Below, in pieces: positions 1-64,000 of a stretch of 64,000 bases of DNA. The notes beneath the pieces are model-generated. The model saw only the letters and a list, made by a program, of their open reading frames with translations. It did no database searches and had not been told where the DNA came from. Both the position numbers and the translations under genes were made by a program. The DNA is taken from assembly GCA_011033025.1 (NCBI GenBank), contig WFMF01000160.1, forward strand, positions 186,001 through 250,000, given 5' to 3'. The stretch is from Beroe forskalii. Lineage: Eukaryota; Ctenophora; Nuda; Beroida; Beroidae. How positions within the stretch are numbered: position 1 is the first letter of the stretch; each line of letters starts with the position of its first letter.

Positions 1-2600
1 TTGTATAAGAGGCATGCCAATTCCACCCGTGTGCAGGAGGAAATAAGGCACGCATGCTTTTTCCGTCTGTGTGTGCAGGCCTAAATTATCGTATGCATGT
101 TTTTGGGTATCACCCACATACCATATCACTGCAATCTGGTACAACAGATGCATGCTTTTTGTTTTGAAGGGGTTTACAAATAGTTTTTAAACTTACTTCA
201 TTCCTATGCTGGACGTTATAATACGTGCATGCTTTTTCTTTCTTGAACATATGATTTAACATATTTTGTGTGTAATTACATTTACACTACACACTCACAC
301 CCAGCTGATCTAGGTACCCCTGTTCTCAAATTTATTCCAATCTTCAGTACGAGAAAATATTTTAGGTATCTCAGGAGGAGCATTTATGTGGAGTTAAAAT
401 TTGGTGTTTATAAATTTGGCAAGGTGGGATTTGGGGATCTTCCTTAAGTTAACATAATATTATGACAATGACGTTATATTGAACTGTCAGGCTATGTGAA
501 AAAATTGGCATTTTCCCGAAAAATACCCATATTACAACCTCGCTAAATACACCTCCTTATATGGTTGGTACCTACTTAAGTACTTATCGAACCTTGAATT
601 TGTCTTCAAACCTTAGATATAGGCTTTTGTGCTTCCCCTACGGATATTTTGACCGAAAAAAAATTGAAACGACTAAATTTGTTGATGCCCGAAATCTTTG
701 AACCTCTTGAAAATGTAGCGTGGATTCGATCAACTCAGGTCTGTGTGTGTGTTGCAATTTTATATACCTTTATTTATAAGACAAATTTATAAGGTACGAA
801 ATTCGGGGATTTTTCGAAAAAAAAACCCATAATTTTGTTCCCCACAAAATTCCAAAATGACGTCATCATAATACTTAAACATGCGTAATAACCCCAAAAA
901 TATCCCCAAATTTCGTACCCCCAAAATATCGGTCCCCGGAATTATTGTTCCATGTAAACTTATCTCGTAAGTAAGGTAATTTTTTTACTTATTGACAATA
1001 TTAAAACATAAATTTGTTTTTGGCCCAAGTTTTTTTATGGCTATTTGCTTATTTGTATCGAACACTGATAAGTCCCTAGGAACCTATAATATTTTGTCGT
1101 ACAGGGTGCGCCAAAAGTCTTGTCCCCTTTTACTTTTTGATTATTCGGAAAATACAGCAGATAATTCGATTCTGTAAAAAGTTTCTTAAAATATAATCAA
1201 AGAATGGCGGGTTCTGAGTATTTCAGGTTGCTGTGACGTCCATAGCAACCACACGAGTTCCCATAGCAACCGTCCTAAACTTGAATGTGTGTACTGAAAT
1301 TTGGAATAATTTCAGGGATAGATCGGCTGGGTGTATGGTGCTGAATGTATTGTTTTGAAAGTATGTGCACGACAGAATGTATAAAATTATTTATCCAACT
1401 GTAGTTGATCAAATTATGTGCCGTCCCGGCGTCCCCTGTTAATCGGAAGCATGCGTGCGGAAGCCTGAGCCTGCAGAAATGGTAGGATGTAAAATTTTTC
1501 GACATAAGAGCATTTTAAGTACCTACGTCATGATAATATCAACATTCAATACGTGTTTGTATGTATCATGATATTATGTGCTTTTTTTTTATACTTCTAC
1601 GGTTTCAATTTGATAAGTTTGTTAAGCTTGATGATAATCTTAACACCAACAAAAACAAAGGCCTGTGTGTGACGGTGTGATATTACGTCTTGCATATATC
1701 AGGGTTGAAATCAGCATCTACTCCAAAAGAAAATTCATGCATATTTTATGAAAGTATGAAGGGTCAGCTGAGTGTGAGTGTGGTGTAAATGTAATTACAC
1801 ACAAAATACGTTAAATCATATGTTCGCAAAGAAAAAGCATGCACGTATTATAACGTCCAGCATTGGAACGGAGTAAGTTAAACTATTTGTTAACTCCTTC
1901 AAAACAAAAACATGCATCTGTTGTGCCAGATTGCAGTGATATTTTGATATGAAATGTGGATGATACCAAAAACATGCCTACGATAATTTAGGCCTGCGCA
2001 TACAGAAGGAAAAAGCATGCACGTATTATAACGTCCAGCATAGGAATGGAGTTAGTTTAACTATTTGTTAACTCCTTCAAAACAAATAGCATGCATCTGT
2101 TGTGCTAGATTGCAGTGATATCTTGATAATATTATGTGGATGATACCAAAAAACATGCATACGATAATTTAGGCCTGCGCATACAGAAGGAAAAAGCATG
2201 CATGTGTTATTTCCTCCTGCACAGGGCTAGAATTGGGATGCCTCTTCTACAAAAAAAGCATACATATGATAATGTAGGCCAGCATTCCCACTATAAAAAA
2301 GAATGCATTTGATAGGTACTTCCTCTTGCATAGGGGTGGAGTAGTCAAGGCCTCGTTATATCTACTCCATAAGGAAAAACATGCGTCTGTTGAGTTTCCT
2401 TTACATGTCAAAGGTAAGAATGTAGTCATATGTAAAAAGACTGCTGCCGCTATACGAAAACTGCTCAACTTTTTGCGAGCTTTTTAGTTCCACGTGCATG
2501 CTTTATTCAATATGCCTGTTGGAAAGCATGCAGCGTTAAAGAAAGTCCTGCGATAATGAGATTATGCCAAAATCCACTTGCTATGGCGTGCAGTCATTTA
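1..2600. repeat. Element with long inverted arms built of GCATGC-rich subrepeats
   Basis: Sequence at 1-309 returns in reverse complement at about 1757-2250. For example, the CACTCACACCCAGCTGATC side near 290-309 matches GGTCAGCTGAGTGTGAGTG near 1758. The arms consist of spaced AAAAAGCATGC motifs. The right arm has one extra subrepeat, because 1980-2150 repeats about 1830-1980. The arm continues left beyond the window start, since the first bases still match 2215-2250. The 310-1750 interior shows no plausible gene; the small ORFs there lack domain or splice support. The structure resembles a foldback-type DNA element, but no transposase or target duplication is visible. Confidence 0.7.
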
Positions 2601-4000
2601 ACTTGCAAAGGCGAGCTATTTGGTGACTCATGCAGTCCGGACTCTGTCGGGGAGCCTATGAAAGCGATGGAGATAAGTGCACGGGCCGTATGAGCAATGA
2701 ACTTACTGTACTGCAACGAAATGAAGGATTCTCACGCAACCAATGACACATTCGCGACATTTCCCTTACTGCCGCTGAACCTGCCCGGGCATGTTATGCG
2801 TCGCGCGCGAACAATAGGCGCAAGAATTTATACTGTCACTGACAGTGTCAGGTGCATATTGTTTGTGTGCGACTTATTATTTGTGTGCGATGCTACCCTC
2901 GGCAAAATCTTCCATCATTTCAAACAAATGTCAGATGTTTCGTTGTGAATTACATTATGATTGTTTTAATGGATCAGAATTTGCACATTCGGGCCCAACT
3001 AAAGTGATGCAATCATAACGTTGTTTTAAGAACGTTATGGGTCAAAAAAGTGTTACCATGCATGGTTTCAAAAGTTCAAAGCACCTTTGATCCTTTACTC
3101 TTTTATGGAGCTTGTGTGACTGCCTTAGCTCTAACGTTTATGGGTCTTCATTGGTCGAAAGTAACAGCTTAAGTAGTTTGCCGTAGGCTGTAGCCCCAGT
3201 TTGGAGGATTTTCTATACAAGAATAAACAAATTCTTATGTTTTTACTACCTATTTCCCTATTTCTCTTGTAGATTAAAACCACCATATTATATGCAATTA
3301 CCCGGCCACTGAGGATCTTTCTTTCTTTTGCACTTTCAACTCATTTTACAATCTGATGCCTCTGCCCTATGATTTATGAAGATACATACCAGTAACGAGC
3401 TTGAACTAGGCCGTCGGGCTCGTACTTCGTAGCTCAAGCTGCCACAAGTCATTAATACATGTCATGTTCCTGATTTACGATTTTAAGTCGAACTCAGTGT
3501 TCAATCCATGTTAATAGTGATATAATAGTGCTGTTATTTCTCCAAACCCCGCTCTTGCATTGGATAGTCATTTTTTGCCACAAGAACTTTCTGTTCGTTT
3601 TAAAATTCTTTGAAGATTTATACTCAAACTTTCAACATTTCCTTTCTAGAAGAGCAAATTTCTCAAAAAAGCTCCCGAGAATGAATAGGTATTGGATAAT
3701 GGATATATCGCAGTCAAGTAATTGCCCAGAATAGAAAATCTGCCCCAAAATTCGCTCTCCAGGTATTATAAATTGATACACGTATGGATTGGGGATGCTA
3801 TATTTGAGCGGGGCCGTGGAGTGTGGACACTAGACATATCCATGAGAAATTTAAATTCTTACTTGCACACAAGAAGTGAAATAGCCCATGTCAGTGTCAA
3901 CTCTGCAACATGCTGGAGGATGGAAGTCAAGCTACTAATACAGTACTACAGTTATACAAACTTTTACCATGGGCTTTCCTTGAATTCACAGTTTATCGTG
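2601..4000. other. Intergenic stretch, nothing recognised
   Basis: No exon with homology, repeat array or RNA gene was recognised. ORFs at 2697-2948 and 3722-4024 have no domain-like composition and no consistent splice sites. Confidence 0.5.
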
Positions 4001-4009
4001 TTGATTCGG

Positions 4010-4720
4010 GTTGTTTGGGGTTGATTTGCTTTTTTCTGTGTTGATTCCGCTTGTTTCGGGTTGATTTGCCTTGTTTCAGGTTGTTGTGGGTTGATTCAAC
4101 TTGTTTCGCCGGAACAAGGCGAAATTTCGGGTTGATTCGCTTGTTTCGGGTTGATTCGCTTGTTTCGGCTTGTTTCGCCTTGTTTCGGCGAAACAAGTTG
4201 AATGAACCCACAACAGCGAAACAAGGCAAATCAACCTGAAACAAGCGAATCAACTTGAAACAAGCGAATCAACCAAACAAGCCGAAACAAGCCGAATCGA
4301 CATGAACTACAAGCAGTTTTGCATTTTCCGTTTGTTTCGGGTTGATTCGCCTTGTTTTGGGTTGGTTGTGTTTAAGCCTTGTTTAAACGATATGGCAGCA
4401 AAAAACACGAAACAACCCGAAACAACCCGAATCAAGCCAAAATTTTACTAAAAACTGGAACAACCCGAAACAACCCGAAACAAGCTGAAACAAGCCGAAA
4501 CAAACCGAAACAAGTGGAAAATGCAAAACTGCTTGTTTCGGGTTGTTTCGGGTTGATTCGCTTGTTTCGCTTGTTTCGCTTGTTTCGGGCTGTTTCGGGT
4601 TGTTTCGGCTCGTTTCGCCTTGTTTCGGCTTGTTTCGGAAGGTTTTTGGGTTGGTTCGGGGTGGTTTCGGGTCGTTCCGCTTGTTTCGGCTTGTTTCGGG
4701 GTGGTTTCGCTAGTTCCTGC
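4010..4720. repeat. Foldback minisatellite of TTGTTTCGGG units
   Basis: Roughly 10-15-bp units of the type CTTGTTTCGGGTTGATTCG are repeated. Orientation alternates: TTGTTTCGG sense at 4010-4190, reverse (CGAAACAAGC) at 4190-4310, sense at 4325-4380, reverse at 4395-4520, sense at 4530-4715. The blocks can pair into long hairpins. ORFs here (for example 4379-4726) are products of the repeat. It lies 0.5 kb upstream of the PKA regulatory subunit start codon. Confidence 0.85.
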
Positions 4721-5262
4721 TTTTAGTATCTACGGAGCAGCAAGGTCTAAATGAGTCACAAAAAGGAGTGGTGTACAGACATTCCAAAACCTACCTATAA
4801 GAATGTTTTCTTAAATAACATTTTCATTTTAGCCTACAAATAGAGCAGGTGTGCCATAGGTTTTTAGGTATTTATTAAGACTGGTATATATTTTGAACTG
4901 TGTCTTAAATATAGGTATTTAGTGTATGGCACACTTTATCTTGAGAAATAATTAATTAATTTTCAGGGTGCTTAAATCATAGTAGCTTTTCAGGGTGCTT
5001 GAATTATAGTAGCTTTTTATGAGGTAGGCCCCCAAACTAGTTGCCCATGGTACCATGTGCTATAATTTATATGATATGACATGAAAAATAAAATTTCTTT
5101 CACTAAAGTATAACACTGTAGTTGAGTGAAACAAAATTCAAAATACCAATACTCAATATATGCTCAAGATCCTTGTGTTATTAAATCTTGTTAGATGTTA
5201 AACCAATTTGAATCTATTTACGTTACTACTTTTGATCTTTCATATCTCAAGGTCTCAGCAGT
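4721..5262 (+). other. Region upstream of the PKA regulatory subunit, with a short tandem duplication
   Basis: AT-rich sequence expected to contain the 5' UTR and promoter of the downstream gene. No TATA box or initiator can be assigned with confidence. A 27-bp unit (TTCAGGGTGCTTRAATYATAGTAGCTT) occurs twice in tandem at about 4963-5017. A CTCAG just before the start codon could be a splice acceptor of an upstream UTR intron. Confidence 0.3.
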
Positions 5263-5638
5263 ATGTCAAACTCACCATTTACTATACCTGATGGCTTCCC
5301 TGAACTCTTACAAGACTTCACTGTATCAGTTCTCCGAGAACGTCCAGCTGATGTGGTTGAGTATGCTGTGGTCTACTTCACTGACCTTGCAAACCAAAGA
5401 AACCCAAATCGACAACAAGTCTCCTCAAGTAATGGTGTTGTTGATCATATCCCCAAGGAAGAATCATCAACTACAGTAATTGAAAACCTTGAGGAGAAAG
5501 TTCCAGAAAAAAGATCTGGAGTGAAATTCCAAGATGAAGCAGAAGACATTGCAGATGAGGATGAGCCTCCTGAGGGAGCTCCTGCTCCCCTCATTGATGT
5601 TTCAAAGATTTCTAATGATGATGTTTACTCAGATGAAG
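5263..5638 (+). CDS. PRKAR2: PKA RII exon 1: docking/dimerisation domain and acidic linker
   Basis: ATG at 5263 starts [19 protein letters not shown], followed by a [20 protein letters not shown] helix pair. This matches the RIIa dimerisation/docking fold that binds AKAP amphipathic helices. Residues 50-125 are Asp/Glu/Pro-rich linker. The exon ends GATGAAG before GTAAGA, after one base of a codon. This is the first ATG in frame, and it gives the usual short N-terminus before the docking domain. Confidence 0.95.
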
Positions 5639-8600
5639 GTAAGAAGAAAGTAATTTCTCCCTAGATAGTTAATCCTTATATGTACATCTTAACTTATCAT
5701 TGACTCCACATCATTCAATTCATTCATTTGTCATTCTAGGTTTGTTAAATTGTTATAATCATCCACAATCACCTCCTTCACTCCATTCACATTTCATACC
5801 CAGAGGCTGGTGAACCAGAAGTCAATGCTATGAGTGAACTACCACCTATGAGTGTTATAGGTATGTTAAAATTTTAGCAATAGTTAGGAATTCTTCTTAG
5901 AATTCTATATGATTATTGTGGGAACTCAATAGTAACAGAGTCTGGGCAGTTCTACAGCTGAATCCATCCATGGAGAGAATGAGAGAATGAATTGGTGGGT
6001 AATGGTTAGTATGCCACAGTTATTAAAACCCTCATGAAGGGTTGCTTAGAGTTCATGGGTCAAATTATTACATACTGAAGTAATTTATTTATGTGGCCTT
6101 TTTGGGTTATGGTTTAAAATTTAAATGTGTTTGGTCTGTGATTGAAAGATCTAGATTCAAAACTTGTGCCATTTCTAATGTCAAACCTAACCAGCAACAC
6201 AATTCACTCATTATAGTGTATAGAAAACTGCATAGCAGGGAAAAATGAGTATTTGCTCACTACAGCAAAGTTTAGACAGTATGACAAATGAATGAAGTAT
6301 GGAAATAAGTATGGAAATAAGTATGATATACAAGTCCCATTTTGTAGCTTTGTGTCCACTGTGTCATGTTGTTAAAAGCATTTCATGTTGAAGTCTCTGC
6401 ATCATGTATGCTCTCAACTATCACCTGTCAGAGTGGACATGTCTCTAGACATGGGAATTCCTGCTTTTAATGTCTGCATACAGCACAACCCATAATTATT
6501 ACTGCAGTACTACTTTGATAGAAATATTAAATTCCCATTATATCAAGGTAACTATCCTCACCTATTGAACCTTGAAATTCTTCCATATTAATAGCAGATT
6601 AAAGTTTCCTATTAACGGAATCACCATAAACTTCCACTTATTCCAGGAATGGTAATTAGACTGTATCCAGTAAACAACATTCAGCTGAGGCATAAGATTG
6701 TAATCCATTAGTATCAAATAAAATTCACCTCATGGATAAAAGTTTAGACTATTCATAGCATTAGCAAGTTTACTGTTCCAAAACCGATTATTTATAGCTA
6801 TCTATTGTTAAAGGCAATAAAATACTTTCTGAAATGTCATTAGTAATAGAATCCACAACTTTAGTTACTTATTAAGTTACATTTGTAAGGTTGATAGATC
6901 ATATAACAATAGAAAACGGCCATGTCGTGCTCATTTGTTTTCTGAGAACTTTTGTAGACTTGAACACTTAAGTGACAGTCTTTCTTGTTATATTAAATAT
7001 TTAAGCACTGCTGCACACATTGAACTCGTGAAGAACCTGCTAGTTATGCATGATTTAATGAATCACACATATTAATGTAAAGTGTCATAATATGTCGTGT
7101 TTATGTCTCCGTGACAAGTGCCCCATTTACCACTCTCCCATATAATCATTAATCAGGCTGCTGACCAGAGCTCGCATACAACTACTACCGCTTACTCTCA
7201 TTTATTATATAGCCTATCAATAGTCCTTCAGCAATATGATATGCTCAGTTAGACATGTCCTTCATTCCAATATATGACGGTGTGGGTTATATTCCCAGCT
7301 CACTCATATATATTCCCATCTCACTTCTGAGACCAGATTTATATAATAATGATATACATAATTGTATATAAAATGCAATATAATATACTAATTCATTTGC
7401 CTATAAAATTGCTCTTGAGGGAATGATGAATAAGAGCAAAGAACTTTGTCTGAGGGTCATGTTTTGTTATATTAAAATCGTGATAAACATATTTTGTGAA
7501 TTGTGATCAAGCAAAATGTTATACTGAGTCTGAGACTGGATAGATATGATGGGGCCCATTTCTCTGAGAGGGGGGTCCTGATGATGTTGTGCAGCAGACG
7601 GCAGCGTTGTTGTTATACGATGCTAGTACCACTACAATTTCCTGTAAACAAAGCAGACAAGCATCTCTAAAGCTCTTAATCAGGCGAAAGTGGTGTATAA
7701 CATATAACTCTGTATGGTACCGCAAAGATCGGCTGCCGAAATGTCATCAATGTGGTGCTGTTAGACATAACAATGACATCACTCTCATCTACCTACTGTG
7801 GAGATAGTCGGACCTTATATATTTCATATATAATATACCGACCACCAACTCGAACTACTAAACTACCCCACTTGAGAGGACTCTGCTGAGCTCCGGATGA
7901 TTTGATTGATTATACTACACTTGATATATATATATATATACCACGCGGAATGCTCTCTGTGTCTCCTTCTCAATCTTTTTCGTTAGGTCGATATAATCCC
8001 TTGCTGTTTGCTCTTAACCATTCTCTCACAGTCAATCTCTTCCTTCTTTTCAATCTCGATCTCTTTCTCACTCTCTTTCTCCATCTCTTTCTCACTGCCT
8101 TTCTCACTGCCTTTCTCACTGCCTTTCTCACTGCCTTTCTCACTCGCTTTCTCACTCTCTTTCTCACTCTCTTTCTTACTCTCTCTCTGCCTCCTTATAC
8201 ACTATATCACTTTGTTGTTTGCTTGATCTCTCTGACTTTCTTTCCACTTCCTGGCTCTTCTCGGGCCTCGTTTTATATCGCTGCCTCTATCTGTATTTTC
8301 TTCTTCTGTCCTCCTCCCTAGCTGCTCTCTTTATCCAGTTCCCTCCCGTTAAACAATTCTCCCATTCTCTTTACTCTCTTTTCTGACTCTCTTCCTGATT
8401 CCCAAGTTGTTCGTTGCTTGCTAGATCTCTCCTACGTTATATCGCCCCGATTGCACACATTGTACACGATTTGCTGCGTAAATGCCTGGTTATTAGAGCT
8501 TGTTAACTGCTTGTTGTGCATAATACATACTAATTGGTCGGGCATGACTAATAGACGGCCGATAGAATGAAGTCAATTGTCATTATCATTGTGTATAGGG

Positions 8601-11600
8601 ATCGCTCACATACTACGTTATATCATTAAATAGAGTCCGAATGGGAGAAGGTTTTCAAATGATCACGGTTATGGCAGGAGGGGGGCGGCAATGTCTAACC
8701 TTTAGTGGATACAAGAAATTTCCAATCGGGGGTTTAATTTTGGGGGGTTTAAGGGGGTTGCCCCCCCTGCTTATTTTATTGTAGCAAATACAGCTAATGT
8801 AAGCATGATTGATATTGAAGGGGAGGGGGTGTTTAAATTCAGTCAAAAACTGATCACGTAATATGTGGATTGTGAGTGGTCTCCATTATGACAAATTGAC
8901 GCCGTCATGCCGTCTATCATTCATGCTCGGTATTAGGTATTATATCGGATACAAGGTAGCGCGGTGGCTGTGATATACATGGACTTCCTACGTGTTCCCA
9001 ATGACCTTGGCACACCTGACAATGGAAGTAAGTGAAATTCATGTTAATTTTAATAACTATACATAACTAACATATTTAGAAATAATGGAGTGACATGATC
9101 CATAACTTTTACTTTAAAGGTAGCACGGTGGCTGCGATATACATGGATTTCCTACGTGTTCCCAAAGTAAATTGACATATTTTGTGAAAGTGTGTCGAGG
9201 TTTTAAGTAGCTTAAATTAATACCTACCAGTCTTTTATTTTGCATCCATTCTATTTTTGATTGTAAAGTGCATCGAGGGTTTTATGTTGTCATATATAAA
9301 CCTAAGCTTACATCTGTTTCAGTCTGATAAGCAGCTATGTGTAAATTTAAAGAGTGGACGCATTCATCTCATGTAGTCATAATATATATCTCTCTATCAC
9401 ATCTCTATCAGTTTATCAGCAGCTGTGCTTGTAAATAATATTTTACCCAAATCATGTCCAGACCGGTTGGTAATTAGACATGTGTACTTATAATATATAG
9501 TTTACCCAAATCATGTCCAGACCGGTTGGTAATTAGGCAAGTGTACTTATAATAGGGTATTACCGGGGGTGTGTACTAATATAATTGAGTGACGGGGGTT
9601 TGCTGGTACTAACCATGTAATATCGGGGGTCATTGTCAAAGAAGAGGGGTTATGTTACCCAGCCCTGCACGTATATAAAGGACTGCTCATTGTAATTCAG
9701 ATGAAGGATGGGAGCTTTACTCTAAGATAAACGTTACCATGGCATGATGATCGTGGAGCACATTATTCTAAGCGGGCCCTTGCATCTTAGGGCGCGGTTG
9801 TTAGATTAGTACAGTGTAAGTTGGTTGGGCGTTCTTTCTCTTTCCCCTCGTAAACGTTTTATATCACATCGCTGTCACGACGTTGGTTTTCTGGATTCGC
9901 TGCAGATGATGACAAGCAGCAAGATTCGGTTGCTTGCAAAAAGCAAAGGTTTGTGACTTACCATAAGAAGCAGGATGTTGCAAGAGATCGAGCTATAGTC
10001 GACAGTTTCTATTGGGAGCTGTCACAATTAACATAACTTCAACGAGTTAAGTCCGATTCAAGCCCCTGAACTGTCAGTAAATCAGTAACCGTCGGCATTG
10101 AAAGAACCCCTCTCTCTACCTCAGCTTTGCTGACGTCACCAAAGGCTAGCGCTCGTTCATCGTACTTGGTACTGTGATTCCGTTTTCTAAGAGTAAGTCA
10201 TTAAAGATGGTTCTGGTTTTTAAGTTAGTCGTCTAGTCAGCTGACGTCAGCAAAGCTCTCACCCCCTTTTCCCCTTGTCACCATCATATGACGTCATATG
10301 TATGTGACGGCTCCCTTACCAGAAAAATTCGTTATCCATCCTGTTCAAATTCCAATATTCAACGTTTCAAACGTATCCATTTTTATAAGTATCATTTTTT
10401 TTATTAATCCATGATTTTTATTATATTAGTCCTTTGTATCTTGCCTTAGCAAATAAGTTTATCCCAGCAAGATGGTCTGTGCCACAATTATTATTTCTCC
10501 TTCGAAATGTTACCTTCAAAAAAACTCCATTTTGCTCGCCCAACTGAGCACTTCATGATATTCAAATGTTCATGACGCATTGGCGCATCCTCAATCAACA
10601 TACTCCCTCACCGACCCGTCCCCTGTGTGTTTAGTAGTACTAGAAGTAGCCCCAGTAGTAGTCAGTAGTTTATTATGCTCTGTTTAGTAGTACTAGTACT
10701 CTAGTAGTAGCTCGAGTAGTCCCGAGTAGCCTATTCTATTGCAAATCCGTCCCCTCTTCAGTAGTAGGTACTATTAGTAACCTAGCATATTCTGCACAAC
10801 TTTCAGCCCATCTCCATGATCCTCTCCTAGTAACCACGTGACCTCTGCGACAGAAGACCAGTTTATCTGTACATCTGTCCTGCTTGTCATTTTATTATAT
10901 TAAAAGTAATAGTATATATGTATATATAATGTGTTAGAAGCGACCCTAGAGCTCAGTGCCACATCACATTTATTATATTTGTTGTGTGCTTGAAGTGCTG
11001 TGTACGTTGGAGGTACATCTTCTATAATCTATACAGAAGCCGGGACTTTGTAGATTGTCGGCAGTTTGTTGATAGTCGGGAGTTTGTAGATTGTGAATTA
11101 AGCGCCAGAGCTGGAAAAAAAGAACGTATTTCCTTTTGAGTTTTGATATCGTTTTGACAGAATTTATGATATAAATATCATGAATTGTTCAGATTGTGTT
11201 GATCATATCATTATGCTCAATCGTCATATAGATTGTATATGAGGAATTGTGTCGGTTGTGGTTGTAGATAAGTTTTTGGATTGTGTCTGTAGATTTGGTT
11301 TGAACTGTGCTCGTAGCTACATAAATTCTGTGTACAATGAGTGGGCTGTAGATTGCTTCTTTCTGCTTTGCCTTCCGTTTCTACGATATAAATTTATAAC
11401 ATACAGTTAGTTAAGTAACATACAGCTAGTATAGTGATTATGAACAATCCGTAAAAAGAAATATTTTTAACGCCCTTGCGACTTGTTAACTGGAATGTGA
11501 AATCCAAAAGATGGCAGGAAATGCAACGAACAATCGTACGTATATAATAAGTATGCCTTGCATTGTCTGAATTTTATCTTATAAATTGAATTTTTATTTA

Positions 11601-14600
11601 TAATTTTGTTGATAAAAATGCAACAAATTTGGTGAATTTGGTTAGAGACACTCTACGAGTTAGGTTTTAAATTGACAAGTTTTTTTTACCAAAGTTTAAA
11701 AAAAATTTAAATCCATCAAATTTAACCATATAGAGAGGGGTACAAGAGACAGGTACAAGACGATTTAGGGATCCCAAGGGTATCTAAGCTGATGTGATGC
11801 TAATAAAATAAACCAAGAACCCTTACCCCAGTTTTTATTAGTGTTTGGGCTAGGTTTTGCCAATTTTGGGGGAATGGTGAAGCCCAAAATAAACCAAGTA
11901 CAACCATAGTTTAGAGTTCACCCCCCATCCCTCTCCCCAGAGTTTTTTGCTTGAACGTATTCCTTGGCACTTTGAATGTTGATATGGCCCGTCTACAGTC
12001 CAATTAGTTACTGCACGATAAAATACCTATATTAATGTCGAATTGTACCTCATTCAATCAAATTAAAACTTAGCACCGTTCAACTTAATTGAGATGGAGC
12101 TCCTGCAAACATAATCAAAACTATTTTTGACTGTTTTACTATATAGTCAGACAGTATAAATATAGATTAAGATTGTTTCCTAGATACATATTGAGATTGT
12201 ATCAGTATAATATTATCAGAGTAAGATCACTGATGAGCGAGACCTTGGACTGGAGAGAGTTTGATTGTTAGCAGTCTACATATAGTACTGGCATATGATC
12301 CGATTAATTACTTACCGGGTACCTGTAGTATAAATCTTTTAAATTCGACAGCTCACTAATTAAGATTTCACACCTCAAAAGGGATAATTGCTCAAGTCAC
12401 GGAGCTAGTATTATTATGCGAATTTCCTCCTATCGAATTCAGGATGGGAAACGAGAAATGGTAAAATGTAGCATTTTTCCACATTTTTGGTAGCTAAGTG
12501 TCCACTCTTCAGAGTTCACTATATTTAGATCGATTGGATTAAGAATAGCTGTTTATGAAATTAGAAAGCCTCTCATGGGCTCAGGAAGTGATGAATCTCG
12601 ATAACCTATAGCTTAGGGTTAAACTGCTGTTAAGAAACATTCTTATATATTTCCTGGCTATAAATTGTGTATTCGATAGTCAATTATAGTTGGTGCTGAA
12701 ACTTTCGAAATGTATACTTTCTACCGTTGTATTTATATTCATATTCTCTGAATCAGACTACTTAATCAAGAGAGGCGTATACATTGCAACATCGTGATAC
12801 CAGGTGCAAAGCCTGCACGGAACCACGCAGTTTCAGTTCCTTGTAACAAGCCGTGCAGTATGAAGTTAGCCAGGCGAGGCACATAACTCCACAACCACTG
12901 TACAAACGTTGCTTATATAATATTTTTATAAGCCATCATTGATCACATAGGAAATATTTCCTTGTGATCCGGAAAGAAGCTCATTATAACTATTATTACA
13001 ATTCTGTTGATTATTGATGCAAAAAACCCTCCCCATTCCTTTGAACATAAACAGCGGGAAGTATTTCTAAAGTTGACTAGTTTCTGTTGTTGCAAGTGGA
13101 CTGTCTGACATGTACCACTTCCTCACCTAGCTAAATGATATTCTGCTTTGGTATTTGCATTATATGACTTCCTTGACTTATTGCGGGAAATTAAGGTAAC
13201 ACTAAACTACGTGTACGATAATCCTGGTAATCCTTGCAATGCAGACAAATTTCACCTTGATCATATATTAAATTTAACTGATGCCCCGTAAAACGAAGAC
13301 TTTAATTTCGCGTAGAAAATATGTAACATTTATTTCGTAGTTTCTTAATTTCATGTAATAAGGTAGGTATTAAACTATTAAGTAGGTACGTAGTTTACAA
13401 CAGGGCTCCCTTTCTGAACTTATACAGCATTTCTAAAAGACCTCAAGAAAACTAATCTAATTGTTCTGACACTTTTAAATCCTTAGAGTTAGGTAAGTCT
13501 TTATCCTAGTTTAGCGCTGTAGGAGAATTTTCACACCCGTTATCACTGAGTATTTAACCAGTGCCCAACGCTGTGGATTCCAACTAGTCTGATTTGACTT
13601 GTGCCGGTTGCTTAGTCGCATGATATATGCTCCACAAAGTGCCAATCACTTTTCAGCAGTTTGATAGCTAGAGATATCTTTATCGCAAAATGTCAAACAC
13701 GATGGTTGCATTCAGAATGCAACCTTCTGGAGTTTAATGCATTGATTTAATAGCACAAACGCATCGTTACCTCTTAGTTTATGATACTTAATCTATTGAT
13801 ATCTATTTTCCGAAGAAAAAAATTCACCGGAAAATATATAATAGTAGGTATCTACAAGAAACTAAGATATAGCCCCAAACAATATCATCATAAGCTTTCG
13901 AGCACTTGAGTAAGCTTACGAGCACTTGAGTAAGCTAACGAGCACTTGAGTCTCATATTCAATGAGCTTATAATACTCTCAGAAGCTTATGATAACATTT
14001 TGTATTATTGCTGGTTATCAATCAAACTTAACCACTTATTAACCCAATTCATAGCAGTATTCTCTATCATAATTTTGCAATAATTTTATGTACATCGTTA
14101 ATTCAATGTCTCAGACCATTATCAGATGACACATTTTGATAGAGGGACCTCAATAAAAATTGAAAGATTTTACTACATCATCATTTTGGTTGAAAGTATA
14201 TATTCATGACATCAAATAGCAATAAATATTTATTTCATATTTTTCGTTGTCGTATTTAAACGACAGATGAAGTCCACTGCAAAGTCCAACTCTGTTCGAA
14301 TAAACAGATGTTCCTAGGAACACTATGACGCTCTTACGGAACTTTTAAACAATGTTTATGTACCTACGTTTAATTCCTTCCACGTCAATTTGTATTTAAA
14401 CAGCAAACAATGTATTTATCTGGAGGATGAAGTGGAAGTAAAAAGTCATATTTTCCCAAACACCGCAACTCGCGTTAATAAACTTGACGACACTACTTGT
14501 ACTTGGAGTCTTCAAAATTTGATGGCATTATATATCTTGAATGGTTTTAATGGCGGTTTTCTAGATCGGACACGAAGTGCTCAAAACGTTTCTGGGAGCT

Positions 14601-17600
14601 TCACCATATTGCTGTTCTGTTCGCATAATTAACCAGCCGTGCTTCAACTTGAATATCTAATATCATAGTCGTTAGAATATTTATTATAGTTATACATGAA
14701 GTAAGTTTCCGAACACACGATACTCTGTAAAGTAAGCTTCCGAACACACGATACTTTGTAAAGTAAGTTTCCGAACACACGATACGTTCCGCGTATTCTC
14801 CAGTCTTCCAGTTCCCACCACCACTTTGTAAAGTAAGGGAACCCAGGATTTAGTCCAGTTAGAACCACCACCGCGTGATTTATCGGAATAAACCACCGCG
14901 TGACTATCCTGGCATACTTCGTGACGTAACCTTTGACGTAACGTTCCTCTGTAACGTTTGACGTAACGTTCCTCTCTGATATAAATATTCCCACAGCAGC
15001 AGCTGGTATATATATTTATTATATATATCCAAGTATTCATATATAACGTACAGTTCATGTGAGGCAGTCAATCATTTGAATATGTTATTAAGTTAAGTAG
15101 GCACACACTTGTAGGTAGTAGTACCAGCTGTTATTTGAACGGTTTCAAGCCGTTTATTATATATGAAAACCAAAACTCGGATATGTTTTACGAGGGCATT
15201 TTCTGGCGGATTGGTGTATTCTGTTTACTATTATAATCCCTGATAATGACGTCATTTCAACCTGTCTATATATATTTCTCAGTTGCGAGCGTTGCATATA
15301 TAGGTTATGTAGTTGAGCCGGAGCCATCGCCGTATATTTTACCCAAATCAAACTGCTTGTTTGCAACTCGTGACCCTGTTCTCCTTGGAAACTGGGTCAT
15401 TATTTACATATTCCCTACGGAACACATTTTGTTTTTTTTCGGTTTGTTTTTCGTTCGTTACTTTTTCATCCCTTCCTCTGTTTTTCGTTCTGTATTTTTG
15501 GTCCTTTTTCTTTTTCACTTCCCGGTTGATTTCTTAATTTCCTAGTCGAAGAGATGTAAAAATAATATTTCACTGCCAAGTTTCACGACACATTTAATAG
15601 AAAAAACCCGGCTTACTGAATAAAAATACAAGGTTTTCGTTTTTAGTGTGTGTCTGAAAGTGGATGAATTGCTCCCAGAAACGTTTCTAGAGTACACAGC
15701 AAATCAAACGCTACTGGATATCTCAACACTGTCTCACTTTCCCGATAATATGGGCTACGGTATAGCGCTGCTCTGCTGTATATGTGTATAGTATGTACGT
15801 TGTACATGTACAGGCGTGTTTTTCTATACGTACATTACACAGGTGCCACGAGTTCGAGAATTGAGAATCATTCTGAAGTTTCCGAGTCGCGTGGCGCCAG
15901 GTATGATCATGGGGGTCGTGTGGAAATTTCAAAAGGCGTTCTCAGAACTCGCGGCATCTTCGTAATTGTGTATTAGACACAAAAATGCTTGTATTTGTGC
16001 TTGGAAATAGGTGGCTCGATGTGTAACTCAGTTGATAGCTTAGCTGTATTATTTCTGCATCAAGGGGGGTTGATGATATGAACATACAAGAAAGATGGAA
16101 ATACATCAGTATGAAAATACGAGTAGATGAAAATACAGAACATGCTCTCGCTGTAAATTTTGAGAGAAAATAAAGTTTATCGTCAGAGTCGTCTACTGAA
16201 TGTATCACATAGGTATGCGCATAATTCGAATAATTTACCAGCCTGTCTTATATAATAAGTCTCGTTCCAACCACCGAAACAAATGTGCGATTACTTATTC
16301 TTGTCGAGTATTTTATGTTCAATTTTATAAGGTGAGCGAAATGTTCTGCTTTAAATTGGACGGTTTTTAAACAACTCTTAAGCAGTAAAAAGCATGTTTT
16401 TATCAAGTTAGCAAATAAATTTCTTTATTCATAATCATAAGCACTTTCAATAACTTGTCATTATTTTGCACTGCATAATATGCATGTGGAAAGTGAGCGA
16501 ATCTAATGTAGGTTATTTTGTTGAAGGATACTATGAACTTTCAAGACTTTAAGCTGTTCGTTTTAATAATATGCACAATATGATTTGGCGAGCAGAAATA
16601 TCACACTGCATAAACATGCAGGATTAGGGTTAGGGCATGTCAAAACTGAGCGGCATGGGTCAATGGACAATGGTGATGTTGTCTAAGGATAATATCAAGA
16701 CTTTCAACTTTCCTTGGTTTCATTTTGAACCATTAGTTTTGTAAATTTCTAAGCTCTATATGTTCAATAGTCTGTTCTCCTTAGAACTCCATCGTTCGAT
16801 CTAAGTAGCCAATAGTATAGAACCACGTTGCATAGTTAACTTTGAGTTAATTTTTCAGTCTAGACTCTAACTAAGTAACCCACTTCTGATAGTGCTCAGT
16901 TTCGTCATAATTATATCCAATCTCGTAACTGTATGTCCATCTGAATCCTATTTATTGTACCCCGATATGTAAAACGATAACCATTGTAAAACGGGCAAAA
17001 TCTTCTCAATTTCGAGCAGACTTTCTCCCCTATATTTCAATGCCGTAAGTGAATGTCTGTCGTTTGAATTGTCTGGGTCTTAACTGATAGCGTTTAAAAA
17101 TCGTTTATTACAGTATTACGTAAATCTACGTCATTTTAATAACTTGATACTGAGATTCCCAAGTAGCTGAAATCAGAGAGCGCTTGGATAGTAATGCTAT
17201 ATTTGAAATTTTTATTGAAAAAAAAAACGAAATATCCTCCTCCCTGCGTATTTTGAAACAAGCGCTAAGTTTCCAACTTAGCCGAAACCCCTCCTGTTTC
17301 CCTTTGTCGCCTGCTGATGGGACACCTACATCGCAGATGGCAGGGAGACCTTACAACTGTAGGGTAACTGCTGATGATTCACAGTTTAGTCTCTTCTGCC
17401 ACTTATGTCAATCCTCTTCTGCCGCTTATGTCAATCCTTGAATTAGAAAATCGATGTACAGTGTTTCGTTATGTTTGTAGTATACACATACACCTCTATA
17501 GATAAGACATTGGTTTAGAAGTTATCTAAGTTTTCTTTTAAAAAATTTATTATGCAATATAGTTTTCATGTCATTTTTGTCACAAAAGACTGCACACTCC

Positions 17601-20600
17601 TACCAAATTCCATATTTAGCAATCCTGCTCAATAATAGCAAACCGCAGTACTCCCTGTTACTTTGCTCTCCGATGAATGTAACTTCCTAGATTTCCAGTG
17701 TAAGTTCGCGCGTCTAATAATTAATTTAAAAAGGGTCTTCTTGCGCCGCGCAAATTATTTCCGCGTATTTGCTTGTTAAACGATTAATGTCAGCAATTAG
17801 TTACGCATAACTTTGTGAAGGAGCAAAATTCTGTTGCGCGTGTGTAGGCTACATTTCGCGTTCATAGATTTTACTTTCGTTTTAAAACTGTGATATGGTT
17901 AATATTTCGTGCTGTTCATTCATGAGTGGCTCCAATAAGACAGGTAGGATAATTTAAAATGATAACTGTAAATCAAGCTTTTCAGAAGAACTTTTTGAGT
18001 TACACGCACATTTTGAGTTCAATTTTAGATACCGGATTATCGAAGTTTGTAAATTGATGTTGTTCCTTTACCAATGATGGACGAATTATAGGTGCTGTGG
18101 ACGAAGGCTTGACTCTCAAACTTAAAGATGATCCTAAGGCCGATGATCCAGGTGCGTTGATTATTTTCCCCATGACCGTGGTAATGAATCGAATTGACCA
18201 ATGCCAGGACAAAATATTGCTCCTTTATCAAATAATCAATCGTTTTGAAGAACAATTTACACTCAACTGGCCTTGAACGCGAACGTTGCCGATTTGATGG
18301 TAGAACGAAACCCCACCGGCCATCACATAGCTGAAATTGAAGGAAATATCTGCTCCAAGGCTGGGTTTTCGTCCGCACTACGTCAAAGAGAAAACGATTA
18401 CTTTCTTCTTGGACAGTATATTGTGGAGATAGTTTATCAGCATGATTTTACACCTTTTTTATTAATAAGAATTGATATGAATGACTTATTCAAGCGATTT
18501 GGCGAATAGTATGCCAGTATGGTGCTGTGTAGTTTCATGGTAGATTGCGCTTGAAATGAAATTATGTTCGTAAAGTAGCTATCCGTAGTGCGTACTAAAA
18601 TTGCATCTATATTCTTGTAGACAGAAGGCAGTTAAACAATTTAGTCTGGTGACACAAAAGGTCGCGCCGCATAAATTATTGAAGTGCATTGAAGATAGAG
18701 GAGCATCTTAAAAATTCCGTAAATTCATATTTTTGCCCAACCTTACTCATAGCAGCACAAGTGAAGTACCGAACCTGAATTCACTTTTAAATGCTATTCT
18801 TTTAATCCTGAAATGAATGTCAGAAATGTCCTATTAATTAGTGATACTCTATTTGTTGGTAACTGCAAAATCCAATCACAGGTAGGAGATCCCTTGTCTT
18901 CTAGCAAATAGAAAGCAATATTCTGCGTGTCTTCCAACCAGTAGAAAACAAGTATTCCACTTATATTCAGCCAATGGGAGACAACTTCTCTTGGACCTTT
19001 TTGCTGGCCACTAACTGACTCCATCATGTTCAATGGAGTAGATGTGATGGGAAAATGTCACTTATATTCTTTTCTTGTGACACTTTCATTAATCTGTACT
19101 TTTCTCATGTTGCGCTGGATCTGTAATTAACATTGAATTATTCTTTTATTTCCCACGAATCCCCTTCCAGCTCATCTAACAATCCTGATATAATATAAAA
19201 CCAGCTTTGTGATATATAATCTCTACCCGCTGCGTGGCCTAGATACACATAACCACCACATTCATTATGAGCATAATATGTAATGTACGGTTTATCAACC
19301 AATCCGCTGCCTCAGAATTGTGCGCTATGTGTGGATGTTAGAACAGAGAAATATCCGAACAGTCCTTCTTCAATTTGTTTGCGTACTGAGCGTTCTGGTT
19401 TATATTATGTTTAGACCGTGCGGGCGGTTGGCCTTTGGAAAAACCTCAAGCTTTGCAGTCTAAGCATGAGAGACGGATCTATGACTATTTGTATGTTTTC
19501 GGTTAATTCTAGAATTCTTTGTTTTTGGGGACCCTGTATAATGCCTTCAAAACATAATGGTCACGTTATATAAATCGATTATTTTCTACCAATGACCCAT
19601 TTCTTTGCTAAATGGAGCTTGTTCTTCATCCCGCACAGGCACACACGAAAGTCAAAACGTTTTTAATAGCGCACTGTGTTCCAAAGAGCCTCGGTTTCAT
19701 GGACCAATATTCGTAGCGTTTCTATCGAGTAGTGAATTACTTCGGTGTAATGTCTACCAACACCGTTTGCTATTTACTGCTGGTAGCAATTGGAAAATAT
19801 TGATAAATTACCTATGGTAGATAGATCATAGATATCGGACTGAAGATACCTATATTTCTCTCGTAGAGTAGTAGATTATAGTTAGAAGCTCTTATATGAA
19901 GTATGCATATCTCCAGACTCAATGAATTTGTCTTGGTAGACAATTAAATAACCATCTATTTGATTCAGACATGATATCATATGCAGAATATTATATACAT
20001 TAACATCATGGACGCACGCGTTAAGAACCATATGATAGTCATATGTCAAACATTGAGCTTTTGTTCGGGCCACTTTGTTATTTATGAACCGCTATCAATA
20101 CAAGCCTTCGTTTGTTGTATGTGTCTTCTTTTCACTAATTTCAGGCCTCCTGCAGTGTTAAAACTTTTCTAGTTAGAATCTCTGAAATTTATTCCTTAAC
20201 ATGTCATTTTAGGTGATCAGAGTTCAAATATTGACAAGCTGTCCCTATTGTCACATTACAGAATCATAAGTTACTGAACATTTCGTTACCCGGTGTTATA
20301 CAACAATACAATGTACATGTAACGTAAGAAGACTTGTGTGGCTGACAATATTATTATGATTACGATATGTAACACATCAAAATGTTATTAAGTTTAAATA
20401 ACAGCAGTGCACCTTGCGAAATTGACTTCATAATTGGATAACTGTGATCAATCTTTGCATATTAATGTATATGATGTGTAGTATTATACACAGGAGTGAA
20501 CATTATTTATTAAAATTTTATGTGTATTTGTTGCGTCCATGATTTAATATAAAGAATCATTTGCCACATGTGCATTCCTTGTAATAAATCTCATACTTGA

Positions 20601-23600
20601 GTAAAAAGTAATGAGAGATGAAAATGTGTCTAGTGAAATGGGAGCAGGGTTAGAAAATTTAATGCGCTTAACAAAATGCATTTATCATATTATCAAAAAG
20701 TCGAATAATGGTTGATAGCTGTCAACTTCGTCTGAGCAATATGCGTATTGGTGGGTTTTCTTGCCTTCGTAGTTCGTACCTTTATGTACCATTGAGCTGC
20801 GTTGAAGAAATACCTGTTTCAGTGTCATCTATTCTCCATTTTAAATCCTCATAGTGACGTCACTTTTATATCATATGCGCAACCTGGGATATTATTGAAT
20901 ATCTAATAAATATATGCCTTCATTATGTTCTCTTCGGTATGTTGGTTAGGTTTGAGTTTCGTGGTGGTTTTACTTTATTATCTGCCAAGAAAGTTTATTT
21001 ATCCATTTAATCGTGCTGTAAAATTGTCGTGGTTACTGGTTATATTCATCAAGAGGCGCTTATAACCACTTATCGGATAACTACGCAGTGATATTTGGGC
21101 GTGGCCAAAATAAAACTATGATTCATTTTGGTGCGTGGTACCAATTCGCCATAAACCACTCACTAGCTTTCGTGGATAATAGGTTCACTGCGTTTGAGTT
21201 AAAAGGTTAAAGTTGCATTCACGACTTAAAACACCACTCTTCAAAATACCAAAAGTTTCGAATATTGATAAGAGAATGCATTTTTGCGTACTGTCAAATT
21301 TATGGAGACATTTTCACTTAGAAATAAAATGTGGCATGTATTTCAAAACTCACACACTCACATCATTGACTGGTCACTTAAGAAAGACAGGACAATTGTA
21401 ACTTCTGATAGAAAGTTAAGAAACCCATCAAATCGATCTCTCCGACAATCTATCTAGCCTACAGTTCGCCTCAACAACTGCACATTTACATATGGGTATT
21501 GCATCTGTTGTAATTATTACTGCGGACATTCCTGGATATCCCGTGACATGTATTTCATTTTGGAATCATCACCGATCACATATAGAACTATCACTATGTA
21601 CATTCAATAATTAGCAATCATTATTTCTCTCAAACATATTCACTTGTACTAACTTTTAATAGTGTAGTGATAATGTAGTAATTGTGATTCATTTCTTGGC
21701 CGGCAATCCTCCTTTGATAATTTTACCATCTCCAATCAAGTTTTGTCTTGTAATTATCAACTTTGCCGCCGAACTTATTCATGTGAGAAGTTATAATTGC
21801 GGTGTTGGAATAATAGGAATATTTAAAAAATCCCCAAATTTCCCACCATAATATCATAAATATCCCCCGTCAGGTATTGAACTAAATATCATGTGACCGA
21901 GCTCAGCGATCGTTCCGAAGGCTTATATTAGCCTGATAACCCCACTTCATCCCGCGACCATTTAAATGTAACCCTTCCGAATTATACCCTTTTGTATATA
22001 ACCCAACTGATTGACTGGTTACATCGGATTTGAGTTAATCAAATCTCTCCCTTCTTCTGCTGAGAATCTCACTAGGGAGCGTAGCACTAATATATCTATG
22101 ACGTATAACGTAGCAATATATATTTATATATATTTAATCTTCCCTTCCTGCACATTATCGCGATATTCACGTCAACGTGTGATGATGACGTCACTCGCTT
22201 TACAATTAAAATGTGTCAAATCACTGGTGTGTCAGTGAGAGTGTGCGTTTCTGTAAATATATTTAATAGAATCATCGTTCCTGAATTTGCATTGCTAAGT
22301 TCATGGTTCTGTGTTTGATGCTCTCCTTTCATATTTTGCGACCGTTCGATATATTTTTCGATTAAACTGATAGCAATAAAAATCATTGGTTTTAGATAAA
22401 TCCGATTTTGTAGTTGACGTTAAATTATTATAATCGACTTGAAAGTGTAGGTTAGGAAGCCTGAGCAATGACGGTTTAAACTTGTAAGTTCTGATATTTC
22501 AACGCTCAGTAGAAGGTCTCATGTAATCTGTGTGTTTACAATCCCATTGGCCTGCTGCTATATCGGCTGATACAGTCGTATTAGTTCAGAGAGCATGCTG
22601 CTGTGAGGAACGCCGGCTTTAAATTCCATATTATCAGCCAGAGGTGTACAATGTACAGTGTATATGCCGTAAACATTGTACAGTGTACATGGTGTATCGT
22701 GTATATTATATACATTGTACACTGTACAGTATACATGGTGTATACATTATACAATGTATACGCTGCGTACAATGTTTGCCTATAAAATCCAGTGCAGAGA
22801 CGTTACATACTTCATACTCCATACATGCCCTAAACGGAGGCACCACAATTCGCATTATACAGTTGTTACATACAGTATGCAAATTTTACATATCTACATA
22901 CACGCATATACATTAGGTTTCCTACGTTAGTCCCATTTTTACCCGGATGTTTTGTGGCTTAAAAAGAAAGAAGCGGAAAACGGATGCCATGGTTATTGCA
23001 GTTCCCGTTGATAACGATATTCTAGAAGAGGGTGAGTGAACTATGGCATCCAGGACTTATGTAGATGTCACATACCTATATCTATGTTAATATATAATGA
23101 ATTTTGAAATGTGAGGATATTTTCAGAATGTAAATTTGCTGTTAAGATCGTTTGTGCTACTCCGTTATTTTCAAGTGTCCAACAGCGTAAAAGCCGTGCG
23201 GGATTTGATAACTGTCTGATTCTGAACTGATTGCAGCTGGATTTTTAATAATATGAATGTTACGAGCTGTCCTATTTGAGTTATGAGTATCTGAAGTTAC
23301 CACTCCTTTTTGTCGTCCTGAAGTCGCAAGGGAAACCAAAAAAAGGGAAAAATTCCCATATTTATGCTCAATATCGTCCACGAAGGCGGTTATTTTTGTA
23401 CTAGAGTATTTGAAAGAAGTTAACCGATTGGAGGTTGGAACCGTTTTCAAATTTCTGGGAAAACTAGATATTACCAGGAATGCTCTACATAAATATACCT
23501 GCTGTTTCAAAAGAATTCGAAGATGAATTCACTCCAGAAACCTAGCCTGATATATTGTCCTAATGATAATGGGAATAGTTAGTTAGCTCTGAACGATTCT

Positions 23601-26600
23601 TAGGAAATGGTCAAAAATGTTCATAAAATCATTGCATCATGTCTTGAAAGCTTGAATATAATACGGCTTTAATTTGATGCCAAATGTACAGTTCGTAATT
23701 AATCTCAGTTTCATCTCTAAATGCAAGGAAGTAAATTTTAATCCGGTTGTCAAATGCCACTATGCCAGTGGTTCCATTGCCATTGTAAAGGTAGTTGAAG
23801 CTTATACGATATACACTGTACAGTAGACATAACTTGGATTTACAATTTAGCTTAGTGCTATCGTGTGATATTGTTTTATTGGCATGTCATTCAATTCCTA
23901 AACAATGCAAGAATTTAGAGAATAAAAGAAGTAAATTCCAGACAAGAGCTTCCAGTCAAAAGCTCCCATTGCGTACTGTAACATAATTAGTTGTACATTC
24001 TAATGGCATTTGGCGACAATAATTAGTTATTGGTGTAGGTAGTCATCTGATTACTTTGCTTTTTATGAATCAAGTCGTGATGAAAGCTAGATTTTTAACA
24101 AGATTTTTTTTTTCGTAATGGTCAATACTTCAATAGTGGTTTACTCAGGCAGTCTTTTGGCTCAACAGTGAACAAGCTGAAAAGAATTTTCTAGAATTTC
24201 ACCTGATGATTTTATGGTATTATTAATAACACGATTAATCGAGAATCAAATCATCCAAATTCTGGATACATCTATTCAATTAAATCGTACTGTTCACTAG
24301 AAACTTCAGTAAAGACAGTTGACAAATCACGCCACTTCTGTGCTGTGGTTTGTTGATAGAAAGATCTACTGTAAGGCTCGTGACAAGCTTAACAAGCACA
24401 ATGTACATCATGTGTACATATCTCTCTTCTGGACTCTTCCATGTTACACATTCCATGTTTTATAACCGTTTAGTACATGATCTCTGAAAGGAAACTACTT
24501 ACTCAGTACTCACCGCAGACCGGACTAAATGTGTAAATTCCGCATGTTTATTGAGTGTATGATAAAACGAAAGTCTGCTTGTAGTAGTATACGAATGTAT
24601 GTTACAAATTACGAAGACACAAAAGGCTTTGTTACATTTAAGTCACGCGACATGCATCGTAAATATAAAGTGGAACTCTTCATAATTCATATTATGTTGA
24701 GAAAATTCACGTGGTTTTGAACCCTATTTGGATTTGCTTTTCTTATATTTTCTTCGTCAAAAACTTTTTTGACTCGCTTTTGTGACTGTAGAGGATATTT
24801 GAAAGACGGTTTGGTATAAATCACTAGCCCAAGGGAATGAGAGGGATGGGAAAAGGTCATGGATCAGGGTTGGATTTATGAGCGGGAAGGGTTAATGGAA
24901 TGAGTGGGTAAATGGGAAGACTTGTTGTCCTCCTCAGCTCTAGAGAAACCTAACTTCGAATGAAACCATTGTAGTTAATTTCTTAACACCCAGCGCAGTC
25001 CACTTGTTGATTATAACGAAGGAGAAAAATTCGCTTAACATAAATGCCGCAACAAGACGTGCACAAGACGTTTATCAAGCCGGACATAATTACATTTACA
25101 ATATAATTAAGAATTACTGCCGGATATAATGAAATTTATAGACATAATTATTATAAATTACGTAATCTCCAACGCGTGGCAAAATTTTTAACACTTTTTT
25201 CGTGCTGCACTCGGTATTCAAAGTACAAATTGTGGGTTGAGGACAAAATCTGTTATCGAAAATCTCGTAAATTCTCGTACATGATAATTGATACACTACC
25301 AAGAACCAACTTATGTATCATTGTAATAAAGAATTATAATCTTTAGATTGAGTTCACATTCGACTACAGAGTTGAGTTTCGAGTGGTTTAAATTGAGTGA
25401 TTCTAACTGAATGTGATCTGTTTTTGAGTGAGGAACAATTTGAGAGCAGTACAACTTGAGTGCAGTACAATTTGAATTTTGAGTGCACAACAATTTGAGT
25501 GCTGATTTGAGTGCTGTGAGAATTGATGCTATCATTTGAATTCAAATGAATTGAATATATGACAACATGCTGTTCACTTGAATGAAGCATAAATTTCATG
25601 CTTAAGTGTTCATAACATGAAATAAAGCATCCATTTCATAATCACATCCATTTAAAACATCTTCAACATCAGAAGTTCAGAACCACTTCCTTGAAGTTCC
25701 ATATCAATTATGTCTTTTAAAATGGAAGAACATTATAAATCAACTGACTTCTAATACCAAGAAATTGACAAAGTTTCCTAATTGTACTTTGATGTGATTT
25801 ATTGTAAAGTTGCAGCGTAAATAAATGTAGGGGAGCCAACATTATTTAGGACCATGGTAGATAGGGCCATTTTGACTTTTCCGACCTGCCGTGTGACCTA
25901 AAATATCCATAACTTTAATTAACCCATCCTCCCTTCCTCAGACTACGAACCACCAGCGCACTTCAGCAAAGGAAGGAGAGCATCAGTGTCAGCAGAACCT
26001 CTTTCTATGGAAGATGACATCACCAACGACAGAGTGAGCAATCCCAATTTGTAATGATTTTTAGGCACCTGCATCGTTCCGCGTCGATCAAATGAATTGA
26101 TCAAATGAAAAACGCGCACAATTGCTGTTTTGCGCGGTCGTCATTATTAAAGTGTGTAGTGCGCGTTTTCATTTGATCAGTCCATTCGATCGACGCGGAC
26201 GATGAAACCACCTAACGATTGAAATCCCAAAATTCCACGTTTATCAACATTCAAACCCCCCGCCCCGAATCTAATCGAAGAAATTGTTCCTTATTTTAAT
26301 GGGACAGAATTACGAATTGATCGAAGTGCCTCTTTTTTGCACATAGCATGTATGATTGATACCTTCTTTACTACCACGTGCTCCTATTGTATTTTACACA
26401 GTGTGCTATGAAAAATAGACAGTGCCATGGAAAATAGACGGTAGATACTCTTCAAACCCCGGATTGTACAATAGCTTCTAATAGTCAATATACACTTATA
26501 TTGTGCTCAGCTCAGGCATTATACCAAATAATATTCAGGAGCCAGAAAGTCTGTCTTTGAATATATATTTGTCTGTATTGTTTGATCGTGGCAAATGTTT

Positions 26601-29600
26601 AGAAATACATTTCAGATTTGAAGTGAAATGTTAACGTACTACGATAATAATATGCTAGCTCGATACTAGCTACGTTGATAATTTTCATGATGAGTCAATA
26701 ATTTCTATCGGCATACGCCATTTTTGGTAGGGGGAAAGTGGGAATATTTTTCAACAATTCCTTTAATTTTGCACCACATAAATATCCCTAGCAGCCGTAA
26801 AATTGCTGGTTGTCCGTGTCAAACGGCAAACAGTTGTTAAAGTTAGTTCACTGTGCAAATTGTGCTGGAATTTATTTATTACTTCATAAGTCCGAGCATT
26901 GTACTCCATTTTCTATTGAGCTTCAATTTTCAAAGTGATTCATGAGTGTGTTATATGTACATTTGACACTCAGCCAAATTATTTAACAGTCCGAATGCTT
27001 GATGACGAGCTGACGACTTCTGCAGGAGTGAATAGTAATTTGTAAATATCTTTATATCTTTAGTTCTTAATGACCGCCATTGTCTTTCAGGCTGGAAGTA
27101 AAAGTTGTTAACATTCAGGCTAGAAGTACATGTTAACGTCAATGTGATTATGTTAGTTCATCAATGTGATTATGTTAACATTTTATTTACTCCCTCGTCT
27201 TACCATTCAGGTGATACACCCTAAATCAGATGAGCAACGGAAACGGTTACAGAACGCTGTTAAAGATATCTTAATTTTCAAAAGTCTTGATCAAGAACAG
27301 AGAGAATACGTACTGGACGCCATGTTCGAGAAAACGGTGCGTTCTTGAATTATTTGATTTGTTGAATTATTGAAACACTAAACTTTAAAATTTCGGATTG
27401 GTTCTCGAAATATTTGGGGATTGAAGCACTTCATCCCCTTCAAACCATAAAAGCATAAATCGGGCGCCCTGTCAAACCATGGGAAACAGATTCTTAAATG
27501 TGCGCATGCTCTAGGAATTTTATTTCCATTTCCTTCTCATGTTACACAAAGTCAAACCCTACTGTATGTGTCTTGATATCTGTCTGCGAATTTACTTCCA
27601 TTGCTACCCGAGCAATGGGCAAGGGGATACAAAGGAAAGTATTCTATGACCAACCCATTGGGAAAGTATTCTATAACCAAGCTCAATACCCAAACATCCC
27701 CAAAAGGGGAGTATCCACTATTATATCCGGCGAGTCTAGGCAGGTTAAATCTGACTTGTTTATGTTCCTATAGGTACCGTCAGGAGAAAAGGTCATCGAA
27801 CTGGGAGACGATGGGGATTACTTCTATGTCGTGGACAGGTATATCATTAAAACAGAATGTTTTCCCATAGCACGTTTGACGAATCAGCGGGCAGGATTTA
27901 TATGATACTAGTTACTACACACTGATTGATCGACCCATGAATCGCTGTATTTAAACTATTGCAGCATCGCCATTTATTATTTTATTTCCAGAAAAAGATT
28001 TTCCTGTTGGCAATTTATTTGCTTTCATATAACTAACTTTCATATACTTGTTATGTGGCTCTGGGCAGTTTTTGAGGAATATATTGAAACCCGTCCAATT
28101 TCAGTGGCAAACTCGACTGTTATATCAAGATAAATGGAGAAGAGAAGAAGGTAATTCTCTCTCAATTACTAATTAAATGATTAATTAACGATTAAATTTC
28201 AGAACCCCAAGTTACGCGGCTGGGCTGATCGGCGTGATCGCGACCCCCCCCCCCAAGAATTTAGAATTTGACAATTATTTCAGAAATGATGATTTGAGGA
28301 AAGCAAGTCAATCATATTTTGCAACCCCCCCCAGAATTAGAAATGGTGATTTATATGAAACCAAGTCAATTATATTTTTTGCATCCCCCCCCCAAAGAAT
28401 TGGAAATGATGATTTGAATAAAACCAAGTCAATTATATTTTGCGACAAAATAATTCTCTAACATGACACTTAATACGATACCAAATCAATTATATTTTTG
28501 CGAACCCTAACTTACGCGGCTGGGCTGATCGGAGTGACCGCACCCCCCCCCATAATTTAGAATTTGATTATTACAGTATTTCAGGAATGATGATTTGAGG
28601 AAAGCAAGTCAATCATATTTTGTAACCCCCCCCCCCCAGAATTAGAAATAGTGATTTTTTTGGAGTTTGCCAAAAAAAGTGTTTGCCAAAGTTTGCCATA
28701 GTTTGCCAAAGTTTGCCAAAATTTGCCAAAGTTTGCCAAAAATAACCCAAAAATTTTGTAATTTCTGATTTCTTGTCCACAGTGCAAATAGGACGTGTGC
28801 ATAATGGTTTTCAAACTTTCAAAGGAGCTAAATCGATATCCAATGCTTAATTTTCATTCAGACCTTCTCCTTCGAGGCTTTACGCCTGGACCTTCCCTCT
28901 TTAGGCACCATACTGTTTACAGAAAGGTATCCTTAGGCTGAAGGACCAGGGTTATAAATTCCGAGAGTCTTTTCGTTCGAGAAAAGAGATGTTTATAATT
29001 CCCAGGCATGGAAACATGTATCTACTATCTACTTATCTTTAACCAGTTCATCAGATAACGTGTCTTCGGCAAAATGGTACCACAGGAACATGACCAAAAT
29101 TAGCCTGCATTAGTATCCATGGGTCCGGAGGCTGAGTGTAGGGTAATTTCAAAAATTTGCCCATGAGCCTCCATTGAGGCTCATGGTTGCAATAGTCTAA
29201 TTTTCGAAAAAAAAGCCTCCGCTGTTGTGGCTAAAAAGCGCCCACTAGCTTCCATTAGCCTCCACTCAACCTCTATTGAGGCTAAAATTTTGATTTAGCC
29301 TCCACTGAAGAATAATCCTCCATTAGCCTCCACTGAAACATAACATTTTCGTAGAGGCTAAAGCTTTAATATGGAGCCTAATGGAGGCTAGTGGATGCTA
29401 TACGGAGGCTCACTGGAGCTGAATCTGATAAAATGTGCACTTATTTAGTAATTTGAAAAACAATTTATAGATTCAAACTTTCAGATAGCTCCAACTATCC
29501 TCCACTAGGCACCACTCAGCCGCCACTAGGCACCACTCAGCCTTCACTCGGCTCCACACAGCCACCACTAGGCTCCACCCAGCCTCCACCAGGCTCCAAC

Positions 29601-32600
29601 CAGCCTCCACTAGGCTCAACTCGGCCTCCACTAGGCTCCACTCAGCTTCCACTCAGCCTTCACCAGGCTCCACTCAGCCACCACTAGGCGCCACTCCGCC
29701 TCCACTATGCTCCACACAGCCTCCACTAGACTCCAGACAGCCTCCACTAGCCTCCAGACAGCCTCCACTAGGCTCCAAACAGCCTCCAATAGGCTCCACC
29801 CAGCCGCCTCTAGCCTCCACACAGCCTCAACTAGGCTCCACACAGCCTCCACTAGACTCCAGACAGCCTCCACTAGGCTCCACACAGCCTCCACTAGGCT
29901 CCACACAGCCTCCAATAGGAGCCAGAGAGCCGCTTCTAGGCTCCACACAGCCTCCACTAGGCTCGACACAGCCACCACTAGACTCCAGACAGCCTCCACT
30001 AGGCTCCAGACAGCCTCCAATAGGCTCCACAGAGACTCCAATAGGCTCCACGTCACAGCCTCCACACAATCTCCACTAGGCTCCACTCAGCCTCCAAGAG
30101 GCTCTACACAGCCTCCACTAGTTTCCACCAGTCTCCAGACAGCCTCCACTATGCTCCACTCAGCCTCTACTAGGCTCCACTCAGCCTCCACTGGGCTCCA
30201 CACAGCCTCCACTACTATAAAGTGAAGACTGAGTGGAGCCTAGTGGAGAGTGTTTGGAGCCTAGTAGAGGCTGAATGGAGCCTCGTGGAGGCTGAGTGGA
30301 GCCTAGTGGACCACTAGTCTCTACGGCCTACCGACAAGTGCGCACATAAGAATCTTTTTCCCACGGTCTAACAGGGTGGCCTGTCAATGATTTGAGTTGA
30401 GTGAGCACTTCAGATGCTGAAAACGACAACTGCGCAATGGAGGCTGTGTGGAGCCCAGTAGAGGCTGAATGGAGCCTCGTGGAGGCTGAGTGAGCATAAT
30501 CTGAGTGTAGTCTAGTGGACCACTAGTCTCTACAAAGCTCCACAATAGGCTTCACACACAGCCTCCACAGCCTCCATTAGGCTCTACACAACCTCCAATA
30601 GACTCCAGTCAGCCTCCACTAGGCTCCACACAGCCTCCACTAGGCCCCAACCAGCCTCCACTAGGCTCCACACACCCTCCAATCAGGCTCCAATCAGCCT
30701 CTTCTAGGCTCCACTCAACCTCAACTCAACCTCCACACAGCCTCCACTACTAGTGAAGGCTGGGTGGAGCCTATCGTAGAGTGGTCGGAGGCTGAATGGA
30801 GCCTAGTGGAGCCTAATGGCTCTGCAAAGCCTCCACTAGGCTCCATAATCGTAGAGTGGTCGGAGGCTGAATGGAGGCTCCATTCAGCCTCCGACCACTC
30901 TACAATTATGGAGCCTAGTGGAGCCTAGTGGAGCCTAAGGGCTCTGCAAAGCCTCCACTAGGCTCCAAACAGCCTCCATTAGGCTCTACACAGCCTCCTC
31001 TCAACCTCCACTGGGCTCCAAGCAGCCTCAACTACTTGTGAAGGCTGAGTGGAGCCTAGTGGAGGATGAGTGGAGGCCGAGTTGAGCCTTGTGGACCACT
31101 AGGCTCCACACAGCTTCTACTAGGCTCCGCTCAGCCTTCACTAGGCTCCGCGCAGCCTTCACTAGGCTCAACACAGCTTCTACTAGGCTCTACAAAGCCC
31201 CCACTGGGATCCACTCAGCCTTCACTAGGCTCCTCAGAGCCTCCAATAGGCTCCACATTGCTACACACAGCCTCCACTCGGCTCCACTTAACCTTCACTA
31301 GGAAATTAGCATTCTCAACATGTCGGGTTATGTTGCATGAATCCATGGAAACTGCCCAATGGTCACGGTGGGGCCTTACTATTGATTTTATGCTGCAGTA
31401 TCAGACTTATGTAGTGTGGATGCTTCGGTTTTAGGGCTTCATACAACAGTTTGATCGGACTACTTAGTACTTGAATGCATAAAACTTAAATTATGAGGTA
31501 ATGAAATATAGTATTTGTTACTGTAGCCCTCTACTCTATTCAATGTGGATGTAGTCGCTGTTACAGCTTCTGGATAACGTCAAAATGTGAAACAGACCTT
31601 GGGAATCGATTCAGCATCTTTGAAAAGCATATTATGGGTACCTAAAGTGTTGCCAAAGTGGCTAAAAAGGTTTTTTATTTTTGGCAAACTTTGGCAAACT
31701 TTGGCAAATGCTTCCACTTTTTTTGGAGTTTGCCAAAAAAAGCGGCTCTTAATAGGTCCGACAGTCCATGTTCAAACTGTACCAAGTAGCGGAGTCCACC
31801 GCCCCGTTACCATTCTTCTTATTCTTCAAGCTGCACGTGGAAGTGTACGGGTTGAAGGAGATGGCCTTGCAGCCCTCGGTATCCCTGCAGAACTGCTGGC
31901 ACACCTGGTGGAGACGCATAGAATTTTATACGAATTTTCAAACGCCTGTTTAATGAACTTCCCCTAGTCGGATTTTCATAAAACTTGGTAAAACCGTGCA
32001 GGTTGATAAGTGATAACTTCAAATGAATTGCCAAATAGTTTATCAAAAGCTCTTTTTATCCCAATTTTATTGACAGATCATCAATTAAATTCGGAACGTC
32101 GTCCTATTCGTCTCTACTAACCTTGATAGTGGGCGTGGTCCGACTGCTGATCTCCGCCCCCTTGAACTCCTTCCTATCTTCTCCGCACACGTTCCAGTAG
32201 TCGTCATTATTGTCACAGTTCGAGTTAGGAACGTTAGCGCTCTTGAAACCGGACGCTAGGTAGGGTCCACTGGCGCCACCACGTCTACTCTTCAGCGTGC
32301 AGCTAGACCTGTAGGCCTGGTAGGGGAAAACAACCGGTTAACCGAACAGAAATACCGGCTTACCGGGCATCTTTAGCTAACCGAAACCTTAACCGGATAT
32401 TAATAAAGAAATGGTAACGGATCGTTTACTTACATAGAAGGTGATGGCTTTACACCCGGGGGTGGTGATGCAGAGGCCCTCGCATTCCTCAAAAGAGTAT
32501 AGTGTGGCGAAGGAGATGTCGGCCCCCTTGTAGTCGTAGCCCTCCCGTTGACACCGTGACCAGGCAGACACTTGGGAGACGAGGAGAAGGAGGGAGATGT

Positions 32601-35600
32601 GGGCGAAGGCAGACATGATCCGGCTACAGAATAGAGGAGTTGCAGGGATGATAATTGTTAAATGATATTTCCGATGTAATGAACTAGAATTATCTCAGAA
32701 ACGATTTTATGAACGATTTGATTGGAAATTGTGCTGGTCTCAAAGCCACCCGTACACTTATTAAAACTCTAGCTTGTTAAAATGAACATTTTATACCCAG
32801 AAATGGAATCTCAAAATGGATTTGTGCTTATTTCATTTAATTTTATATTAATTTAATTATATGGGTTAATGCAAAAGCACATCAAGCGTTACATGGCTGC
32901 AGCCTCTGAAACCGCTGAAACAGTTAAAACCTGCAACGCAGGGCAGGATTGTGACTATTAAAGCACTGTTGGATAACAGTAACTTCTGTTCCAGGATTTG
33001 ACAGTTAATAAGGACACAAAAACTGTGGCTTACCCGAACGTTAAACAACAAGTAATGAGCACTGGTCAAATTTGTAACTGTGGATTTTGATATAAGCCAC
33101 GGTTAATATAGAGAGAGAAAAAAAGAGTTAGTATAATGAAAAAATTTCGCAATTATGGGAAAGGTAAAGAAAAGTTCTGCCGCGTTAAAGATTGAATGAG
33201 ATTTGAAACATATAACAGTCTAGACTTGAATGGAATATATTTAGCAAGTAATAAGGGTAAGGTTAAGAAAAGTTTTGCTGTATGAAAGGATTGAATGAGA
33301 CCGTCTCCGACTTTGAGACTGCCCTATTATCATCAATCAGGCACTCCCTTATGAGTTTTAACTCTTTGTTGTGAGTTTCAATGTTTTGAGAAAACAAAGT
33401 CTTGATTAATTTTTGCTACTTTCAATAATATTAACTTAAGTGGTTACTCCCTTGCCGCGTTGAAATTTAATGGTATATTACCGGACTTTATATGGAAAAC
33501 CTAGCCAGGAAAACCTTTCTGTTATAGCTCTGTCCGGCACAATTGTCAACTTTAGAGTTTACACTTTCAAAGGAAATGGTGGACAGACATTCTGTCAAGT
33601 TTTGCTTGACGAACAGTGTTCATGTTGGACACTGGAAAGACGGAAAGTGGACTGAGTTGTTTAAATTTGTAGTATCGTAATAACAGATACGATACAAGCG
33701 GTGGATGTGTACGATGTACATTAATGTGTTGTGTGCTCGGTACTGTACACACTTTCACCTCAACTTTCAGAAGAAAGATTCACAACGTTACTAATTCGAA
33801 CTACAGTTTTGTGTGCGCGGCGTAAAAGCGTAGAGAAATAAGATGTCTAGTCTGTACGCCGCGCAAACTTACGCCGCGCACACAAAACTGCAGTTCGAAC
33901 TGCACTTTAATTAAACTGTAGGTACTCACTTAAACAAAAGGCCATTCTAATATCACCGAATAATCCACCAGAATCATATTTTTCATGGACTGTACTAACT
34001 TACTTGAATCTAAACTTCTGAATCTAACTTTTCCCATATTTTCAGGTTCTGACGTATGATAACACCGGAGCTTTCGGCGAACTTGCCCTCATGTACAACA
34101 CGCCAAGGTACGGTGGAAATATTCTTGTTGGATTCATGTATAATGTTAAATTTGGTATTATTTTGAATAAATCGTGATTTTTTACCAGACAAATTTTATC
34201 ATTGGAAAATTGTTTAGCACCATCCCTTTTTTCATTACCGAAGAAGCCTGATTTTTCACGAGCCAATTTTTGCATCATCTCGATTCGATTAATCAAACTT
34301 AACTATATCATTATGTCACTCTTCTGATAGTTTCAACCACCGCGTCCCCTACGATGATTAAAGTCAATTTCGTTTCCGACTTCCGAATAAGTTCTGATTA
34401 AGTTCCACTTAGGTTCCAACTTAGTTCCAACAAACTTCCACTTTATCCAGTCAGTCTTCGTTAAAACTATTCAAGTTGGTATATAATTCCATGATGGGTA
34501 TTGCCGCGAAGTCTAAGATGCCAGCCACCAGGAGACCTGGTTGCGGGTGGTATAACCATAAACAAGAGTGCTAACATCCTCCCCCACGAGAAATAGGCGG
34601 TTAATATGACGTCATTATCATAGCTCAATGTAGTAAGTTGACGGTGTTGAACCGCCTATTTTTCGCGCGCGGGGTTTAACAACAAGGACTGATGTGTATA
34701 ACCGGTGTATTGTGTTTACACCCGAATATATGTATTAAAATATTAGTCCGAGTTCTGAATATTATATATCGAGTAAATAATGTAAGCTTTCTGCCGAATT
34801 AATAATATACTGTGTTTATTAATGTTTAATGTACTCGATATTGGTAGTCGGTGTGTAAAGCGCAGATAATTATGTGAATAATATTATGTAGTGAATATAT
34901 TGTGAGTCCAAACATATTTTATCAGTGTTTGTTGTTTTTACAAACACAGAAAGTGGGTTTAATCCACGTTAACGTGTCTTCATCTATTCATCCTGTTTGA
35001 ACTGTGCGCGCCGCGCAATTAAAACCATTATAAACTTTATAATGTGTTGTAAATCAATTGTCTTATTTTGGTGATGGTGTTAGTGTTGGCACCGTGACCG
35101 TGGTGTCTCGATCTTTTATTTTCGTGCGCGGCGTAATACGCCGCTCGTGGACGCTTTTTCTACTTACAATATCCATGTAGAAAAAGCATCCATTCGCGGC
35201 GTATAACGCCGCGCACGAAAAGGTCGAAACACCTGGGTGAGACTCTCTGAACTGGCAAACACCGGTCCGTCCCCCGTTTAGGAGTAGATGCTGTTCATGG
35301 CCGTGGAATCCCCTTAAACCCCTCGGAGAGTTAATTATACATTTATTATACTATTTAATACATTGTCCGCGCCAGGTTTCTTTGTGCAACCTATTTATAC
35401 AGCAAAAGCCGCTGGTTCCACTACTGACTGCTACTGATTGTAATAAATTAAGGAGTCAAACCACCTGTTTTATCACTTCGTGATCACGGGTTAAATAAAC
35501 GGTATTATTTAGAGTGATGTCATTATCATTGTTTAAAATGGTAAATTGATAACATTGACACGTTAAATAGGCTATTAGGTTCGAATAACCTGATAATGTT

Positions 35601-38600
35601 TCCGGAAAGTGGTAATAACGCATCCTGTGGCAATTATTTGACAATTATCATATTATTTTGTGTTGTGTAATGAATGTATGTCTCGGTGTATGTAGTTTTC
35701 GTCTATTACAATTTTGGTCATTGACGTCCTTTTAAAAGCCTTTTCCGCCCCCTCCCTTGCCTTCCCTTTTACCTTCCCTTTTCCCCGTCTATGGAAATGG
35801 CTAAACCCCCCGGTTATTCGGTTTTTCTGTCATATTTCTGAAAAATGTCCTTGAGCATAATTGCTCTTAAATTTGTAACTTTATCCAGGGATTTAGGTGG
35901 CTTCAACACATGTGTCATATATTCAATGTCAGAAAATTATGAAGTACTGAAGAATAATGATGTAACGTAAATACTTTATGTTACATTTCGAATAGTATAA
36001 TGCCTGCAGAAGTACTAAAGATTAACGATTAGGTAATACAATGGGTGACTCAAGTATAGTGCGTTGTAAACTATGATATCTAGAAAATTCCATGGTTAAT
36101 TTGTCTGACATCCTGTCGATCAGAGCAGTTCCCGCAGTATCTCAATCCATCTCGCTCATGTCAAACGGGCTAATCTCAATTCTCAGGAAACAGGAACGCT
36201 ATTATCGGTAGCATATCCATTCTTCACTTCTGTAACTTCATCTAATAGATGTACAATCTTTCAGGGCAGCCACGATAATGTCAACGGAAGAGTGCGTGTT
36301 ATGGGCCCTTGACAGGACGACCTTCAGACAACTCGTGCTCCTGACGACCATGAAGAAGCGGGAAATGTACGAGTCCTTCCTCAACGCCATACCGCTCCTC
36401 CAAGAATTAGAGGTAGTGTATGATATTTATTATAGAGACGAAGGTTTGGTAGTTTTTACCCACAGTGTCTGGCATGGCTCGACCAATAAGCTGTGGAGTA
36501 TTGTGCGAATACTGGGCGTTGAATGGTCAAGCCTCAACGTACTGTGGGTAAATTAATATATAAAACTCCTCGAGGTACTATATCTAAACGAGAGATTCGT
36601 GTGAGAGAGCTGTGTTATGTCATCGTGCTCAACTCTGCACGGAACGTAGGATATAGACGGTTCATATTACTGCTTTGTGCTATGATAATGACGACATCAC
36701 AACCGCCTATCAATACCAAGCGCGCGCGTGCTGTACATCTTTAGCTGTATATAATTATGTTGAATATATTATGTTTAGAGCTTAATTTCAGAGTTCAGAC
36801 AAATATTATTTTCCTCTAATAAGCCTCTTGAGATTCATCTGATCATCATGTGGAAAGGAATGAAGGTGGAGGCTTTTCTTTGAAGTTCAGATCCACACAT
36901 GATGATTATCAAGGGACAGCGCAGTGCCGGTTCCATGTTATTGGAAATATGTGGCATTCGACATATCCCAGGAAGTATTCATTCCGGCATAAATTGAAAA
37001 TCCCCCAAATTTGGTGCATCACGTTACGAGGAATTAGGAATTAGGAATCTCGTTATTGAACTTAAGCTATGAAATTATGTGGGGGGAAGCGCACATGGGG
37101 CGGGATGAGAAGGATTTGGGTGTTGAATTCCTCTTGAATTCTCCTAGAATTCCTCTGAATAGCAAATGAAATTCGCAATAATCAGGTTGATTTCCGCCGC
37201 CCATTCTCTGAGTGAAGAATGTAATAATGTAAGAAATATGTAGGAGGCACAGCAGGGGGCCTTTCTCTCTGCAGTGTGAATGACATTTCTGACATTATCA
37301 GGAGTGTCAAATTGTCCGAATAAATTTAAAAGGAAATGTAAAATGACAGATAGAGTTCCGTCAGTGTATTATATTGATGGGTTTGTGTAATTGTTAGATG
37401 TTTAGTGATGTAACTGCGACATATCTGAGTTGTCTGGGTAAATTCTTTTTTGACAATTTGCGTCTTCAAGTTTATACATGTATCGTGACTACGATAAATA
37501 AACTTTCTGTTGTTTATTTATTTCGAATGCCGTCATTCGCCAGCAACTGTCAGGAACTCTCCACTTTCTCCCGTCACTCTTGACATATAAATGGGAATGT
37601 GGCCGCCACACTTCACTACACCCAGCACCCCATTTAAGGGTAAATTTAATGGGGTGCTGCTCCTTTGCTTGCTGAGCTCCTTTGTCAAGGGAGGAACATT
37701 GTCAGCACCCCGAGCACTGAAACTGGGCGGTTTAACGTCATCAACGTGCCACTTTGAGATATGATGGTGACGTCATTCCATAGTGTATTTCCCTTTGTAA
37801 GTATTGTTGAGGAGCATATGTGCCTCGCCTATTGTAAGGAGCATCTGCCTTACTTTTTGGTATTTCGTAATTCTTATTTACCTCAGCACAGTCAGATCAA
37901 TATATAAAAGAGCAGAGATTTTCATATCTTTTTCATGCAAAAGATTACGATCAAAAAGCTCTTTGGATTTACTGTTGATAAAATTCATGTTTAAGTCGAC
38001 GAGTAATATATTTCTGCATTATATCGTCCTTCCCAATCGTTTCAAGGCCCTCTTTTTCATCTGATGAAACGGAATACTCCAGAATTTTCAGTCTGTTCTT
38101 TCAGCCTTCTCAATGATAAATTACATCATATGATTGATCTCACACCATTTTCCATCCATTTCCGAAGCGATAAGTTAACAACTTAACGAGGTAAACAGTG
38201 TCACTTAATGTGGCTTCATCCTGCGAACAAGAAAAGTCTCACAAGTGCCGATAATGATGCGTTAAATCACTCATTGTTTCATTGACCGGGTTATTATGGG
38301 TCTTCTTCTAGTACAAACAACACCTAGCACTAGATGTTGTTGTATAATGTTCGTTTGAGTGGTCATTTTCTCAATCTTTACACTTTTTAAAGAGCAGCCA
38401 TTTCACTTCATTTTAAACACTTGTTCCACTTCATTCAGAATGATTTGAATTTCTGAAACCTTATTTCAATTGATTCTAGCCACGTTTCAATTCATTCTAG
38501 ACACCTACTTTACTCACGCGCATCGGTTTTTCACACAGCAGCTGTTGTACGGTATTCCAGTTTTTCATGTTGCCATCTTCACACGCCCATTCTTCGAATG

Positions 38601-41600
38601 AATCTGATAATCACTCAAGCGAATAATCACACACATACACGGGTGCTATGAAATGTTCCCCGAAATTAGGATGATGATAAATGGGAACTGGGAAGTGTTA
38701 GTAACGTGTTACGTTACAACTGTATGTTACATCGTATGTGATTGGGAAGTGGGAACAAATCAACACTGAACACAGCATTTGGTCTGCTGGTACAATTGTA
38801 GGTATAGTGTATAGCGGTATGGGTATTAGGTACTACTATCAGTGCTGTCCTGGAATATACCTCTGTCAAATCAGGCAAATGTCCAGAAATTTCCAATTTC
38901 ATGTGTCAACTGTGCAGGACACAGAAAGTGCCAATGTCGACTGTACAACAATAGCTACTTCAAGTCTAAAATTCGTAGTAAATGTCACTGTGAAATGTGC
39001 AGAAAATTCCTTTGTGAAATGCGCAGTAAAGACCAATGTGAAATATGTGCAGTAAATGCCAATGTGAAACGTATTGTAACCGCCACTGGGAAACATTATA
39101 AATGCCACTTTTTAATGGGCTGTAAATGGCACTGTGAAATGTCAGCAAGGCCCTGTGATTTGTCATATGTGAACTGTCACACCCGTTACCAGTGATCCGA
39201 TATTATGTATAGTGAGGTTCACATCACTCATTATAACGGGTGATGACTAATTATCTGGAATTATTTCAATGTATTCTTGTGGGCAAATCGAGATCTTGTT
39301 AGAGCTCAAATATGATTATTCTGGACCTAAAAAGTCTGCTGATTCAGAATAACATCATGAGAAAATTTGAAAACCCTGTTTTCCCATGCTACTGGCCGAT
39401 TAGTTTGAGAAGGTGCAGAAAATCTTGCACAAAATCTTAGTGACAATAATTATCCCAAAAGTGTAGAAAAGCCTTACTATGGGATGATTCTGAGCAGGAG
39501 GGTCTCAAGAGTGACTGCAGTAAGTAGCATCACTAACTTATCCAGTGGTGACCCTATGGAACCTAAAACGTGTTTAAAATAGTCAATTCTAGAATAATTT
39601 CACTTACATAAAACTGTCATTTTGGGTGATTGTTAATCCAAAATTCGGCATACCAATGAATGGAAGTGGTCCAAAGACATGGATTATGTTTAATGAGGTC
39701 CCTGCCATCAAATCTGAGTGTTCAGACCACCTAGGTCCTGTTCTAAGACTTTCTTAAGGCCTGGTGTAGGAAAAAAACACACACCTTTTTACAGAAATTT
39801 GGCAGGATTTTAGCTCTCAAATCCAAGAATTTTCTTGATATTCAACAAAAAATGCATGTAGAGGTCTTCATTAGTGTCTCAGCTAACGAAGTTCATGAAT
39901 AAACCTAGATGGCAACTGATGGGAAAGCTTCTGTATGCAATTTTCCAATCATGTGTCTGGAAGTCAATCTTTGAATTTGTGCAAGATTTTTTTGTACCCT
40001 CTCAAACTAATCGGCCAGCAGCATGGGAAAACAGGATTTTAAAAATTTTTCATGATGTTATTCTGAATCAACAGACTTTTTAGGTCCAGATTAAGCACAT
40101 CTGAGCTCTAACATGATCTCGATTTGCCCACAAGAATACATTGAAATAATTCCAGATAAATAGTCATCACCCGTTACATGCCCTATGTACATTGTACAGT
40201 ATACATTACAAACACACAAAAGCATAATTACACTCATATTACACTCGATATATAATGAATATATCGACAAATCTCATCAAAATATCACTAACGGATATAT
40301 TAGATTACCCTCGATCAAAAACGTATTACTATTCCAGGCGGTAATTCGATTTTCCGTATTGTATTACACCGCAGCAGCTGTGTCACTCCTACTTTGTAAC
40401 AAGAAGTTCTTTGAAAGATGAGACGCACTTAGGGATGATGATGAGAATGTTACTTCCGCGGTTCATTGAACGACTCCCCGGGAAAATTGCATGTTTGTCA
40501 ATCTCATAAGTCATATTGGCGACCAACTAGATCATAGGTGTCTAACTAAGATTGGCATTTGGCGTCTATCATTAGTCCGTCGAGGCTTACAGAGTTTTAA
40601 GGTCACGAAGTTTCGCATGGATTATCAATGCCGAACTCTTGGGTACAGGACGAAGCTGACCGTTGACAGTTCTACAAGTGACAAGTGTCTATACATTATC
40701 AGTCAATATTTTGTCACATTCGCGCATGATGCCAATAATCAAGCATAGAGTATAGTGGTGTCCTCTCTTGACAGTACCTATAGAAAGGTGACCTGTGGTT
40801 GTGAGCTGCAGACATTTGATAAAGTGTGCTAGATAAGCACATGTAACACACACGTATCATGCAATCACACTCTGGCGCAGTGTGCAGGGGAAAGTAATCA
40901 ATTTATTAAACACCCCTCGCCAGCAACTCGCTACATCGTATCAACTTGATTGGACAGGCTTATCTGTGTTACTGTGGAGATATGTCATAAAGCGGTGCGA
41001 CAGAGGCTATGAGATATATATGGGCCGTGGCTGACTGTTAATTCAAATGGTTGCCTCGGGCTGGTTAAGCAGCTCTATAAGTCGAAAGTGGTGGCTACAT
41101 TATCATGAATTTTGAATTAATTTAATTAAAGAAATCCTTCGACAAAACTTTTGTTATTGAAGATTTGAAGCTTTGCGCGTCTCCTCAACTACCTTATTCA
41201 CGAAGCCATTTTAGGTGCTGTTTCAGCCCCCAATGAGCCAAACGCACAGGCCGAAAACCATTTTACTATTTAACTACTCAACTCCTAGCTATTCGTGCCC
41301 TTACATCATCCTTTGGCCACCAAGACAACTCCTATTTCAAAGTCCAGACCTCCCTGAAAGGAGAAGCATTCTTTGTCTCTGCTTTTCAATGTGTCCATCA
41401 TATACAGACTCACTTCACACACAGTTGCATGACAGCTAACACAGTAACACACTGCAGCTTTCTGAATTCCGAGCAAGTCAAAGACAGCTGTTCAGAGGTC
41501 GTGGACCATGTTGCATAACACATATCGGTCAAATTGATCAACAGAGGGCCTAAGTTGTACAGCTTGTTATGACTTCACACATAATCAAATATTATCAGTG

Positions 41601-42356
41601 TGGCCAGGTAACAATTATAACACAATCGCAATGTGGTTACTTATTATTATTATTATTATTGTTATAAGCAATAATATAATACGCCTGGACGCTTTAATAG
41701 GGTATAACAATCGAACTATTTGACATGACGCGCACGGATGGAGTGTAATAAAGCATCAAGTATAAAATCAACATGAAAATACCAGCTGCAAGACAAATAA
41801 AAACAGTTAGGATGACGCCATTATCATAGCACAAAGTGGTGAGTTGATGACGATGACCGTTCTATTTCCCCGGACACGGTGGTTGGCATATCATGGTGGG
41901 TGGTCTTACACACGCAGGAGGCTTGCTGAACTACAGGAGCCCCCCGAGCTTCTACACGGCATATGTCAAATATATATATGCTATTTTCTGTACGGGGATT
42001 GTTGGAGTGTAGAAGTACTGAAATGTTATGAGCTGTGTGTGATATGGACCGTATGGTGGTTTTTCTGCAGATTTAGAGTCAACACAGGTTTCTGTGTCTG
42101 AGTCCTAAGTTCACGTTTTACGCGGATTTAATAATTAATCACGCTTCTGCGTACTTTAAGTGTCTGTGAGACACTTTGAGTGCCCAGTCGGTTTGTGTGG
42201 GCGAGCAGTGAGTTGACAGCCCCTCTCCGCGTACAAATTATTCCCATACTTGGTTAAATCTAATAACCCCCCTTGTTTCAGGCTTACGAACGAATGAACT
42301 TGGCAGATGCCCTGGTTACGAAACACTTCTCTGCCGGCGAAGCCATCATCAAACAG
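5263..42356 (+). CDS. PRKAR2: cAMP-dependent protein kinase type II regulatory subunit, spliced gene, 3' end not found
   Basis: Gene-level entry for nine exons (5263-5638, 5804-5860, 25942-26033, 27211-27336, 27774-27838, 28105-28150, 34046-34107, 36265-36412, 42282-42356). They join in frame, all with GT-AG introns, into 349 codons. The protein holds PKA catalytic subunits inactive until cAMP binds, and docks to A-kinase anchoring proteins through its N-terminal dimer. Visible domains are: the RIIa dimerisation/docking helix bundle (about residues 7-45), an acidic linker, inhibitor site GRRASVS (phosphorylatable Ser, a type II hallmark), cAMP-binding domain A with phosphate-binding cassette [14 protein letters not shown], and the first helices of domain B ending at AIIKQ. 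Exons for the rest of domain B were not found to the right. Long introns host a nested antisense gene and many transposons. Confidence 0.93.
5804..5860 (+). CDS. PRKAR2: PKA RII exon 2: linker cassette
   Basis: A 57-nt exon between CATACCCAG and GTATGT. It completes the codon of exon 1 and again ends after one base of a codon, so it could be skipped without a frame change. It encodes an [18 protein letters not shown]-like linker peptide with no known domain. Confidence 0.8.
5861..8060 (+). other. Start of 20-kb PKA RII intron 2, nothing recognised
   Basis: AT-rich intron sequence. A (TA)n microsatellite lies just before the next repeat at about 7923-7941. ORFs at 7519-7725 and 7589-7807 overlap on opposite strands and show no domain. 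Confidence 0.5.
8061..8190 (+). repeat. Pyrimidine 12-bp minisatellite (TTTCTCACTGCC)
   Basis: About ten near-identical 12-bp units TTTCTCACTGCC/TTTCTCACTCTC. The run is strongly strand-asymmetric, with pyrimidines only on +. The period of 12 keeps several frames open, which explains the long Leu/Phe/Ser and Arg/Lys/Val ORFs on both strands here. Confidence 0.9.
8680..8780. repeat. Short G-rich dispersed element, inverted ends
   Basis: GGGGGGCGGCAATGTCTAA, then TAGTGGATACAAGAAATTTC, then GGGGGTTTAATTTTGGGG and a closing GGGGTTGCCCCCC. The same order (GGTGGATATCGAAAAATGG, then GGGGGTTTAATTTTTGGGG) recurs at 44478-44565, and partly at 45322-45380, so this is a repeat family. Confidence 0.6.
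8979..9027 (+). CDS. Candidate alternative first exon of PKA RII (low support)
   Basis: ATG at 8979 opens 16 codons ([16 protein letters not shown]) plus one base before a strong donor GTAAGTG. The phase equals that at the end of exons 1 and 2, so splicing to exon 3 would be in frame and would replace the docking domain. A truncated near-copy of its 5' half recurs at 9119-9167 (GCGATATACATGGATTTCC), without the donor. No transcript evidence is available; a chance ORF is possible. Confidence 0.3.
9442..9555 (+). repeat. 59-bp tandem duplication
   Basis: TTTACCCAAATCATGTCCAG and its following sequence appear twice, starting at 9442 and 9501, with three or four differences. No gene is visible around it. 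Confidence 0.9.
10104..10268. repeat. Small inverted-repeat element carrying two CRE octamers
   Basis: AGCTTTGCTGACGTCA at about 10123-10138 is mirrored by TGACGTCAGCAAAGCT at 10242-10257, with CCCCTCTC-like and CTCACCCCC sequence on the outer sides. Both arms contain a perfect TGACGTCA. A third octamer follows at 10289. It is either a MITE-like hairpin or a palindromic regulatory block in intron 2. Confidence 0.6.
13891..13950 (+). repeat. Three tandem 20-bp units
   Basis: TAAGCTTACGAGCACTTGAG repeats three times, starting at 13891, 13911 and 13931, with one or two changes per unit. Confidence 0.95.
14701..14785 (+). repeat. 31-bp tandem repeat, 2.7 copies
   Basis: Units starting GTAAGTTTCCGAACACACG begin at 14701, 14732 and 14763. 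Further GTAAAGTAAG and TTTGACGTAACGTTCCTCT repeats follow up to 14980. Overlapping minus-strand ORFs are by-products. Confidence 0.9.
17895..17943 (+). CDS. Candidate alternative first exon of PKA RII
   Basis: ATG at 17895 gives [16 protein letters not shown] (16 codons plus one base) before GTAGGA. The same phase is accepted by the exon-like segment at 18092, only 148 bp downstream, and by exon 3. The two form a plausible first-exon plus cassette pair. The donor is weaker than average and no homologue is recognised. Confidence 0.35.
18092..18151 (+). CDS. Candidate alternative cassette exon of PKA RII
   Basis: A 60-nt open segment between ATTATAG and GTGCGT, with entry and exit phases identical to exon 2. 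It encodes [19 protein letters not shown], an acidic Asp/Lys-rich linker peptide. It would join the 17895-17943 exon upstream and exon 3 (DYEPPAHF) downstream without a frame break. The residue bias and matching phases favour a real exon; no family match supports it. Confidence 0.4.
22640..22775. repeat. Palindromic TGTACA/GTATAC cluster
   Basis: Repeated ACATTGTACAGTGTACATGG-like words are self-complementary over about 130 bp, so both strands give similar Tyr/Cys-rich ORFs. Shorter pieces of the same motif occur at 23808-23830, 24400-24420 and 40187-40205. Confidence 0.7.
22947..23031 (+). CDS. Candidate alternative first exon of PKA RII with a Cys plus polybasic N-terminus
   Basis: ATG at 22947 opens 28 codons: [12 protein letters not shown], then a hydrophobic MVIAVPV, then DNDILEE, plus one base before GTGAGT. 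The phase matches the entry to exon 3, where the junction codon would be GAC (Asp). The peptide combines an early Cys with a cluster of six Lys/Arg, a composition seen in lipid-modified membrane-tethered N-termini (inference). Isoforms using it would lack the AKAP-docking domain. This is the best supported of the alternative starts, but it remains unproven without RNA. Confidence 0.45.
25365..25525. repeat. Degenerate minisatellite (AATTTGAGTG-like)
   Basis: Imperfect units such as ACAATTTGAGTGC and TTGAGTGCAGTACAA recur irregularly. They account for the Ser/Asn/Leu-rich minus-strand ORFs. Confidence 0.6.
25942..26033 (+). CDS. PRKAR2: PKA RII exon 3: inhibitor site
   Basis: Between CTTCCTCAG and GTGAGC. 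Encodes [20 protein letters not shown] and a short acidic tail. RRAS is the pseudosubstrate-like sequence that occupies the catalytic cleft; a Ser at the phosphoacceptor position is the type II feature (type I has Ala/Gly). It ends between codons. Confidence 0.95.
26064..26212. mobile_element. MITE, 149 bp, flanked by TA
   Basis: Left end GGCACCTGCATCGTTCCGCG and right end in reverse complement GGTGGTTTCATCGTCCGCG. The arms continue as CGTCGATC and AAAACGCGCAC on both sides. TA lies outside each end. There is no coding capacity. It is 30 bp downstream of exon 3. Confidence 0.75.
27211..27336 (+). CDS. PRKAR2: PKA RII exon 4: start of cAMP-binding domain A
   Basis: Between TTACCATTCAG and GTGCGT. 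Encodes [20 protein letters not shown], then [21 protein letters not shown], the characteristic N-helices leading into the first cyclic-nucleotide domain. Both ends fall between codons. Confidence 0.95.
27774..27838 (+). CDS. PRKAR2: PKA RII exon 5: domain A beta strands
   Basis: Between TTCCTATAG and GTATAT. Encodes [20 protein letters not shown], the GDDGD-FYV strand typical of the cyclic-nucleotide beta barrel. Confidence 0.95.
28105..28150 (+). CDS. PRKAR2: PKA RII exon 6: domain A beta strands
   Basis: Between CAATTTCAG and GTAATT. Encodes [16 protein letters not shown], continuing the barrel after VVD. The intron that follows is 5.9 kb and contains a transposon and an antisense gene. 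Confidence 0.9.
28240..28654 (+). repeat. Poly-C-headed repeat units
   Basis: Four to five units of 60-100 bp, each opening with a run of 8-15 C, then AGAATTTAGAATTTGA or AGAATTAGAAATGGTGATTT, and ending near AAGTCAATCATATTTTG. A larger piece with TTACGCGGCTGGGCTGATCG repeats at 28213 and 28512. The last unit is interrupted by the transposon starting at 28655. Confidence 0.85.
28655..31742 (+). mobile_element. Foldback-type minisatellite transposon, copy A (outer ends missing)
   Basis: Matches copy B (58077-62113) in reverse complement from end to end: the unique left flank (TGTCCACAGTGCAAATAGGA, then 28860-29150), the central minisatellite, and the unique right flank (31300-31660). It begins and ends in the same hairpin word TTTTTTTGGAGTTTGCC followed by AAAAAAAG. 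It lacks the outermost 45-50 bp and poly-G tips that copy B has, and shows no target duplication. The interior has blocks of 21-bp GCCTCCACTAGGCTCCACACA units in both orientations, plus a 69-bp near-perfect palindrome at 30843-30911. It has no transposase, so it is non-autonomous. Confidence 0.85.
29500..31300. repeat. 21-bp minisatellite inside transposon copy A
   Basis: Units GCCTCCACTAGGCTCCACACA run on + from 29500 to 30210. They then alternate with reverse-orientation blocks (30225-30310, 30440-30530, 30745-30840, 30895-30950, 31035-31110). The 21-bp period is divisible by 3, so long ORFs stay open in several frames on both strands. These are not genes. Confidence 0.95.
31749..31904 (-). 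CDS. PAN protein exon 3: end of second domain
   Basis: Acceptor CCACCAG, then [27 protein letters not shown], and a closing [11 protein letters not shown] with stop TAA. Five Cys complete the second six-Cys set. Confidence 0.85.
   Translation of the reverse strand: MCQQFCRDTEGCKAISFNPYTSTCSLKNKKNGNGAVDSATWYSLNMDCRTY
31749..32616 (-). CDS. Secreted protein with two PAN/Apple domains, nested antisense in PKA RII intron 6
   Basis: Gene-level entry for three exons (32434-32616, 32122-32316, 31749-31904), all introns between codons with GT-AG borders, 177 codons plus TAA. The N-terminus [19 protein letters not shown] is a clear signal peptide. The mature part has exactly twelve Cys, six per domain. 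The two halves repeat the pattern F/V[18 protein letters not shown] and [17 protein letters not shown], the core of the PAN/Apple fold. Such modules bind proteins or carbohydrates outside the cell; the ligand here is unknown. The stop codon lies 6 nt from transposon copy A, so the 3' UTR probably runs into the element. Confidence 0.85.
32122..32316 (-). CDS. PAN protein exon 2: end of first domain, start of second
   Basis: Acceptor CCTACCAG, then [14 protein letters not shown]; the SSC and SNC cysteines complete domain 1. Next [20 protein letters not shown] mirrors the [14 protein letters not shown] opening of domain 1. Donor GTTAGT. Confidence 0.85.
32434..32616 (-). CDS. PAN protein exon 1: signal peptide and first domain start
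   Basis: ATG at 32616 (complement) starts a hydrophobic leader ending near QVSAW. Then comes [20 protein letters not shown] followed by C-x-x-x-C and GCKAITFY before donor GTAAGT. Exon length is 61 codons. Confidence 0.85.
33795..33899. mobile_element. Hairpin MITE, 105 bp
   Basis: TTCGAACTACAGTTTTGTGT at the left returns inverted at the right as ACACAAAACTGCAGTTCGAA. The arms continue through GCGCGGCGTAA. CpG-rich, with no ORF. Its core resembles the 35102 and 62650 hairpins. Confidence 0.8.
34046..34107 (+). CDS. PRKAR2: PKA RII exon 7: phosphate-binding cassette A
   Basis: Between ATATTTTCAG and GTACGG. Encodes [20 protein letters not shown] and the first bases of Arg. [12 protein letters not shown] is the phosphate-binding cassette; its Glu and Arg contact the ribose and phosphate of cAMP. 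Confidence 0.96.
34582..34674. mobile_element. Hairpin MITE carrying a CRE octamer
   Basis: CCCCACGAGAAATAGGCGGTT on the left is mirrored by AACCGCCTATTTTTCG and CGCGGGG on the right. The interior has TGACGTCATTATCATAG at 34607. Related copies are at 36640-36730 and 37733-37790 (inverted), and core-only copies at 35516, 41812, 42755 and 43655. Confidence 0.7.
35102..35233. mobile_element. Hairpin MITE, 132 bp
   Basis: GGTGTCTCGATC, TTTTCGTGCGCGGCG and GCTTTTTCTAC on the left are matched in inverse order on the right (GTAGAAAAAGC, CGCCGCGCACGAAAA, GGTCGAAACACC). It is nearly all stem. Confidence 0.8.
36265..36412 (+). CDS. PRKAR2: PKA RII exon 8: end of cAMP-binding domain A
   Basis: Between ATCTTTCAG and GTAGTG. 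Encodes [20 protein letters not shown], then [20 protein letters not shown] and AIPLLQELE. This is the standard RAATI...LW-LDR-TFR end of domain A and the linking helix to domain B. Confidence 0.96.
37610..37730. repeat. Hairpin with CAGCACCCCATTT/AATGGGGTGCTG arms
   Basis: CAGCACCCCATTTA at about 37623 pairs with TTAATGGGGTGCTG at about 37646. A third GTCAGCACCCC follows at about 37700. Function unknown. Confidence 0.5.
38895..39175 (+). repeat. Degenerate 24-33-bp minisatellite
   Basis: Units of the type AGTAAATGCCAATGTGAAAT recur eight to nine times with drift. They generate Cys/Lys-rich ORFs on + and Phe/His-rich ORFs on -, both rejected as genes. Confidence 0.75.
39236..40174. mobile_element. 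Non-autonomous DNA transposon with about 190-bp inverted repeats, TA target site
   Basis: The left terminus ACGGGTGATGACTAATTATC and right terminus (complement) ACGGGTGATGACTATTTATC are flanked by TA. The arms stay similar for about 190 bp (for example CTCAAACTAATCGGCCAG near 39998 against its complement near 39393). There is no transposase ORF. The TA duplication fits the Tc1/mariner group (inference). Confidence 0.8.
42282..42356 (+). CDS. PRKAR2: PKA RII exon 9: start of cAMP-binding domain B
   Basis: Between TTGTTTCAG and GTACTT. Encodes [20 protein letters not shown] followed by AIIKQ, the helices and first strand of domain B. The expected next exons (barrel, second FGELAL cassette, C-terminus) were not found between here and 64000. 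Confidence 0.92.
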
Positions 42357-42884
42357 GTACTTTTAACGGCGTAGAGTAATATGCTAATATGCAAAATATC
42401 AGTGGCACATAAGGCCTACTGGTCATATTGATCTTATTGCACTGAGCCGAAGCCGAATGTTTATTAGTGTACTTATTGCACGGATACTATCATTTTATGT
42501 GCACTGTTCACTTATTTCATTCTATAGGACAGTGCCTTCTAACCTAACATGATTTGCTTGTCCTTGCCTTTTAATTTCACTCGCTCTTGTATAACTTTCT
42601 AAATATATTTGAAACGTACCCTGAGAAATATATATATCATCAAGAAAGTGCTAATTTACTCGTATAAGAATATATTGTACTCGCTATACGCACGTGTCTC
42701 ATAAGTGGTCTCCGCCCTTATGTATGCAACACATGAGAAATATGCAACCGAGAGTGACGTCATTATCACTGTTTAGAATGGTAGTTCGAACTGTCTACTT
42801 CTTCTGTGGACCATGGAGCTCTTAGTGCTCACATAAAATAGCCAACATTTTAGTTATGTTAGTGCTTTTAGGAGAGCTGACTCA

Positions 42885-43210
42885 TCTCATCTCCCTCAGC
42901 CCCATCTATCTTCAAACCTCTTTCCTTGTTCCCTTTCCCATCCTCCTTCCCCTTGTTCCCTTTGCTATTCCCCCTCCATTTGCTATCCCCCCTTCCCTTA
43001 TTTCCTTCTCTCATTCCCCCTCATCCTCGCCTTCTTCCCCATCCCTTTTAGACTCATCTGACTTCCCTGCATCCCGTCCAACTTCAAACCCCTTTCCTTT
43101 CTTCATTCCACCTTCCCATACCCAATTCCCACCCCCTTTTAGACTTCTCTGGACTTTCAGCTCCCTCCACCCCCTACAAGTTGCTGGGAGTTCAGAGGGG
43201 GGGGGGGAAG
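42885..43210. repeat. Polypyrimidine tract ending in a G run
   Basis: About 280 bp of C/T-rich sequence (CCCTTTCCCATCCTCCTTCC and similar), then about 13 consecutive G near 43196-43208. It could adopt triplex or quadruplex forms. The Pro/Ser/Phe ORF over it is rejected. Confidence 0.7.
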
Positions 43211-44477
43211 GGAATGGCGAATGAGAGGAGGAAGGGCCAAGGGGCCAACTTTCCTTAAATCCCCATCCACTTCGAATCCCTACCTTCCTTCACTATAGAA
43301 ACTAGTGATGAAAAGCCTCACCATGATGAAAAGCCTCACCATGATGGCATTTCAACGCTTGAGTGAACACAGCTCAATCACACAACAACTGCGCTTCATT
43401 TTGTTTTATACATCAACGTGTAAAATCAAGAATTACCTCCGATAATAAATGCCATCGTCCATTGTTATTGAAATTTTGTGAACTCGGAGAGACCCCGCGA
43501 AGTCTGTGATTTCTTCCCGGTGATCGGACGATCGGTGCTACGATAATATAATAGAAGTCATGCACTGATCTTAATATGGTAATCATTATATTATGAATCA
43601 TTGATTCATAGGAATCTCTCGCATAAATATGATAATTAATACACATATTTATGTGTTTAAAGATGACCTCATTGTCACAGATCTGAACGGTGGATTGATG
43701 ACGTTGAAATGCTTGGTTTTGTGCTCGGGAAGCTTGGCAGAATTTAATCACAGCACAATACGTTGAATTGTACCTCTCACAGGATCGTTATAGCGACTGT
43801 GTAAATTGTATGTTCCATTATACCCCTCCCAAGCTTGCTTGAATAGCGACCGTGTAAGCGTGTAGGTTGTGGTATAACTGCGGTCATCACAAAATTACAG
43901 TGTAAAACAGCTCAAATTTAAATTTAGTTTTATGAAGGGCATTCAAGAATCTGTACAAAGATGATGGATTCAGACAAGGGTCGTCAAACGCGAGTGGAAG
44001 GAAAAACATAAATACTGTTTTCGTCGAACTTAAGTCGGTAGTCGCTATCCAAGTCGGTAGTCGCTATGTAAGTTGCAGCATGTGGTCGACATCTAACCGC
44101 TATTGTTCCAAAGCGGTATTATTCGCTTAAAGCGGCTTGTAGGTTGAAGTTTGAAGGAAGTTATGAGAACGCATCCTGAAATTAGTAAATTACCACGTGA
44201 CTGCCATTTTATTTTTTGCGTACGTGATACTGATTTAACAGTATACGTACTTCGTACATTGTAGTGTGCAAATTTCAGAATGATTCTCATTCCTCGAACT
44301 CGCGATACCTGTAAGTAGGTAACTTCTTTAGATTAGGTAACTTCTTGGGAGTCGGGGACAATTAGGAACCAATTTGCCTTAACGGAAAAAGCATATTTAT
44401 GATTGAATATCCACGAAGAAAAGCTGTGATTTTCCTACACTTACCGTAACATATCACAGGATGGTTGAGTCAGGGGG

Positions 44478-45380
44478 GGGGCCAACCCCCATAAACCCCC
44501 GGTGGATATCGAAAAATGGCAAATGGGGGTTTAATTTTTGGGGTTTATGGGGTTTATGGGGGAACTTAATCAGTTAAATTTTGCTGTATTATGACTTTTT
44601 TTGGCTTTTGGAATGGTACCATTTTTGTTGAGATTTTCGACCCTTTCGAAATGGTACCATTTTTGTTAACATTCAACCCTTTTCTGAAATGGTACCATTT
44701 TTGTTGCGTATTTTCGAACCTTTTCTGAAATGGTACCATTTTTGGCCCTCTTCAAAAGTACCATTTTTCGTTGATGATTTTCGACCCTTTTTGAAATGGT
44801 ACCATTTTTTGTTGATTTTCGAACCTTTTCTGAAATGGTGCCATTTTGGCCCTTTTCCGAAATGGTACCATTTTTCGTTGATGATTTTCGACCCTTCTGA
44901 AATGGTACCATTTTAATTAAGGATTTTTCGCCTTTCTGGAAATGGACAATGGTACCAATTTTGTTGACGATTTTCGACCTCTTTTGAAATGGTACCATTT
45001 TTTCGTTGATGATTTTCGACCCTTTTCTGAAATGGTACCATTTTTTGTTGACGATTTGTGACCCTTTTTGAAATAGTACCAATTTTGTTGATGATTTTGA
45101 CCCTTTTCTGAAATAGTTTTAGGCACTGTTGAACAATTTTCAACCCTTTTCTGAAATGGTACCATTTTTTAGAGATTTTTGGCTTAACTTTTCTTCCTTT
45201 CTTTGCTTCTTAGTTTAACACCATCTTTAAATTGAGCAAGGATCGCTAGAATTAAACATTTTCACCAAAATTGAGGCATTTTGTTTGAAATTTTGACATT
45301 TGGAAATGGTACCTGGAAAATTAAACCCCATAAACCCCCAAGTGGATATCGAAAAAGGCAAATGGGGTTAAATTTTTTTA
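44478..45380. repeat. GGTACC minisatellite flanked by a G-rich repeat
   Basis: Some fifteen units of 40-60 bp of the form CTGAAATGGTACCATTTTTGTTGATTTTCGACCC, each containing the palindrome AAATGGTACCATTT. The array (44610-45175) is bordered on both sides, in direct orientation, by CCCCATAAACCCCC then GTGGATATCGAAAAA. Gln/Lys-rich minus-strand ORFs over it are artefacts. Confidence 0.85.
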
Positions 45381-46880
45381 AATGTCGTTTTTTTAAACAT
45401 CCCCCAGCGTTACTATATAGCGGGCCAAATTAATCCCAACGGCAATTTTGACCAGTCCATAAACCCTTTTCACTAATTATGTATTTAGAGACAGGCAATC
45501 AGAGGACCCCAGCCCTTGAAAAAAAAACAGGTTTCCCCCTTTTATTGAGGGGAATAAAGGCCCCAACCATTTAAAGGGAAGGGAAGCGGCCCGCCCAATA
45601 AGAAGAATAAGAGGAACCCCCTTTGGGATTTTTAGTAAATCAAAAACCCCACCCTTTAAAAAGGAAAGGCATCCCCGCCCATTGATAAGAATGACTGATG
45701 GCCCTATCCATTGAAGGTACTAAACTCTAAAATTTTTTTCCTTTTATTTTTCCCAATGAGGGCCCATCACATTCCTCAAATGGGGGAGCCGCCTGTAGTT
45801 CCCCAATTTGGGGGTTAGCGGGAGATACATCTTTCCCAGAGGATGGACCTGCTTTATTAATGAGTAAATGGCCCCTTTTGATCCCCTTCATTTCTAATTT
45901 ACAAAATGGGAGAATGGGGGCCCGTTGGGGTAAAAAAGGCCCTTTCCGTGATGTATTGAAAAAAAACAAAACACCCCCGCCCATTAGAAGAATACTGAGG
46001 GATTACAGAAAATTTCCCCAGTAAAAAAGGAAAATCGACAGGGGGTTGAGGGACTGGTCGAGAGGCCGTTGGGACTTAATTTGGTGCTCTCATATTTGTA
46101 AAAATTTTAAAACTTTGGGAACCCAACATTTTCCGGGATGTTTCAAGATGGTGTTTTTGTTTTTAAAATTGTTTTTAAAATTTTTGGGGGAAAAAAAGTT
46201 CGAGTATTTGAATAAAAAAAAATTTTCATTTTTTAATTTTGTTTTGGGGGTTTTAGCCTGAATTTTTTTTTTGTTTTTAATTTTTTTTATTTTAAAAAAA
46301 TTTTAAAAATTTTTTAAAACAAAATTAAAAAATTAAAAAAATTTTTTTTAAATTTTTTAAAATTTTTTTTTGTTTTTCTTTTTTTTTCAGTTTTTTGTTT
46401 TTTAAAAAAAAAAAGTTAAATCATTATTTTAATTTTAATTAAAAAAAATTTTCATGAAATTTCAAGACCATTAAGAAAGGGGATGGGCGGAGGGGGTTTT
46501 CAAATTTATGTTGTCATACCACGATCCTTTCTGGTCGGACTTTTTTCTTGACCTTGTTTGGGGGAAAAATTTTTTCTTTGGGTTTGAATTTTTGAATAAA
46601 AAAGGATTTTCAGATCATTTTAATTTTCCATCACGATTCCGTGATATATAAGTTTGGAAAATGTTTAAACGAAAAATTTAAAAAAGTTATATATACAGGA
46701 ATCGAGAGGGAACTTTAAATTTAAATAAACTGAAACACCTTATTTTATTAAATTTTAAACGACAGACCAACTGAAGGGGCGAACCCGCTATTGACAAAGG
46801 CCGGCCAGACCGGGACCAATTTGGATGCTACAAAATTTGGGGAGGGCCTCTACGCTCCCCCGTCCCCGTGTACTGAAAAG
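45381..46880. other. Homopolymer-rich, low-complexity stretch, possibly poor assembly
   Basis: Runs of A, T, C and G dominate. Between 46260 and 46440 almost every base is A or T, in blocks such as TTTTAAAATTTTT. Earlier, CCCGCCCA and AATAAGAATGACTGATGG-like phrases repeat with irregular spacing. The texture differs sharply from both sides. It falls where the PKA RII 3' exons would be expected. Confidence 0.6.
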
Positions 46881-47462
46881 TAAGCTCAGTTCTTGACATT
46901 GCTAATTGCTGTGTATATTGTATAAATGTATATTGTATTTCAAGCATAATAATAGCAGACAGTAGATTATCGTATAATATATTCAGTGCATTGCATTTTT
47001 CCTAACAATAAATTAATTCTAATTCAATTATTTATAGATTTAGCTAAGATAAGAGCTTAGTGATATGAATATAAAGGTATGTCAGTTGTATGTTCTAACC
47101 AATAAACTTCTCAGAATGTATGACTATGATGAATGATATATTCATTGAAATATCACAAGAACACGACGTTTTAATTGTTACAATTGAAGATGTTCGTAAC
47201 AACTCTACTCGTCATATTTCTGATTAAAATGGTCTAAGGAAACGGCTGCAAAACAAAGGTTTTATGAGATACTATGCCATTCCAAAGATGACTGTATTTG
47301 TTCTACAAAGAAGATATCCAAATCATATTGCTGAACTTGATTCCTAATAGCATTGACTGAGGGGAACCCTCAGTCATAAGATTCAAATCATAATGATAAA
47401 AACCACAATAAACTATGATGTGTTTTAGCACTTTTAATTGCCATCTATTTCATGTACCTTAA

Positions 47463-48948
47463 AGGACCAATACACTATACTGAAGTTGCCGATTTTATTT
47501 TACTACCAGCTTCATTTCATAAAATTATGCAGATTAGTGAAAACCCGAGCTCTCTATCTGCTTTCTACACTGAGTTACAGCGATATTAAGTGTACGTAAT
47601 TTGATCATGCTGCTACGTCATAAATCACTGATTCGCAGGAAGAGGAATGTATCACGCACTGCGTAATATCATAGTTACATTAGAACGTAGTCGGAAATCA
47701 TTGTTTGCTTGTCGTGTATTGTTCCACCCTGTTTACTAATATTTTTGAGGGACAATAATTACATAATTTGGAATTGATATTAATTACTAGGGATCAACTA
47801 ACTAATAAGCTAACAGTATATTTGCATTACTGATTAATATGATATATCAAATCAGGGAAGTGAGCAACTGAGCACATTAGCTTTATGAATAGCACCGTAC
47901 AGATAGGAAATTAACTCCTACTGCTCTAGTGTTTTACTGGCTCCACTTCAAAAATCCGTTCAGAACTCAGTTTCCTAGAGTATGAACTAGAGTATGAACA
48001 CTGTAGGTACTGGTCTGGAGTCCATAGAATCCACTTAGATTCATTCATCAGAATGGTCAATGGACATGTCAAGTTCATCGTCATTGGACTATTGAACTTA
48101 TGATTTCGAATGTCCCTCATTGGATTTGATCATTAACTGTTAGTTTCAATCCTATCAGATGGTTTTATGATTGCGTACTTGGACCCATCAGAAATTTTAG
48201 ATTATAGGACTTATGATGTTCATCGGACCACAATTACCATAATCACATCATTAGCTGAATTTTCTTAGCCAAGTTAGATTTGCCCAGAACATACATTTGT
48301 TTAAGAAGTTAAAAAGTTAGAAACATATTGATATTGCAATGAATATTGTCAATAAATCAATTAAGCATTGTCAACCCATTACTATACTTAATCGGACCAA
48401 ATTTTTGGGAATTTGGGGTGTCAGATGGTCACAATTGGACAATACCATCTATGATCAACGGATGTTTCGACCGACGACTCCTGGAAGTGACTTAAAGATC
48501 AATATTTAATGATACCTTCAATATAAAAGACAAGATTTGCTAATTTTACCGCTTTTAATATGTATGATCCAGAAGCATTTGCTTCATCATTTTTCAAAGA
48601 TTTTACCAAATTAGATAATTAGCACAATAATAGAAACCAGTTGATATCATCCATAGTCACCAATTTGAGTAAACAATGCACCCCTGAACCAAACAAAACA
48701 ACACAAAACACATCATTATACAGTGTTTATACAGCTCAGAGGCGTAGCAGCACTAATTGTAATCGATATCAGTGATTTATGACGTATCATAGCGGAATAC
48801 AGAGTTACACTTTACACGCTTGTATCTCAGAAATTAGATCACGTAGCGAGATCGGAATTTCACTAAAGTGTGTGTAATAAATTGCTGCGTAATATTGGAT
48901 GATTAATCATTTAATTTTTTAAACTCGATTCTATAGTGTATTGGTCCT
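47463..48948. mobile_element. Non-autonomous DNA transposon with TTAA target site
   Basis: Termini AGGACCAATACACTATA and the complement of TATAGTGTATTGGTCCT, each adjacent to TTAA. Inverted similarity continues inward: GCTACGTCATAAATCACTGA near 47613 pairs with TCAGTGATTTATGACGTATC near 48770. No transposase ORF in 1.49 kb. TTAA sites are used by piggyBac and Kolobok groups; the TTAAAGG terminus fits Kolobok-type MITEs better (inference). Confidence 0.8.
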
Positions 48949-49618
48949 TTAACAGTGCTGGATACTCTCAAAATTACAAAATGAAATGATATAAAATAAA
49001 TTATATGAAATAAATTATTTTGAATGAATGCATCAACACTGTTCACAACACTCAATTGGTAGTATAGTAAAGTATAGAAATTATGGTATAGGACCATCAC
49101 AGTTCAGTTCATTAGTAAACATGAATTATCTTCGACCTTCCACCTCTTACTGGATCTAATAACGTGTTGAACTCTAAAGCAAACTTCTAGAGATGCAAAC
49201 TTCTCTTCTATACAATTTTTTGGTGCAAATACTGTGTACTAAGTTATCATATATCGTATGGCTACTTTTAGACATATACTTAATCTTATATATAATTTCG
49301 TAAGAGCACGTGAATAATGTCTGTTTGTGCGGGCGCACAGTTTAAATTTGAGCTTGCCAAGAAAATATCAACTTATCAAGAGAAACGAACGGGGGGAAAT
49401 GTGCTTATTGGTGCCGTTGTCATGGTTACTGGAAACTGCACGTGCAGGTTATGATCAGTTGTATGCGAGTGGTTTCTGATACGTTGCTAACTGCGGCGTC
49501 GTGGTTTTTGTTAATTTTACGTCTTCTACATTTAAAATAGAAGATCTGAAGATAGAGAATGGGTATGGCTGGCATCGGGGAGGACATAGGCGATAGAATT
49601 CCCTTCATAAATCAGTGG

Positions 49619-49651
49619 CAAAAGTAAAAGTAAAGTAAAGTAAAGTAAGTA
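49619..49651 (+). repeat. AAAGT microsatellite
   Basis: Five-base AAAGT units repeat about six times. The surrounding 48950-50580 sequence is AT-rich with no supported gene. Confidence 0.9.
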
Positions 49652-50589
49652 TAATGGTATTAAACCATCTCTAATCGCATACCCAATTGATCAATATCAA
49701 ATATTAACAATTATTTAGCACCATTTCACTCCGGTGCCCATTCCATAGCAACATTAATAAAAAGCACTTTTACAGTAAATAAATAAGAAGAAGAAGTTAT
49801 TCAATGTGATAAAATTAAATTCAACTTCCACAATGACAAAATATCAAAATTGATAAAAACACTGAAAAGCCAGTAAAAATAGTTAGTCAAATAAACATGG
49901 TCAAATAATACCAAAAGGTAGAATAAATAGAAAAATATACAACTTTATTTATCAAGTATAAATATTGATACCTTTCTTCTTGGCTACAAAAGGATTATTT
50001 CTTAAGAATTCATTGAACTTTAATTTGTTACTTAAATAGTTAACGCCTTCAATTTTATCAAGCACAACTGATGATATATATCAGAAATTACTAGGAGAGT
50101 GCATTTCAGTACTGTTCTTATAATGATGGTTGGTCAATTTATTAAATCGATGCTGAGTTGATTATTAAAATGGTTTCAACTAAATAATGTTAATCGAGCA
50201 AGTGTTGAAAGAAATTAAGATCAAGGCAAAATCAATTTGACCAAATAATTGGGCATAGCATATATTATTTGCAATTTGGGAATCTTGGCGTAAATCAATG
50301 CGTAATTCAAAGTTCAGTATACATGCACGGTTCTCATTTTGCAATTCAATTAACTTCGTCATACAATTGCAATTAGACAAAACTGGCCTTCATGGGTCAG
50401 TGACAAACGAATCATTGTAAATTTTGCTCCTTCATAAACTTTTTAATATTTCAAAATTTGCAAGTGACGAAATTTAAGCTGGCGTGAATGAAGTCTGAGT
50501 GGGCTTTGCATTAAATGTATTCATTCTTCGATGCGGTAAAAATAGAAAAATTGTCTTCATAATTTCAATTGCAATGTTGGAATACTGCG

Positions 50590-50656
50590 AGGGAGGCGGG
50601 GCGTAGCCCCGCCGAGTGAGCTACGTTTTAGCAGGTCCAACGGGCCTGCTAGTATA
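50590..50656 (+). repeat. GC hairpin pair ending in CTAG, Helitron-like terminus
   Basis: GGCGGGGCGTAGCCCCGCC is a perfect 8-bp stem with GTA loop. After GAGTGAGCTACGTTTTA comes AGCAGGTCCAACGGGCCTGCT, a second hairpin ending CTAG|T. A related sequence lies inverted at 51748-51790 (CTCACTCGGCGGCGCTTCGC). Helitrons end in a hairpin followed by CTRR and T; no 5' end was identified. Confidence 0.45.
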
Positions 50657-50794
50657 ATATAATATAATGATTTAACTCTAAAGTACCTCGATCTCGATTC
50701 ATTTTATAAAAATTACCTGATAGAAAGGAGAAAAAAGATGACATTTTGAATTATATTATATTATATATATTATATTATATTATTATTAACCTAA

Positions 50795-51027
50795 GGCGCC
50801 CGTAATGTTCGTCGGTTGATCGAATGGAATCGGTCAATCGATGAACTCCATTTGAATGAATAATGTGTTTTACTGGTCCCTAATGACTTGAATCATGTTT
50901 AAATGAGCAATATTTATTAATTTCGCTACTAGCTCAAAGATTTTCTATTTAAAACACATCAGTCAATCAAATGAAGTTGATCGATTGACCAATTCCATTC
51001 GATCGACCAATGAATGTTACGGGCGCC
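50795..51027. mobile_element. MITE, 233 bp, TAA target duplication
   Basis: Ends GGCGCCCGTAATG and CATTGAATGTTACGGGCGCC-type complement, with TAA at 50792-50794 and 51028-51030. The subterminal arms TTGATCGAATGGAATCGGTC and their complement are also shared. The three-base TAA duplication and GG-starting ends fit PIF/Harbinger MITEs. Confidence 0.85.
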
Positions 51028-51302
51028 TAAGACTTTAACATTAAGCAAGAGAAAAAATAAATTCTAGTTTCAGTGCTGTAAAACATTGTAATTAAATTGA
51101 ATTGAAGTTGATGAAAAGAATGTATGGCAAGGAATTGTATCCATTATCCAATTGTGTTGTCAAAAAACTTTATCTTACCTTATCAGAAGCTTATTTTATC
51201 CTAATTTTACAGACTCTTTAATTTTTGCAATTTTTTCTTAAGCACCTCTATTATATGGTTTTCAGTGAATATGTTTGTTTTAGAAGAATCAAATATACTG
51301 TA

Positions 51303-51537
51303 AGGTGCATGTATAGTTCAATGGTCGATGGAATGGGATTGGTTAATCAATCAACTTCATTTGATTGACTGATGTGTTTTACACAGAAAATCTTTGAGCT
51401 TGTAGGGGAATAATTATACCATTGCTTATTAAAACACGATTTTAGTCATTTGGGATCATTAAAACACATCAGTCGTTCAAATGTAGTTGATTGATTAATT
51501 CTCTTGATTGACCAATAAACTATATATTTTGTTTTAA
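51303..51537. mobile_element. Diverged copy of the 50795 MITE family
   Basis: Internal arms correspond to the 50795 element (TCATTTGATTGACTGATGTG and AAAACACATCAGTCGTTCAA), with the same spacing. Termini are eroded to AAGGTGCATGTATAG and complement. Confidence 0.7.
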
Positions 51538-51747
51538 GAGGGTCCTACAGTTTATTTTTCATAATTGATTTCCAATTTAGCATAAGAAGATTAGATAAAT
51601 CTCAATAGATATTACAATTTTATCAAGTGAATGTTATGCCTATGTGTAGAAGTTCGATAGTACTTGTACTATTCATAGGTGCAGATAATAGATTTTTGCA
51701 GTTCCCAGGAAATTTCTTGCAGTTTGGTTTCATTGAAGCTCACTCGG

Positions 51748-51985
51748 CGGCGCTTCGCGCCACCTTGTTCGCAAAAACTAGCAGCAGGTTAATAGGTTGG
51801 GCATAATCGACAGGGCAGGAGTCTTGGGGCGCAGCCCCCAGAAGCCAGAGGTTCCAAAAATTTAGAAATTTAGATATTTCTGCAAGAGAAAACTTTCATT
51901 GTTCAGTTAACATCTAAAAATCATATTGGTGCTGAACTAAAGGCGGGGGTCTGGGGGCGCAGCCCCCAGGAGCCAGAGGTTCCGA
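51748..51985 (-). repeat. GGGGGCGCAGCCCCC hairpin repeats
   Basis: GGGGCGCAGCCCCCAGAAGCC with AGAGGTTCC following at 51827 recurs at 51953 as GGGGGCGCAGCCCCCAGGAG with AGAGGTTCCGAAC. Upstream GGCGGCGCTTCGCGCC is related to the 50590 hairpin on the other strand. Confidence 0.7.
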
Positions 51986-52449
51986 ACATGAATCAATTGA
52001 TTGGAACCATAATTTCTACAACAAAACCAAAGACCCCAGAAATACCTACAAAAGCAGATTTTCTTGTGAAGATGAAGAAACAAACTGCAGTTTGGACTAT
52101 AACTTTATTGAAAGGCTTGTCTTGAATGCTATGGCAGTCAAACAAACTGCAAATTTCTCGATTAGATGTAATATCCATGAAATTTGCTCAGCAATCTGGG
52201 AAACTTTGCAGTTTGCTCAGGGAATTTGCAGTTCCCGTCAGGACCTCCAGTCACCATATCTGCAGTGGTGGTACTATTCTGATTTAATAATAATAATAAT
52301 AATATATGCACCTTAATTCCTATACTGTAAATTCATTGTAAATTCCCATAGGTAAGGGGTTTTTTTTCAATTTTTGTTCAATCTTTTAAAATGCATCCAT
52401 ATGAGGCATTGGAATTTGTATATGCTTATATAATGAGATTGAGGTAGTC

Positions 52450-52556
52450 ATGTCTAAGCAGAGTCGATTCTTTGCTCAGCTGGGTGATAGCACTGATGAT
52501 AGTTCATCATCTGATAATGAGGCAGAAGTCCAAGTCACCAAACAGCCTGCTGCAAG
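52450..52556 (+). CDS. EIF3C: eIF3c exon 1
   Basis: ATG at 52450 (GTCATGTCT context), 35 codons plus two bases: [35 protein letters not shown]. Donor GTGTGT. The last 23 nt are repeated at 55513-55535, at the start of the second segment copy. Confidence 0.92.
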
Positions 52557-55500
52557 GTGTGTACTTCAGGCAAACTGAATTCTTTATAAAGAAATTTCAT
52601 TTTTATATTTTTTTGTTTTTTCTGCTAGTATGTGTTCTTACAGGTGAAATATGGACAACTAACCTAAAGATCTGGTTTTTATATCACTATACTTGACTCT
52701 TTGTGTTTCACTCGACTACAGTGTAATACTCGACTACAGTGTAATACTTGCATATCACTATACTTGGCATAATAGAAATTGGCAGATTGTACCTATTTTC
52801 TACAGCCTATAAAATTGTTTCTTTGGTGTGTGATGCCAAATGGACCAATCAGATGGTTGTATCTGATATTGCCAACATCAGATACAACAGTTTGATTGGT
52901 CTAATTGGTATCACACACAAAAGACTCACATGATAAGCTGTGCTGTTTAACATGACAATTGATTGATATCTCCAATTCAGGCAGTTCTCATCCCTCTTGG
53001 AGGATTCAGATGAGGAAAAAGGGTAGTGAAGTTCCAAAGACAAGAGGTTTTCAGAAATTAATGAAACCATAAAAGCGATAAGGAATCATAAGAAAATAAA
53101 AGACATTGCCAAGGTTCAGGAAGGTAAGAAATACACCTCAAACCTATAGATATGAAATTGAAAATAAAATTTTTGTTTCCTTCTGAAAATTTTGTGTTTC
53201 ATTCTCTATACTACTAAATCATTTGAGAATTCCGATGACTTTAAAATGACTTCCAATGACGCTTTCTGTGTTTCGCCAACATCACTGAACGTATTTTCAG
53301 GTTTTACAAGCCTGTGTCAGATCTACTCCAAGTCTCAGAATGTTATTGCTAAGAATGGGTGTCCACGAGCCTTCATCAGATGTATTGCTGATCTAGAGAC
53401 TTATATCAAAGAGGTAAGTTACATACTCCCAATTCTCTACATTCGTCATTTTTCTGCAATATTATTGTCATCAAATTGCAAAGTAATTTCGAAACAGCGT
53501 CAGTACTCAGTGCTTGAAGTGCCCACTAGGTCTCCGTTTAGTTGTTTGTTAGAAATACAGATAGATTTAATTCAACTTTACTCTCAGTTTTGGGAAGACA
53601 AAGATGGCAGAGGAAAACTCAATAAGATTAATTCGAAGGTGAGCCGTGAGTAAATGATATTAGATCTGATAATTATTGGTAATACTTATAGTGTGCTCGG
53701 AAAAGATTGACAGTGCAATGTTCTGAAGAAAAGAGGCAATCCATTCATCCATCTTTTTCAAATATAATTGTATCTTAGTATTTATTTGCTTATTCAATGA
53801 ACCGCATCGTTTCAGGCTCTGGCTGCTCTCAGGCAAAACGTCAGAAAATATAACAAGGATTTTGTCACTGAAATCGAGGCATATCAGAAGGTTTGTTTTA
53901 AGTTCAATGTATCATTGTTACATCAAATGACTATATGAAGTAAGAGTCGCCAATTTAACGTTTTTTTTGTAACAACTGTTAACTGTACCACCAATACAAA
54001 ATGTACAATACAAACTCACAATGTATACCAGGATCCAGACAGTTACGAAGTGATAGAAGAAGACGAAGAGGAGGAAGGTTTGACTTTAAAAATTTTTTCT
54101 AGGAAAATAGGTTTGGATATTGAGCCTAGCCTGAACTAACACTGTTATGTGGTGACCAGCATACTTCATAGCCACCTTCGGCTGATCTGACTTAATAGTT
54201 AATCTGCAGGCAAGCCTTGACTTGCATTGCAGACACAAGTGTTAGTGGACCACACCTGCGTGTTTCAGAACTGGTGTTCTGATCTCTGCCCATTCGAGTG
54301 GACCTGATATCAGGCCATCTCCGGAGTTCGCGCCTAGTTAGCCCAGTGTAAGGTCGCTCAGCACGACCTGCCGACCTTGACGTTTTTCTGCGCCTGTCAC
54401 TAAGTTTTATTAGTACACAACACACGGAATGATCAAGACCATCAATGTGATTCATTTTATATATCTAGCTCATGGGACAGAGGATTTGGCTAACTCCTTC
54501 TGACAGACCCGTCACTGTAGGACATTTTATGGTCTTCTGATTCGTGTCATCTGAAGGAAGGATGGGGCCATTTGGAGGAAGGTTAGGGTCTTCTGGTTCG
54601 TGTAGTCTTGAGAAAGGGCAGAGTCATCTTCAGGAATCTGGAAGAAGGGTGAGTCTTCTGGTTCGTGTCATCTGGAGGAAGGGTGAGTCTTCTGGTTCGT
54701 GTCGTCTGGAGGAAGGGTGGAGTCTTCTGATTCGTTTCATCTGGAAGAAGGGTGGAGTCTTCTGGTTCGTTTCATCTGGAAGAAGGTGGAGTCTTCTGGT
54801 TCTTGTCAACTGGAGAAAGGGTGGAGTCTCCTGGTTCGTGTCGTCTGGAGGAAGGGTGGGGCCTTCTGGTCCATGTCATCTTGCAGAGTCATTTTCAGGA
54901 ATTTGGAAGAGGGGTGGTCTTTTGGTTCGTGTAGTCTGAATAAAGGGTGAGGTTTTTTGGTTCATGAGGCTATCAATGTGGTTCATTTACAACAGCATGT
55001 TAGCATGTATATCTAACTCATGGGACAGAGGATTTAGCTAAATCCTTCTGACAGACTTTTTGATAAAGAAAATCAGCATGAACAGAGCATTGAACTCAAA
55101 TACCTACAAAGTAGCCCAGTTAGCTAGCTGCAGCCCATAATGCGAAGGATGCCACTACAAGCTACTCCGACGTGAGTGATATTATAAAGGCAGTTGATCG
55201 AAAAAGTGACATACATACGACGACGACCAATTTCAGCACACCACCTATTTCAGATTTAACAGTACGCGTAAAAGGTAGTATACACACGCCCCACAAAACA
55301 CGATCTCTGCTAACCTATTCTCAATGCCTTTTGCAAAACAAAAACGTGATTGGAACAGGAAATAATATATGGGCGACAATAAGTATTCCTGCAGAGTTAT
55401 AAACGTGATCATGACCGAATGTTCATTATGGCTATGCGATGATGACACACCTGCTACACTTACTGAATCCAAGTTTGCGTATTTCGGGCACAGACATTAA

Positions 55501-58500
55501 TGGCAATTAATGGTCACCAAACAACCTGCTGCAAGGTGTGTACTTCAGGCAAACTGAATTCTTTATAAAGAAATTTCATTTTTATATTTTTTTGTTTTTT
55601 CTGCTAGTATGTGTTCTTACAGGTGAAATATGGACAACTAACCCAAAGATCTGGTTTTTATATCACTATACTTGACTCTTTGTGTTTCACTCGACTACAG
55701 TGTAATACTCGACTACAGTGTAATACTTGCATATCACTATACTTGGCATAATAGAAATTGGCAGATTGTACCTATTTTCTACAGCCTATAAAATTGTTTC
55801 TTTGGTGTGTGATGCCAAATGGACCAATCAGATGGTTGTATCTGATATTGCCAACATCAGATACAACAGTTTGATTGGTCTAATTGGTATCACACACAAA
55901 TGAGATCACATGATAAGCTGTGCTGTTTAACATGACAATTGATTGATATCTCCAATTCAGGCAGTTCTCATCCCTCTTGGAGGATTCAGATGAGGAAAAG
56001 AGGGTAGTGAGAAGTTCCAAAGACAAGAGGTTTTCAGAAATTAATGAAACCATAAAAGCGATAAGGAATCATAAGAAAATAAAAGACATTGCCAAGGTTC
56101 AGGAAGGTAAGAAATACACCTCAAACCTATAGATATGAAATTGAAAATAAAATTTTTGTTTCCTTCTGAAAATTTTGTGTTTCATTCTCTATACTACTAA
56201 ATCATTTGAGAATTCCGATGACTTTAAAATGACTTCCAATGACGCTTTCTGTGTTTCGCCAACATCACTGAACGTATTTTCAGGTTTTACAAGCCTGTGT
56301 CAGATCTACTCCAAGTCTCAGAATGTTATTGCTAAGAATGGGTGTCCACGAGCCTTCATCAGATGTATTGCTGATCTAGAGACTTATATCAAAGAGGTAA
56401 GTTACATACTCAATTCTCTACATTCGTCATTTTCTGCAATATTATTGTCATCAAATTGCAAAAGTAATTTCGAAACAGCGTCAGTACTCAGTGCTTGAAG
56501 TGCCCACTAGGTCTCCGTTTAGTTGTTTGTTAGAAATACAGATAGATTTAATTCAACTTTACTCTCAGTTTTGGGAAGACAAAGATGGCAGAGGAAAACT
56601 CAATAAGATTAATTCGAAGGTGAGCCGTGAGTAAATGATATTAGATCTGATAATTATTGGTAATACTTATAGTGTGCTCGGAAAAAGATTGACAGTGCAA
56701 TGTTCTGAAGAAAAGAGGCAATCCATTCATCCATCTTTTTCAAATATAATTGTATCTTAGTATTTATTTGCTTATTCAATGAACGCATCGTTTCAGGCTC
56801 TGGCTGCTCTCAGGCAAAACGTCAGAAAATATAACAAGGATTTTGTCACTGAAATCGAGGCATATCAGAAGGTTTGTTTTAAGTTCAATGTATCATTGTT
56901 ACATCAAATGACTATATGAAGTAAGAGTCGCCAATTTAACGTTTTTGTAACAACTGTTAACTGTACCACCAATACAAAATGTACAATACAAACTCACAAT
57001 GTATACCAGGATCCAGACAGTTACGAGGAAGTGATAGAAGAAGACGAAGAGGAGGAAGGTTTGACTTTAAAAATTTTTTTTCTAGGAAAATAGGTTTGGA
57101 TATTGAGCCTAGCCTGAACTAACACTGTTATGTGGTGACCAGCATACTTCATAGCCACCTTCGGCTGATCTCCGACTTAATAGTTAATCTGCAGGCAAGC
57201 CTTGACTTGCATTGCAGACACAAGTGTTAGTGGACCACACCTGCGTGTTTCAGAACTGGTGTTCTGATCTCTGCCCATTCGAGTGGACCTGATATCAGGC
57301 CATCTCCGGAGTTCGCGCCTAGTTAGCCCAGTGTAAGGTCGCTCAGCACGACCTGCCGACCTTGACGTTTTCTGCGCCTGTCACTAAGTTTTATTAGTAC
57401 ACAACACACGGAATGATCAAGACCATCAATGTGATTCATTTTATATATCTAGCTCATGGGACAGAGGATTTGGCTAACTCCTTCTGACAGACCCGTCACT
57501 GTAGGGACATTTTATGGTCTTCTGATTCGTGTCATCTGAAGGAAGGATGGGGCCATTTGGAGGAAGGTTAGGGTCTTCTGGTTCGTGTAGTCTTGAGAAA
57601 GGGCAGAGTCATCTTCAGGAATCTGGAAGAAGGGTGGAGTCTTCTGGTTCGTGTCATCTGGAGGAAGGGTGGAGTCTTCTGGTTCGTGTCGTCTGGAGGA
57701 AGGGTGGAGTCTTCTGATTCGTTTCATCTGGAAGAAGGGTGGAGTCTTCTGGTTCGTTTCATCTGGAAGAAGGGTGGAGTCTTCTGGTTCTTGTCAACTG
57801 GAGAAAGGGTGGAGTCTCCTGGTTCGTGTCGTCTGGAGGAAGGGTGGGGCCTTCTGGTCCATGTCATCTTGCAGAGTCATTTTCAGGAATTTGGAAGAGG
57901 GGTGGTCTTTTGGTTCGTGTAGTCTGAATAAAGGGTGAGGTTTTTTGGTTCGCCAGGCTATCAATGTGGTTCATTTTACAACAGCATGTTAGCATGTATA
58001 TCTAACTCATGGGACAGAGGATTTAGCTAAATCCTTCTGACAGACTTTTTGATAAAGAAAATCAGCATGAACAGAGGGGAGGGGGTAAGGCAAACTTTGG
58101 CAAACTATGGCAAACTTTGGCAAACACTTTTTTTGGCAAACTCCAAAAAAAGTGGAAGCATTTGCCAAAGTTTGCCAAAGTTTGCCAAAAATGAAACACC
58201 TTTTTAGCCACTTTGGCAACACTTTAGGTACCCATAATATGCTTTTCAAAGATGCTGAATCGATTCCCAAGGTCCGTTTCACATTTTGACGTTATCCAGA
58301 AGCTGTAACAGAGACTACATCCACATTGAATAGAGTAGAAGGCTACAGTAACAAATAGTATATTTCATTACCTCATAATTTAAGTTTTATGCATTCAAGT
58401 ACTAAGTAGTCCGATCAAACTGTTGTATGAAGCCCTAAAACCGAAGCATCCACACTACATAAGTCTGATACTGCAGCATAAAATCAATATTAAAGGCCCC

Positions 58501-61500
58501 ACCGTGACCATTGGGCAGTTTCCATGGATTCATGCAACATAACCCGACATGTTGAGAATGCTAATTTCCTAGTGAAGGTTGGGTGGAGCCGAGTGGAGGC
58601 TGTGTAGCAATGTGGAGTTTTATTGGAGGCTCTGAGGAGCCTAGTGAAGGCTGAGTGGATCCCAGTGGGGGCTTTGTAGAGCCTAGTAGAAGCTGTGTTG
58701 AGCCTAGTGAAGGCTGCGCGGAGCCTAGTGAAGGCTGAGCGGAGCCTAGTAGAAGCTGTGTGGGAGCCTAGTGGTCCTGGTTCAACTCGGCCTCATCCTC
58801 CACTAGGCTCCACTCAGCCTTCACAAGTAGTTGAGGCTGCTTGGAGCCCAGTGGAGGTTGAGAGGAGGCTGTGTAGAGCCTGATGGAGGCTGTCTGGAGC
58901 CTAGTGGAGGCTTTGCAGAGCCCTTAGGCTCCACTAGGCTCCATAATCGTAGAGTGGTCGGAGGCTGAATGGAGCCTCCATTCAGCCTCCGACCACTATG
59001 ATTATGGAGCCTAGTGGAGGCTTTGCAGAGCCATTAGGCTCCACTAGGCTCCATTCAGCCTCCGACCACTCTACGATAGGCTCCACCCAGCCTTCACTAG
59101 TAGTGGAGGCCGTGTGGAGGTTGAGTTGAGGTTGAGTGGAGCCTAGAAGAGGCTGATTGGAGCCTGATTGGAGGGTGTGTGGAGCCTAGTGGAGGCTGGT
59201 TGGGGCCTAGTGGAGGCTGTGTGGAGCCTAGTGGAGGCTGACTGGAGTATATTGGAGGTTGTGTAGAGCCTAATGGAGGCTGTGTGAGTGTGTGAAGCCT
59301 ATTGGAAGCTTTGTAGAGACTAGTGGTCCACTAGACTACACTCAGACTATGCTCCACTCAGCCTCCACGAGGCTCCATTCAGCCTCTACTGGGCTCCACA
59401 CAGCCTCCATTGCGCAGTTGTCGTTTTCAGCATCTGAAGGCCGTAGAGACTAGTGGTCCACTAGGCTCCACTCAGCCTCCAAGAGGCTCCATTCAGCCTC
59501 TACTAGGCTCCAAACACTCTCCACTAGGCTCCACTCAGTCTTCACTTTATAGTAGTGGAGGCTGTGTGGAGCCCAGTGGAGGCTGAGTGGAGCCTAGTAG
59601 AGGCTGAGTGGAGCATAGTGGAGGCTGTCTGGAGACTGGCGGAAACTAGTGGAGGCTGTGTGGAGCCTCTTGGAGGCTGAGTGGAGCCTAGTGGAGATTG
59701 TGTGGAGGCTGTGTGGAGCCTAGAGGCGGCTGTGTGGAGCCTATTGGAGTCTCTGTGGAGCCTATTGGAGGCTGTCTGGAGCCTAGTGGAGGCTGTCTGG
59801 AGTCTAGTGGAGGCTGTGTGGAGCCTAGTGGAGGCGGAGTGGAGCCAAGTGGAGGCTAGTGGAGACTGTGTGGAGGCTGTGTGGAGCCTAGAGGCGGCTG
59901 TGTGGAGCCTATTGGAGTCTCTGTGGAGCCTATTGGAGGCTGTCTGGAGCCTAGTGGAGGCTGTCTGGAGTCTAGTGGTGGCTGTGTGGAGCCTAGTGGA
60001 GGCTGTGTGGAGCCTAGAAGCGGCTCTGTGGCTCCTATTGGAGGCTGTGTGGAGCCTATTGGAGGCTGTCTGGAGCCTAGTGGAGGCTGTCTGGAGTCTA
60101 GTGGAGGCTGTGTGGAGCCTAGTGGAGGCTGTTTGGAGCCTAGTGGAGGCTGTCTGGAGGCTAGTGGAGGCTGTCTGGAGCCTAGTAGAGGCTGAGTGGA
60201 GCATAGTGGAGGCTGTCTGGAGACTGGCGGAGACTAGTGGAGGCTGTGTGGAGCCTCTTGGAGGCTGAGTTGAGGCTGTGTGGAGCCTAGTGGAGATTGT
60301 GTGGAGGCTGTGTGGAGACTAGTGTAGGCTGTGTGGAGCCTAGTGGAGGCTGTGTGGAGCCTAGTGGACTAGTGGAGGCTGTCTGGAGTCTAGTTAGGGC
60401 TGTGTGGAGCATAGTGGAGGCGGAGTGGCGCCTAGTGGAGGCTGAGTGGAGCCTAGTGAAGGCTGAGTGGAAGCTGAGTGGAGCCTTGTGGAGCCTAGTG
60501 GAGGCTGTCTGGAGTCTAGTGGAGGCTGTGTGGAGCCTAGAGGAGGCGGAGTGGAGCCAAGTGGAGGCTAGTGGAGACTGTGTGGAGGCTGTGTGGAGGC
60601 TGTGTGGAGCCTAAAGGCGGCTGTGTGGAGCCTATTGGAGTCTCTGTGGAGCCTATTGGAGGCTGTCTGGAGCCTAGTGGAGGCTGTCTGGAGTCTAGTG
60701 GAGGCTGTCTGGAGCCTAGTGGAGGCTGTCTGGAGTCTAGTGGTGGCTGTGTGGAGCCTAGTGGAGGCTGTGTGGAGCCTAGAAGCGGCTCTGTGGCTCC
60801 TATTGGAGGCTGTGTGGAGCCTAGTGGAGGCTGTCTGGAGCCTAGTGGAGGCTGTCTGGAGTCTAGTGGAGGCTGTGTGGAGCCTAGTTGAGGCTGTGTG
60901 GAGGCTAGAGGCGGCTGGGTGGAGCCTATTGGAGGCTGTTTGGAGCCTAGTGGAGGCTGTCTGGAGGCTAGTGGAGGCTGTCTGGAGTCTAGTGGAGGCT
61001 GTGTGGAGCATAGTGGAGGCGGAGTGGCGCCTAGTGGTGGCTGAGTGGAGCCTGGTGAAGGCTGAGTGGAAGCTGAGTGGAGCCTAGTGGAGGCCGAGTT
61101 GAGCCTAGTGGAGGCTGGTTGGAGCCTGGTGGAGGCTGGGTGGAGCCTAGTGGTGGCTGTGTGGAGCCGAGTGAAGGCTGAGTGGTGCCCAGTGGCGGCT
61201 GAGTGGTGCCTAGTGGAGGATAGTTGGAGCTATCTGAAAGTTTGAATCTATAAATTGTTTTTCAAATTACTAAATAGGTAAGTGCACATTTTATCAGATT
61301 CAGCTCCAGTGAGCCTCCGTATAGAAGCCACTAGCCTCCATTAGGCTCCATATTAAAGCTTTAGCCTCTACGAAAATGTTATGTTTCAGTGGAGGCTAAT
61401 GGAGGATTATTCTTCAGTGGAGGCTAAATCAAAATTTTAGCCTCAATAGAGGTTGAGTGGAGGCTAATGGAAGCTAGTGGGCGCTTTTTAGCCACAACAG

Positions 61501-63959
61501 CGGAGGCTTTTTTTCGAAAATTAGACTATTGCAACCATGAGCCTCAATGGAGGCTCATGGGCAAGCCCTGAAATTACCCTACACTCAGCCTCCGGACCCA
61601 TGGATACTAATGCAGGCTAATTTTGGTCATGTTCCTGTGGTACCATTTGCCGAAGACACGTTATCTGATGAACTGGTTAAAGATAAGTAGATAGTAGATA
61701 CATGTTTCCATGCCTGGGAATTATAAACATCTCTTTTCTCGAACGAAAAGGCTCTCGTAATTTATAACCCTGGTCCTTCAGCCTAAGGATACCTTTTTGT
61801 AAACAGTATGGTGCTTAAAGAGGGAAGGTCCAGGCGTAAAGCCTCGAAGGAGAAGGTCTGAATGAAAATTAAGCATTGGATATCGATTTAGGCTCCTTTG
61901 AAAGTTTGAAACCATTATGCACACGTCCTATTTGCACTGTGGACAAGAAATCGTGAAATTACAAAATTTTTGGGTTATTTTGGCAAACTTTGGCAAATTT
62001 TGGCAAACTTTGGCAAACTATGGCAAACTTTGGCAAACACTTTTTTTGGCAAACTCCAAAAAAAGTGGAAGCGTTTGCCAAAGTTTGCCAAAGTTTGCCT
62101 TACCCCCCCCCCCAACAGAGCATTGAACTCAAATACCTACAAAGTAGCCCAGTTAGCTAGCTGCAGCCCATAATGCGAAGGATGCCACTACACCAAGCTA
62201 CTCTGACGCGAGTGATATTATAAAGGAGCAGTTGATCGAAAAAGTGACATACATACGACGACGACCAATTTCAGCACACCACCTATTTCAGATTTAACAG
62301 TACGCGTAAAGGTAGTATACACACAACCCCCACAAAACACGATCTCTGCTAACCTATTCTCAATGCCTTTTTGTAAAACAAAAACGCGATTGGGAACAGG
62401 AAATAATATATGGGCGACAATAAGTATTCCTGCAGAGTTATAAACGTGATCATGACCGAATGTTCATTATGGCTATGCGATGATGACACACCTGCTACAC
62501 TTACTGAATCCAAGTTTGCGTATTTCGGGCACAGACATTAATGGCAATTAATGGTACAGACAATCTTTATTATATGAAAGTTTCTGGTACAGACATAACT
62601 TAATGGCAATTTTGAACACAATTTTCCTAAGCCCGCATAGGTGTGTGTACGCGCGCGGCGCTTCCCTACGGGGGAAGCGCGCCGCGCAACGCAGACAGGG
62701 ATATACGTGTTTAGCAAAACACAATTGTGCGTACGGCATAATTTGTAGAGGAATCCGGTAAAGTTCTCGATAATTTTGGGCTTGAACATCTGCTGCGGTC
62801 ACACTTTTATTTCGACTTCGTGTACGGCGCTGTGACGTTATTGTATAGAGACATGATTTTTGATGCGCGGCTTAGCGGGTTTTTGCGACGCGCGCGCGTG
62901 AGGCCAGGACTGTTCGAATTATTGTGAAATCTCGTTCATCAGACGCTGGAATTCTGACTTCAGCAGGTTTGGGGTGCTTTACTGCTTTGAGATCCAAGTT
63001 ATATGCTAATATTTGTTGATAAATAAATACTGTCAGCATTAGCCCGTAATTTCACTTACTTATAATGTCTTGCATGATCGGAAATTTGTTTGGAAAGATA
63101 GGAATGCGTTGTTTCAATTCCAATGTCCTATACCCCTTATAACCTTTCAGAAGCATCGGAAGATGAAGGCGACGCCCCTGGCCCTGCACAAGCAACCGCT
63201 CCCAAAGTCCACAAGAGATCGCACACATCGGTGAGTGTTCAGTGTGTTTGCTAATGAGGTTAGCATTGAGGGGATTTCTGAAGAAACGTTCCGAAAACTT
63301 CATCTTACCAAGGCAATATTTCATTCATGTACCTGACCTCTGCCAACAAATTCTCAATCTCATTCATATTAAGGGGATTAAGGGCATATTCTCATAGGAA
63401 CCTGAAATTGTCTTGGCATTGGCCATTCAAAGCTTACTGTAAACTCGAGCAATGATTAGTCAATGGTTATGACGTACTATAATAATGACGAGGAGGCCAA
63501 CTTAAATCCCCCAGTCGCAACTAAAACCCCCCAGTCGCGTGGTTTGGATGACGACGAAGACTTCTCTGACGACGACAGTGACGACATGTGGGACGACAGT
63601 GAGGACGAGAGTTCGTCAGATGACGAGGTGCCCGCCATCGGGTACACCGCCGCCTACTTCCTCAAGAGGTATGCGGATTTTCGAACCCAACTGTGAAATC
63701 TTGGTATTATTTTAGTAATATTTTGTGGCGTTTTTACTGAATTTAGCACCATGTACTGTTTTATATTTTACTTGCTAGGAATTTGAATAGAATTGTGTTT
63801 AAGTCTGCAACTATTTACTCTAAGCCTCATCTCAGAAAAGACAGCGATAAGAAGGATAAGCCTGACCGGAAGAAGAAAGCCCCCCGACAACAAGCCGCTA
63901 AGCCTGCCGCTGAGGATGAGGGATGGACCACTGTCAGTGGCACTGACAAAGTCGCTAAG
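52450..63959 (+). CDS. EIF3C: Eukaryotic translation initiation factor 3 subunit c, N-terminal part, spliced, runs off the window
   Basis: Gene-level entry: exon 1 (52450-52556), exons 2-6 present twice (52981-54077 and 55961-57058), then exons 7-9 (63151-63230, about 63535-63668, 63836-63959). The product is a core subunit of eIF3, which binds the 40S ribosome and recruits eIF1 and eIF5 in start-codon selection. Landmarks: acidic Ser-rich N-terminus [67 protein letters not shown], and acidic and Lys-rich stretches ending [12 protein letters not shown], in the family order. The PCI domain lies beyond 64000. A simple reading is exon 1, then exons 2-6 of the second copy (intact), then exon 7. 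The first copy has a stop in exon 2. Confidence 0.92.
52981..53123 (+). pseudogene. EIF3C: eIF3c exon 2, first copy, frame-broken
   Basis: Starts [12 protein letters not shown] like the second copy, but reads GAAAAAGGGTAG where the other reads GAAAAGAGGGTA, and is two bases shorter again just after. The result is a stop after DEEKG. Either a degenerated exon or consensus errors in one haplotype. Confidence 0.75.
53301..53413 (+). CDS. EIF3C: eIF3c exon 3, first copy
   Basis: Between GTATTTTCAG and GTAAGT. Encodes [37 protein letters not shown]. Same sequence as 56284-56396. Confidence 0.85.
53588..53638 (+). CDS. EIF3C: eIF3c exon 4, first copy
   Basis: Between TACTCTCAG and GTGAGC. Encodes [17 protein letters not shown], the family's WEDK motif. 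Confidence 0.85.
53816..53890 (+). CDS. EIF3C: eIF3c exon 5, first copy
   Basis: Between CGTTTCAG and GTTTGT. Encodes [20 protein letters not shown] followed by EAYQK, matching the AL-LRQ--RKYN-DF block of eIF3c. Confidence 0.85.
54032..54077 (+). CDS. EIF3C: eIF3c exon 6, first copy
   Basis: Between TATACCAG and GTTTGA. Encodes [15 protein letters not shown], one Glu codon shorter than the second copy. Ends after one base of a codon. Confidence 0.8.
54530..54965 (+). repeat. 35-bp minisatellite, first copy
   Basis: About ten units of GGAGTCTTCTGGTTCGTGTC followed by ATCTGGAGGAAGGGT, within eIF3c intron 6. Unit lengths vary by one or two bases. The Ser/Gly/Arg ORFs over it in three frames are repeat artefacts. 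Counterpart at 57519-57953. Confidence 0.92.
55961..56106 (+). CDS. EIF3C: eIF3c exon 2, second copy, intact
   Basis: Between TCCAATTCAG and GTAAGA. With the last two bases of exon 1 it reads [20 protein letters not shown], then [20 protein letters not shown] and [20 protein letters not shown] is strongly conserved in eIF3c. Confidence 0.93.
56284..56396 (+). CDS. EIF3C: eIF3c exon 3, second copy
   Basis: Between GTATTTTCAG and GTAAGT. Same peptide as the first copy ([20 protein letters not shown] and following). Confidence 0.92.
56569..56619 (+). CDS. EIF3C: eIF3c exon 4, second copy
   Basis: Between TACTCTCAG and GTGAGC. Encodes [17 protein letters not shown]. Confidence 0.92.
56797..56871 (+). 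CDS. EIF3C: eIF3c exon 5, second copy
   Basis: Between CGTTTCAG and GTTTGT. Encodes [20 protein letters not shown] followed by EAYQK. Confidence 0.92.
57010..57058 (+). CDS. EIF3C: eIF3c exon 6, second copy
   Basis: Between TATACCAG and GTTTGA. Encodes [16 protein letters not shown] and one base of the next codon, which exon 7 completes as Glu or Gly in frame. Confidence 0.9.
57519..57953 (+). repeat. 35-bp minisatellite, second copy
   Basis: Same array as 54530-54965. Several units here keep GGGTGGAGTC where the first copy has GGGTGAGTC or GGTGGAGTC. Confidence 0.92.
58077..62113 (-). mobile_element. Foldback-type minisatellite transposon, copy B, complete with 7-bp target duplication
   Basis: Bounds come from comparison with the empty site near 55071: AACAGAG at 58070-58076 and again at 62114-62120. 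The ends are a G run plus TAAGGCAAACTTTGGCAAAC and its complement with a C run. Each end then contains repeated TTTGGCAAAC units around a hairpin CTTTTTTTGG/CCAAAAAAAG, so each tip can fold on itself. Inside are unique flanks (58200-58570, 61240-61960) and 2.6 kb of 21-bp minisatellite with a palindrome at 58928-59007. No transposase is present. Composite inverted ends of direct subrepeats recall foldback elements; superfamily unassigned. Confidence 0.9.
58570..61235. repeat. 21-bp minisatellite inside transposon copy B
   Basis: GGAGCCTAGTGGAGGCTGTGT units, longer than in copy A by roughly 0.85 kb. A higher-order repeat is visible: 59695-59860 resembles 59875-60000 and 60590-60760. ORFs up to 220 codons (minus, 59542-60204) exist only because the period is 21. 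Confidence 0.95.
62650..62692. repeat. GC-rich palindrome
   Basis: GCGCGCGGCGCTTCCC, loop TACG, then GGGGAAGCGCGCCGCGC. The core GCGCGGCG is shared with the hairpin MITEs at 33795 and 35102. More CG-rich sequence follows at 62860-62900. It is in eIF3c intron 6. Confidence 0.75.
63151..63230 (+). CDS. EIF3C: eIF3c exon 7
   Basis: Between CCTTTCAG and GTGAGT. Completes the exon 6 codon, then [26 protein letters not shown]. Acidic-to-basic linker. Confidence 0.85.
63535..63668 (+). CDS. EIF3C: eIF3c exon 8 (5' border uncertain)
   Basis: Encodes [44 protein letters not shown] and two bases, then GTATGC. The acceptor CCCCCCAG at 63534 is chosen because it keeps exon 7's phase. The frame stays open upstream to 63463, so a longer exon is possible. 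Asp/Glu/Ser acidic tract followed by the YFLKR motif of eIF3c. Confidence 0.85.
63836..63959 (+). CDS. EIF3C: eIF3c exon 9
   Basis: Between CATCTCAG and GTATGC. Encodes [41 protein letters not shown]. The Lys-rich block and W-TV follow the family. The gene continues right of the window. Confidence 0.9.
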
Positions 63960-64000
63960 GTATGCTGTCTCCTTCCCTGTAGTGAATGCCGCGTTAAGGT

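Follow-up and report, generated by a model that had tools for sequence, protein, structure and literature searches.

The present study asks how a long block of 21-bp satellite, switching orientation along its length, came to lie in an intron of an eIF3c-like gene of the ctenophore Beroe forskalii. The window, by which we mean the whole stretch of 64,000 nucleotides analyzed (C204:186001-250000), was set against a genome of 216 Mb in 1134 contigs. We regard it as highly probable that the feature belongs to a family of non-autonomous DNA transposons with foldback tips, here called T, into an ancestor of which a second transposon, S, nested once before the nest spread.

The insertion and its hairpin tips

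The insertion site occurs twice in the window, filled and empty. Both are housed in a tandem duplication of about 3 kb, in which 52534-55087 and 55513-58076 are 98.7% identical and the downstream parts, 55081-55514 and 62114-62555, are 96.6% identical; its eIF3c-like exon matches Pfam PF05470 at E 7e-5 (21.8 bits, just below the cut-off of 24.2). The filled site reads GCATG AACAGA / GGGGAGGGGGTAAGGCAAAC ... GTTTGCCTTACCCCCCCCCCC / AACAGA GCATTG, with slashes at the ends of the element, and the paralogous eIF3c copy reads GCATG AACAGA GCATTG, with a single AACAGA at 55081-55086. The clean transposon insertion in an eIF3c intron proposed by a sequence-only reading of this DNA is borne out by this exact paralogous empty site, which that reading had recognized but placed near 55071; the insertion is genuine and flanked by a target duplication. 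Read directly, the window copy of T spans 58076-62113 with AACAGA on each flank (58070-58075 and 62114-62119). The sequence permits the 7-bp duplication suggested at first, AACAGAG at 58070-58076, but the 6-bp form is preferred because it leaves the 10-base end GGGGAGGGGG, as in many other T copies.

Inward from the left duplication come the terminal G-rich run GGGGAGGGGG (58076-58085), the left tip (58086-58192, plus strand), a non-satellite arm of the outer element, type 1 (58193-58570, plus strand), and the 21-bp satellite body with its orientation reversals (58570-61651), which derives at least largely from a nested S element. The surviving end of that S element (TGTTCCTGTGGTACCATTTGCC on the plus strand) occupies 61630-61651 on the minus strand and is followed by the right non-satellite arm, common to copies at the S junction (61652-61978, plus strand), the right tip ending in GTTTGCCTTA (61979-62102, plus strand) and a terminal C run, poly-G on the opposite strand (62103-62113). 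Duplications, terminal runs and satellite body are given without strand. The ends of poly-G plus TAAGGCAAAC that had been described for this element were confirmed both here and in other genomic copies. Among listed copies a terminal G-run like that of the window copy is missing only in L030 and L035 on the left side and in L033 on the right, and its length differs between copies, reaching 34 in L013.

Each tip of the window copy is a long hairpin built of 10-bp TTTGGCAAAC units, with the loop CTTTTTTTGGCAAACTCCAAAAAAAG in the left one. Predicted folding energies were -42.2 kcal/mol for the left tip against a shuffle mean of -15.8 (z -9.7) and -46.5 against -21.1 for the right (z -8.7), in both cases better than all 200 shuffles; foldback-like elements are characterized by just such inverted ends, which contain short tandem repeats and can fold back. 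The tips had been described as self-complementary arrays, and they do fold as hairpins, but the two are direct repeats of each other, and it is the arms of the hairpins that supply the inverted ends. In the window copy the direct alignment covers 98 bases at 99% identity, and direct outscored inverted alignment in 37/37 T copies (medians of 98 aligned bases at 97% and 93 aligned bases at 91%, respectively). The outermost 30-50 bases at the two ends of T are nevertheless inverted repeats, a consequence of the self-complementarity of each direct-repeat tip; the inner arms have neither G-run nor TAA. Type-1 tips do not group by element, with an identity of 0.960 between the left and right tips of one element and 0.961 across elements, and homogenization of tips within an element was not seen in type 1. 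Variant tips, in which GGGTAAGGCAAAC precedes a base that is not T, number only 3. Elsewhere in the window, at 3996-4716, an array of units of about 10 bp (GCTTGTTTCG and its complement) reverses orientation several times, a plan like that of the T tips.

Genomic copies and cargoes of T

The window element is one of many genomic copies of a real mobile element. An assembly search with the tip 15-mer TAAGGCAAACTTTGG gave 177 and 175 sites on the two strands, 352 in all, and the reversed-pattern control gave 0/0, so other copies with consistent ends do exist, as anticipated. Among the first 100 tips listed there were 34 inward-facing neighboring pairs, 2.4-7.3 kb apart. Fetched copies comprised 33 paired ones (the window copy being the 34th), seven single-ended ones, a 10.5-kb copy on C142 and two further copies of a second type. 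A strict flank test was applied to 37 copies (31 of type 1, the window copy, the C142 copy and four of type 2): the flanks matched over at least 5 bp in 28/37, compared with 27/1332 mismatched left-right flank pairs. Tabulated in this way, as had been proposed, the target duplications are short and mostly 6-7 bp (22 of the 28), with 17 of 6 bp, the mode, five each of 7 and 5 bp and one of 8 bp. Under the strict test nine copies lacked a match of at least 5 bp (L016, L023, L028, L030, L033, L035, L037, L040 and L052); under a looser one (n=34), in which G/C runs may overlap the duplication, only L030, L033 and L035 had none. Inverted ends with a target duplication of near-fixed length are as found in cut-and-paste transposons.

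Several of these loci have features of their own. The C142 copy (L049/L050, C142:141700-152800) has the duplication GATCAA, and the type-2 copy L052 sits within a tandem array of 11/22-bp units. At about 1-500 of L024 a type-2 insertion breaks an open frame of about 160 codons that forms its left flank and has no significant Pfam match. Some frames beside the T tip of L045 may be fragments of a Polinton-type DNA polymerase.

Tandem repeats made up on average 57% of T copies and 12% of their flanks (n=37). The window copy and 31/33 paired copies contain the 21-bp satellite, and copies differ in array length. For the window copy, the earlier account of a noncoding body held up, no gene being recognized in the satellite, as did that of an interior of 21-bp satellite with changes of orientation. 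Type-2 copies (L024, L034, L051 and L052) have homologous tips and a different 21-bp satellite, TTAGGAGTGTGATAGGCTTAC, with other minisatellites adjacent. Their hairpin stem is altered at both ends, in a form common to the two tips (AAATTTAGGGATTAATTT) and unlike type 1, and genome-wide the type-2 stem sites lay on the same strand in 23/24 neighboring pairs under 8 kb. Two of these copies, L024 and L034, resemble type-1 copies near the tips only. Homologous tips, as type 2 shows, also mobilize unrelated satellite cargo. In the C142 copy (10.5 kb) Tandem Repeats Finder (TRF) recognized three unrelated main arrays with periods of 21, 27 and 103 bp. A further insert lies inside the T copy L014, at about 1100-4640, with T-rich, seemingly inverted ends and 28-31-bp minisatellites; it is perhaps a third satellite-bearing element.

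A second copy of the same element lies in the window at 28655-31743 on the minus strand, about 96% alike, with the outer arm of both tips missing and cut at the hairpin loops; no duplication of its flanks was seen by eye. It is possibly a product of end processing or hairpin cleavage. The two window copies and L031 form one group of close relatives. Among 35 type-1 copies, drawn from contigs C1-C245 only, identity of the non-satellite arms was 0.937 over 17 same-contig pairs versus 0.887 when shuffled (p 0.0005), and the nearest relative was on the same contig for 11/35 (p 0.0005, 2000 shuffles). Similar copies thus share a contig more often than chance, suggesting that movement may be partly local, and the differing duplications of L010, L011 and L012 indicate separate insertions. 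Exons resembling a protein kinase A regulatory subunit are also found in the window about 31 kb apart, at 5236-5664 and 36236-36556 (RIIa, E 2.3e-10; a weak cNMP-binding match, E 0.011, is below its cut-off).

Among the tips and ends listed, no copy of T or S with a transposase came to light, nor did the autonomous relative between such ends that the sequence-only reading had proposed to look for. Long T copies (the 10.5-kb C142 copy, L014, L027, L051 and L052) were considered as autonomous candidates and contain satellites, with no transposase recognized by eye. The genome has 46 matches to MULE domains, none of them, by eye, inside listed T or S elements among the first 100 tips listed, and 35 to Merlin-like/IS1595 and 23 to hAT domains, none inside listed elements as judged by eye against the tips listed. 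Two of the 35 Merlin loci, L071 and L072, were fetched, and over 3.4 kb neither carries an end of T or of S. The P-type transposase PF21787, or RNase H domain, gave 0 matches, with control genomes equally silent, which limits any comparison with the P-superfamily element Galileo; the end sequence of T is presumably unlike that of Galileo. To our knowledge no target duplications are expected of Helentrons, and T and S both duplicate their target. As a non-autonomous DNA transposon of foldback-like form, T carries a second transposon within it.

The second transposon and the scatter of its satellite

Family S was discovered through satellite clusters positioned away from T tips, at L053, with a single S end only, and at L054, an S element of 1917 bp without a T tip, with ends GGCAAAATGGTACCACAGGAACACG and the duplication ACACACTA. 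Elements of this family are foldback, about 2 kb long, have ends GGCAAAATGGTACC and also stand free elsewhere in the genome. At no more than one mismatch the S end has 170 and 194 genome sites on the two strands (control 0/0). When 82 of 100 listed places were used, the 18 judged to be inside T copies being left out, 27/29 neighboring pairs under 4 kb faced each other at a median distance of 1.9 kb among the places listed. An exact 8-bp duplication abuts both ends in 11/13 fetched S copies (L054 and twelve more), again as found in cut-and-paste transposons; L065 has CTTTATAT on each side with two additional bases at the left, and L068 has no target duplication at its ends. The body is mostly 21-bp satellite folded back on itself; in 3/4 copies tested the arms pair at 76-81% identity over about four-fifths of its length, and the fourth, L061, showed only central pairing among its three longest matches. 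At 44612-45171 of the window a tandem array of about 38-40-bp units carries a palindrome, AATGGTACCATT, that recalls the GGTACC motif of S ends.

The sequence-only reading treated the satellite simply as the element's own cargo, and as stated this was not borne out: the satellite is the body of S, which has its own ends and 8-bp duplications and was very probably nested once in an ancestor of T. The interior of the window T copy matches free S copies up to the S end at 61630-61651; this likeness is detected from about 59319. In 27/38 loci tested the S end adjoins the same T sequence (GAAGACAC / GAAGACACGTTATCTGATGAAC or variants), and this argues for a single ancestral nesting that was then amplified. 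A shortened form of that T sequence is found at the S junction in L010, L011, L012 and L018. Distance from S end to tip was 408-470 bp in 25/27 of the loci, 589 in L022 and 710 in L041. Free S copies, unlike S ends inside T, adjoin differing sequences, and they have two matched ends, compared with one in T copies (in L041 two, both pointing the same way). Within 58070-58650 of the window copy neither the other S end, with up to 4 mismatches allowed, nor an 8-bp match to the S junction, with up to 1 allowed, was found, and the nesting is thus read from one end together with the interior that T and S have in common. The fetched copies included no type-1 T lacking satellite, as the form before nesting would be.

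Counts of the satellite suggest how far the two families account for its distribution. The satellite 20-mer GTGGAGCCTAGTGGAGGCTG has 3013 exact sites in the genome, with 336 in 34 T copies (9.9 each) and 142 in 13 S copies (10.9 each). End counts give about 176 T copies, half of the 352 tips, and about 140 S copies, i.e. half of 364 ends less some 80 guessed, from 18/40 loci, to be inside T. Together these would hold about 3300 exact 20-mers versus 3013 found, a rough figure given that satellite assembly may be incomplete. Because T and S copies already cover the 3013 sites, free arrays of the type-1 satellite need not be invoked, and transposition may explain nearly all of this satellite's scatter. 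The earlier suggestion that such an element could seed satellite arrays thus stands insofar as T and S spread satellite in kilobase pieces, but their copies account for the genomic count without free arrays. The type-2 satellite has 1356 exact 20-mers genome-wide, with 36 in four type-2 copies; this far exceeds what about 35 copies, estimated from 71 stem sites, explain, and most of these 20-mers therefore lie elsewhere. Both type-2 21-bp satellites occur together outside any T tip at L073 (C3:184700-187000), the one such locus read, with no element ends within 2.3 kb.

Alternative explanations and known systems

Under the nesting model, S would have inserted once into an ancestral T and lost one end, after which T spread the satellite. 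A transposase supplied in trans would bind the arrayed TTTGGCAAAC sites and cut at the G-run, the hairpin arms giving each direct-repeat tip an outward-facing sequence that could serve as an inverted end, and insertion would proceed through a staggered cut and its repair. An alternative, which we consider doubtful, is that the mobile unit is the hairpin tip of about 110 bp itself and that a pair in direct orientation mobilizes the DNA between, as in a composite transposon; satellite cargoes would then have been captured more than once, with types 1 and 2 as separate assemblies. This would suit the direct repetition of the tips, the unrelated cargo between homologous tips and the stem AAATTTAGGGATTAATTT that type-2 tips share and type-1 tips lack, as though duplication of a tip had founded each type, but it does not account for inner arms without G-run and TAA, for type-1 tips that are no closer within than between elements, or for the lack of any solo tip with two competent ends among the first 100 listed, where the closest inward-facing pair was 2353 bp apart. 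It is possible, though we think it unlikely, that the tip is a self-contained mobility module through which unrelated satellites, one of them an entire foldback transposon, became transposons at least twice. Each hairpin presents an outward arm, so that on such a reading a same-orientation pair of tips would make any DNA between them mobile; if true, this would parallel, in a eukaryote, the composite transposons of bacteria.

Growth of the satellite within T, as with the tandem repeats of Tetris, and later derivation of S from T would fit the variation of array length among T copies and has a precedent, in the available part of the source, in satellite arrays arising inside a foldback element (PMC4079207). 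We judge it improbable, given that the S end inside T coincides with the end where free S copies border on their 8-bp duplications and that free S has two matched ends against one in T copies, L041 excepted. Oyster has Helentron-like elements in which satellite repeats occupy the center (HINE); an element of this kind would have a similar plan of common flanks and different central tandem repeats, as far as the source describes it (PMC7492417), but target duplications and inverted ends in both T and S largely refute it, and we give it almost no weight. Satellite-rich, low-complexity ends and G-runs of variable length (34 in L013) might be expected if satellite arrays had been collapsed or misjoined in assembly; this is exceedingly unlikely in view of the exact paralogous empty site and of the differing flanks of 34 paired copies, whose duplications match in most cases. 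The nesting model is thus preferred. It bears on whether satellites are scattered by growth inside transposons or by carriage. For one satellite it offers an ordered series, in which free S comes first, then a single nesting in T and finally the dispersal of the nested form; other satellites travel in a second type of T. Direct-repeat hairpin tips are, in addition, an uncommon route to inverted ends.

No match to the T tip, S end or satellite strings was found in the published literature searched. In form T is foldback-like and, on the parts of the sources available, most like Tm1 (PMC3169594) and Tetris (PMC4079207). Tm1, a Mutator/foldback element of Meloidogyne, is described in the available text as having ends made up of short units in tandem (about 14 bp, versus 10 bp in T), short terminal motifs outside the repeats and several kinds of interior, some without transposase (PMC3169594). 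It differs from T, as there described, in its 9-bp duplications and in having elements with a putative transposase, whereas T has duplications of 6-7 bp, no transposase found and tips that are direct-repeat hairpins (PMC3169594). Tetris/DAIBAM of Drosophila virilis is, in the portion of the account available, likewise a non-autonomous foldback element with tandem repeats, a link to satellite DNA and no transposase found, but with repeats of about 220 bp inside inverted ends, 8-10-bp duplications and three complete copies (PMC4079207); T is set apart from Tetris so described by a satellite body that matches a second transposon. On the lengths given in those parts of the two papers (PMC3169594, PMC4079207), the duplications of T, with a mode of 6 bp against the 8-10 bp of Mutator, tell against placing it in that superfamily, but the same does not hold for S, for which 8 bp would be compatible. 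Galileo (P superfamily, Drosophila) resembles T in the available descriptions in its 7-bp duplications and internally repeated ends (PMC3688188, PMC3573991), and its ends are reported there to hold multiple binding sites for the THAP domain of the transposase (PMC3688188). Dada elements share 6-7-bp duplications with T; in the source as available, Dada-U6 and Dada-U1 are without terminal inverted repeats and the superfamily targets small-RNA genes (PMC3706591), unlike T, which has inverted outer ends and a window copy in an eIF3c intron. The Cg_HINE elements of the Pacific oyster are like T, so far as their available description goes, in having satellite-like arrays as the body of a dispersed element and common flanks around differing arrays, but are of Helentron type, T and S having instead target duplications and inverted ends (PMC7492417). 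The T/S arrangement is a variant of foldback elements already known, in which the satellite is carried by a transposon within a transposon.
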